DNA of 42,723 nucleotides from Candidatus Saccharimonadota bacterium. GTDB lineage: Bacteria > Patescibacteriota > Saccharimonadia > Saccharimonadales > Saccharimonadaceae. How positions within the stretch are numbered: position 1 is the stretch's first letter; each line of letters starts with the position of its first letter. The stretch covers positions 91,183-133,905 of the forward strand of contig JAFRHO010000005.1 in the NCBI GenBank assembly GCA_017433245.1. The letters run 5' to 3'. The position numbers and the translations under genes were made by a program. Below the pieces are notes generated by a model. That model searched no databases, was not told the origin of the DNA, and saw only the letters and a list, made by a program, of their open reading frames with translations. Below, piece after piece: positions 1-42,723 of the stretch.

Positions 1-2
1 AT

Positions 3-440
3 AAAAACAAGGATGATATCCGTGCTTATATTAATCCGGCAGGAGACTGGAACCAGGGTGGGTTTGAAGCCGATACTGGCCTGACAGGTCGTAAGTTGAT
101 TGTCGATAACTATGGGCCACGCGTCGCGATTGGTGGTGGATGCTATTCGGGCAAAGACCCATCGAAAGTTGACCGCTCGGCAGCCTACATGGCAAGGCGT
201 ATTGCGGTAGATTATTTAAAGAAGCACCACGCACACGAAGTATTAGTACGGTTGGCTTATGCGATTGGTTTCGCGGAACCTTTGGAAAAAACTGTGATAA
301 TCGATGGTAAGCCAGAAGAGATTGAAGGATACGATTTGACACCACGCGGTATTATCAAATTCCTGGATTTAAAGCGCCCGATTTATGAGAAGACTGCTGA
401 GTACGGGCACTACGGCGAAGGATTTGACTGGGACAAATAA
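3..440 (+). CDS. metK: S-adenosylmethionine synthetase, C-terminal part (cut by window start)
   Basis: MetK makes S-adenosylmethionine from methionine and ATP in the cytoplasm. Only the last 145 codons are visible; the frame is open to the first bases of the window and the start lies outside. The family's C-terminal domain is clear: an INPAGDW-like stretch, GRKLIVDNYG, the glycine-rich GGGCYSGKDPSKVDRSAAY segment that carries the substrate-binding K-D-x-x-K-V-D-R-S residues, and AYMARRIAVDYLKK. The end (RPIYEKTAEYGHYGEGFDWDK) is the usual MetK finish. The next gene starts 68 nt downstream with no terminator-like hairpin between. Function is certain; the N-terminal half cannot be assessed. Confidence 0.96.
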   Translation, partial: KNKDDIRAYINPAGDWNQGGFEADTGLTGRKLIVDNYGPRVAIGGGCYSGKDPSKVDRSAAYMARRIAVDYLKKHHAHEVLVRLAYAIGFAEPLEKTVIIDGKPEEIEGYDLTPRGIIKFLDLKRPIYEKTAEYGHYGEGFDWDK

Positions 441-508
441 GGCGCGGTTTTTAAGTTTGGTTTTAGTTTAGGGGCGCATAATATATACTAAGATTAAAGA
501 GGAACTAT

Positions 509-1192
509 ATGCGAGTATTATACGTTGAAGACACCAAACTACTGGCAAACGCCGTAAAACATAACCTAGAAAGACAGGGAATTACTGTTGATTTGGCTGC
601 TGATGGCGAGGAGGGCCTCGAGCAGGCCATGAAGGATATCTATGATTGCGTGATTCTAGATATTATGTTGCCGAAATGCTCTGGTACTGATATCCTAATT
701 CGAATGCGCGAGAAAAACGTCCAGACCCCTGTAATCATGCTTTCGGCTATTTCAGAAGTCGAGACGAAGGTCGGGCATCTGGATCGAGGGGCAGACGATT
801 ACTTGGCGAAGCCGTTTAAGACCGCAGAATTGATTGCACGGATTAGAGCCCTAGTGCGTCGACCTAAAGTTGTGGATACTGGCGTGTTGACTTACAGTGA
901 CCTAGTACTAGATAAGACTAATGTAACCTTAAACGGGGAGCAGTTAACCAATAAGGAAGTAGAAATCTTAACAGAGTTTATGAAAAACCCAGATAAGTTA
1001 ATTAGCAAGGAACATTTACTCGCCAAAGTCTGGGGGGAGGAAAGTATGCGTGATGACAATTATGTAGAAACCTATATTTCTAGAATTCGTAAACTTTTCA
1101 AGAAAGTCCATAGCCAGGCTAAAATTGTAACGATTCGTAACTTAGGGTATAAATTGATGGGGAATCAGAATGTTCAGAAAACTGCGCAATAA
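509..1192 (+). CDS. OmpR-family response regulator
   Basis: DNA-binding response regulator of 227 aa. The receiver domain (about residues 1-117) has the acidic pair E7-D8, the phospho-acceptor D51 (ILDIMLP), S79 and the conserved K101 (KPF). The winged-helix output domain (about 125-220) ends with the typical VWG...DDNYVETYISRIRKLF...IVTIRNLGYKL. An AGAGGAA ribosome binding site precedes the ATG. Its 3' end overlaps the histidine kinase start by 23 nt, so the pair is translationally coupled. An ABC permease and ATPase follow, so it probably controls that exporter, as in Bce/Vra-type or MacB-linked systems (inference). The signal sensed is unknown. Confidence 0.93.
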   Translation: MRVLYVEDTKLLANAVKHNLERQGITVDLAADGEEGLEQAMKDIYDCVILDIMLPKCSGTDILIRMREKNVQTPVIMLSAISEVETKVGHLDRGADDYLAKPFKTAELIARIRALVRRPKVVDTGVLTYSDLVLDKTNVTLNGEQLTNKEVEILTEFMKNPDKLISKEHLLAKVWGEESMRDDNYVETYISRIRKLFKKVHSQAKIVTIRNLGYKLMGNQNVQKTAQ

Positions 1193-2138
1193 GATTATTA
1201 TCATTACCATGACGATTACCACTGTCGTGCTGGTTGTAGCGGGAGTAAGTATTATGCTGTTTTCTGCGACCTTTCGCCCGGAACCGAAACCGCTGCTAAA
1301 TATCACTTTTATGGAAGGTGGAGAGTTTGAGTCGTCTACACAAATCAATCAGTATTCAGATCAGCAACTCAATAGTTTTATTAAAAACGACCGCAGAGAA
1401 GGAAACGCTAGATTGCTTTCTATATTGTTGTGTGTAGGTATTTCGATTGAAACAATCGTGTTTATTATTACTTATTATCTGTCGGAAAGAATTGTGGCAC
1501 CAGTGAAAGATTCTTATGACAAACAAAAAGTCTTTATTGCGAATGCTTCGCATGAACTTAAAACACCGCTTGCGGTGATTGAAGCCAACATGGAGGCCCT
1601 GGAGGTGAGCAAGGCGAGCGAGGAGTGGAAAGAAAACATCGAGACCGAAATTACACATGCAAATAAACTGGTCCTAGATCTTTTACAACTTGCCAGAATG
1701 GACACGGGGAGTATCGGGAGCAGTCCGGCCGAAGAAGTAGATTTAAATGACGTCATTAATGAACATGTGGAGATTTTCAAGCCAAAGTTTAGCGGCAAAA
1801 TTACTTTCAGTAAAAAAGCCGAGAATACGAAACGCACTTTACCGAAACAGGATTTCCTGCAGGTATTGGATATTCTGCTAGATAATGCAACCAAATATGG
1901 TGATAAGAAAATCACAGTTACACTAAACCAAAATGAACTCACGGTGGCGAATGACGGCGCGGTCGTGAAGAAGGAAGATTTGGAGAAGATTTTCGACCGT
2001 TTTTATCAGACTGATAAATCGAGGGAAGGTTCTGGGCTGGGGCTTGCGATTGCCAAGGCGATTTGCGAGCAGAATAAGTGGGGGATTAATTGTGAAAGCA
2101 CTAATAAAACTACTAAATTTATTTTCAGTTTCGTTTAA
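1170..2138 (+). CDS. Sensor histidine kinase
   Basis: Membrane histidine kinase of 322 aa, partner of the preceding regulator. Two membrane segments (about residues 9-31 and 83-103) enclose a short extracytoplasmic loop of about 50 aa. The HisKA domain carries the phospho-acceptor H128 in FIANASHELKTPL. The HATPase domain has an N box (LDILLDNATKYG), a G1-like region before EKIFDRFYQTDKS and a G2 box GSGLGLAIAKAI. The ATG lies inside the end of the regulator gene in another frame. The short sensor loop suggests it may read the state of the neighbouring ABC permease rather than bind a ligand itself, which is inference. Confidence 0.92.
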   Translation: MFRKLRNKIIIITMTITTVVLVVAGVSIMLFSATFRPEPKPLLNITFMEGGEFESSTQINQYSDQQLNSFIKNDRREGNARLLSILLCVGISIETIVFIITYYLSERIVAPVKDSYDKQKVFIANASHELKTPLAVIEANMEALEVSKASEEWKENIETEITHANKLVLDLLQLARMDTGSIGSSPAEEVDLNDVINEHVEIFKPKFSGKITFSKKAENTKRTLPKQDFLQVLDILLDNATKYGDKKITVTLNQNELTVANDGAVVKKEDLEKIFDRFYQTDKSREGSGLGLAIAKAICEQNKWGINCESTNKTTKFIFSFV

Positions 2139-2184
2139 GTCAGGTTTTGTATCATAAGAATAACAAGTAATGAGAAAGGTAAAA

Positions 2185-3678
2185 ATGTTTATTTTCAAAA
2201 ATGCGCTGATTTCTATTACCAGAAATAAAGGACGGAACATCCTGATTGGCATTATTATCATGGTAATTGCGGCGGCCAGCACCATCACATTAGCAATTAA
2301 TAATACCGCGTCGGATCTAATTAATTCTTATCAGAGTGCATATGATAAGGAACTAACAATTACCTTTAATCGGGAAAACATGACCAAGGACTTTGATTTC
2401 TCGAAAAGAGAAAAACTCGATGACATGAAGGAAAAGTTCAACAACATCTCGTCTTATACGGCTTCGGACGTGGAGAAATTCGCTGAGAGCGATTACGTGG
2501 AAAGTTATTATTATACGTATGATGTATCGCTGAACGGTCATAATATCGAAAAAGCCACGAGTGAAAAGATGTCGGAAGAGGGGGATTCTGATATACCGAG
2601 TTTTCCGGGTGGAGGTGGCGGTATGAGCCGAAGTTTCGGTGACTCGTCTTATGATTTTACTTTGAATGGCTATAGTTCGCTTGAAGCGATGAGTGAGTTT
2701 ATCGAAGGCACTTACGAAATGGTGGAGATTTCTGATGATGCTTGGGAGAAGGCTTTTGATGGTAATTATGCCTTTATCAATGAGGAATTGGCATCTTATA
2801 ATAATTTGAAGCTAGGTGATACTTTTAAGTTGGAGGATGAAGATGGTAATACGTATAAATTTACAATTATCGGAATTTATAAAGAAAACGAATCAGGCAA
2901 TGCTGGCCCAATGAATTTATTCTCTAACTCGGCCAACACTATTATCACAAACGCCGCCGCCCTCACAGCGATTACGAAAGCAAATAGCAATGTTAAAGGT
3001 TCAATAAATCCAACCTTCATCATCTATGATTATAATGATAAGGATGCGATCCAGGCGGAGTTTTATAAGAAAGGTTTGGACGAAAACTACGTCGTAGAAA
3101 CTAATGAGGAAACTGCCAATGCTGGGCTATCGTCTATTAAAAATGTTCAGGCTTTCGCGACTACTTTCCTGATTATCACGCTAGTAATTGGTGGCATCGT
3201 ACTGTTTGTCATTAATATGATTAACATCCGCGAGCGTAAATATGAAATTGGCGTACTGCGCACTATTGGTATTAGTAAGCCTAAGTTAACGATGCAATTT
3301 GTGGCGGAACTCTTGATTGTTGGGTTTGTAGCATTGATGATTGGTGCCGGCATAGGGGCAGTGATGTCGAAAGACGTGAGTAATTCATTACTCGCTAGCG
3401 AGATTAATAGTTCGAAAGAATCTTCCGATAAGATTAAGGGCAACTTCGGCGGTCCTGGTGGATTTAACCCGATGGAAAACGGCGGTCCGATGGGGAAGAT
3501 TAGCGGAAAAGGTAAACCAACAGTACAGGCGTACGAATCGATTGACGCAGTCGTAAACATCAGCGTGCTACTCGAACTACTTGGTATCGGTCTCACACTC
3601 ATCCTAATCAGTAGTCTAGCAGCAATGATTAGCATTCAGAGATTTACGCCACTCACCATATTAAAGGAAAGGTCCTAA
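2185..3678 (+). CDS. ABC transporter permease, MacB/FtsX type
   Basis: Membrane subunit of a MacB-like ABC exporter or mechanotransmitter. An N-terminal membrane helix (NILIGIIIMVIAAASTITLAI) is followed by a large extracytoplasmic region of about 290 aa, then the FtsX-type C-terminal block of three helices with the conserved INIRERKYEIGVLRTIGISK cytoplasmic loop. Two Gly/Pro/Met-rich linkers (near FPGGGGGMS and near KGNFGGPGGFNPMENGG) are unusual low-complexity insertions outside the membrane. I prefer the ATG at 2185, 497 aa, because AAAGG sits 5 nt before it; an in-frame ATG at 2170 would add 5 residues. The cognate ATPase follows 10 nt later. Substrate unknown. Confidence 0.9.
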   Translation: MFIFKNALISITRNKGRNILIGIIIMVIAAASTITLAINNTASDLINSYQSAYDKELTITFNRENMTKDFDFSKREKLDDMKEKFNNISSYTASDVEKFAESDYVESYYYTYDVSLNGHNIEKATSEKMSEEGDSDIPSFPGGGGGMSRSFGDSSYDFTLNGYSSLEAMSEFIEGTYEMVEISDDAWEKAFDGNYAFINEELASYNNLKLGDTFKLEDEDGNTYKFTIIGIYKENESGNAGPMNLFSNSANTIITNAAALTAITKANSNVKGSINPTFIIYDYNDKDAIQAEFYKKGLDENYVVETNEETANAGLSSIKNVQAFATTFLIITLVIGGIVLFVINMINIRERKYEIGVLRTIGISKPKLTMQFVAELLIVGFVALMIGAGIGAVMSKDVSNSLLASEINSSKESSDKIKGNFGGPGGFNPMENGGPMGKISGKGKPTVQAYESIDAVVNISVLLELLGIGLTLILISSLAAMISIQRFTPLTILKERS

Positions 3679-3688
3679 AGGAGGAATT

Positions 3689-4357
3689 ATGAAAAATACT
3701 AAGGCACTACTTGTTATCAAAAATGCTAGTTACCAATACAGCGATGCGGAAGACGGCGAATATGCATTACTCGATGTTAGTTTCGAATTTGAGAAGGGAA
3801 AGATATACGCCATTCGTGGCCGAAGCGGAACCGGAAAGACAACTTTACTATCATTGATTAGTGGCCTAGAACGCTGCACTGAGGGAGACATTATCTTCGA
3901 CGGCAAGAATTTACGCGATATCAACCTAGATTATTATCGCAGCCACGATATCGGCATCGTATTCCAGAGTTATAATTTGTTACCATTTATGACGGCGAGT
4001 GAGAATATTATTCTATCGATGGATGCGAGCGGGATTAAAGTAGCCGACAAGAAGAAGCGAGCGCTAGAACTAATGCGAAGTGTCGGATTAAAAGATTCTT
4101 ATGCGAACCGCAAGGTGTTGAGACTTTCCGGTGGGGAGCAGCAAAGAGTTGCGATTGCTAGAAGTTTGTCTTATAATCCAAAAATGATTGTCGCGGATGA
4201 GCCGACCGGGAACTTAGATAAGCAGACCGAAGAAGAGATTCTGGAGATTTTTAAGAACTTGGCGCATGAGGAAGGGAAATGTGTAATAATCGTGACACAT
4301 TCGGCAAATGTTTGCAATCAGGTGGATAAGGTGTTTGATTTGAAGAAAGTGAAATAA
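3689..4357 (+). CDS. ABC transporter ATP-binding protein, LolD/MacB type
   Basis: Cytoplasmic ATPase of 222 aa that pairs with the preceding permease. Walker A is GRSGTGKTT (about residues 44-52), the Q loop is in VFQSYNLLPFMTASENI, the signature is LSGGEQQRVAIARSL, Walker B is KMIVADEPTGNLD and the H loop is IIVTHS. All catalytic motifs are intact. A strong AAGGAGG ribosome binding site precedes the ATG. It is the last gene of the regulator-kinase-permease-ATPase unit and is followed by a clear terminator. The family includes antimicrobial-peptide exporters and lipoprotein extractors; the substrate cannot be told from sequence. Confidence 0.94.
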   Translation: MKNTKALLVIKNASYQYSDAEDGEYALLDVSFEFEKGKIYAIRGRSGTGKTTLLSLISGLERCTEGDIIFDGKNLRDINLDYYRSHDIGIVFQSYNLLPFMTASENIILSMDASGIKVADKKKRALELMRSVGLKDSYANRKVLRLSGGEQQRVAIARSLSYNPKMIVADEPTGNLDKQTEEEILEIFKNLAHEEGKCVIIVTHSANVCNQVDKVFDLKKVK

Positions 4358-4364
4358 TAAAAAT

Positions 4365-4387
4365 ACAGCCCTGCGGGGCTGTTTTTG
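4365..4387 (+). terminator. Intrinsic terminator of the ABC operon
   Basis: A 7-bp stem (ACAGCCC with GGGCTGT, loop TGCG) is followed by TTTT. It lies 7 nt after the ATPase stop and just before the opposing tRNA-Leu. Confidence 0.85.
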
Positions 4388-4395
4388 TCTTATGA

Positions 4396-4482
4396 TGGTG
4401 GGCAAAGAGGGACTTGAACCCTCACGACCTTACGGCCAGCAGATTTTGAGTCTACCGCGTCTACCAGTTCCGCCATTCGCCC
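4396..4482 (-). tRNA. tRNA-Leu(CAA)
   Basis: Read on the minus strand, the gene gives a 7-bp acceptor stem (GGGCGAA with TTTGCCC), a D arm with GGTAGAC, a five-pair anticodon stem around the loop CTCAAAA (anticodon CAA, codon UUG), a long variable arm as expected for leucine, and a T arm with GGTTCAAGTCC. The CCA end is encoded (complement of 4396-4398). A -10 element (4491-4496) lies 8 nt upstream of the mature 5' end. Confidence 0.95.
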
Positions 4483-4490
4483 GTGGGCTA

Positions 4491-4523
4491 ATTATAGCAT
4501 AAAATGCCAAAATATGCTATAAT
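4491..4523. promoter_or_regulatory. Overlapping divergent promoters for tRNA-Leu and sortase
   Basis: Two copies of the extended -10 TGCTATAAT face away from each other as an inverted repeat: 4491-4499 on the minus strand for the tRNA and 4515-4523 on the plus strand for the sortase. Each -10 falls in the region where the other promoter's -35 would be, so both are unlikely to be occupied together. The plus-strand -10 ends 6 nt before the sortase ATG. Confidence 0.75.
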
Positions 4524-4529
4524 CATCTC

Positions 4530-5741
4530 ATGAATTCAGAAAACGGTGGGCAGTCTTCGAACGACCTGGCTCGCCAGGCCGCAGCTCAAATCGCCAGGAA
4601 GAAAGTTTTGGCGGCTTATACTGCAAGGGCCCAAAAATCTGTTCAAGATGCCAAGGCTAGGGAAGGGAAATTAAAAGACGAACCAGTCACGACTAAAATC
4701 AATTCAGAATCTTGGAAAAAATATCATTCCGCTTGGCAGAATTATTATCAGAAATACTACAGCGATTATTACTCAAAAGCAGCACGTGATTATATTGCAA
4801 AGGAGCGTTTAAAGGATGCCCGCGAGAAGGCGGAAGAAGAGGAAATTCTGAGTTCCTTAACTAGAATTAGTAAAAAATCCGATGATAAAGCGGGTTTGTC
4901 GCTAGGAACAGGGGTAAACATCGAAGGAGGCGCTGAAGAAGGTTCCGAAGATATTAAGAATAAACTGCGTCAGAAAATTCGAAAAAAAGCCACTGAAAGT
5001 GCTAAGAAAACCCACCGAAAACGCAAATTCATCCCGATTGTTGCGGGTGTATTTGTGGTGCTACTAATACTGTTCTTGCAGTATAATCGCCTAATCTTTG
5101 CGCCAATTATGGCTTACGTGTCACCAGGTAATGCGCCGGCATCAGGTATTGATGCGATTGATCCGACTGTTACACAGACCGTTTCAGCCGACCCACGTCT
5201 AATTATTCCGAAGCTTAACGTGGATGTGCCGATTCGGTTCGATGTATCTTTAGCCGATGTAATGTCAGCCATGAACAACGGTGTGGCACATTACCGCATT
5301 GCGGGAGCTTCGGCTTATCCAGGCGAGATTGGCAATTTCGTGATTACGGGGCATTCGGCTGGAGATGTTTATAGTTCCAATCCATACAAATATATCTTCT
5401 CAGGGCTGGAGAGGCTGGAAGATGGTGATTTGATTTATGTAAATTATAATTCTGCACGTTATACTTACAGAGTAGTGAAAAAGCAAATAATCGACCCAAC
5501 CAATGTGGCGGCTCTGGTAGTAGACACTGATAAGCCATTATTAACTTTGGTGACTTGTACGCCGCTTGGAACTTCAAGAAATCGCCTATTAGTAACAGCG
5601 GAGCAAATTTCACCAAGTTATGACGGTGCCTCGGAAGCTGACAAAGCAACCCCAATAAAGGATGATTCGACAACTGAGGCATTACCAGCCAACGAGCCAT
5701 CTTTCTTTGAAGGAGTATGGAACTTCCTAACCGGCCAATAG
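4530..5741 (+). CDS. Membrane-anchored sortase with long cytoplasmic N-terminus
   Basis: Sortase transpeptidase of 403 aa, which would attach proteins to the cell envelope. One membrane helix lies at about residues 167-184, followed by the sortase barrel from about 215 to 362. The catalytic triad is visible: H275 in VITGHSAGD, C343 in TLVTCTP and R352 in SRNRLLV. The TLVTCTP signature fits class D/E-like sortases. The first 165 residues are highly charged, rich in Ala/Lys/Glu with a Tyr-rich patch (HSAWQNYYQKYYSDYYSK), probably coiled-coil and cytoplasmic; this is long for the family. There is no ribosome binding site, and the -10 sits 6 nt before ATG, so the mRNA is probably leaderless. No protein in the window has a textbook LPXTG tail, so its substrates are unclear. 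Confidence 0.92.
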   Translation: MNSENGGQSSNDLARQAAAQIARKKVLAAYTARAQKSVQDAKAREGKLKDEPVTTKINSESWKKYHSAWQNYYQKYYSDYYSKAARDYIAKERLKDAREKAEEEEILSSLTRISKKSDDKAGLSLGTGVNIEGGAEEGSEDIKNKLRQKIRKKATESAKKTHRKRKFIPIVAGVFVVLLILFLQYNRLIFAPIMAYVSPGNAPASGIDAIDPTVTQTVSADPRLIIPKLNVDVPIRFDVSLADVMSAMNNGVAHYRIAGASAYPGEIGNFVITGHSAGDVYSSNPYKYIFSGLERLEDGDLIYVNYNSARYTYRVVKKQIIDPTNVAALVVDTDKPLLTLVTCTPLGTSRNRLLVTAEQISPSYDGASEADKATPIKDDSTTEALPANEPSFFEGVWNFLTGQ

Positions 5742-5753
5742 TTAAAGCAAGAA

Positions 5754-7175
5754 TTATTTAGCAATTAGCCATTCGCGTACTAGATTGTCGTCGCTAAAAT
5801 AATACAACCATTTATCATTAGTAATAGCAACAGGGAAGTGGCTTGATACGTTATGCGCGATGACGCGTCGATTCAAACCATCGAAATCATATACTATTAA
5901 ATCACCATTTGAAACCGTATATAGCATATCATTATCTAACCAACCGAAGTGGTCTTCGATTTCCCATTGATGAACTATGGTAGCCTCAAAGTCAACAGTT
6001 GCTAGAGTGTGATCTTTGACAAGGAGCAAAAATTCTCCATCGTGGCCAACTTTAATCGTGTCTGGAACAAACGAAATTGCATATTGCATCGTCTCATCTT
6101 GATAGGCATCCTTTTGATGGACGGTGAGTAAATCTTCATCTAAAACAGCAATGTATTTAGAGTCATAAAACTTACCGATGGCAACTTTGACTGGGTCCTT
6201 AAGCTGTTCGAGTGTAGTAGTTTCGCGGTCTCCTAATTTTAAAAAGCCAACATAGTAACCGGGCATGGTCTTCGGTGCTTCAGTTACACTCTCTCGTGCC
6301 GAAAACACAATTTCGTTATTATAATGATCAAAATCAATCACGTCTTTGACTAAAACAGCAGATAGCAAACGCCCGGGGATGTCAATCTTGTGCAAGTTGT
6401 GATTCTGTACAGCAATGAGCGTATTGGAATTATTGTCCAGAATTTCAACACGCGAGAAGTCGGCGCCGAATTCCTTGGTTAAATTGATGCTTTTGGTGGC
6501 GTTGTTGATATCAAGTAGAACCCATTCGACCGCTTCGCCGTTACGCGCCTCAATAAGAACATGAGAAGCATCATAATCCCAGTCCAAGTCGATTATCTCG
6601 TCGGTAAGAACTCCTACTTTGGCATCATCAGCTAAACTAACACCTGAAAATAGAGTAGAAATGTCGATTTTACGAGGGGTAGGATTATCAGTGTCAAGGT
6701 CCACATAAGCCCACTCCGAAGTACTATTAATGAGTAAAACTGCGTTGTGATCGGAGGAGATAGAAGCGTCGGTGTATTTACTAGTGTCAATCAATGATTC
6801 CAACTGGCGTTCTTTTAAAAAAAGCCTGGGATAATGAAGGCGATAGAGGAGACCCTCGGCAATATTGACTTCTTTAGACCATGAATCGTATCCATCTTTG
6901 GTTAGCTTAATGGTATGAGAACCGCTAGTCAGGATTTTGGAAGAATTGGTGCGTTCGAGCCATGAAGAAACTTGACCATCAATTTCAACGCTAGCACCGG
7001 TGGGGATAGAAGCGATTTGTAGCATCCCGTTACGCTCAATCTCAAAATTAGAATTTAACCAGTATCCTGATACCAATAAAGCCAAAACAATAACCGTAAT
7101 AATTACAGCAATAACCATGAATGCTTCGGAGATGATTACTTTGATGTTTTGTTTTTTGAATTGTTCCGGATTCAT
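5754..7175 (-). CDS. PEGA-domain membrane protein with propeller-like exterior
   Basis: Extracytoplasmic protein of 473 aa with one N-terminal membrane helix (about residues 14-35, VIAVIITVIVLALLVSGYWL). A PEGA domain follows at about 48-110 (IASIPTGASVEIDGQ...GSHTIKLTKDGYDSWSKEV). The remaining 350 residues have repeating short beta motifs (for example VLLINSTSEWAYVDLD, HVLIEARNGEAVEWVLLD), suggesting a beta-propeller-like fold; this is inference. Its stop is 12 bases from that of the sortase gene, which converges on it, with no terminator between. An extended -10 (TGCTATACT) lies 9 nt before the ATG. The precise role is unknown; PEGA proteins are generally envelope-associated. Confidence 0.82.
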   Translation of the reverse strand: MNPEQFKKQNIKVIISEAFMVIAVIITVIVLALLVSGYWLNSNFEIERNGMLQIASIPTGASVEIDGQVSSWLERTNSSKILTSGSHTIKLTKDGYDSWSKEVNIAEGLLYRLHYPRLFLKERQLESLIDTSKYTDASISSDHNAVLLINSTSEWAYVDLDTDNPTPRKIDISTLFSGVSLADDAKVGVLTDEIIDLDWDYDASHVLIEARNGEAVEWVLLDINNATKSINLTKEFGADFSRVEILDNNSNTLIAVQNHNLHKIDIPGRLLSAVLVKDVIDFDHYNNEIVFSARESVTEAPKTMPGYYVGFLKLGDRETTTLEQLKDPVKVAIGKFYDSKYIAVLDEDLLTVHQKDAYQDETMQYAISFVPDTIKVGHDGEFLLLVKDHTLATVDFEATIVHQWEIEDHFGWLDNDMLYTVSNGDLIVYDFDGLNRRVIAHNVSSHFPVAITNDKWLYYFSDDNLVREWLIAK

Positions 7176-7213
7176 GTTATATATAGTATAGCATGTTTTC
7201 CAAAAATTAACTC

Positions 7214-7242
7214 TTGCATTTTCAAATCAACAATAGTATGAT
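7214..7242 (+). promoter_or_regulatory. Sigma-70-type promoter of the 7267 gene
   Basis: TTGCAT and TATGAT are separated by 17 bp. The predicted transcript start is about 18 nt before the ATG and leaves a GAGG ribosome binding site in the leader. Confidence 0.65.
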
Positions 7243-7266
7243 AGATATAAGAATAAGCGAGGTAAT

Positions 7267-8142
7267 ATGCAAAGGACTGATGGTGTAGCTAAATCCACAC
7301 AACGACAAGTGAAGAGTTCGACGACTCTAAATCGTAGATATGTAAAGCGTCCAGTAAGTAGGGTAGATAATACTGTTAGTGTTGCAAGAAGCTCGAGAAT
7401 CCAACATTTCAAGAATGAACCAGCTTCAAATATGGTTCAAGTCAAAATCGTCAACGCAAAAGAGCCACAAGAAACTATACAACGCCATCCATTACAAACT
7501 TCAGCAATAAACCGTATGCAAAGAATTCGCTCACAACAAATAACGTCAAATAATCAGGAAGAAAACAAAATGACAGCCAAAGAAATCAAAGATCAAGCCA
7601 TCCAGAAGGCGCTCGCTAGCGCTGCTACGGTAGAACAGAGCGATTCCGGTCAGAAGACTAAGAAGATGAGCAAAATGCATTTTGGGTTTGGGCGAGTTGC
7701 TTTAGCACTATCTTGTGCAGCAATAGTTGCGCTTGCAATTGTATACTTCGTCAACCTCAATATGCCTGATATATCACTAAGAGTAGCAGCAATGCAAACT
7801 GGTATTAATGCATCGTATCCTGGCTATGTGCCTCGGGGCTATGCTGTTTCAAGTATTACGTCAGAAAGCAAGAAAATTGTATTAGATTTTAAAAACGGTG
7901 AAGATGAAGGGATGTTTACCCTTACAGAAGAGACTTCTTCGTGGGATTCTAATGCTTTGCTAAATAATTACGTGAAGACGACCTACGGAGATAATTACAA
8001 AACCGTCAAAGAACAAGGTCTGACTATTTATATCAATGGTAGCGACGCGGCTTGGGTGAATGGTGGGGTGTTTTATAATATTACCGCAAAGAATGGTATT
8101 CTAACCAACAAACAAATCTGTTCGATTGCGACTTCATTATAG
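7267..8142 (+). CDS. Membrane-anchored protein, DUF4367-like exterior domain
   Basis: Protein of 291 aa whose function I do not recognise. Residues 1-140 are basic, Gln/Ser/Thr-rich and probably disordered in the cytoplasm. One membrane helix (VALALSCAAIVALAIVYFVNL) lies at about 148-168. The exterior domain at about 175-291 begins YPGYVPRGYAVSSITSESKKIVLDF and continues with MFTLTEETSSWDS and IYINGSDAAWVNGGVFYNI, a pattern typical of DUF4367/YdhH-like domains that follow an anti-sigma-type membrane anchor. The ATG has GAGG upstream. Its stop faces gltX across a shared terminator. It may be a transmembrane sensor or anti-sigma-like protein, but no anti-sigma motif is visible at the N-terminus. 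Confidence 0.8.
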   Translation: MQRTDGVAKSTQRQVKSSTTLNRRYVKRPVSRVDNTVSVARSSRIQHFKNEPASNMVQVKIVNAKEPQETIQRHPLQTSAINRMQRIRSQQITSNNQEENKMTAKEIKDQAIQKALASAATVEQSDSGQKTKKMSKMHFGFGRVALALSCAAIVALAIVYFVNLNMPDISLRVAAMQTGINASYPGYVPRGYAVSSITSESKKIVLDFKNGEDEGMFTLTEETSSWDSNALLNNYVKTTYGDNYKTVKEQGLTIYINGSDAAWVNGGVFYNITAKNGILTNKQICSIATSL

Positions 8143-8153
8143 AGTATAACCTG

Positions 8154-8184
8154 ACAAAAAAACGGCTAAATCAGCCGTTTTTTG
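8154..8184. terminator. Bidirectional intrinsic terminator
   Basis: AACGGCT pairs with AGCCGTT around a 5-nt loop, with an A-run on the left and a T-run on the right. It therefore serves both the plus-strand 7267 gene and minus-strand gltX. Confidence 0.88.
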
Positions 8185-9624
8185 TTAGATGGCCCTAGCG
8201 ACAGTGTTTAGCCTGGCAAGGGAAACGTCTCGCCCAAGTACTTCCAGAGTAAGGTTGAGCGCAGGACTAAAGGGGGCAAATGAAAGAGATAATCTGATTA
8301 AACTAAACAGCTCAGCCGGTTTCCTGCCGGTGTCTTGTAGGAGTTGATTTAAGGCGTCCTGTAAAACATCTGCGTCCCATTCAGAAAGGGACGAAAGCTT
8401 CTCGATGGATTGTTTGAGAAGGTTTTCTAGTTCTGATTCAGAGAGTTTCTTCAAGAATTTGTTTTGGATAATCATATCGAGATCCACCTCTGGTTCGGCA
8501 AAGAAGTAGGCGGTCATTTCGCGCAAATCTGAGAGGGTTTTCAAACGATCATAGATAATGGAAAGTACTCTCTTTTTATAATCATCAGGATGATTATTGG
8601 CAACTTCTGGCCAAAACTCTGCTGTACGAGTATAGAGTGCTTCAACGCCCTGCTCGTCGAAAATGCGGCGAATCCATTGGCCGTTAACCCATAATAACTT
8701 CGTTTCGTCATAACGGGCACCGGAAGTCTGGATGCGATCAAGCGAAAAAGCCTTGATTAGTTCATCTTTGGTATAAATCTCTTGCTCGGTACCGTCATTC
8801 CAGCCAAGACAAGCCAAGTAATTCAGCATGGCTTCTGATAAAACGCCATCATCGCGATATTCGGTGACGGACTTAGCACCATCGCGTTTGCCGAGTTTTT
8901 TATTGCCTTGGGGGGCAAGAATGTGGGGAAGAGAAACCAATTTGGGTCGCTCAAGTTTTAGTGCATCGTATAATTCAAGATAGTTGGGTGTGCTCGAAAG
9001 ATACTCAACACCGCGCATCACATGAGTGACTCCCATTTCGGCATCATCCACAATATGAGCAAAGTTATAAGTAGGGAAGCCGTCTTGCTTGATTAAAATA
9101 ATGTCGTCTTGCACCTCTGGGCCAGCGTGCATGTCGCCCATGACTTCGTCATGCCACTCATAATCCTTAGGTTCGGCTTTGAAGCGTAAAGGAATACCTG
9201 GTTGCCACTCTGGTGTATCATTGGGACGAAAGTTGCGATAAAGAAATGGTACTTTCTTAGCGTTACACTCCTTGCGGTATTCTTCAATTTGCTCTGGTGG
9301 GGTGGGGTCAGCGTAAGCACGACCAGCTGCGATTAATCTGCGGGCATACTCGTGATAGATTTCCTGGCGCTCACTCTGAAAATAGGGAGCATGAGGGCCA
9401 CCCACGATGGGGCCTTCGTCCCAATTAAGACCTAGCCATTCGAGAGTATCTTCAATCAATTCGGTAGCACCTTCAACATAACGCCCACGGTCGGTGTCTT
9501 CAATGCGTAGAATCATTTTACCATTCTGTTGCTTTGCTAACAAATATGGGTAAATAGCAGAGCGAACATTACCAATATGAATATAACCGGTAGGGCTTGG
9601 CGCAAACCTCGTAACTGTTTCCAT
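8185..9624 (-). CDS. gltX: Glutamyl-tRNA synthetase
   Basis: Charges tRNA-Glu with glutamate; a tRNA-Glu gene is also in this window. At 479 aa it has normal family length. The class I HIGH motif is in APSPTGYIHIGNVRSA (about residues 8-22). The KMSKS-type loop is in NKKLGKRDGAKSV (about 255-267). The central TYNFAHIVDDAEMGVTHVMRGVEYLSSTPNYLELYDAL and the helical anticodon-binding C-terminus are all present. The extended -10 TGATATAAT ends 7 nt before the ATG and no ribosome binding site is seen, so the mRNA is probably leaderless. Whether it also misacylates tRNA-Gln cannot be decided here. Confidence 0.97.
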   Translation of the reverse strand: METVTRFAPSPTGYIHIGNVRSAIYPYLLAKQQNGKMILRIEDTDRGRYVEGATELIEDTLEWLGLNWDEGPIVGGPHAPYFQSERQEIYHEYARRLIAAGRAYADPTPPEQIEEYRKECNAKKVPFLYRNFRPNDTPEWQPGIPLRFKAEPKDYEWHDEVMGDMHAGPEVQDDIILIKQDGFPTYNFAHIVDDAEMGVTHVMRGVEYLSSTPNYLELYDALKLERPKLVSLPHILAPQGNKKLGKRDGAKSVTEYRDDGVLSEAMLNYLACLGWNDGTEQEIYTKDELIKAFSLDRIQTSGARYDETKLLWVNGQWIRRIFDEQGVEALYTRTAEFWPEVANNHPDDYKKRVLSIIYDRLKTLSDLREMTAYFFAEPEVDLDMIIQNKFLKKLSESELENLLKQSIEKLSSLSEWDADVLQDALNQLLQDTGRKPAELFSLIRLSLSFAPFSPALNLTLEVLGRDVSLARLNTVARAI

Positions 9625-9644
9625 ACTGTTTATTATATCACAGA

Positions 9645-10721
9645 TTAGATCATTTCTTCTTCGTCTTCATCGTCGTCATCGTCGCGTTTAGCGATAATGA
9701 AGAAGATGATACCCGCAGTAGCAGCAGTGGCAGCGGTAGCGGCAAGTCCGAGAGGAAGCATCGAGCCTTCTTCTACAATGTTGGTCTGGGTAGATACACT
9801 CACACCTTGAGCGGCTGCATAAGAGTCGCGATTATCGCCAGCACTTACTTCAGTTGTAGTAGTTGTGGTTCCAGCACCGCTGTTAGTGGACCTAGTAGTG
9901 TAAACGGTGGTACCATGAGAACCACTTACGCCTGTACCGGTTGTGGAATTGGTGCCGGTATAAACGGGGAAATTGTCGCCAGGATTTGGATCAGTGCCTG
10001 GAGTGACTGGGTTGGTTGGCGTAATCGGGTTAGTCGGATTACTACCAGAGTCAATTACACCGGTAACTACGCTAATAACAACCGTGTTACGATAAGTACC
10101 GGCTGGTTTGTCGGTGTTTGCTTTGGCACCGAAATAGATACTCTGGGTACCACTTTTGACGCCTGAGGCAGCTTCAAGGATTTTAATCGGAGTAGAAGTA
10201 CTAGTGGTAAGTGGATAATAAGTACTACTAGTATTACCAGCGTCGGTCTCGCCGTAGGTTTTACCATCTAATGAAGAAGATTTGAGCGAATAGCCCCACG
10301 TATTGACTGGGAAAGAGCCGCGCGTAGCGCTGCTGCTCATGGTCGGAATATAGTAAGATGAGCCCAGCATAGTATGAGTAAGATTAGTATCACTTCGAGA
10401 ATACATAGATGCAGTAAAACCATTAGTTACGTTGGAGTTTACTGAAACATCAACAGTATTACGGAGAAACTCATTCACATCACCAGTCGCACCGGTAGTG
10501 GGCGCGGTGACCGCTACGGCGATAGAATCCTGCACATTAATCTGGAAAGTCGCGTTTTGGGTAACGGCAGAAGTGTCGCTGGATGGAAGAGAGGCAAAGC
10601 TGGATGCAATAGCCCAAGCAGAAAGTGCTAAAACAGCAACTATACTAGCATAAGTTTTTTTATGATATGTAGCCTCAAGCAACAAAGCCCGAAGGTTTTT
10701 ATTAAAAACATTTTTGTTCAT
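9645..10721 (-). CDS. Surface protein with C-terminal membrane anchor and acidic tail
   Basis: Probable cell-surface protein of 358 aa. The N-terminus is a signal or anchor segment (YASIVAVLALSAWAIASSFA, about residues 25-44). A beta-rich Ser/Thr domain follows at about 55-228, with the pattern NVTNGFTASMYS ... WGYSLKSS ... AGTYRNTVVISV. The same pattern occurs in the N-modules of the 13-18 kb proteins and at the start of the 38 kb giant, so these may share a fold. A Pro/Thr/Asn linker (PTNPITPTNPVTPGTDPN) and a Thr-rich stretch precede a C-terminal helix (LGLAATAATAATAGIIFFII) and the tail KRDDDDDEDEEE. There is no LPXTG before the helix, so sortase anchoring is not supported. It lies 20 nt upstream of gltX on the same strand. 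Confidence 0.82.
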   Translation of the reverse strand: MNKNVFNKNLRALLLEATYHKKTYASIVAVLALSAWAIASSFASLPSSDTSAVTQNATFQINVQDSIAVAVTAPTTGATGDVNEFLRNTVDVSVNSNVTNGFTASMYSRSDTNLTHTMLGSSYYIPTMSSSATRGSFPVNTWGYSLKSSSLDGKTYGETDAGNTSSTYYPLTTSTSTPIKILEAASGVKSGTQSIYFGAKANTDKPAGTYRNTVVISVVTGVIDSGSNPTNPITPTNPVTPGTDPNPGDNFPVYTGTNSTTGTGVSGSHGTTVYTTRSTNSGAGTTTTTTEVSAGDNRDSYAAAQGVSVSTQTNIVEEGSMLPLGLAATAATAATAGIIFFIIAKRDDDDDEDEEEMI

Positions 10722-10883
10722 TTGCGTATGACCTTTATTGTTCTGTATCTATATTAGCATAAGAAAAATCATAAGTAAATAGTTTTTTTCAAAAAATTGC
10801 TATTTTTTATTAAAAACAATGAAATTGTGGAAAAAACTTATGTTTTTGTATATAATATATAGTAGCTTAATGTGGAGCAAATA

Positions 10884-12179
10884 ATGGATAAAACAAACGA
10901 TACTGTAACGAATGAAGAACTAGCGGCAGCGTTCGGAGGAGGAGAACCACTGACACCTAATGGTCAACTTAAAAGTGACGATGATTCTAAACAGACTAAA
11001 AAGTCTGGAATAAAGCATCAATGGGACAAATTAATGATTTGTTTTTATGTGGTTGGAGGGGTTAGCCTTGTTGGTGGTGTCGCAATGCTACTATTTAGTT
11101 TGTTGGTTCCACCGGAAGCGATTAGCCCCGTAAACTATCCTGATTTAACAAAAAAGGATAGCAAGACTGTAGTGTATAGCGATTTAACTGGTGAGATTAT
11201 GACCGATGCTTCACTTAAGACAGCGCCAGCCTATTGTATCCAGACCCCCAACGGTATGGATGGAGCACGACCACATGCAGGTTTAGACCAGGCTGGAGTA
11301 GTGTTTGAAGCGATTGCAGAATCTGGCATTACAAGGTTTGCGGCGATTTACCAAAATCCGACAGCATCTATCATTGGCCCGATTCGATCTTTACGTATTT
11401 ATTATTTGCAATGGGATACGCCGTTTGATTGTACAATTGTGCATGCTGGAGGATCGGATGACGCGTTAGCGGCCGTTTCGCGTGGTGGATATAAAGATTT
11501 GTCTGAGGATTATAACTATATGTATCGGGGTACTTATACCTCAAGATTGTGGAACAATCTCTTTACCTCAGCAGCTGCCTTGAGGCGTTATAGCAATGAC
11601 CATGGTTATACAGCTTCAGAGATTAAGGGCTTTACGCGGATGACTCCAGAAGAAAGTAGCCGGATAAGAGTGGAAGATTTAGTGACCGAAAAGCTCGTAA
11701 TCACCCAACCGAGCAAGGGTGATACTTCAGGATTGAATCCCAAAACCTCTAGTATTAATTTCCGATTAGGGGGTTGGGGTGACTTTAATGTACATTATGA
11801 ATACGATGCTAATAGTAATAAATACTTCCGCAGTTATGAATCTGGTGCAGAGCATAATGCGTATACTTGTCCGGAAAGCGACAATGAGGGTAGTAACCCG
11901 GAAGACGCCTGTACTTTAACCCAAATAGCGCCTTCGGTAGTAATTGCGATGATGGTATCAGAGAGACGAGCATCCGACAACTACCATGAGGATATCGATG
12001 CGATTGGGTCTGGCAACGCTTATGTGTTCCAGAATGGTACTGCTATACGCGGGACTTGGCAAAAGGCCTCCGCCGAATCGCAAATACAATTTCTTGACTC
12101 GGAGGGAAAAGAAATCCGCTTAGCACCTGGACAGACTTTCATTACAGCCGTCCCTAATTACGGAAGTGTTGACTTTTAA
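10884..12179 (+). CDS. DUF3048 domain protein, membrane-anchored
   Basis: Extracytoplasmic protein of the DUF3048 (YerB-like) family; its biochemical role is unknown. I choose the ATG at 10884 (431 aa), because GGAG at 10874-10877 lies 6 nt before it; the in-frame GTG at 10872 overlaps that site. A cytoplasmic N-terminus of about 45 residues precedes one membrane helix (MICFYVVGGVSLVGGVAMLLFSLLV). The conserved DUF3048 segments are ARPHAGLDQAGVVFEAIAESGITRFAAIYQ, GPIRSLRIYYLQWDTPFDCTIVHAGGSDDAL and, near the C-terminus, YVFQNGTAIRGTWQK followed by LAPGQTFITAVP. The tRNA-Glu promoter overlaps its stop codon. Confidence 0.92.
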   Translation: MDKTNDTVTNEELAAAFGGGEPLTPNGQLKSDDDSKQTKKSGIKHQWDKLMICFYVVGGVSLVGGVAMLLFSLLVPPEAISPVNYPDLTKKDSKTVVYSDLTGEIMTDASLKTAPAYCIQTPNGMDGARPHAGLDQAGVVFEAIAESGITRFAAIYQNPTASIIGPIRSLRIYYLQWDTPFDCTIVHAGGSDDALAAVSRGGYKDLSEDYNYMYRGTYTSRLWNNLFTSAAALRRYSNDHGYTASEIKGFTRMTPEESSRIRVEDLVTEKLVITQPSKGDTSGLNPKTSSINFRLGGWGDFNVHYEYDANSNKYFRSYESGAEHNAYTCPESDNEGSNPEDACTLTQIAPSVVIAMMVSERRASDNYHEDIDAIGSGNAYVFQNGTAIRGTWQKASAESQIQFLDSEGKEIRLAPGQTFITAVPNYGSVDF

Positions 12180-12197
12180 ATCAACTTGCGCTATAAT
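12169..12197 (+). promoter_or_regulatory. Consensus promoter of tRNA-Glu
   Basis: TTGACT (12169-12174), 17 bp, TATAAT (12192-12197). The -35 lies in the last codons of the DUF3048 gene. Confidence 0.9.
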
Positions 12198-12202
12198 CAT
12201 TT

Positions 12203-12230
12203 TACGGACCTAACCCCCCTTAGGTCCGTA
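12203..12230 (+). other. Leader hairpin between promoter and tRNA-Glu
   Basis: An 11-bp perfect stem (TACGGACCTAA with TTAGGTCCGTA) closes a loop of six C. The predicted transcript start is at about 12204, so this hairpin would form the very 5' end of the tRNA precursor. No T-run follows, so it is not a normal terminator. Confidence 0.7.
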
Positions 12231-12240
12231 TCTTGTATAT

Positions 12241-12317
12241 GGTTCCGTCGTCTAGTGGTCCAGGACGTCTGGTTCTCATCCAGAAAATCGCGGGTTCGAC
12301 TCCCGCCGGAATCACCA
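12241..12317 (+). tRNA. tRNA-Glu(CTC)
   Basis: The acceptor stem is GGTTCCG with CGGAATC (one G-T pair), the D arm contains CTAGTGGTCCAGGAC, the anticodon stem TCTGG/CCAGA closes the loop TTCTCAT (anticodon CTC, codon GAG), and the T arm contains GGTTCGACTCC. The CCA end is encoded at 12315-12317. Confidence 0.95.
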
Positions 12318-12326
12318 AGCATAAAA

Positions 12327-12352
12327 AGAAGCCCTTTAGGGCTTATTTTAAT
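12327..12352. terminator. Terminator between tRNA-Glu and the FISUMP remnant
   Basis: AAGCCC pairs with GGGCTT around TTTA. On the plus strand ATTTTA follows; on the minus strand CTTTTT follows, so it can serve both directions. Confidence 0.75.
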
Positions 12353-12389
12353 ATCGTCTTGTGGTTTTTATGGAAAACGAAGGTATAAA

Positions 12390-13135
12390 CTAGTATACTG
12401 TCACACACCTTATGCTGAGACCATTATATTTCCACCCAGTTTCAGTACCTGGCAACACATTGGGGCTCGAGCCTATACTCAAATAATACGCACTCCAGTA
12501 TTGCACAACTGAAGTTTTGTAGGCGGAAGACGACCAGTAACTAGCTACACGACCTCTTCTGTATATAGTTGAAGCGCTAATCCAACCAGCTCGAATAAAG
12601 TTGTTCGGGAAAGCTGTCAATTTCATCTCAGCCGTAGAATCAGTTGCATTAGAGTTATTATTAAGAACGTAATTGAGATTGTAAAAACCGCCAGGAAGTA
12701 GGCCATTGCCAGTACCTCTACCATATGGGATTCTCCAGCCAGATGGACATATCGACGTATTAGCAGTTTCAGAAGTATTGTTGTTTGCATCAATGCTATC
12801 TGGACCAGCGTAAGCAATTGTGTTTGCTAACGCGGCTGACCAAGTATAATAGTTCCCAAAACTATATATACCGCCATCGGCAGTTTGATCTGCGAAGATG
12901 TCGCTAGTTGGATTAGATACTCTCGATTGAGTATTGATATTATTATAACGTGGCATACGATAAGCTGGATAATTTGTAGCACCAATGTTTATACTAGCGC
13001 TTCCTGACTGAGCACTAGAAATATATGTTGCGTAGGTGGTTTCTAGTTTAGCACCTAGGGTAGTATTAGTGGTTGCTGGATTTGTAGTGTTTGAGTTATA
13101 CTGTGCTACTTTAGTGTAAACGTCTGGTACTACAT
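12390..13135 (-). pseudogene. Headless FISUMP surface-protein remnant or silent cassette
   Basis: An open frame on the minus strand runs from 13135, right after an in-frame TAG, to a stop at 12390, but the natural start is missing. Its first about 44 residues (PDVYTKVAQYNSNTTNPAT...YATYISSAQ) match the end of the N-module of the two genes upstream: 13009-13137 aligns without gaps to 14412-14540. It then jumps in frame into the middle of a FISUMP domain (NIGATNYPAYRMPRYNNINT ... YSFGNYYTWSAALANT ... SICPSGWRIPYG ... YWSSSAYK ... SIRCVTVY). The early FISUMP part (KRDNKSYTITKLADGRVWMTQNL in the neighbour) is absent. The longest ATG-started piece is 12390-12956, 188 aa, without signal peptide. 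It is either a decaying duplicate or an unexpressed donor for recombination. Confidence 0.75.
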
Positions 13136-15028
13136 GCTATTGTTACCATACCACACTCTGACTATACAACGCACCGATCCCCCATCGCCGCGATAGATGT
13201 TAATCGAATTACCGTAAACTTTTTTATCGTAACCAATACTGGCGCTTTCTGCCCACTCTTCGTTAAAGGCATCCGACGACCAAAAATAGCCATGATCGCC
13301 AATCCCCTGCAAGGAATCCGAGCTAGATACATATCCGCTAAGATTATAATACATTGGTTCTAGATAGGCAGTATAGTTATTACTGAGCGTTTGGGTATAG
13401 CTGCTCCTACCGTAAGCGATGAAGAGTTTGTCCTGATCACGGCCGAACGGTAAGGTCCAGCCTGATGGGCAGATAGATTGATAGACCGAGCCGGTCTGGT
13501 CACTACTATCATTTAGAGCAACCGCCGTCGTCCAATTATAATAATTGCCCAGATGATACTGTTGGATCCCATTCGTTGCGGTATTGACAGAGGAAATGTC
13601 TGACGGTCTTAACGATTCGTCACATACTTCAAATGTGGCATCGCAACTGCCGATATATGCTTTCCATTCATCGTTGAGTGCTGTATAAAGTGAGTCGTCA
13701 CACGCTCCTTGACTGATGCACATTTGGGCGTAAAGAGAAGCTAGTATAGTCTGTCGATAGAACCCTGTAGGGTCTGACGGAAGTAAAACAAAGTCACAGT
13801 CATTACTAGTATGATTACAGCTATCGACGAAAGTCTTCCAATCATCTGTTAATAAGGCATACTCCTTGTCATTGCATGAGCCATTTCCACAGCTTGTCAT
13901 ATATCTCGATGCCGTAGAGAACATCTCTCGCCAAGCCGCAGTTTCGCCAGTGTAATCTCTCCAGTATAAATCTCCCGGATCGTAAGATTCCGGTGTATTA
14001 TTGGAACCAATCCAGGTGGTATCATTCGTTGAGCGGGTTGATGTACTGGGTGTCCATGTAGCTGGTCCATATTTGCCTGTTTTACTATTAAAACCTAAAT
14101 CAGTATCATCATTAGTGTAAGTCACATTGGAGTCTAGGTCTAAATCTAAGTTTTGTGTCATCCAAACTCTACCATCAGCTAATTTAGTAATGGTGTAGGA
14201 TTTGTTATCACGTTTATCTATAAGGGTGTATTGTTGTTCTAACGTCATAGTATCGTCAATTTGGTCACCATTGGGTCCTGCGAAGTCTTGCATACAGACG
14301 GCTTCCGAGATGGTAGAGGCGTTTGGATTGCAACTTATATTTGTAGGTGGGATTGCATTATATGGATGCACCATAGTATATTTAACCTGTCCGGTGTACG
14401 TATCAGCAGCCTGAGCACTAGAAATATATGTTGCGTAGGTGGTTTCTAGTTTAGCACCTAAGGTAGTATCAGTGGTTGCTGGATCTGTAGTGTTTGAATT
14501 ATACTGTGCTACTTTAGTATATACGTCTGGTACTGTATGCCAGGAATTAAAACTGTTTTGGATAGACATGTTGTCTGGATTATAAGTGATTGGATCTCCT
14601 GATACTGGATTATCTACTTTAGTTACTTTCATGGACCAGTTAGAGTCTGTATCACCACTAGTATAGACTTTGGTAGATATAGTTAGGTTAGTGTTTTGTC
14701 CAATGAGTTTAGTATGGGTTTCTCCTTCGTATAAGTCACCTGTGAAGCCTATAGCATAGACTGAGAAACCATTATTATCATTACAGAAAGTAGTGAGAGT
14801 GGTCTTTCCGATACCGGCTTCATAGTCACTGCCGCTTGCTCCTGAATAAGTGCCTGGTTTGATAGAGGCATTGTGGCTAGTTTGCCCAGTGCCACCCATA
14901 GTACAAGCGAATGGGACAGTGAGTTCTACAGTATCTATGACTTCGGTGGCGAAGGAGGTGAGAAAAGAGGAGAGAACTATACCACTCAGAATAGTTATGG
15001 GCAATAACATACGTATAGCTTTGGCCAT
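13130..15028 (-). CDS. Secreted FISUMP-domain surface protein, paralog 1
   Basis: Secreted protein of 632 aa. The signal peptide is MAKAIRMLLPITILSGIVLSS... ending near FATEV. The N-module (about 28-222, EVIDTVELTVP to YTMVHPYN) is almost identical to that of paralog 2. It is followed by a FISUMP domain (TIGR02145 type: TLIDKRDNKSYTITKLADGRVWMTQNLDL, YHLGNYYNWTTAVAL, SICPSGWTLPFG, YFWSSDAF, GSVRCIVRVW). Between the YDPGD and YHLGNYYNW parts there is an insertion with two similar 4-cysteine repeats (about 398-482). The ATG lies 1 nt after the stop of paralog 2, so the two are probably co-transcribed. There is no LPXTG and no C-terminal helix. Role probably surface display or adhesion; binding partner unknown. 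Confidence 0.85.
   Translation of the reverse strand: MAKAIRMLLPITILSGIVLSSFLTSFATEVIDTVELTVPFACTMGGTGQTSHNASIKPGTYSGASGSDYEAGIGKTTLTTFCNDNNGFSVYAIGFTGDLYEGETHTKLIGQNTNLTISTKVYTSGDTDSNWSMKVTKVDNPVSGDPITYNPDNMSIQNSFNSWHTVPDVYTKVAQYNSNTTDPATTDTTLGAKLETTYATYISSAQAADTYTGQVKYTMVHPYNAIPPTNISCNPNASTISEAVCMQDFAGPNGDQIDDTMTLEQQYTLIDKRDNKSYTITKLADGRVWMTQNLDLDLDSNVTYTNDDTDLGFNSKTGKYGPATWTPSTSTRSTNDTTWIGSNNTPESYDPGDLYWRDYTGETAAWREMFSTASRYMTSCGNGSCNDKEYALLTDDWKTFVDSCNHTSNDCDFVLLPSDPTGFYRQTILASLYAQMCISQGACDDSLYTALNDEWKAYIGSCDATFEVCDESLRPSDISSVNTATNGIQQYHLGNYYNWTTAVALNDSSDQTGSVYQSICPSGWTLPFGRDQDKLFIAYGRSSYTQTLSNNYTAYLEPMYYNLSGYVSSSDSLQGIGDHGYFWSSDAFNEEWAESASIGYDKKVYGNSINIYRGDGGSVRCIVRVWYGNNSM
14360..14944 (-). 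repeat. 585-bp near-identical N-module repeat, copy A
   Basis: Aligns without any gap to 15816-16400 at a constant offset of 1456. Mismatches are scattered and few by eye. Sequence outside both ends differs completely. Confidence 0.9.
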
Positions 15029-15029
15029 T

Positions 15030-16487
15030 TTATGGTTCTTCCCATTTATTGATGGTTATTCCGACATCGGTTTCTACATATGTTATACCAGTATGAATTG
15101 GTGCCGCAACTGTATATGTCCGAAGTGTCTTGCCAGTAACCTCATACCCATCAAGAGTCACCCACATTGGTATAGCATTATACACCCCAGCTGCCATCAA
15201 AACACTTAAATCACCGCAGTACAGAACACGTACGACATCGTTATCAACCACTCCTTTATTGCCAAACATAGAACCTGGAGTATATGGTTCGCCTCCAAAT
15301 GTTATCTTTTTCACAACTTTCCTTTGCGTGTACTCGCCATCTAACTTAATATGAGCGTCCGAATAATTTCTATCGTCAATGGCAGATATAAGGTATACAT
15401 ATGTTAAATTACCGGTGCCAGTATGATAATAATAGTGATAAAAATTCTGCAGATATCCGTCAGGCACCTCTTTAACATAATACGTAGCCTCATTCTCTGG
15501 CGTAAAGTTAGCAGCATCGGTATACTGAGCATTTTCCAGTGGCCATATTATATTCGCTCCGTCATATGTAGTAGTGCTGTTCGAATAACTAAAATCTTCA
15601 AACCATGGAACAATATTCTTGTAGTAACCACCGTATAGCTTGCCAGGCGTCAATTTGTCATAAAGCCCATCTTCGGTACCCAAGAGATTATAAGTACCAC
15701 TTTCAGGGAGTTCCGACATACGGATTTTAACAGGGTTTTCTTGGCCGGGTTCAGTAGAAACCGGGCGTCCTGTATAGAAAACCTGGAAATATGGTGCTTC
15801 AGGAGCACGACGATCATATGGATGAACCATAGTGTACTTAACTTGTCCAGTATACGTATCAGCAGCCTGAGCACTAGAAATATATGTTGCGTAGGTGGTT
15901 TCTAGTTTAGCACCTAAGGTAGTATCAGTGGTTGCTGGATCGGTAGTGCTTGAATTATACTGTGCTACTTTAGTATATACGTCTGGTACTGTATGCCAGG
16001 AATTAAAACTGTTTTGGATAGACATGTTGTCTGGATTATAAGTGATTGGATCTCCACTTGCTGGATTATCTACTTTAGTTACTTTCATGGACCAGTTAGA
16101 GTCTGTATCGCCACTAGTATAGACTTTGGTAGATATAGTTAGGTTAGTGTTTTGTCCAATGAGTTTAGTATGGGTTTCTCCTTCATATAAATCTCCTGTA
16201 AAGCCTATAGCATAGACTGAGAAACCATTATTATCATTACAGAAAGTAGTGAGAGTAGTTTTTCCAATACCGGCTTCGTATTCACTGCCACTTGCTCCCG
16301 AATAAGTGCCTGGGTTAATAGAAGCATTGTGTGAAGTAGTACCTACCCCGCCCATAGTACAGGCGACTGGGACGGTAAGTTCTACGGTATCTATGACTTC
16401 ATTATCTTCGGCTATGGCAAGGGAAGAGGAGAGGGCTATACCGCTAAGTATAGTCATGGACAATAATACAGGCAGACCTTTGTTCAT
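15030..16487 (-). CDS. Secreted surface protein with shared N-module and unique C-terminus, paralog 2
   Basis: Secreted protein of 485 aa. I choose the ATG at 16487 (MNKGLPVLLSMTILSG): TGCTATAAT ends exactly 6 nt before it, and this start gives a clean signal peptide, whereas the longer in-frame start at 16526 adds a non-signal tail. The N-module (EVIDTVELTVPVACTMGG ... YTMVHPY) matches paralog 1 nearly residue for residue. The C-terminal about 270 aa (from DRRAPEAPYFQVFYTG) are Tyr/Asn-rich with beta character and show no FISUMP domain; I recognise no family there. Thus the same head carries a different body. Probably leaderless mRNA that continues into paralog 1. Confidence 0.83.
   Translation of the reverse strand: MNKGLPVLLSMTILSGIALSSSLAIAEDNEVIDTVELTVPVACTMGGVGTTSHNASINPGTYSGASGSEYEAGIGKTTLTTFCNDNNGFSVYAIGFTGDLYEGETHTKLIGQNTNLTISTKVYTSGDTDSNWSMKVTKVDNPASGDPITYNPDNMSIQNSFNSWHTVPDVYTKVAQYNSSTTDPATTDTTLGAKLETTYATYISSAQAADTYTGQVKYTMVHPYDRRAPEAPYFQVFYTGRPVSTEPGQENPVKIRMSELPESGTYNLLGTEDGLYDKLTPGKLYGGYYKNIVPWFEDFSYSNSTTTYDGANIIWPLENAQYTDAANFTPENEATYYVKEVPDGYLQNFYHYYYHTGTGNLTYVYLISAIDDRNYSDAHIKLDGEYTQRKVVKKITFGGEPYTPGSMFGNKGVVDNDVVRVLYCGDLSVLMAAGVYNAIPMWVTLDGYEVTGKTLRTYTVAAPIHTGITYVETDVGITINKWEEP
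15816..16400 (-). repeat. 585-bp near-identical N-module repeat, copy B
   Basis: Partner of copy A. The left boundary is where the protein bodies diverge (after YTMVHPY) and the right boundary is just after the signal peptide. Confidence 0.9.
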
Positions 16488-16493
16488 ATTATA

Positions 16494-16502
16494 ATTATAG
16501 CA
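16494..16502 (-). promoter_or_regulatory. Extended -10 of paralog 2
   Basis: TGCTATAAT on the minus strand, 6 nt before the ATG at 16487. Confidence 0.7.
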
Positions 16503-16535
16503 TAATTCTTGTGGTTTAAAGAACAAAGTTACGGT

Positions 16536-18434
16536 TTAAGACTTTGTGGCAACACAACGAACGGTTCTTCCTATACGTTTATAAAAATCGTAGTTAATTC
16601 CTGGATAAAAAGAACTTGTACTGGAATTGTAGTAATTTATTGCACATGAAGAATTTGTGCTTGCAGCTGTAGAAACCCAGTATTGTCCTCTTGTGCCACG
16701 GTTGTCAATTGAACCACCACTTAAATTCCCACTAAAAACAAAGTTGTTAGGAAAATGATGGAGCCTAAATATCATCACAACCTGTGTAGGAGTAGTATTG
16801 CCATCCATTTTTTGTGGTACATTATTGGCGTTTTTGTATCCACCAAGGCTATTAGTTAATAAACCAAATTCGCCTGGGCTTGTAGCTCCGGCCGTATTCC
16901 CAGTAGGCATATGCCATCCAGAAGGACAAATATCTCCCACGGCGTTACCACTCGACTTACTACGCGTGCCTCTTCCTGCTGTTGCAGAATACCAATTATA
17001 ATAGTGCCCGTAACTGTAAATTGAAGTCCTGTTATTGGTTGGATTAGTAGCTCTACTTGTTGTATTGGTAGTATTCAATCTAGATTGATCAACACATTCC
17101 TCATCATTGGTACCACACCATCCTTCCGGGGCCGTGTCAGCATTATACGCTATACTTGAACTAGGAGACAGTGTGCTGTGAGTCTCCGTATCAGTATAAT
17201 TATGCTTCAATGTGACGGTTGTACCATCACTAAGTGGATTATTAGTGTTGGAGGGTGTTAATACCGCAGTATTGCCTAATCTTATGTTTTCAATCATCCA
17301 GCATTTACCGTCTGAAAGTTTCGCAATCGCATAGGTTTGGCCATCACGATCGTCGGTCAACGCCGAGACGCTGTCTAGGCCCGCCGTGATAGACCAGTCA
17401 TATTGGTTCTCTGAATTGCCAGTATATACGGGTTGAACGAGACTTCCGGTGCCTGTACCACAAAGTTGGGAAACTTTGGTTGAATCTTGAAAAGAACCTT
17501 GTGTTTTAATCCATATTGCATAGAGAGATAGACCATTATTAGTGCCTGATTCACCACTGTATTGTCCCTCCGCAAAGGTAATATAGTCGTTTGGACCATA
17601 AAAATGTGCATTAGCATTAGTCTCATAATCAAACACATCGCTCCAGCCTGCAAACCCGTAGCCAGTTCTGGAAAAATTACTCGCTAAGAGGATGGCTGAG
17701 GTGGAGGTAGTATCAGTAGAACTGCCGAGCGTTTGGCACCCCATAGTGCCTTCCGCAAAATTAGTGTTAGCATAGTAGCAAATCTTGCCAGAGGCTGTGG
17801 GTTGTGGTGCAGCGGCCATTTCGTTGTATGGGTGCACTAAAGTATATTTCACTTGTCCCACATAGGTGCCGGCTGACTGAGTGGGAGAGATGTAGGCTTG
17901 GTAGGTAGATTTTAAGGTAGAACCTTCTGCGTTTATACCGATATCGGTACCGGAAGTGCGTTCAGCAACTTTGGTATATTCATTTGGTATATTATGGAAG
18001 GAATCAAAACTATCCTGAATAGTGAGAGGATATGTGGGGGTTGGGTTGGTGACGGTAGATAGTTTCATGGCCCAGTTGGAAGTAGGGCCAGAAGTAGAAG
18101 TGCCAGTGATAATATCGTTAGTACTGTCTATGGAAGAATCAGTAAGGACAGTTTTACCATATTCATCATCGGTAAAACCTATGGCGTAAATAGAGAAGCC
18201 ATTATTATCATTACAGTAGGCTTTCATGATTGTTTCACCTATGGCTGAGTTAGATTCTGTATTTTGGAGTTCAGTAACGTGAGAATCCATGCCAGTACCC
18301 GATAGTGTACAGGAAATAGGGATAGTGACGTTGACTTCGTCTGTAACCGTGTCGTTGTCGGCGTAAGTTGAGTGTAAGAAAAGAGTGCTAAATAGTAGTG
18401 TTATAGCCAAATGTTTGAACGCTCTTTTGTCCAT
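16536..18434 (-). CDS. Secreted FISUMP-domain surface protein, paralog 3
   Basis: Secreted protein of 632 aa. The signal peptide is MDKRAFKHLAITLLFSTLFLHSTYA. The N-module (about 27-205) is a diverged version of that in paralogs 1 and 2, with the same landmarks: PISCTLSGTG, YCNDNNGFSIYAIGFT, SNWAMKL, DSFHNIPNEYTKVAE, AGTYVGQVKYTLVHPYN. An InlB-like repeat follows (ICYYANTNFAEG ... FSRTGYGFAGWSD ... LSLYAIWIK), then a complete FISUMP domain (LTDDRDGQTYAIAKLSDGKCWMIENIRL, YSYGHYYNWYSATA, DICPSGWHMPTG, GQYWVSTAAS, GRTVRCVATKS). TGCTAAAAT ends 6 nt before the ATG, so the mRNA is probably leaderless. No anchor is visible at the C-terminus. Confidence 0.86.
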   Translation of the reverse strand: MDKRAFKHLAITLLFSTLFLHSTYADNDTVTDEVNVTIPISCTLSGTGMDSHVTELQNTESNSAIGETIMKAYCNDNNGFSIYAIGFTDDEYGKTVLTDSSIDSTNDIITGTSTSGPTSNWAMKLSTVTNPTPTYPLTIQDSFDSFHNIPNEYTKVAERTSGTDIGINAEGSTLKSTYQAYISPTQSAGTYVGQVKYTLVHPYNEMAAAPQPTASGKICYYANTNFAEGTMGCQTLGSSTDTTSTSAILLASNFSRTGYGFAGWSDVFDYETNANAHFYGPNDYITFAEGQYSGESGTNNGLSLYAIWIKTQGSFQDSTKVSQLCGTGTGSLVQPVYTGNSENQYDWSITAGLDSVSALTDDRDGQTYAIAKLSDGKCWMIENIRLGNTAVLTPSNTNNPLSDGTTVTLKHNYTDTETHSTLSPSSSIAYNADTAPEGWCGTNDEECVDQSRLNTTNTTSRATNPTNNRTSIYSYGHYYNWYSATAGRGTRSKSSGNAVGDICPSGWHMPTGNTAGATSPGEFGLLTNSLGGYKNANNVPQKMDGNTTPTQVVMIFRLHHFPNNFVFSGNLSGGSIDNRGTRGQYWVSTAASTNSSCAINYYNSSTSSFYPGINYDFYKRIGRTVRCVATKS

Positions 18435-18440
18435 ATTTTT

Positions 18441-18504
18441 ATTTTAGCATAAAAGATATGGAATAGGAATATGGTTTGCTTATTTCAGAGAAATATGGTA
18501 CTAT
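18441..18504. promoter_or_regulatory. Divergent extended -10 elements for paralog 3 and der
   Basis: Minus strand: TAAAAT at 18441-18446 with TG at its extended position. Plus strand: TACTAT at 18499-18504 with TGG before it. Each ends exactly 6 nt before its start codon. Confidence 0.7.
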
Positions 18505-18510
18505 ATAAAC

Positions 18511-19938
18511 ATGAAAAGATTGCCGATTGTAGCGTTGATAGGACAGACAAATGCTGGAAAATCTAGCATTTTAAATCGCATGGCGCATAAAAATATCGCC
18601 ATAGTGGCACGCGAAGAGGGAACCACGCGGGATAATGTAGTGGCTACGATTGATGATTCCTTCATCTTGGCAGATACGGCTGGTCTCAAGGACCCGAACG
18701 ATGATTTCGAGGCATCAATTCAAGAGCAAATCCAAGATGCTATCGAAAGCGCCGATGTAATCTTGGTGACATTAGATTCTTCTAAGTATTTCAATCATCG
18801 GGATGCCAAGATTGCTAAAGATGCCTTGCGCTCTCAGAAACCTGTATTTTTGCTGCTAAATAAATGCGATTTGGCTGAGTCGTTACCGATTGAGGAATTC
18901 CGAGCACTTGGGATTTCGCCCGAACGAATATACTATATTTCGGCAACAACTGGCCAAGGCGTTGCGAGTTTAAAAGAGGGCTTAAGTGGCTCCCTGAGGG
19001 AATTACGGAGCGCGGCAGCGCAAGTTATAGTACCGGTTCCCCGTGACGGCGGGCCGGCCGAACGCGACCCCAAAAAAGCCATTAAACCATCATTGAAGGT
19101 CGCATTAATTGGTCGGCCGAATGTAGGGAAATCGAGTCTATTTAATGCGCTCGGACGCAAGCAACAAGCGATTGTTAGTTCAAGACAGGGTACAACTCGG
19201 GACGTGAATCGAGTGCAGGTAAAGTATAAGGGTAGAGAGCTGGAAATACTAGACACCGCAGGCTTGCGCAAGCCGGGTAAACGCGAGGTAGGGATTGAGA
19301 AATTCAGTGCCATTCGTACGCTAGCTGCAATTGAAGAGTCTGATATTTGCTGTTTACTGGTGGATTCGACGGAGCCACATAGCAAGCTCGATCAGTCCCT
19401 TGCAGGCCAGATTGTTGAGGCCGGGAAGGGAATTATTATGGTGGTGACGAAGTCGGATTTGCTCGAGAATGCTGAGCCGACTAATTATTTCGGCGAAGAG
19501 AATGTCGGCAATCGTACGGCGGCGGATTTCTTAATCGATCAGCTGGAGAAGGACTACGATTTTCTACCTTACGCGCCCGTAGTACTAACCTCATCAGAGA
19601 CCGGCGAAAACGTAACCCAGTTGTTTGAACTGGCACTTCAGATAGACGAAGCACGCCATACCGAAATTAGAACGGCGGATCTGAATAAGATTCTAAATGA
19701 GGCCATCGTGTCGCATCCACCGGCGGGGCTCAAAAACACGCGCCCAAAGCCAAAGTACATTGTGCAGACCGATATCTGCCCACCGTGGTTTGTGGTGCAT
19801 GGGCATGATTTAGGGCTACTTCACTGGTCATGGAAGCGATTCCTAGAACGCAAGGTTCGAGAAAAATACCCGTTCATTGGTACACCGATTAAGTTCTCCT
19901 ATCGGAGCGACAACAACAGAGGCGAAGTTGACAAATAG
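18511..19938 (+). CDS. der: GTPase Der (EngA), ribosome assembly
   Basis: Essential double-GTPase that helps assemble the 50S subunit. 475 aa, within family range. The first G domain has GQTNAGKSS (G1, about 9-17), DTAGL (G3) and NKCD (G4). The second has GRPNVGKSS (G1, about 201-209), DTAGL and TKSD. The C-terminal KH-like domain is present (HPPAGLKNTRPKPKYIVQTDICPPWFVVHGHD ... FLERKVREKYPFIGTPIKFSYR). A short basic/Pro linker with PKKAIKP joins the two G domains. There is no ribosome binding site; the extended -10 ends 6 nt before ATG. Confidence 0.97.
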   Translation: MKRLPIVALIGQTNAGKSSILNRMAHKNIAIVAREEGTTRDNVVATIDDSFILADTAGLKDPNDDFEASIQEQIQDAIESADVILVTLDSSKYFNHRDAKIAKDALRSQKPVFLLLNKCDLAESLPIEEFRALGISPERIYYISATTGQGVASLKEGLSGSLRELRSAAAQVIVPVPRDGGPAERDPKKAIKPSLKVALIGRPNVGKSSLFNALGRKQQAIVSSRQGTTRDVNRVQVKYKGRELEILDTAGLRKPGKREVGIEKFSAIRTLAAIEESDICCLLVDSTEPHSKLDQSLAGQIVEAGKGIIMVVTKSDLLENAEPTNYFGEENVGNRTAADFLIDQLEKDYDFLPYAPVVLTSSETGENVTQLFELALQIDEARHTEIRTADLNKILNEAIVSHPPAGLKNTRPKPKYIVQTDICPPWFVVHGHDLGLLHWSWKRFLERKVREKYPFIGTPIKFSYRSDNNRGEVDK

Positions 19939-19956
19939 GCTTAAGTGTGTTATAAT
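19928..19956 (+). promoter_or_regulatory. Perfect consensus promoter of phoH
   Basis: TTGACA (19928-19933), 17 bp, TATAAT (19951-19956). The -35 lies inside the last codons of der. The leader to the phoH ATG would be about 130 nt. Confidence 0.9.
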
Positions 19957-19995
19957 GAATATATAGCATTTCTTGTATTTATGGTAAAATAGGGT

Positions 19996-20024
19996 TGTGG
20001 GCATATGTCCCACATTTGTTTTTT
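19996..20024 (+). terminator. Terminator-like hairpin in the phoH leader
   Basis: TGTGGG pairs with CCCACA around a 7-nt loop and is followed by TTTGTTTTTT. It lies between the promoter and the phoH start, so it could act as an attenuator as well as ending read-through. Confidence 0.6.
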
Positions 20025-20094
20025 CGGGGTTGTAGTGAAGGGAGTAACTAAAGACCTTTTGGCACCCAGTACATTGACAAGGAGGTGTAAGACT

Positions 20095-21978
20095 ATGTCG
20101 AAAGGGAAATATTATGATGGCGGCAAAACTCGCCGTGACCGAACAGAAAGGTTACAAAAACGTGAGCTCTTTGACGCGAACAGGGGAGTTATAGAAGAAG
20201 AACCAGTTGACGAAACACGTTTAGCGCAAAAAGAAGATTATAAGGATTTAGACTGGTTACCCGATGACAAGAGAAAATGGTACGTAATAGATACAAATTT
20301 CATACTGTCGTGCGTTGATATCATTTATGACCCAGACGATGAGGATTGGCGTATGCCACTCGATCTCCGACCCAGCTTAGATAATGCTCACATCATTATC
20401 CCGGCGATTGTGTTTGAAGAGCTGAACCATATCAAAGATGGACACTCGGCAACCCGCCCGATTGCTAGGAAGGCTTTCCGTAGATTAAAGAAGTTTTTCC
20501 CAAACAGCGGGCGAAGCCTGCAAGAGATTATGGATCTGTCAAAGCCTATCCCGACTGGCTGGAAGAAGCAAACGATTTCTATTTTACCTTTGCACCGGAA
20601 TTTTGCTAAATCTTTGCCATGGGTACCGGCTCCTACCGACAATGACGGATGGATTGCGGTGACAGCACTTGCTGCCACTATGATTCGTGACGGGTTGCCG
20701 GTAAATGGGACGGTACCGGTCGAAGAGGTGCTGGAACGCGATAATAGCCGGAAGGACGTTGTCCTCCTAACTCAAGATAATCCGTTGATTAGTAAGGCGG
20801 ATTTGTATGGCGTGAGATCGAAGTCGTATAGTTTCAAAGAGCGTCCGCCATTTACGGGTCTGCGTGATTTAACGGTGCCGGCAGAAATGTTTGAGAAGTT
20901 TTGGCAGGAGGATGGAATTTCTTGGCAGGATTTTTCAGACTATATGCCCGGTGAAGCGCCATTTGTAGCAAATGAGTATGTCGTGATGACCCCCGAGGAT
21001 GATGTCTACCCAAGGGGGTATTTCGCGACTGGTTTACCCTTTGCTAATGTGGCGCGCTATAATAAGTTCCGGAAAATGCTTTTCCCATTGCGTTTTATGA
21101 AACAAGAGCAGGCAATGCCGCCAAACGCCGGAATTGCCACTTATTATGACGCAATGAACGATGACACTATCAGCGTAATAGTGGCAACTGGTATGGCCGG
21201 CACTGGTAAAACATATCAGATAGTCCGACACGCCGTCCGGGCATTGGGTGAAGGAAAATATACGAGCGTCGTATTAATCATTAATTCCAATAACGGAATG
21301 GGGACTTTGCCTGGTGGCCAGGAGAGGAAGTTGGAACCGATGGTGGCGTTTTGCAAGGATGCGATTCGTTCTTACCTGGCCTCAACGCCTGAGTTCAAAA
21401 AGAAGCGTGATACCTTGAGACGGCACGGCGACACCGATGATGAACCATCTGAAGCGAAAGTCAACAAGAAGCCCAACAAGTACCGGCAACTGGTTGACGA
21501 GCTAGTGGATGAGCAGTTCGAGAAAAAGCGTCGCCGGGCCGAGAAGGCAGAAAGGGCTGAGAAGAAGGTGAAGCCAAATCGCAAAACTTATATTGAACTA
21601 CTTAATGAGCAGGTCGATTATTATTACGAGCGGTATTTCACGGCTATCCCTTATGAACAGGCTCAAGGTCGGACGTTTGAAGATGCGATCATCATCGTAG
21701 ATGAAGCACAGAGGATTATCGTCGACGAGATGGAGACTTTTATCACCAGACTGGGGGAAAAATCGCTCTTAGTCGTATGTGGAGATATTAATCAGATTAA
21801 GTATAGTTCTCCAGAGAAGAGAATCAAGAATGGTCTCATCTTTACAAGAATGATCTATCACGACTGGGAAGGATGCGCTAATATCCATCTGACCGACAAT
21901 ATGAGGCACGAAGCTGCCGATGTTGCGAATCGCAATTACGAGAAAGTCCTCGCAGAGATTGGCGAATTGCGCTTTTAG
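20095..21978 (+). CDS. phoH: PIN-domain plus PhoH-like ATPase
   Basis: PIN-PhoH fusion: an RNase-type PIN domain joined to an SF1-helicase-like P-loop ATPase, a family linked to RNA processing. I choose the ATG at 20095 (627 aa), because AAGGAGG lies 8 nt before it; the frame extends to 20005 but that stretch is leader with a hairpin. The PIN domain begins at about residue 60 (KWYVIDTNFILSCVD, acidic D in IDTN; ELNHIKDG; later D in LLTQDNPL). Walker A is GMAGTGKT (about 366-373) and Walker B is IIIVDEAQ (about 533-540), with CGDINQIKY and LTDNMRHE later. Between Walker A and B is a strongly charged insertion of about 90 residues (RRHGDTDDEPSEAKVNKK, FEKKRRRAEKAERAEKK) that looks like coiled coil and is unusual for the family. 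Confidence 0.94.
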   Translation: MSKGKYYDGGKTRRDRTERLQKRELFDANRGVIEEEPVDETRLAQKEDYKDLDWLPDDKRKWYVIDTNFILSCVDIIYDPDDEDWRMPLDLRPSLDNAHIIIPAIVFEELNHIKDGHSATRPIARKAFRRLKKFFPNSGRSLQEIMDLSKPIPTGWKKQTISILPLHRNFAKSLPWVPAPTDNDGWIAVTALAATMIRDGLPVNGTVPVEEVLERDNSRKDVVLLTQDNPLISKADLYGVRSKSYSFKERPPFTGLRDLTVPAEMFEKFWQEDGISWQDFSDYMPGEAPFVANEYVVMTPEDDVYPRGYFATGLPFANVARYNKFRKMLFPLRFMKQEQAMPPNAGIATYYDAMNDDTISVIVATGMAGTGKTYQIVRHAVRALGEGKYTSVVLIINSNNGMGTLPGGQERKLEPMVAFCKDAIRSYLASTPEFKKKRDTLRRHGDTDDEPSEAKVNKKPNKYRQLVDELVDEQFEKKRRRAEKAERAEKKVKPNRKTYIELLNEQVDYYYERYFTAIPYEQAQGRTFEDAIIIVDEAQRIIVDEMETFITRLGEKSLLVVCGDINQIKYSSPEKRIKNGLIFTRMIYHDWEGCANIHLTDNMRHEAADVANRNYEKVLAEIGELRF

Positions 21979-22074
21979 ACAAAAGTCATAACTGAATAAT
22001 AGTAGTTTATGGTTCATACCGCAGTATTACGGATGCGCTATAAGCTACTCAGCAATTGCTGCACCCCTTTTGTA

Positions 22075-22104
22075 AACCCCACATCGTAAAGGTGTGGGGT
22101 TTTT
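22075..22104 (+). terminator. phoH terminator
   Basis: AACCCCACA pairs with TGTGGGGTT, followed by TTT. It ends only a few bases before the pth -10. Confidence 0.9.
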
Positions 22105-22106
22105 CA

Positions 22107-22115
22107 TGGTATAAT
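22107..22115 (+). promoter_or_regulatory. Extended -10 of pth
   Basis: TGGTATAAT, ending 6 nt before the pth ATG. The -35 region is occupied by the phoH terminator stem. Confidence 0.7.
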
Positions 22116-22121
22116 TGGGGC

Positions 22122-22643
22122 ATGAAACTAGTAGTAGGACTGGGGAATCCAGGGAATCGGTATAATTTTACAAGGCACAATATAGGATTTTTGGCGCTAG
22201 ATTATTATTTTAAGCGGAATAAGCTTGAATGGCGAGACAAAGCGTTCCTGGGGGCCATGAGGGGCTCTGTGGATGATGTGCTGTTTATTAAACCTCAGAA
22301 TTTCTATAACGAGACGGGAGGGGTAGTGGCTAGCTATATGCGGCATTTTAATATTCCCGCCTCTGATATACTAGTGATTTGCGATAATTTTGACTTGGGA
22401 TTTGGCATGGTGAGATATCGGACTTCTGGCTCAGCCGGAGGCAACAATGGGCTCAAATCCCTCGATGCCGCCTTGGGGACTTCAGAATACGCTCGAATCA
22501 GAATAGGGACAGGGAACGATGAGCTGCGCACTAAGCTAGGGGATATTGAATTCGTTTTATCAAGATTCACCTCACAGGAAAAAGAGCAACTACCTGCAAT
22601 ATTGCAGGTAGTCACTGAAAAAATCGACGATTTTATTGATTAA
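22122..22643 (+). CDS. pth: Peptidyl-tRNA hydrolase
   Basis: Releases tRNA from prematurely ended peptidyl-tRNA. The ATG at 22122 gives 173 aa starting MKLVVGLGNPGNRYNFTRHNIGF, a perfect family start; the catalytic His is H19. KPQNFYNETGG and VICDNFDLGFG (catalytic Asp) are also present. The segment usually written GSAGGHNGLKS reads GSAGGNNGLKS here, so a commonly conserved His is replaced by Asn. The protein is a little short at the C-terminus compared with the usual about 190. No ribosome binding site; probably leaderless. The stop overlaps that of the opposing membrane protein gene. Confidence 0.94.
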   Translation: MKLVVGLGNPGNRYNFTRHNIGFLALDYYFKRNKLEWRDKAFLGAMRGSVDDVLFIKPQNFYNETGGVVASYMRHFNIPASDILVICDNFDLGFGMVRYRTSGSAGGNNGLKSLDAALGTSEYARIRIGTGNDELRTKLGDIEFVLSRFTSQEKEQLPAILQVVTEKIDDFID

Positions 22644-23020
22644 TTGTTCTTGTCGATCGGAAGCCAAGGTACAACAATGCCGGCAATACCAGCCACCAGC
22701 CCTAAGTAAATACCTATGTTGACAGTTAAACCATTATTTAATCCGTTAATCATATCAATCGCCACAACTATAGTTGCAATCGCAGCGGCAACCGTGATTA
22801 CGATTTTAGTCCATTTGGCCTTCTTAAACATCTCGACAATTGCAATTGATAAAACAGCCGCAAAACAAACAAAGCTAATCCACCCATCACCATCAGAGCC
22901 CTTTGCAGAAACGCTGATGCCGAACGCTGATGCCGATAGCCATGGTAAAAATGTAGCAATCATACCTATTAGACCAGCTACCGCCGCGATAATGCTTTTT
23001 ATAGAAATCGTTTTTTTCAT
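22640..23020 (-). CDS. Small four-helix membrane protein, unknown function
   Basis: Hydrophobic protein of 126 aa with four likely membrane helices (IIAAVAGLIGMIATFLPWL, WISFVCFAAVLSIAIVEMF, IVITVAAAIATIVVAIDMI, IGIYLGLVAGIAGIVVPWL). The short loop between helices 1 and 2 (ASAFGISVSAKGSDGDG) is probably outside. I recognise no family. AAGGAG lies 6 nt upstream of the ATG, and an extended -10 TGATACAAT lies at 23054-23062 on the minus strand. Its TAA overlaps the TAA of pth on the other strand (positions 22640-22643). Confidence 0.78.
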   Translation of the reverse strand: MKKTISIKSIIAAVAGLIGMIATFLPWLSASAFGISVSAKGSDGDGWISFVCFAAVLSIAIVEMFKKAKWTKIVITVAAAIATIVVAIDMINGLNNGLTVNIGIYLGLVAGIAGIVVPWLPIDKNN

Positions 23021-23083
23021 TCTTTTCTCCTTAGAGTTAGTTATTATGCTTTTATTGTATCATCTTTTGTAAATAAACTGTTG

Positions 23084-24031
23084 TTAAATCAGGCTCCAAT
23101 TATTCATCCCTAGGGGTCTTACGCGGCTCTTGATTTCCAAGAGAGTAATGGTTTCATTAAAGACTTCTGGCGGGAGATGAGTGGCGTTCATTATCTCTTC
23201 GCCTTTCCGTAGTCCATTTGCTAACCCCTGAAGAATCTTTGTTTCTACATCGGTATCACCAATCAGATTTAACTGTTTATGCTTCTTATGACGTCGGGAA
23301 TACATATCGGGGAACAGATCTCTTAGAATGTCATCCGGCTCAGTGTAGGGAATAGCGCCTTGCTTGATGAGCTTATTGCAACCCTGAGAGTATGGATTTG
23401 TAATATTACCAGGTACGGCAAAGACGGTTTTGCCTTGTTCGATGGCATGAGTGGCGGTATTGAGGGAGCCAGATCGTTCAGCTGCTTCTACTACGACTAC
23501 GATATCAGAAAGGCCAGAGATGAGACGATTGCGTTCTAAGAAGCTAGTCTTGGGGAACGGATGCGTTCCTGGTGCGTATTCCGAGATAATGGTGCCGTTT
23601 TGTTCAATTATCTTTCTCGCGACAGCCTCATGGGGCTTTGGATAGATATTGTCAATTGCCGTACCAAGTACCGCCACTGTAATACCGCCCCCATCGAGAC
23701 ACCCTTGGTGTGCTATGGTGTCGATCCCATACGCAAGACCAGATACCACCACCACGCCGCGTTTGCCTAATTCATAGGCTAGTTTATAAGCGACTTCCTC
23801 GCCATACTTGGTATTATGCCTTGAGCCAACAATAGCGACCGTTTTGGGTCTTGTTGTTCGGGTTTGTTCGGGTTTTTGGCTAGGCCCTTTTGACACATTT
23901 TCTGGCATTTTACCACGAAAATACAATGTTTTTGGCTTAAGCGCAATGGCTTCTAACACCTCTGTAAAATTGCTTTCTAGGGGTGAAATTTGGTTGATTT
24001 TTGTAAAAAAGTGTGAAAAAGGTGTTGACAT
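23084..24031 (-). CDS. dprA: DNA-processing protein DprA
   Basis: Protects incoming single-stranded DNA and loads RecA during natural transformation. I choose the ATG at 24031 (315 aa) because AGGAG lies 7 nt upstream; the longer GTG start at 24085 has no site. The Rossmann core is clear: TVAIVGSRHNTKYGEEVAYKLAYELGKRG, VVSGLAYGIDTIAHQGCLDGGG, AVLGTAIDNIYPKPH, ISEYAPGTHPFPKTSFLERNRLISGLSD, VVVEAAERSGSLNTATHAIEQGKTVFAVPG. A C-terminal winged-helix-like part follows (about 245-310). DprA is common in CPR and fits a lifestyle of DNA uptake. Confidence 0.95.
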   Translation of the reverse strand: MSTPFSHFFTKINQISPLESNFTEVLEAIALKPKTLYFRGKMPENVSKGPSQKPEQTRTTRPKTVAIVGSRHNTKYGEEVAYKLAYELGKRGVVVVSGLAYGIDTIAHQGCLDGGGITVAVLGTAIDNIYPKPHEAVARKIIEQNGTIISEYAPGTHPFPKTSFLERNRLISGLSDIVVVVEAAERSGSLNTATHAIEQGKTVFAVPGNITNPYSQGCNKLIKQGAIPYTEPDDILRDLFPDMYSRRHKKHKQLNLIGDTDVETKILQGLANGLRKGEEIMNATHLPPEVFNETITLLEIKSRVRPLGMNNWSLI

Positions 24032-24100
24032 ATTTTTTCTCCTGTGATATAATTGAGTCAGTTGGTACGAAAAATCGTGCCACACCGCACCTAAATAAGT

Positions 24101-24106
24101 TATAAT
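24101..24106 (+). promoter_or_regulatory. -10 of the structured RNA
   Basis: TATAAT on the plus strand, about 7 nt before the first hairpin of the RNA candidate; the -35 is weak. Confidence 0.5.
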
Positions 24107-24109
24107 TTC

Positions 24110-24367
24110 GCTATACTACTCGTAGTATAGCAGAAGTTGCGAGCTTTTGAAACCCTTTCGGGCTTAAAATTTCTTAATGGTTTTAAGTTTTATAAGTATT
24201 ACCTCCACTTTGAAAGGAAACTTTCGAAGGCTTAGCAACCCCTCTAACCGGCGGGCCCCTGTATTGTGTGAGGTGGGTTACGCTCCGGGGGTTACCCGGT
24301 ATAGTAATGAAGCGTTAGAGGGCCAAAAAACCCTCAGGTGATGCCCACCCTTACCTGAGGGTTTTTT
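24110..24367 (+). ncRNA. Unidentified structured RNA candidate, about 255 nt
   Basis: The 410-bp gap between dprA and the next gene has no credible ORF but is full of pairing. In order: GCTATACTAC with GTAGTATAGC (24110-24131); CTTAAAA with TTTTAAG (about 24163-24187); TTTGAAAG with CTTTCGAA closing a GAAA tetraloop (24209-24228); a long-range 9-bp helix CCCTCTAAC with GTTAGAGGG (24240-24248 with 24314-24322) enclosing a GC-rich domain; and a strong terminator (24331-24361) flanked by A6 and T6. A -10 precedes the first hairpin. I could not match it to RNase P RNA, SRP RNA, tmRNA or 6S by conserved motifs, and no gene follows on this strand, so it would be a stand-alone RNA. Confidence 0.6.
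24325..24367. terminator. Strong bidirectional terminator
   Basis: AAAAAA, then CCCTCAGGT paired with ACCTGAGGG around a 13-nt loop, then TTTTTT. It can end the RNA candidate on the plus strand and the opposing 24442 gene. Confidence 0.9.
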
Positions 24368-24441
24368 GGTGTGCTACTGGGCATTGACCTTTAAGCTGGG
24401 TAGTCTTATAACCCGTTTTGTTATGTCGTCTAGAGTTAAAT

Positions 24442-25080
24442 CTATATAATCCTCGCGAGCGCAAGTATTACCAGCACTACTGTAATGATCAAGGCTATAC
24501 CTGTAATAGTGGTAGCTTTCGCATGATATAGGACATTCTTGGTTTGTTTTTGCGCATTTGACAGGTTTTTTCTCCGCGCTAGCACAATACTTACAAAAAC
24601 TAACGACAGGGCAGTCATAAGAACCCCGACGATAATCGGCAACAACGTCACGAAAGCTTTATTCCAACCACATGATGTATCATTGCAAACCCAACTCCTC
24701 GATTGTATAGTCATTATTATCGTTGCAATATTTGATAAAATAGCCAACCAGAGAAAGACCTCTGCTGTTTTGGCAGACGCCAGATAACCTTTTGTCGCAT
24801 CTTTCCGCGTAACTGCATTGTCAATACTTTTTTGGTAGGCATTGTTTTCTACGATTGCCCATACCCAACTTCCAAGAATCAACATAGGGGGTAGAAAGCT
24901 ACTTTGACTCGAAGAAAACACAACAATCGCCATGAAAGTTAGCGCTAAGTGCCCAAATCCGTATAAATACCGTCTCGCAGCGAAGTCGTGTACCCCAAAA
25001 ATGCCGAGTAGAAACGCTAAAATACCAAAAGCTTCTTTTGAAATAAACTGTTTTTCACTATTGTCGGGTTCTTTATCCAT
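24442..25080 (-). CDS. TM2-domain-like membrane protein
   Basis: Membrane protein of 212 aa. Residues about 13-60 (SKEAFGILAFLLGIFGVHDFAARRYLYGFGHLALTFMAIVVF) follow the TM2 pattern in which a Gly-rich helix with GVHDF/GxHRF is followed by a second helix. Two or three further helices occupy the rest (VFLWLAILSNIATIIMTIQ, FVTLLPIIVGVLMTALSLVFVSIVLA, TTITGIALIITVVLVILALA). The loop with CNDTSCG has two cysteines. TGATATAAT ends exactly 6 nt before the ATG at 25080, so the mRNA is probably leaderless. Function unknown. Confidence 0.8.
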   Translation of the reverse strand: MDKEPDNSEKQFISKEAFGILAFLLGIFGVHDFAARRYLYGFGHLALTFMAIVVFSSSQSSFLPPMLILGSWVWAIVENNAYQKSIDNAVTRKDATKGYLASAKTAEVFLWLAILSNIATIIMTIQSRSWVCNDTSCGWNKAFVTLLPIIVGVLMTALSLVFVSIVLARRKNLSNAQKQTKNVLYHAKATTITGIALIITVVLVILALARII

Positions 25081-25086
25081 AACCTC

Positions 25087-25159
25087 ATTATATCACGTCA
25101 CATTAAGGAGATTTAGATATTATACGTAATACTACTGTACTTGACGGGTGTGGTATTAT
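25087..25159. promoter_or_regulatory. Divergent extended -10 elements for the TM2 gene and topA
   Basis: Minus strand: TATAAT (complement of 25087-25092) with TGA before it, 6 nt from ATG. Plus strand: TATTAT at 25154-25159 with TGG before it, 7 nt from the topA ATG. Confidence 0.65.
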
Positions 25160-25166
25160 AATATAT

Positions 25167-27473
25167 ATGGCAAAAAATTTGGTGATAGTAGAGAGCCCAG
25201 CAAAGGCGCATACGATTGAGAAATATCTCGGGTCGGATTTTAAAGTACTGGCTTCAGTTGGGCATATCCGCAAAGATACAAAAGTGGACAAATCAACATT
25301 CGAAGTGACCTACGAAATAGATCCGGAACATTCGAAGATTATTAGCGAGCTAAAACGCGAAGCAAAAAAAGCCGACAAAATCTGGCTTGCGACCGATGAA
25401 GACCGCGAAGGAGAATCAATTTCATGGCACCTCTGTGAGGTGTTGGCTCTACCGAAGAATACTGCCAGGATTACTTTTCATGAGATTACCAAATCAGCGT
25501 TAGAGGAAGCAATTAAGAACCCGCGAACAGTTGATATGAACATGGTGTCTTCGCAACAGGCACGACAGACTCTAGATATGTTGGTAGGATATGACTTGTC
25601 GGATATGGTTCGCAAGAAGGTGCCTGGGGCCATTTCGGCAGGACGAGTACAGTCGCCGGCTTTACGACTGATTGTCGAGCGCGAGAAAGAAATCGAAAAA
25701 TTCGATTCGAAGTTTAATTTCAAGACTACTGGTAGATTCGCGAAAGATAAGGCTGAATTTGATGCCAATATGGAAGGAAAACAACCTGAAACTGAAGACG
25801 AAGCAAAGAAGTTGCTCGAAACCCTGTCGCAATCCAATTTCAAGGTGGAAGATGTCGAGGAAACAGAGGGGACAAAGGCGAACCCGGTGCCGTTCACTAC
25901 GGCGGCGCTCCAGATTGAAGCAAACAGCAAACTGGGGTTTGCATCACGCACTACGATGTCGGCGGCACAAGGCCTGTATCAGGCTGGATTAATCACATAT
26001 CACAGAACCGACTCTTTGAACCTTTCAAGCCAAGCCGTGGGGGCGATTGCGAAATATATTGAAGAAGCTTTTGGCAAGAATTATCTAAAAGTGCGTCATT
26101 TTAAGACAAAAGACGCTTCGGCCCAGGAGGCACATGAAGCAATTCGTCCGACTGATGTATTTCGCACTAGTGCAGGGAAGAACGACTACGAGAAACGGCT
26201 CTATCGCTTGATTTGGGCGCGTACGGTTGCGACCCAGATGGCGAACGCTAAAGTTGCTAAGACCACTATTAAATTAAGCCATGATTTCGTAGCCAAAGGC
26301 GAAGTGGTGATTTTTGACGGTTTTCTTAAAGTTTACGGTAAGAGTAAAGATTTAGAGTTGCCAAAAGTAGCCAAGGGTGATAGGATAGATTGCCTGGAAT
26401 TATCCGCTCGACAAACCTATGGTAAGCCACCAGCAAGATACACTGAAGGCTCCCTGGTAAAGAAATTAGAAGAATTAGGTATCGGGCGACCTTCAACTTA
26501 TGCTTCGATTATGACTGCAATTCAAGCAAGAAACTACGTTGAAAAAGGAGAATCAGAAGGGTCAGAGCGTGAAGTCGTAGAGCTTAAGGCTAAGAGCGGT
26601 AAAATCTCACGCGCTTTAATAAAGGAGAAGGTGGGTGCAAACAAGGGGAAACTAATCCCGACGCCGATTGGCGAATTGGTATCTGGTTTCTTAACTGATA
26701 ATTTCAAGAATATCGTAGATTATAAGTTTACAGCAAATATCGAGAAAGATTTGGACTTAGTGGCGGATGCAAAGTTAGAACGCGTGAAGATGCTGAAAGA
26801 TTTTTATGGACCATTCCGTAATACAGTACTCGAGGCTAACGGCGTAGAGCGCTACAATAACGCACGGCTTCTCGGTCATCATCCCAAGAACGGTAAGCCG
26901 ATTTACGCCAAAGTCGGAAAGACTGGCGGATTTATCCAATTAGGAGATAACGAGAAAGAGGCGGGCGAAAAACCACAATTTGCGCCTTTGCCGAAACGAA
27001 AGAGCGTCAAGACCGTGACACTAGAACAGGCCTTAAAGCAATTAGATTTGCCAGCGTTACCGCGCGTACTAGGTAAAGCAAAAGATGGAGCCGAGCTGAT
27101 TGCGGCGAGTGGCCCATTTGGGCCTTACCTGAAGGGTGGAAAGTATAATATTCCGATGAAAGATTATGATCCATATACTATAACCTTAAAAGAAGCTTTG
27201 CCGCTGTATCAGAAGAAAATTGACTCGATGATAGCTGATTGGGGTGATATTCAGATTATCCGGGGAGCGTACGGGCCATATGTGAAGGGTCCAGGACGAC
27301 GCAATAATGCGAAGATTCCGAAAGAAATAGATCCCCAATCGATTACCTTAGAGCAAGCCAAAGAAATGCTTAAAAACAAGCCTAAGGCAACTAGGCGCGG
27401 CGTACGCGGTGGACGTAAAAAAACCGCCAAGAAGACAATCGCCAAGAGAAAAACTGGCAAAAAGGCTAAATAA
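25167..27473 (+). CDS. topA: DNA topoisomerase I
   Basis: Type IA topoisomerase that relaxes negative supercoils. 768 aa. The TOPRIM domain is at the N-terminus (VIVESPAKAHTIEKYLG; LATDEDREGE with the metal-binding acidic residues). The active-site Tyr is about residue 278 in LITYHRTDS; the usual Met after Tyr is His here. The SAGRVQSPALRLIVEREKEIE and IGRPSTYASIMTAIQ motifs are intact. The C-terminus lacks cysteine zinc fingers and instead has repeats of the GPFGPYLKGGKYNIP / GAYGPYVKGPGRRNNAKIP type, then a Lys/Arg-rich tail (RGGRKKTAKKTIAKRKTGKKAK) likely to hold DNA. No ribosome binding site; probably leaderless. Confidence 0.96.
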   Translation: MAKNLVIVESPAKAHTIEKYLGSDFKVLASVGHIRKDTKVDKSTFEVTYEIDPEHSKIISELKREAKKADKIWLATDEDREGESISWHLCEVLALPKNTARITFHEITKSALEEAIKNPRTVDMNMVSSQQARQTLDMLVGYDLSDMVRKKVPGAISAGRVQSPALRLIVEREKEIEKFDSKFNFKTTGRFAKDKAEFDANMEGKQPETEDEAKKLLETLSQSNFKVEDVEETEGTKANPVPFTTAALQIEANSKLGFASRTTMSAAQGLYQAGLITYHRTDSLNLSSQAVGAIAKYIEEAFGKNYLKVRHFKTKDASAQEAHEAIRPTDVFRTSAGKNDYEKRLYRLIWARTVATQMANAKVAKTTIKLSHDFVAKGEVVIFDGFLKVYGKSKDLELPKVAKGDRIDCLELSARQTYGKPPARYTEGSLVKKLEELGIGRPSTYASIMTAIQARNYVEKGESEGSEREVVELKAKSGKISRALIKEKVGANKGKLIPTPIGELVSGFLTDNFKNIVDYKFTANIEKDLDLVADAKLERVKMLKDFYGPFRNTVLEANGVERYNNARLLGHHPKNGKPIYAKVGKTGGFIQLGDNEKEAGEKPQFAPLPKRKSVKTVTLEQALKQLDLPALPRVLGKAKDGAELIAASGPFGPYLKGGKYNIPMKDYDPYTITLKEALPLYQKKIDSMIADWGDIQIIRGAYGPYVKGPGRRNNAKIPKEIDPQSITLEQAKEMLKNKPKATRRGVRGGRKKTAKKTIAKRKTGKKAK

Positions 27474-27562
27474 AATTACTCACAAAGCTTATGTTTTACT
27501 ATTTTTTTCTATATTTGTAAAAAATATGCTACAATAATGAATAGAAACGCATAATTTCATAG

Positions 27563-27591
27563 TTGACATGAGGCCAAACATATGATATTAT
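27563..27591 (+). promoter_or_regulatory. Consensus promoter of the sigma-region-4/HARE gene
   Basis: TTGACA (27563-27568), 17 bp, TATTAT (27586-27591) with TGA as extended -10. The leader of about 42 nt carries AGAAGGAAG before the ATG. Confidence 0.85.
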
Positions 27592-27638
27592 AGTAATAAT
27601 TTACAATATTAACAGATATAATCAGAAGGAAGAATCGA

Positions 27639-28679
27639 ATGGAGCAAAATGCGGAAATCCTCAAAAATGCAATATCCGGAAGCTTGAAAGTCATTGAACA
27701 AGAACGCGAAAGAGAAATCATCATACGACGTTTTGGGCTGAAGGGTAGGAAAGAGACACTTGAACAAATTGGTGAATCTTTATCCATCACGCGTGAGAGG
27801 GTGAGGCAGCTAGAGAAAGCCATCTTGATTCGACTTCAAATTTCCGCAGAGGAGAATCAGATTTCTGAACTCGCCGCCGCTGAGAAACTGTTAGTGCGTA
27901 ATCTGACTGAGATGGGACGCGTGGCAAGATTGTCCGACGTCGCCGGAAAAGTATATGGGAGAGATACGAAACCATCCGAGAGAATGGGCATTTATTTTAT
28001 TGCGACCTTTGCAAAAAACTTAACGATCGTTGAAGAGAATGATAAATATCACGCTGCGATTGGAATTGCAGAATACGGCAATAGCCGAATAATTCGCGAA
28101 AGGGTCGATGAGATTGTTAATGTGATTAAGGCCGCAAAAAAGCCTCTAACGATTGATGAGCTTGACGGACAACTAGATTATGAGCATCCTGACCATATCC
28201 GGGCAATTGCGTCAATTTCAAAGCAACTGGCTACCTTAAACGGTGTATGGGGATTAGTAAAATGGCCAATAGTGAACCCGAAGAATATCCGTGACAAAAT
28301 TTACGTGATTCTCGAGGCTAAAAAAGAGCCGATGCACTTCTCGGAAATTGCTAAGGCTATCAAAGAATCAAATTTTAAACGGCGCAATGTCACGGTACAG
28401 GCTATCCACAATGAGTTAATTAAAGATGCACGTTTTGTACTGATTGGACGTGGTATTTATGCGCTGTCTTCTTGGGGTTATAAGAAGGGAACTATCTCTG
28501 ATATTATCCGTTCGATTTTGGAAAAGTCTGGTAAACCACTGTCTAGAGAAGAGATTGTGAAACAGGTCTTGAAAGTCCGTAAAGTGAAGGAGACGACGAT
28601 TTTATTGAATTTACAGAACAAGAAACTATTTAAGAAAGTAGGGAAGAACTCTTATACTTTGGCTGATATTCAAAAATAA
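27639..28679 (+). CDS. Sigma-70 region 4 fused to HARE-HTH domains
   Basis: Protein of 346 aa with an unusual make-up. Residues about 20-68 match sigma-70 region 4 (EQEREREIIIRRFGLKGRKETLEQIGESLSITRERVRQLEKAILIRL), the part that reads the -35 element, but region 2 is absent, so it cannot be a full sigma factor. The C-terminal half has HARE-HTH-type winged helices (about 218-278, IRDKIYVILEAKKEPMHFSEIAKAI ... FVLIGRGIYALSSWGY; about 284-342, ISDIIRSILEKSGKPLSREEIVKQVLK ... FKKVGKNSYTL). HARE-HTH also occurs in the RNA polymerase delta subunit RpoE of Firmicutes. A role as an RNA polymerase accessory factor or -35-binding regulator is inferred. It has its own strong promoter and ribosome binding site. 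Confidence 0.88.
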   Translation: MEQNAEILKNAISGSLKVIEQEREREIIIRRFGLKGRKETLEQIGESLSITRERVRQLEKAILIRLQISAEENQISELAAAEKLLVRNLTEMGRVARLSDVAGKVYGRDTKPSERMGIYFIATFAKNLTIVEENDKYHAAIGIAEYGNSRIIRERVDEIVNVIKAAKKPLTIDELDGQLDYEHPDHIRAIASISKQLATLNGVWGLVKWPIVNPKNIRDKIYVILEAKKEPMHFSEIAKAIKESNFKRRNVTVQAIHNELIKDARFVLIGRGIYALSSWGYKKGTISDIIRSILEKSGKPLSREEIVKQVLKVRKVKETTILLNLQNKKLFKKVGKNSYTLADIQK

Positions 28680-28703
28680 GCTGAAGTATGATAGAATAAA
28701 AGT

Positions 28704-31700
28704 ATGGAAGCAGTGATACATTTTATTCTGATGCCGATATTCTGGATTCCTATAGTGGGGATTTTGGCATTTTTAACTTATCGAAATTATAAAAAACTAA
28801 ATAAACTGAAGGTATTGAATGTTGATTCAGTATTGTTGATGTTGGAAATCCCGCGCGAGAACGATAAAAAAGAATTGGCCGCGGAACAATTGTTTGCAAG
28901 TTTGCACGGTATTCTCCGCGACAAGAGGGAACTAAGGAATTCAGGCGGAGTACAGGAACATCTGTCGTTCGAGATTGTGTCAACGGCGGGTCAAATTCGG
29001 TTCTATGTTTGGGTGCCGAAAGTTTTACAGAGTTTCGTTGAAGGGCAAATTTATTCTCAATACCCAACCGTACAAATATATAAGATGAACGAAGATTACG
29101 TAGATAATCGCACTAAGTATCCGGTAACTTATTCTGCAGAACTTGGGTTAATCGAAGATGATGCTTTGCCGATAAAGACGTTTGATACCTTTGAAGTAGA
29201 CCCCTTGGCGGGGATTACAGGAACTTTAGCAAAGCTTGACGCCAGTTCTTCTGAAGAGTTATGGATTCAAATTCTAACCAGACCGATTGCTGATGACTGG
29301 CACAAGAATACAACTGATAAATGGATTCAAAAGGTTAAAACCGGAACGAAGTCATTATTCATGGGGAGCGGGATAGATTGGACGTGGATTTCAGAGGTAA
29401 TCATGGCACTGTTTCGCCCGCCGGCAGGTGGGACCAATTCAGACACCACCGTGGAGCTATCGGAAAGAGCGAAGACTCAGATAGCCAAAGCCGAAGAGAA
29501 AGCCACTAAACTGGGCTTCGAAGTGAAGATTCGCCTTGCTTATCTTGGGCAGAACGAAACGGATGCACGGCTCAATATGCAGGCTCTAGTGGGTACTTTT
29601 AAACAGTTTAACTCTACTAATCTAAATGGATTCAAACAACTGGGCGGAAGCTTTAATCATGATGACCTTGATGCTTATAAAATGCGACAGTTTACGAATC
29701 GTGGTTTTATCTTGAATATTTCCGAACTAGCCTCGGTATATCACTTGCCGCACACCTCAGTGGAGACACCTAATATTGTGTGGGCCTCTTCTAAGACAGC
29801 CGAGCCGCCAGCAAAACTACCGGTGTTAACTGGCGATTCTGCTATCGACGAAAATGTCTCCGCCTTTGGTTTAACGAACTTCCGCGGTATCAACCATCAG
29901 TTCGGCCTACTCCGACGCGATCGCTCGCGCCATGTTTACATCATCGGTCAAACAGGGGCAGGGAAAAGCGGGATGCTTGAACTTCTGGCTTTGTCCGACG
30001 TGTTTTATAATCAGGGGTATTGTATTATTGACCCGCATGGAGATTTTGCAATTGATAACCTAAAATTCATCCCAGCATCCAGAGTGAATGATGTGGTTTA
30101 TTTCAATCCAGCTGATACGGCATTTCCGGTAGCATTTAACCCCCTCGAGGTATCCGATCCGTCGCGTAAACCCAATATTTGTTCTGAAGTAATTGGGGTG
30201 TTGAAGAGGATGTTTGGGGACTCTTGGGGCCCGAGGCTGGAGCATATTTTGCGTTATACCCTGCTAGCATTGCTCGATAGGCCCTCTACTACATTGCTCG
30301 ACATTTCGCGGCTCTTAACAGATAAAGACTTCCGTAAGGAAACGTTGGATTATTGTCAGGATGTAACAGTGTTGCAGTTCTGGAAACACGAATTTGGCCA
30401 ATGGAACGAAAAACAGGTCAACGAGTCAATTGCGCCGGTATTAAATAAGGTTGGGGCGTTTACAGCCAATCCGATTATCCGTAACATCGTGGGGCAACCA
30501 AAATCTTCGTTTGATATCCGCAAAATCATGGATGAGGGCAAAATTCTAGTCGTGAACTTATCTAAAGGTTTGATTGGTGAGGATAACGCGGCAATTCTGG
30601 GTTCATTCCTGGTTACTAAGGTGCAGCTTGCGGCGATGTCTCGCTCTGATATTCCCCTGATAGAGGATCGTAGACCGTTTTATCTATATGTGGATGAGTT
30701 TCAGAACTTTGCTACAGAATCATTTGCTGTGATTCTCTCTGAGGCTCGTAAATATGGCTTGAATTTAACTGTAGCAAACCAATATGTAGCACAGATGACC
30801 AATTCAGTGCGCGATGCAGTGTTTGGTAACGTGGGTACTACGATCTCCTTCCGAGTATCGCCAGATGATGCGCCTATTTTAGTAAAACAGTTTGAGCCAA
30901 CTTTCGATGAATCAGACCTGGTGCAGCTCAATAATCGCCACTTCGTGATTTCTATGATTATTAACGGCGAGAAAGTACCGGCCTTCTCTGCTACAACTCT
31001 GTCAATCCCTGAAACACCAGCAGATAACTTCGAGGCAATTGTGGCGCGTTCACGCGAATATTATGCACGTCCACGAATGGAGGTCGAGAAGGAAATTCGT
31101 GACACGATTGAACAATCTGAAAAATACAAACGCGAGCTATCTAATTCGGGGCGACAAGAGGGAATTGAACCCAAGCTCGTGATTAATTCTAATGAAAAAC
31201 CAGTATTCCGCTTAATTACGCAACCAGAGCAAAAACCTCAGAAAGCTGCCGAACAAAAACCGAACTATAAAGTTTCGACACCTCAGATGGACCTCAGGCG
31301 CTCTGGGATGAGTCCGAATACCGCTGAAGGTAAAGAAAGATTGGGATTAAAGGACTTAGCAAGACTGGCAGCCGAACACAAAGACAGTAAAGTAGAATTC
31401 AAGAAAACATCGGGGCCAGCTAAGAAGACTGACGTAACTAAGTTAGGAAAGGGTGTCCTGAAGAAAAAAGGGAAGAAAGGACGCAAGAAAAAGGCCGAGA
31501 AGGTTCCTGTGACACCTCCTACTACCTCTGTTAGTTCCCCTGTGGATACCCCTAAACCAACACAGCAGAAACAGTCATTCCCCACCCCTGTTACACCAGA
31601 GGTGGAATATCAAGAAAAGTCGACCGTCACAATACAGCCATCTCATAACTCATTACCCCTTACTACCCCTGTTAAGCGCACGGATGGCTTTGCAAACAAA

Positions 31701-31739
31701 GATAATTCAGTAGATGGATTTCTAAGTATTAAACATTGA
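28704..31739 (+). CDS. VirD4/HerA-like membrane ATPase (type IV secretion DNA-binding family)
   Basis: Large P-loop ATPase of 1011 aa. An N-terminal membrane helix (HFILMPIFWIPIVGILAFLTY) is followed by an about 380-aa domain. The motor has Walker A IIGQTGAGKSGM (about 412-423), CIIDPHGDFAIDNL, Walker B FYLYVDEFQNF (about 659-669) and the coupling-protein motif SEARKYGLNLTVANQYVAQM. The last about 170 residues are Lys/Pro/Thr-rich and probably disordered. This architecture is common in CPR and is assigned to the VirB4/VirD4-HerA group; it could move DNA or protein across the membrane. The extended -10 TGATAGAAT ends 6 nt before ATG. It is the last host gene before the prophage. Confidence 0.85.
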   Translation: MEAVIHFILMPIFWIPIVGILAFLTYRNYKKLNKLKVLNVDSVLLMLEIPRENDKKELAAEQLFASLHGILRDKRELRNSGGVQEHLSFEIVSTAGQIRFYVWVPKVLQSFVEGQIYSQYPTVQIYKMNEDYVDNRTKYPVTYSAELGLIEDDALPIKTFDTFEVDPLAGITGTLAKLDASSSEELWIQILTRPIADDWHKNTTDKWIQKVKTGTKSLFMGSGIDWTWISEVIMALFRPPAGGTNSDTTVELSERAKTQIAKAEEKATKLGFEVKIRLAYLGQNETDARLNMQALVGTFKQFNSTNLNGFKQLGGSFNHDDLDAYKMRQFTNRGFILNISELASVYHLPHTSVETPNIVWASSKTAEPPAKLPVLTGDSAIDENVSAFGLTNFRGINHQFGLLRRDRSRHVYIIGQTGAGKSGMLELLALSDVFYNQGYCIIDPHGDFAIDNLKFIPASRVNDVVYFNPADTAFPVAFNPLEVSDPSRKPNICSEVIGVLKRMFGDSWGPRLEHILRYTLLALLDRPSTTLLDISRLLTDKDFRKETLDYCQDVTVLQFWKHEFGQWNEKQVNESIAPVLNKVGAFTANPIIRNIVGQPKSSFDIRKIMDEGKILVVNLSKGLIGEDNAAILGSFLVTKVQLAAMSRSDIPLIEDRRPFYLYVDEFQNFATESFAVILSEARKYGLNLTVANQYVAQMTNSVRDAVFGNVGTTISFRVSPDDAPILVKQFEPTFDESDLVQLNNRHFVISMIINGEKVPAFSATTLSIPETPADNFEAIVARSREYYARPRMEVEKEIRDTIEQSEKYKRELSNSGRQEGIEPKLVINSNEKPVFRLITQPEQKPQKAAEQKPNYKVSTPQMDLRRSGMSPNTAEGKERLGLKDLARLAAEHKDSKVEFKKTSGPAKKTDVTKLGKGVLKKKGKKGRKKKAEKVPVTPPTTSVSSPVDTPKPTQQKQSFPTPVTPEVEYQEKSTVTIQPSHNSLPLTTPVKRTDGFANKDNSVDGFLSIKH

Positions 31740-31774
31740 TTCATTTGAAAAGTAGGGAAACATAAATAAAAAAC

Positions 31775-31805
31775 CTGGCCGGCAAATTTAAAAGGCCAGA
31801 TTTTG
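31775..31805 (+). terminator. Terminator after the VirD4-like gene
   Basis: CTGGCC pairs with GGCCAG around a 13-nt loop and is followed by ATTTT. Confidence 0.7.
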
Positions 31806-31840
31806 GCTGAAGTCCGAATCATGATTTTAGCATAAGTTTA

Positions 31841-31868
31841 ATGTCGTACAATATAGAGAGCATGACTA
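31841..31868. other. Left attachment site, hybrid half-dif
   Basis: Arm ATGTCGTACAA, centre TATAGA, then GAGCATGACTA. The first 17 bp equal the right site; the second arm is not an inverted match, as expected for the phage-derived half of an XerCD site. Confidence 0.7.
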
Positions 31869-31900
31869 TTATAAATTTAATAATATAAAGGAGAATAGCC

Positions 31901-32131
31901 ATGGATAATGGTTTGGCTGTATATATGGGCCGTAATTTAAAAGATTCAATTTCTAATTTAGAAGTTTGTCAGGGAACTGCTAAGGATTCTGGCAACATTT
32001 ATTATTATGTTCAGATTACATTTATAAATGGTTACACTAAGCGTTTATATTTGCAGAGTTCTGAAGCGTTTGCATTTACTAATGCATTTGACATGCTTCA
32101 AACTAATAATGATATTGATTCGAACTTTTAA
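31901..32131 (+). CDS. Phage small protein 1, unknown (ssDNA-binding candidate)
   Basis: Protein of 76 aa, no membrane segment, predicted beta-rich (NIYYYVQITFINGYTKRLYLQSSEAFAFTNAF). AAAGGAG lies 8 nt before the ATG. It is the first gene after the att site and, on the circular genome, directly follows rep. In filamentous phages the single-strand DNA-binding protein (pV) is small, beta-rich and near rep, so this is a candidate by position and size only; no signature is recognised. Confidence 0.65.
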   Translation: MDNGLAVYMGRNLKDSISNLEVCQGTAKDSGNIYYYVQITFINGYTKRLYLQSSEAFAFTNAFDMLQTNNDIDSNF

Positions 32132-32134
32132 AAT

Positions 32135-32150
32135 TATGGTGCTTACCATA
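32135..32150 (+). other. Short hairpin after phage gene 1
   Basis: TATGGT pairs with ACCATA around GCTT. The 165-bp gap to the next gene also holds AGTGGGGCA (32223-32231) complementary to TGCCCCACT (32273-32281), closing a 41-nt T-rich loop just before the ribosome binding site. Confidence 0.55.
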
Positions 32151-32298
32151 GGCTTTCTTATGTCACCGGCAGGTAAGTTAAACGTAGCGTTTTGCGGCCA
32201 TTTAGGGTGGGGATAACTCTACAGTGGGGCATAGTCTTTTATAAATTACCTCCTCTTACTATTTTTTTTACTTGCCCCACTTTTAAGAAAGGATTTTT

Positions 32299-32598
32299 AT
32301 GATAAAAAAGATTTCAGTAATTGAAACTTCTTCTAAAGATGATTTTCTTTATCAGGAATTAATGGAATTATTGTGGGACCATAAATTATTACGTGGTGGT
32401 GCTGCTCTTAACCAGACTTTGAAAGACCATAATGTTTTGACTTTATATCTTATTTCTAAGCAAATTGATAAGATTCGCAATATTGAAGAGTCTTATTTTA
32501 ATGATGATGGTTCTTTAAAGTCTGATATAATTGATAAGACTTTTGTTGAACGTCAACATCATTTAGCGTCTTTACATTCGTTATTTAATAATATATAA
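32299..32598 (+). CDS. Phage small protein 2, unknown
   Basis: Acidic, mostly helical soluble protein of 99 aa (YQELMELLWDHKLLRGGAALNQTLKDHNV ... FVERQHHLASLHSLF). GAAAGGA lies upstream. No family recognised. It sits between the DNA-binding candidate and the major coat gene, where Ff-type phages carry replication or regulatory functions. Confidence 0.65.
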   Translation: MIKKISVIETSSKDDFLYQELMELLWDHKLLRGGAALNQTLKDHNVLTLYLISKQIDKIRNIEESYFNDDGSLKSDIIDKTFVERQHHLASLHSLFNNI

Positions 32599-32654
32599 TT
32601 AGATTAGAGAGAGTAATTTTAACTCACGTTCTGGTGGGATACCGAAAGGAAGTT

Positions 32655-32822
32655 ATGGGAGAAACTGCTTTGTTAGATGTAAGTGCTCTGACTTCTGCTC
32701 TTTCCACTGCAACCTTTGCCGGTGTGATTCAATCACTTTTGCCGATAGTTGCGGTGGCGGTTTTAGTTGGCTTCTTGTTCTACGTTGTTCGTTGGGCAAT
32801 TGGCCTCTTCCGGGGCATTTAG
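32655..32822 (+). CDS. Major coat protein (pVIII-like)
   Basis: Protein of 55 aa with the hallmark layout of an inovirus major coat: a short N-terminus with two acidic residues (MGETALLDVSALTSALS), one membrane helix (VIQSLLPIVAVAVLVGFLFYVV) and a short basic end (RWAIGLFRGI). I choose ATG 32655 because AAAGGAAG sits right before it; a GTG 21 nt earlier gives a polar extension that would not make sense. No cleavable signal peptide is evident, as in coat proteins of some Gram-positive filamentous phages. A strong hairpin follows, which would let this gene be expressed more than those downstream. Confidence 0.85.
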   Translation: MGETALLDVSALTSALSTATFAGVIQSLLPIVAVAVLVGFLFYVVRWAIGLFRGI

Positions 32823-32826
32823 TCCT

Positions 32827-32857
32827 TACCGGCCCGCTTTTTATTGGCGGGCCGGTA
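32827..32857 (+). terminator. Hairpin after the major coat gene
   Basis: An 11-bp perfect GC-rich stem (TACCGGCCCGC with GCGGGCCGGTA), loop 9 nt, no T-run afterwards. It could be a partial terminator or an mRNA-end stabiliser, like the one after gene VIII in Ff phages. Confidence 0.75.
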
Positions 32858-32876
32858 CCATAAAAGAAAGGTTTAT

Positions 32877-32981
32877 ATGGAACAATTAGCCCAAGCATTT
32901 GTTGACGTATTAGCATGGTTTTTAATTCCATTTGCTACTATTCTTGCTGTTTCGTGGGTTGTTTCTCTATTTAGGAGATAA
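32877..32981 (+). CDS. Minor coat protein candidate (pVII/pIX-like)
   Basis: Protein of 34 aa: MEQLAQAFVDVLAWF, then a membrane helix (LIPFATILAVSWVVSLF) and RR at the end. Size, single helix and position right after the major coat fit pVII/pIX, the tip proteins of filamentous phages, which are 32-33 aa in Ff. AAGAAAGG lies before the ATG. Too short for most gene finders. Confidence 0.72.
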   Translation: MEQLAQAFVDVLAWFLIPFATILAVSWVVSLFRR

Positions 32982-32982
32982 T

Positions 32983-33147
32983 ATGTATCTATTTATTTTT
33001 ATTTTACTTGTAATTATTTTAATATTACAGATTTCTATTTTATCTACTTGTGCTGATATTAATGATAATATTCTTGATATTGAGCGTTCTATTCGTCAGT
33101 TACCTCGTCAATTTATGCGTTTTATCGATAGAAGGAGATTGAAGTGA
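32983..33147 (+). CDS. Phage small membrane protein
   Basis: Protein of 54 aa: an N-terminal hydrophobic helix (MYLFIFILLVIILILQISIL) then a charged tail (INDNILDIERSIRQLPRQFMRFIDRRRLK). I choose ATG 32983, 1 nt after the previous stop, with AGGAG in the end of the previous gene. Its TGA overlaps the GTG of the next gene. It may be a second minor coat or an assembly factor. Confidence 0.7.
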   Translation: MYLFIFILLVIILILQISILSTCADINDNILDIERSIRQLPRQFMRFIDRRRLK

Positions 33148-33863
33148 GATGGATTCGCTTATTTATTTCTTCTTCGGTTTTATTATTGTCTATTTTGTTG
33201 TTTCCATTGTTTTACGGCGCTGATGTATCTGCTACTTCTGTTTCTTGTTCTGGTACTTTACCTTCTTCTTTTAATCCTGGTAGTGGATTTAATTATACTT
33301 CTAATTGTGATCTTTCTTCTCTTTCTTCTGGTCGTTGGTATTATTATTTTAGTTTTATTCCTTCGTCTGGTAATTCTTCTACTACTAACTCTGTTAATGT
33401 TTGTTTTGCTGTAGCCAATAATCGTTCTTGTTCTAGTACTACTGTTTCAAATAATGATTTGGTTCATTATTTAGTAAATGATTTTAATAGATATGCTTCT
33501 AATCCGTCTTTTTCTTATTTTTTTACTTCTTCTTCTCAGTTGATTTATTTGATTTCTAATAATATATCTTTTTCTGTTCCATTTACTTATTCTGCTGTTA
33601 TTTCTGATGTTAATCCTTTTGTTACTTCTGACTGTCCTCCTCTTCCTTCTGGTTCTTTTTCTATTTCTTCTAATGGTGAATATGATATTTCTGATTATGC
33701 TTCTGTTTCTGTTGATGTTCCGCAAACTATTGGTCCTATTTCTGATGATTCTATTTCTAAGATTATTTTTGCCATTTTTTGTATTCCTGCTACGATTCTT
33801 GTTGTTTATTTCTTTTATTGTATTTATCGTATGATTATTAAATCGACCGGGGGCTGGTCATGA
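33144..33863 (+). CDS. Phage secreted protein, minor coat or adsorption candidate
   Basis: Protein of 239 aa. It starts with GTG (33144) overlapping the previous TGA, with AAGGAG 7 nt before. A signal peptide (RWIRLFISSSVLLLSILLFPLFYGADVSA) is followed by a Ser/Asn/Tyr-rich exterior and a C-terminal membrane helix (IIFAIFCIPATILVVYFFYCIYRMII) with a short basic end. Several Cys are spaced in the exterior. Signal peptide plus C-terminal anchor is the pIII topology. Two such proteins in a row suggest one is the receptor-binding tip and the other a partner. Confidence 0.75.
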   Translation: MRWIRLFISSSVLLLSILLFPLFYGADVSATSVSCSGTLPSSFNPGSGFNYTSNCDLSSLSSGRWYYYFSFIPSSGNSSTTNSVNVCFAVANNRSCSSTTVSNNDLVHYLVNDFNRYASNPSFSYFFTSSSQLIYLISNNISFSVPFTYSAVISDVNPFVTSDCPPLPSGSFSISSNGEYDISDYASVSVDVPQTIGPISDDSISKIIFAIFCIPATILVVYFFYCIYRMIIKSTGGWS

Positions 33864-35368
33864 AAGGAGTAAAAAAATGCTTTGGTCCATTGTTAGCCTT
33901 TGCCATCATGCTTGGGTTGTCATTAAGCGTATATTTAGACACTAGTGCTCTTAAGCATGATGTTCAGTATATTCCTATTTCTTCTGATTCTGCTGCTGTT
34001 GCTGGTTCTACTAATGGTTCTAATCGTAATCCTAGTTTTGAAATTACTTGGCTTTCTGCTGATGCTCCTGATCAGAATATTAATAGGGGTACTAATCATT
34101 ATTTTACTTCTCGTCTCTCTAATAATAAATGTACTTTTGTAAATTATTCTGACATTTATACTTCTACTCCATCTTATACCACTTATCCTATTGCTCAGTT
34201 TACTTATGGTTTTGATTCTTATCGTTATAATTATTTATCTGAGTCTGGTTATCCTGGTTCTTTTGATTCTATTATTTGTAATCAGACTGTTCCTTTTGGT
34301 ACTTTGTATTCTTCTCAATCTAATTTAGATTCTCACCCTAATTTTGATGATTCTTCTCTTAATAATATTCCTCCTTTAGACCGTCCTCCTTATTCTGCTT
34401 TGCTTCCTTATTATTATGATTTTGACTCTTTTTATGCTCATGATACTGCCATTGATACTAATACTGGTATTACTTATAATCAGACTCTTAAACTATCTGA
34501 AATAGTTGGTCATGCTCCTAATAAGTTTAATTCTCTTACTATTCCTCTTGGTCGGCCTAATGAGTCTGTTGGTACTATTACGCAAGGTCGTCAAGTTAAA
34601 TTACAGGGTGTTTTTGATTTTTCTGGTCCTGGTAATACTTTTACTTGGAATTCTGATTTATCTTCTGCTTATTTTCGATTATATTATGCTGGTTTAACTG
34701 AATCTCAATCAATTACTGATACTAATTCTAATTCTGGTGGTTATGTTGATTGTACTACTAATTTTATTTCTTTGCCTGCTAATGATTTTTATCAATTAGA
34801 GTATACTTGTGATTTAACTTCTCCTACTACTTTCTATAATGGCCAACTTTGGTTTTATTTGAAATTCTATAACCCGTATGGTTATTTATTTGATACTAAT
34901 GCTGATTGGTCTTTTGGTTCTACTTTCTTTATTACTGATAATGATGATACTCCTGGTGGTACTTGGGGTACTGCTCCTACTGGTAATAATCTTTCTAAAG
35001 CCCCTGGTTCTGCTCAGGCTTTAATTCCTTCTAATGATGATTGGTTTTCCTCTCTTTCTAATTTGTTTTCTTTTGGTTTTTTTAATCCTTTTGCTCCTAT
35101 TTTTCAGATGTTTTCTGACAATAATTCTTGTGCTTCTATTCCTACTATTGCCGGTATGATTCATTCTGAAGAAACCGAAGTTTGTCCTTGGTTTAATTCT
35201 ACTCTTCGTAATATTGTTACTCCGGTTCTTGGTTTATCTTCTATGATGTTAGTGTTTGGTTTTGCTGTTCGTTGGCTTGGTTCTAGGAGTGGTAATTTTA
35301 TTGAAGATAGTGGTGGTTTTGATAGTGGTGGTTATCATTTTGAAAATAAATTTAGGAGGAAGAATTAA
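33860..35368 (+). CDS. Phage adsorption protein candidate (pIII-like)
   Basis: Protein of 502 aa; the ATG overlaps the previous TGA. Signal peptide (CFGPLLAFAIMLGLSLSVYLDTSA), a long exterior rich in Ser/Asn/Tyr/Thr without recognised domains, then a C-terminal membrane helix (TPVLGLSSMMLVFGFAVRWLG) and a Gly/Ser-rich tail ending FENKFRRKN. Size, topology and place just before the pVI-like and pI-like genes match pIII, which binds the host pilus or surface and ends assembly. It probably sets which cells the phage can enter. Confidence 0.78.
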   Translation: MKGVKKCFGPLLAFAIMLGLSLSVYLDTSALKHDVQYIPISSDSAAVAGSTNGSNRNPSFEITWLSADAPDQNINRGTNHYFTSRLSNNKCTFVNYSDIYTSTPSYTTYPIAQFTYGFDSYRYNYLSESGYPGSFDSIICNQTVPFGTLYSSQSNLDSHPNFDDSSLNNIPPLDRPPYSALLPYYYDFDSFYAHDTAIDTNTGITYNQTLKLSEIVGHAPNKFNSLTIPLGRPNESVGTITQGRQVKLQGVFDFSGPGNTFTWNSDLSSAYFRLYYAGLTESQSITDTNSNSGGYVDCTTNFISLPANDFYQLEYTCDLTSPTTFYNGQLWFYLKFYNPYGYLFDTNADWSFGSTFFITDNDDTPGGTWGTAPTGNNLSKAPGSAQALIPSNDDWFSSLSNLFSFGFFNPFAPIFQMFSDNNSCASIPTIAGMIHSEETEVCPWFNSTLRNIVTPVLGLSSMMLVFGFAVRWLGSRSGNFIEDSGGFDSGGYHFENKFRRKN

Positions 35369-35640
35369 TGTTAGATACTGTATTTAATATTTTAAAAGTT
35401 ACTGTTATTGTTGCTATTGCTGCTGTTTTTATGGTTGCTATTACTGGTCTTCTTAATCTCATTACTTCTTTGGTTTTTAGTTCTGTAGTTGGTGAGATTC
35501 TTGCTCTTATTTCAATGTATTTACCTTTTAATGCTTTAAATGTCTTTGGTGCTATTGGAACTGCTACTGTTGCAATTCTTTCCTTTTTAATTGCTAAGAA
35601 GATATTTGACCTTACTTCTTGGAGTGTTTCTGCTGTATGA
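35368..35640 (+). CDS. Phage membrane protein, pVI-like
   Basis: Hydrophobic protein of 90 aa with two or three membrane helices (VTVIVAIAAVFMVAITGLLNL, LVFSSVVGEILALISMYLPF, VFGAIGTATVAILSFLIAKKIF). ATG overlaps the previous stop (TAATG). Position between the pIII-like and pI-like genes and multi-helix form match pVI, the tip partner of pIII. Confidence 0.75.
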   Translation: MLDTVFNILKVTVIVAIAAVFMVAITGLLNLITSLVFSSVVGEILALISMYLPFNALNVFGAIGTATVAILSFLIAKKIFDLTSWSVSAV

Positions 35641-36320
35641 AAACTCAATCTGTTATTTCGCTTGACCCTATTGCTCAGCGTAATCGTAAACGCTCCGGAG
35701 TAATTGGCCGATTTTTTAAGACTAGGCATTTTAAGGGTAAGGGAATTAAAGTTACTGATCCATTTGGTCATTATTTATTTGTAGGTCGTCAGCGTTCTGG
35801 TAAGACTGTTTCCGCCATCTGGTATTATGAGTTTCTTAAGAAACGATATGAAAGGCAGGGAAAGACTGTAATTCTTTATTCTAATATGGGTTTTGGTAAT
35901 CCTGTTACTAAAATTTCACTTAGTCCTATTATTCGTAAAGTTGAATATAAACCTGAATTTGTTTATATTTTTATTATTGATGAATTACAGTCTTATTTTC
36001 CTAAGGATACTAAAGACCAGGCGACTTTACGACTCATTGACGAGTTGACGGGTGAATTTAGTCAACTTGGTAAGCGTCAGATTTATGTTCTTTCTACTGC
36101 TCAAATTTATGGTCGGGTTAATAAGAATTTACGTGAACAGTGTCTTTATATGGTTAATTGTCGTAAATCTAAAATAACTAATCATGTTGTCAATGATTTC
36201 ATAGATGGCGATGATGTTCTGTGTGATGATCTCGGCCGTTGGTCTGGTGAGCCGGTTCGCATTATGGTGCATGGTTTGCCGACTACCTCATTTGACACAC
36301 ATCGTATGATAACTGCTTGA
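35637..36320 (+). CDS. Filamentous phage assembly ATPase (pI/Zot-like)
   Basis: P-loop ATPase of 227 aa that drives phage extrusion. I choose ATG 35637, which overlaps the previous TGA (ATGA). Walker A is VGRQRSGKT (about 49-57) and Walker B is FIIDELQSYFP (about 112-122), followed by a sensor-like YVLSTAQIYGRV, in the order typical of the Zot/pI family. It lacks the C-terminal membrane helix and periplasmic part of Ff pI, so it probably docks to another small membrane protein. The TGA stop overlaps the -35 of the next promoter. Confidence 0.88.
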   Translation: MKTQSVISLDPIAQRNRKRSGVIGRFFKTRHFKGKGIKVTDPFGHYLFVGRQRSGKTVSAIWYYEFLKKRYERQGKTVILYSNMGFGNPVTKISLSPIIRKVEYKPEFVYIFIIDELQSYFPKDTKDQATLRLIDELTGEFSQLGKRQIYVLSTAQIYGRVNKNLREQCLYMVNCRKSKITNHVVNDFIDGDDVLCDDLGRWSGEPVRIMVHGLPTTSFDTHRMITA

Positions 36321-36345
36321 CAATTTAACTCGCTTGTGCTATAAT
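36317..36345 (+). promoter_or_regulatory. Consensus phage promoter
   Basis: TTGACA (36317-36322), 17 bp, TATAAT (36340-36345). The -35 overlaps the pI-like stop codon. Confidence 0.9.
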
Positions 36346-36382
36346 TGTTATATAATAATTCATTTAGAAAGGAGAATATTAG

Positions 36383-36592
36383 ATGAATATTATAATTCAG
36401 GATTTAGTTCCGGCAATTATTATCTGTTTTTTTGTCGGTTTTTTTCTTATTATTATTTTAATTTGTGCATTGGTTTCTGTAATTCAGATGGCTAAGGATA
36501 TTCGTCGTATCGCTGATTCTTTGGAGGTTTTAGAGTTTAAAAGTTTAAAAAGTGACACTAGAGAACCCCAAGACGGGGAAGTGTCACTATAA
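36383..36592 (+). CDS. Phage small membrane protein with coiled-coil tail
   Basis: Protein of 69 aa: a membrane helix (LVPAIIICFFVGFFLIIILICALVSVI) then an amphipathic part (MAKDIRRIADSLEVLEFKSL) and a polar tail. AAAGGAG lies before the ATG. It has its own consensus promoter. Its last codons lie inside a hairpin (36551-36588: AGTGACACT with AGTGTCACT, plus inner CCCC with GGGG). It could anchor the helix-less pI-like ATPase (inference). Confidence 0.68.
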   Translation: MNIIIQDLVPAIIICFFVGFFLIIILICALVSVIQMAKDIRRIADSLEVLEFKSLKSDTREPQDGEVSL

Positions 36593-36808
36593 CCATTATA
36601 CCTGATTTTTCTTTTTTCGTTAAAAGGAAGGGAATTACGCGCCAAGAGGTTCTGTCAAGGGTTTAAGCGTAGCGGCCCTTGACAGGTTCTCGGCGTGTGA
36701 TATACTTTCTCTTTTGAAAAAAGAAAAAAGGCGGGCCGCCGTCAGTGACCATATTTGTGTGTTATACTTGATTATATATATACATAGTTTGGTCACTTTG
36801 ACGGCGGC
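36551..36808 (+). other. Phage origin/packaging region with three nested hairpins
   Basis: Mostly non-coding DNA upstream of rep. Hairpin 1, 36551-36588 (9-bp outer stem). Hairpin 2, 36640-36695 (CTGTCAAGGG with CCCTTGACAG, extended by GAG/CTC and CGCC/GGCG). Hairpin 3, 36735-36808 (GCCGCCGTCA with TGACGGCGGC plus GTGACC with GGTCAC, 40-nt AT-rich loop). T-rich 36606-36618 is complementary to the A-rich 36716-36729 that brackets hairpin 2. Filamentous phages keep the plus origin, minus origin and packaging signal as hairpins in exactly this kind of gap. Confidence 0.75.
36679..36706 (+). promoter_or_regulatory. Promoter inside origin hairpin 2
   Basis: TTGACA (36679-36684), 16 bp, TATACT (36701-36706). 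The -35 is one arm of the hairpin, so the promoter could be silent when the strand is single and folded. Confidence 0.65.
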
Positions 36809-36846
36809 TGTGAAATATGATATAATAGTATAATGGAGGTAAACTT

Positions 36847-37614
36847 ATGAATCTGCGTGTAATTACTAATATAACTAAGGAATATCCAGATATGTTTAAA
36901 ATAGTTGTTTATAAGGAACCTAAAGTATTTGTCAAATCTGATTCGGTCAAACGTAATAGGGAAGTTGTATCTGAGGATTATGTTCCTCAGGTTTCTTCGT
37001 TACAACGTACTAAGTCTTTAATTCGTGATATTGTTCTTTGTAACGATTTCGAATTATTTTGTACTTTTACGTTTGACCCAAAGAAGGTTGATTCTTTTAA
37101 TCTTCCGGCTACTTGGGGCGTTATGTCACGTTGGTTACATCATCAACGCAATTTGGCTCGTGAGCGAGGTAAAGATTTTAAGTATTTAATTATTCCTGAA
37201 CGCCATAAGTCCGGTAGATGGCATTTTCATGCCTTAATTTCGGGCTATTCAAGCACTTTGAAAGCCTCGAACTGTGTAACACCTTCACTTCATCGTGTTT
37301 ATAATCTAACTTCGTTTAGAAGCGGTTTTACGACTGCTGTATTTATTGATTCAAAAGAAGGTGTATCGAACTATGTTACTAAGTACATAACTAAGGATTT
37401 TGTTACTACATTTAATCAACGTAGGTTTTTTTGTTCACGTAACCTAGTTCGACCGAAGCGAAGCACTAATTCTATTGTGCTTTCAACTACTTTGCCGTTA
37501 TTTAGACGTAAAGTGTCAGAGAATTTAGAAACTCAGACATTTATTATTGACAAATCAAATTATGTTTGTAATAATGATGTTAGCACTCTAGATGTCGTAC
37601 AATATAGATTTTAA
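36847..37614 (+). CDS. Rolling-circle replication initiator (HUH endonuclease)
   Basis: Rep protein of 255 aa that would nick the plus origin. Motif I is CTFTFDP (about 72-78), the HUH motif is WHFHAL (H126, H128), and motif III is YVTKYITK with Y176 and Y180, a two-Tyr form as in superfamily I Reps. GGAGG lies 7 nt before ATG and TGATATAAT (36818-36826) is the promoter -10. The 3' end lies in the right attachment repeat: the last codons read L-D-V-V-Q-Y-R then F and stop from the host side. On the closed circle the frame would instead run 16 residues further (EHDYYKFNNIKENSHG), stopping at the start of phage gene 1. Confidence 0.9.
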   Translation: MNLRVITNITKEYPDMFKIVVYKEPKVFVKSDSVKRNREVVSEDYVPQVSSLQRTKSLIRDIVLCNDFELFCTFTFDPKKVDSFNLPATWGVMSRWLHHQRNLARERGKDFKYLIIPERHKSGRWHFHALISGYSSTLKASNCVTPSLHRVYNLTSFRSGFTTAVFIDSKEGVSNYVTKYITKDFVTTFNQRRFFCSRNLVRPKRSTNSIVLSTTLPLFRRKVSENLETQTFIIDKSNYVCNNDVSTLDVVQYRF

Positions 37615-37619
37615 GACAT
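37592..37619. other. Right attachment site, complete dif-like site
   Basis: 28 bp: arm ATGTCGTACAA, centre TATAGA, arm TTTTAAGACAT. The second arm reversed and complemented (ATGTCTTAAAA) matches the first at 8 of 11 positions; the layout 11-6-11, AA at the inner edge and an AT-rich centre fit XerCD dif sites. The strand of host genes switches from plus to minus across this point, as at a chromosome terminus. Confidence 0.7.
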
Positions 37620-37675
37620 AAGCACTTTGGGATTTAGACGGTTAAGTTATCGTCTTATATGGGTAAATAATGCTG

Positions 37676-37944
37676 GGCAGACGAGGATAAAGCCTAAATA
37701 GATTCTTTTAAGGAACATTTTCGGATTTGTTATGTTGTGGTTGCTACAAAATCCCACTTATGCGAGTGCTCATCCTGATGGCTAATTAGAGACTTTGTGC
37801 ATGATTGGGCACCCGTTAGATGAATCTATAAATGAATTGCAATCAACGAGTAAAGCACGAGCATCTGCCGGATTTTGTAGCAACTATCAACAGAACAAGT
37901 CGAGTTCCTTAAAAGAATCTATTTAGGCTTTATCCTCGTCTGCC
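37676..37944. repeat. 41-bp perfect inverted repeat around a 187-bp non-coding core
   Basis: 37676-37716 is the exact reverse complement of 37904-37944. Inside it, 37740-37754 is also the reverse complement of 37870-37884, with imperfect pairing between. The core holds no ORF. No target-site duplication is evident at the ends. It may be a MITE-like element or a long structured RNA; it lies 57 bp beyond the dif-like site. Confidence 0.8.
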
Positions 37945-38243
37945 GAAATTCTGTAGGATTTACAACGATTCGGATTCTTCTGGATTCTTTGGTGGGTTTG
38001 GTTGGCCGGTACCCCTGTTAGGCGCGGTTTTTGGTCAGATTTTGGCTTAAAATTTGCAAATTTGACATTTCCCCGTTTTATTTCCCTTTTTTGTGTTTTC
38101 CCTGTTATTTTGAGTTGTTCTGCCCTGCTTGTTGTGCAAATACTGTTTTACGATTGAACAAAAACCGAACAAGAACAGGGGAGCACCAGAATCGTTTTAA
38201 CAGGGGTGGACCCCTGTTAATTTGAGGGTTTGTTTCCCTGTCA
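37945..38243. other. Non-coding stretch with hairpin before the giant gene's 3' end
   Basis: No convincing gene. The motif ACAGGGG or its complement recurs several times. A perfect 10-bp hairpin (TTAACAGGGG with CCCCTGTTAA, 38197-38220, loop TGGA) lies 23 bp beyond the giant gene's stop codon and may end its transcript, although the following T-run is poor. Confidence 0.5.
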
Positions 38244-41200
38244 TTATTGGGAACTGGAGACGAGACAACGGATACTGAAACCATAATACTTGGAATAGGT
38301 GGATCCTGATGGATAGAAGGAAGTAGAACTTACGAAGAAACGATAGGAGTTTGATGCGTCAGATGCCGACCTGCTCCAGTAATCGCCATAGGTGCCACGA
38401 CCACTTGCGTTTGTGCCATAATAATATCCAGAGTAAATATAATTATTCGGGAAATGACGAATGCGATTAGACATAATATTACCATCCTCAGTATCACTTT
38501 GACGGTCGCCAGTCCCACCATAATGCTGGGAAAGAGTGCCGTTTTCTTGATTTACGCCACTACTGGATGGTAAATGCCAGCCGGTTGGACAAATGGAGGT
38601 ACCTGCCGCCTCAGAAATAGACGAACTATTCATATAATTCGTGTTGGCCATGGCGGCTGCCCAAGTGTAGTAATTGCCATAGGAATATAGATTTGAGCTG
38701 GTGCGATAATTAGTACCGCTATCGCTTGGGTTATTTGCATTAGTATAGTTCTGAGTATATGTAATGCTATCTACTAGGCTATTAGTATTAATATTATTAT
38801 AGCGTGGGAAGCGATTATTAGGATTATTAGTAGTACCAATATCCTCCAGTACGCTGTTGATTGGATCGTAGGTATCCACTGGTGGGTTGGTGGAAGATTT
38901 ATAAATGGTATTTGAGATGATTGAGTCATTGAAGTTATTAGACTCAGAGTTTGCAAGGCCAACAAAGGAACCATAAGTGCCGGGAGTACCACCATAGCCC
39001 TGAGAAAGAGATTGGTTAGTGACGCTGCTGTCGTTAATACTATTGCCTAAAGTACCAGTGGATTCTAGTCTTAGGTTTTCTATCATCCAGCAGTTGTCAT
39101 CAGCGAGTTTGGCAATGGCATAAACCTCATTATCGCGTTTATCGGTCAGTGCGACTATACTGTTTTTATTGGTCGTGATTGTTCCGGTAGCGGAATTAAA
39201 GTTTACGCTGGTTAGATTACTGCATGAACTACCGTCAAAGTCTTGGAGATAGACCGGATTATTGTTGCCGTCTTTTTTGGCTGGAACCCAGACTGCGTAC
39301 ATAGTTATCTTATCACTGCCCGGATAGAAAGGAGCTGTTATGGTTTCTGTTGGTCCATAAATAACTGGATTGTTGGAGTTGTCGTTGTCGGTGAAATGAG
39401 CCCAGGCATCGGAGTCGGTAGACCAACCAGCAAAGCCGTATCCTGCACGCTTAAAGTTGCTGGGAAGAAGCGTAACATTGATACCCTCAACGACATTTAT
39501 TTGTTTCACGCTCTTTTCTCCGGTAGTGGCATCTGTAGTGCCCATACCGTTGGGATTGTCTGCGTTGTTGCCATCGTATTGAATGGTATACGGTATTCCT
39601 TTGCCTGTGATAGATAATGACGTATTGGCGTTTACGCTGAATACAGTTTCGGAAGATGTTGTAGAGCCGATTTCGCCACCCGCCGTAACAGACCAGGAAT
39701 TAAACTGATAGCCGTGACGGATAGTTGCAGAAATAGAGTATAGTGCGCTCTCTGTAAGCGTTATCGTGTCGCCATCATTCGTTATAGTCTGTGTGCCGTA
39801 TTTAGGATTTGAAATTGTCACACTTTGTACGCGTTGATCCATGTTGACGGTAACGGTATAGAGTTTGGTTGAAATGCAACGGACACTTGCTCCGCGAACC
39901 ATGTTATACGTATTGCCGCTTCTTGGATCTATAGCCGTCTTCCCTAAAAGCATCCAGCCTGAACCATGGTAATTTGATTGCATAGCTGACCTGGTCCAAT
40001 AATAACTATATGTACCGTCTTTCGTGCAAGTGCCAGAACAATATCCGGAAAAAAGGAAATTATTAGGAAAGCTACGGAAGCGATTAGATATGGTGGCGCC
40101 ATTTCCATTGGATAATGAACTTTGATAACCACCAGTACCGCCATTGCTTATTGAAAGAATATTAAGCTCCTTATCATTTCCTGATGATGCAGCGGAAGGA
40201 AGATGCCAGCCAGATGGGCAGATAGATGTGTCAACTGTTTCAGAAGAATTAGACGACAACGGTGCACCATCATAACCAAGCCTATTAGTGTTTGCCATAG
40301 CGGCTGCCCAGTTGTAATAGTTACCGTATGAATAAATATTGGAAGCGATATAGTTCGGGCTGCTATTGCTTGGGCTCAAGGCGTTTGCATAGTTCTGACT
40401 GTAAGTAGTATTATCCACTAGATTCTTGGTATTACTATTGTTGTAACGAGGAATGTGATAGCCTGGATAGTTCGATGAGCCAATATCCTCTAGAGTGTTG
40501 TTAATTGGATCATAAGTATCTACCGGTGGGTTGGCAGAAGCTTTATATACAGTATTAGCGACAGAGGAATTGGTAAAGTTGCTGGATTCCGATGCAGCCA
40601 ATCCAACAAAATTGCCATAAAGGCCCGTGGTTCCTCCGTATCCTTGGGCGAGAGACTGGTTGGTGACACTATTGTCGTTTTGGTTTTGACCCATAGTATA
40701 CTGATTATCTAGCCGTAGGTTTTCTATCATCCAACATTTATCATCAGCGAGTTTAGCCACAGCGTAGGCTTGATTGTCACGTTTGTCTGTAAGGGCGATG
40801 ACGCTTCCAGCGGTAATCTCACCCGATACAGAATTAAAGCTAGCACTAGTAAGACTACTGCATTCAGTATCTCCGAAATCTTGAAGATAGACTGGGTTCC
40901 CATTGCTGGTCTCTGCTGGGACCCAGACGGCGTATAAATTAAAAGTATTTGTGCTATTATTCGGGTTGGCTGGGGCCGAGAGCGTTTCCATCGGGCCATA
41001 TATGGTCGGATCATTAGTGCTGTCATTGTCGGTAAAGTGTGTCCAAGCATTCTGGTCAGTAGACCAACCAACAAACCCATAACCCGCGCGCTTGAAATTG
41101 CTAGGGAGAAGTATAACTGAGTCGCCTTCGCCCACATTGATTTGCTTGACACTCTTATTTCCTGTAACTGCATCCGTTCTGCCCATGCCATTGGGGTTAT

Positions 41201-42722
41201 CCGCACCGTTATCATAATATTGTATAGAATAGACTTTAACCCAATGAGCATACAACGTGATACCTGCCCCAACTCCTTGTCCGGTGACAGAATAAGTGCT
41301 GCTAACTGGGTATTCTGTGTTTATGCCAGAGGAATTGTCTGCTACTGTAGACCAGCCTTTAATCTTCCAACCAGAAATCGTCCAAGAATTATAATTGTAT
41401 GCGCCTAAGGTACCACTGCCATTACCGGAAGCGTTGAGGTTTATGTTTTGTGTTTTGGTGTCGTTTGATACTGATTGAGTACAAGAAGAATTCCCGCTGA
41501 TGTAAGTTCCACAATTGTTTACATATGTAATATGATAAACTGGGTTCCAAGTAGCATATAGAGTCTTGGTGTCACCATTACCACCTGGGAGATTATTCAG
41601 AATATCGTCCGCTGAAGTATAGTCGGGTGTTGTGGCAGAACTGTTCTCGCTCCAACCAGTAAATACATGGTCATTGTCTGGGGCAGGTTCTTGATACTCA
41701 CCATAGACTAATGCTCTATGATAAACTGGTATAGTGGATGCGTAACTTGCGGGCTCTTCGTCATAGTAGCCGACTACTGTTGCATGATAACCCCAGTATT
41801 GCCCAGAGCTATCCGAATAAAACGCAAAGGTAGCAGTATCACCAGGAATATCTATTTCTACAGTGGTCGTAGTGTTGTTGCCGCCCATGTATTTGGCTAA
41901 CTGGCCGGCATTCATATTCCTAGTCACAGAACCCGTATAAGTGCCTTGGAACACATAGAGCATATCCCAGTTATTTTCGGTACCATATTTGATAGTGACG
42001 TGTAACGAATCTGCATTTGGAATTGTAACAACTTCTTTGGTGGCTAGGTTATTAGCGTATGTAGTTGAATCAATTTGGGTACCATCGTCGTTGATGTTGG
42101 CGGTATGGGAATAACTTGGATAAGACACATACTTATTTACGCTGTCGTGGTAATAGCCGAGAGTATTGGTAGTAGTCTCATCTTCAAATGCCATACCATT
42201 AGTATTGAAGTTGACAATCATAGCGGAGAGAGCTTCCCATTGGGCATATAGGGTAATGGTGCTGCCAATACCGGCTAAATCTTCTACTTCTTCTTCATTG
42301 TCGTAGGGTGTACCAGTACCATCAATGGCAGTATTCCAACCATTGAAGCGCCAGTAAGTATTAGCCGTGCCTGCAATAGTATCGCCATTAGCATCCTCAT
42401 AGAATGAACCAAAGGCTGGGGCAGTGAAGGTGTTAGCGGAGAGATTGGTCGGTTCTCCGGCTTCAATCCCCTGGTTGTCCATAGTGCCAGTACCACCGTT
42501 TGGATTGAAGGCGACGGTATACTGAGTACAAGTAGTATCCATAGTTAAGTAATAGACGATTGCTCCATTATTGGCCATTTTGTAAGTACCAGCGTCTACA
42601 GTATTATCTACTTTGGCACCATAATTGATGTTAAAGGTATCATTAATGTCTGCTGATGGGGAGGCAGTTTGTGATGGGGTTTTTAAGACTGCAGCAGTAG
42701 ATGAGAGTGGAGAGAAGACAGT
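38244..42722 (-). CDS. Giant secreted protein with InlB-like repeats and two FISUMP domains (N-terminus cut)
   Basis: The frame is open to the window edge; at least 1492 aa are visible, and the first Met at 42578 is internal. The visible start (NINYGAKVDNTVDAGTYK ... AIVYYLTM) resembles the end of the surface domain in the 9.6 kb protein. Then come InlB/Listeria-Bacteroides-type repeats (VAFNPNGGTGTMDNQ, FNGWNTAIDGTGTPYD, ITLYAQWEA; FTGWSENSSATTPDY, LYATWNP; RAGYGFVGWSTD, LYAVWVP). A first FISUMP domain starts near LTDKRDNQAYAVAKLADDKCWMIENLRL (about residue 600 from the internal Met). A linker with MDQRVQSVTISNPKYG and another InlB-like repeat lead to a second FISUMP domain (about 1150-1440) very like the first. 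It ends SIRCLVSSSQ with no anchor. Probably a surface fibre or adhesin. Confidence 0.88.
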   Translation of the reverse strand, partial: TVFSPLSSTAAVLKTPSQTASPSADINDTFNINYGAKVDNTVDAGTYKMANNGAIVYYLTMDTTCTQYTVAFNPNGGTGTMDNQGIEAGEPTNLSANTFTAPAFGSFYEDANGDTIAGTANTYWRFNGWNTAIDGTGTPYDNEEEVEDLAGIGSTITLYAQWEALSAMIVNFNTNGMAFEDETTTNTLGYYHDSVNKYVSYPSYSHTANINDDGTQIDSTTYANNLATKEVVTIPNADSLHVTIKYGTENNWDMLYVFQGTYTGSVTRNMNAGQLAKYMGGNNTTTTVEIDIPGDTATFAFYSDSSGQYWGYHATVVGYYDEEPASYASTIPVYHRALVYGEYQEPAPDNDHVFTGWSENSSATTPDYTSADDILNNLPGGNGDTKTLYATWNPVYHITYVNNCGTYISGNSSCTQSVSNDTKTQNINLNASGNGSGTLGAYNYNSWTISGWKIKGWSTVADNSSGINTEYPVSSTYSVTGQGVGAGITLYAHWVKVYSIQYYDNGADNPNGMGRTDAVTGNKSVKQINVGEGDSVILLPSNFKRAGYGFVGWSTDQNAWTHFTDNDSTNDPTIYGPMETLSAPANPNNSTNTFNLYAVWVPAETSNGNPVYLQDFGDTECSSLTSASFNSVSGEITAGSVIALTDKRDNQAYAVAKLADDKCWMIENLRLDNQYTMGQNQNDNSVTNQSLAQGYGGTTGLYGNFVGLAASESSNFTNSSVANTVYKASANPPVDTYDPINNTLEDIGSSNYPGYHIPRYNNSNTKNLVDNTTYSQNYANALSPSNSSPNYIASNIYSYGNYYNWAAAMANTNRLGYDGAPLSSNSSETVDTSICPSGWHLPSAASSGNDKELNILSISNGGTGGYQSSLSNGNGATISNRFRSFPNNFLFSGYCSGTCTKDGTYSYYWTRSAMQSNYHGSGWMLLGKTAIDPRSGNTYNMVRGASVRCISTKLYTVTVNMDQRVQSVTISNPKYGTQTITNDGDTITLTESALYSISATIRHGYQFNSWSVTAGGEIGSTTSSETVFSVNANTSLSITGKGIPYTIQYDGNNADNPNGMGTTDATTGEKSVKQINVVEGINVTLLPSNFKRAGYGFAGWSTDSDAWAHFTDNDNSNNPVIYGPTETITAPFYPGSDKITMYAVWVPAKKDGNNNPVYLQDFDGSSCSNLTSVNFNSATGTITTNKNSIVALTDKRDNEVYAIAKLADDNCWMIENLRLESTGTLGNSINDSSVTNQSLSQGYGGTPGTYGSFVGLANSESNNFNDSIISNTIYKSSTNPPVDTYDPINSVLEDIGTTNNPNNRFPRYNNINTNSLVDSITYTQNYTNANNPSDSGTNYRTSSNLYSYGNYYTWAAAMANTNYMNSSSISEAAGTSICPTGWHLPSSSGVNQENGTLSQHYGGTGDRQSDTEDGNIMSNRIRHFPNNYIYSGYYYGTNASGRGTYGDYWSRSASDASNSYRFFVSSTSFYPSGSTYSKYYGFSIRCLVSSSQ

Positions 42723-42723
42723 A

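Follow-up and report, generated by a model that had tools for sequence, protein, structure and literature searches.

Head recombination and body reassortment in a modular, putatively adhesin-like protein family of Saccharibacteria

A modular gene array beside tRNA-Glu

The whole stretch of DNA under study, referred to as the window (42,723 nucleotides; G000:C13:91183-133905), belongs to a genome of 688,189 bases in 15 contigs that is about 78% complete. Its nearest relatives are Candidatus Saccharibacteria genomes, including RGIG5778 (JAFWIU, from sheep ileum) and SRR1222429_bin.13 (CAMNPZ); they hint at the ruminant gut as the source community. On the minus strand the window carries an array of three genes and a remnant, in the 5' to 3' order g0, g1, g2 and g3' (Table 1). 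In each of the three genes a signal-peptide-like start is followed by a head that terminates in the motif YT[ML]VHPY and then by a body; g1 begins at an ATG at 16487 with the signal peptide MNKGLPVLLSMTILSGIALSSSLAIA, and g2 begins at 15028. In g3', a third copy of the head, cut down to 129 nt and sharing 94% identity with g2, continues in frame into a FISUMP fragment; this copy adjoins the stop codon of g2, and no start codon lies 5' of the head piece.

Table 1. Features of the array, its flanks and the retroelement loci of the same genome (window positions, or positions on contig C2 where so marked).
Feature	Coordinates	Strand	Basis or remarks
der (Der/EngA GTPase)	18511..19938	+	conserved edge of the variable interval
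g0, head of second type (YTLVHPY) and FISUMP body	16536..18434	-	first gene of the array; TIGR02145, 57.7 bits
g0 head module	17826..18347	-	protein-level head search
g1, signal peptide, head and non-FISUMP 'KEVP' body (258 aa)	15030..16487	-	body without a known family
g1 head module	15816..16397	-	head alignment with g2
g1 part of putative gene-conversion tract	15853..16184	-	g1/g2 alignment
g2, signal peptide, g1-type head and FISUMP body (632 aa)	13130..15028	-	TIGR02145, 61.2 bits
g2 head module	14360..14941	-	head alignment with g1
g2 part of putative gene-conversion tract	14397..14728	-	7 differences in about 332 nt; outgroup-head control
g3', head-FISUMP remnant, decayed or silent	12390..13136	-	without signal peptide; TAG immediately before head fragment
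Head fragment within g3' (HVVPDVYTK...ISSAQ)	13008..13136	-	121 of 129 nt the same as g2
tRNA-Glu (CTC)	12241..12317	+	ARAGORN; conserved edge, present at the locus in 18 of 18 relatives
DUF3048 protein	10872..12179	+	conserved edge of the variable interval
Predicted DGR locus 1 (L159)	C2:5454-7357		variable region C2:5454-5669, template 5957-6172, RT 6206-7357
Predicted DGR locus 2 (L160 6380-8555)	C2:44379-46554		variable region 44379-44606, template 45073-45300, RT about 45319-46554

The bodies of g0 and g2 pass the curated TIGR02145 cut-off of 41.65 bits, g3' falls under it at 38.1 bits, and the PF09603 scores (31.2 and 28.9) lie slightly under that family's cut-off of 33.9. The body of g1 matches no family in Pfam or NCBIfam, nor does the head. 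Among solved structures the sole match of the head was 9i0y, a DUF3992 protein, at a non-significant E of 0.098, and the WxL model PF13731 found no match in this genome or in 19 relatives, while it did match the control, Lactococcus lactis. Iterated profile searching with the g1 body seemed to pick up the heads; the direct search gave only insignificant domain hits, with iE values of 1 or more, and this apparent homology was discarded as profile drift. Matches to Prodigiosin, DAXX and similar families were marginal and were set aside as meaningless.

The interval occupied by the array is bounded on one side by der and on the other by tRNA-Glu and the DUF3048 gene. In CAMNPZ (locus L081) it comprises der, a gene in which a head precedes DUF285 repeats, an ortholog of g1, tRNA-Glu and DUF3048, with g2 and g3' absent. 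In a further 17 genomes in which both flanks are present, the interval is empty in ten, where der and DUF3048 are no more than about 330 bp apart; two others show about 1 kb of sequence lacking any head gene, one contains a lone head-FISUMP gene, and the remaining four contain different genes. As the content differs among the 18 relatives, the interval (12241-18511 of the window) is regarded as a variable island, or hotspot, whose arrangement is not fixed between species. The initial annotation had named a single fixed arrangement with even divergence across head and body as the outcome that would speak against it; the comparison of these 18 genomes, made at the species level, revealed no such uniformity, and divergence along the head proved uneven. 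The DUF285-repeat gene of L081 (4055-5776; PF03382, 3.9e-41) represents a third class of body joined to a head of this family.

Mosaic head and chimeric structure of g2

Between VIDTVEL and YTMVHPY, 44 differences separate the heads of g1 and g2 (92.4% identity). The initial annotation had described a gap-free alignment of 585 bp between near-identical heads; the alignment is indeed gap-free, its length is 582 bp (194 codons), and the overall identity is the average of a mosaic. The borders are as sharp as had been claimed, identity collapsing to 23 of 60 bases just before the module and 13 of 60 just after it, and the downstream halves are unrelated, the familyless body of g1 showing no detectable similarity to the FISUMP body of g2. 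Chance likeness of the two heads is excluded, because the next-nearest full-length head in the genome is only about 70% identical at the DNA level.

Along the module, dS is 0.76 over the first 99 nt, then takes successive values of 0.33, 0.20, 0.04 and 0.04, and reaches 0.39 at the 3' end. The inner tract is 98% identical, with 7 differences in about 332 nt as against 31 in the preceding 213 nt, and codons specifying the same amino acid in both genes are identical in 91 of 94 cases in the middle versus 62 of 88 at the edges (p = 9e-7). Over the same regions, comparison with the outgroup heads L080 and L081 reveals no contrast between middle and edges (p = 1.0 and 0.07). We read this pattern as a putative gene-conversion tract of about 330 bp within an older homologous module. 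The recent conversion of the head that had been suggested from the window is supported in this restricted form, extending not from border to border but over the inner portion, between edges that are old.

The head tree unites g1, g2, JAF_L080, JAF_L082 and CAM_L081 in one clade with a support of 97. Within it all bodies are of the g1 type except that of g2, which is FISUMP, and the three members from outside the window come from two other species. Heads of the other type, ending in YTLVHP, are present on all ten of the best relatives of the g2 body. As judged from these two sets of relationships, g2 is a head-body chimera in which the head of g1 is attached to a body whose kin carry another type of head, and the body swapping proposed at the outset is seen here. 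The reverse case is g0, whose head clusters among those of the other type with a support of 99 and whose two nearest body relatives carry g1-like heads. Overall, head type and body type are loosely linked (10/2/5/6, p = 0.09); mixed genes are therefore common, and the claim of a swap in g2 rests on the head tree and the body relatives. The first 141 nt of contigs C6 and C11 are identical and form a head end terminating at HPY, beyond which lies a g1-type body in one case and a FISUMP body in the other; this represents a further shared head or else a pair of alleles.

Concerted evolution of heads and their occurrence in the genus

A protein search of the genome returned 37 head matches (about 37 copies), and at least one head was found in 63 of the 100 genus genomes searched, with 0 to 33 or more copies per genome. 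The g1/g2 pair, originally singled out as a case of head sharing, is real; it is also unexceptional, being one pair among some 37 concertedly evolving heads. Inner identical tracts are present in dispersed pairs as well, over about 35 codons in L006/L005 and across the middle in L035/L008. In a run test, none of 2000 permutations was as extreme as the observation for type-A heads and one of 2000 for type-B heads, values that take no account of unevenness in amino-acid constraint. For g1/g2 alone, p was 0.016, uncorrected for multiple pairs. Ortholog pairs were defined as reciprocal-best body matches between this genome and two relatives. In all six pairs of the FISUMP type (6/6), and in both genomes, the head is more similar to that of some paralog within its own genome than to that of its ortholog: heads evolve in concert, while bodies keep their own descent. 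The g1 lineage differs, in that the heads of its relatives are not homogenised as in the FISUMP-type pairs.

These observations bear on two simpler accounts of the array. In the first, g1 was simply duplicated in tandem and the duplicate then received another body, which would leave the head as a passive relic with no continuing exchange. The adjacency of g1 and g2, the affiliation of the g3' head with the same clade, and the sister locus L081, which holds only g1 and one other gene, are all compatible with this. Such a history predicts even dS along the head, rather than the high, very low and again raised values found in successive parts, and does not extend to the inner tracts and concerted evolution of dispersed heads on other contigs; we consider it unlikely. 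Purifying selection alone, acting without recombination to keep heads alike while bodies evolve rapidly, could accommodate the greater conservation of heads across species (for g1, 80-85% amino acid identity in the head and 40-42% in the body). It is scarcely credible as an explanation of a tract whose synonymous sites are nearly identical in a region that diverges freely from outgroup heads; the comparison with those heads gives no sign of strong selection on the nucleotide sequence of the head middle. It also leaves the closest likeness of heads to paralogs in their own genome unexplained.

Modular surface-protein families that evolve by gene conversion and domain shuffling include Borrelia vlsE and Neisseria pilE. 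The present family resembles them in that its constant parts are homologous and its variable parts reassorted, and g3', which combines a head and a body piece in frame but has neither a signal peptide nor a start codon upstream, could be taken as a silent donor cassette serving a single expression site in the manner of pilE/pilS; a second interior head fragment occurs at C10:10517-10657. However, nearly all interior head copies are complete open frames with signal-peptide-like N-termini, and most copies look expressible, in contrast to a system having one expressed copy and others that lack a start or promoter, and no single expression site is evident. The missing head end and body start of g3' are moreover what is expected of a deletion relic. 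It is here also the constant head that is homogenised, while bodies differ. Antigenic variation from silent cassettes is thus a very improbable account of the array.

The genome appears to be a short-read k-mer assembly, as suggested by contig ends with identical 141-mers, and the possibility arises that the chimera and the repeat are artefacts of mis-joined contigs. In keeping with this, 12 of the 30 contig ends fall inside heads (p = 2e-11; contigs C1, C2, C3, C4, C6, C7, C8, C10, C11 and C15), and two ends share an identical 141-mer, a probable trace of the k-mer graph. Nevertheless, the longest exact match between g1 and g2 is 106 nt, shorter than the apparent assembly k-mer of 141, which makes collapse of this pair unlikely; the copies bear distinct differences, and the same kinds of gene are present in independent genomes. 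An artefactual origin is accordingly judged extremely unlikely. The concentration of contig ends in heads suggests that further near-identical heads were probably left unresolved, and that the family is under-counted in an assembly of this kind. The same warning attaches to other short-read genomes of the group, which break within head genes such that their repertoires are under-counted.

Retroelements in sister genes and a proposed mode of diversification

A search of the genome for reverse transcriptase (RT) revealed two genes, both on contig C2 and each beside a head-FISUMP gene (RVT_1 scores 44.2 and 36.7 bits, cut-off 29.6; targets no more than 1 kb away). Mismatches between template and variable region fall at template adenines in 31 of 31 cases at locus 1 (p = 2e-22) and in 21 of 23 at locus 2 (p = 2e-13), and the variable regions are the ends of the FISUMP bodies of head-bearing genes. 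By these adenine-specific pairs and their adjoining RT genes, the loci are classed as two diversity-generating retroelements (DGRs), with putative mutagenic retrohoming activity. They add a second source of variation, which is not visible in the window and was absent from the initial annotation. DGRs are already known to target the FISUMP (Fib_succ_major) domain (PMC4159848) and occur commonly in Patescibacteria (PMC8144416). Among 35 RT regions, comprising 33 selected from head-carrying genomes and the two C2 loci, an adenine-biased repeat pair was found in 30, and the variable region is part of a head-bearing gene in 13; 11 such cases come from genomes of relatives, besides the C2 loci. A third head gene, 35 kb from template 2 (C2:79608-79835), matches that template with 30 mismatches, 19 of them at adenines, and is nearly identical to it over a stretch past the stop codon; this gene is a possible remote target, or else an older copy. 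More decayed matches occur on C2, C6 and C8. The gene beside each RT (L159 7345-8235 and L160 8559-9368, both minus) is a possible DGR accessory gene and matched nothing in Pfam or PHROG.

Neither template, TR1 or TR2, matches the window, and the idea that g0, g2 or g3' is a target was rejected for both; with the genome about 78% complete, a further template could be missing. The sister genes on C2 resemble DGR systems described for Fib_succ_major/DUF1566 (C-type-lectin-like) targets in possessing an RT, a template, adenine mismatches and a variable region at the FISUMP end (PMC4159848; PMC8144416). DGR targets are generally built from a modular N-terminal part joined to a C-terminal domain that varies, and the targets of clade-2 CPR DGRs usually lack a recognisable N-terminal or other conserved domain (PMC8144416). 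The present case differs from those systems in that the window genes match neither template, and in that the N-terminal head belongs to a family of 30-plus copies homogenised by recombination. In comparison with the Fibrobacter FISUMP proteins (TIGR02145/PF09603), the FISUMP bodies of g0 and g2 and the large paralogous set in the genome are points of likeness, while the phylum is another one and the domain is attached here to a Saccharibacteria head without a match in Pfam or NCBIfam.

These findings are most readily reconciled, in our view with good probability, by a modular adhesin-like family diversified through head recombination, reassortment of bodies and, for some members, DGRs. The array genes and g3' belong to a large family of presumably secreted or surface-located proteins of Saccharibacteria. 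Its members are built from a signal peptide, a head of about 195 amino acids that is conserved and has a likely role in display or anchoring, and an exchangeable body that is mostly FISUMP, otherwise of the g1 type or composed of DUF285 repeats. Likeness of heads at the DNA level would permit homologous recombination between copies, perhaps by a RecA/DprA-type agent and possibly still active, to overwrite stretches of head by gene conversion; recombination at the module border would on occasion join a head to a different body, g2 being such a chimera. The array itself is located in a variable interval beside tRNA-Glu. In other members, DGRs would rewrite the end of the FISUMP body, leaving a constant head with a changing tip. 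The head may act as common carrier and the body as the part facing outside, with variable contact with a partner bacterium, or evasion of phages, as the likely role. A gene for DprA is located in the window (23084-24085), and natural competence has been studied in the Saccharibacteria strain TM7x (PMC12206443).

A more elaborate, two-stage scheme, in which DGRs write variants of the FISUMP end in a few master genes and head-driven recombination archives and reuses them across about 35 loci, is a speculative extension to which we assign a rather low probability. The gene at C2:79608-79835 and the decayed relatives on C2, C6 and C8 would, under it, be stored copies.

Partner recognition by Saccharibacteria is largely obscure. 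Type IV pili account for only part of partner binding, and a contribution by additional adhesins acting at close range has been proposed (PMC12206443). The head family, which occurs in 63 of the 100 genus genomes searched and carries DGR-diversified bodies, provides concrete candidates. The idea that a streamlined genome devotes several percent of its length to a recombining surface repertoire is testable. Together, head recombination and DGRs would vary the surface shown to partner bacteria or phages.

Elsewhere in the window, the minus-strand gene at 9645-10721, conserved next to gltX in relatives, encodes a protein of no known family that is putatively surface-located, having a signal at its N-terminus and a membrane-anchor-like C-terminal end. 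A protein of at least 1444 amino acids (38244-42722, minus strand), whose gene runs past the window edge, has two FISUMP domains and Listeria-Bacteroides repeats and lies outside the head family. The plus-strand segment 33144-37614 has the appearance of an integrated filamentous-phage-like element, comprising two secreted or membrane proteins without known family (33144-35368), a Zot-like ATPase at the cut-off (35619-36320; 20.1 vs 20.3 bits) and a replication protein (36847-37614; REP_ORF2-G2P, 2.8e-12; PHROG rolling-circle initiation, 1.5e-16).
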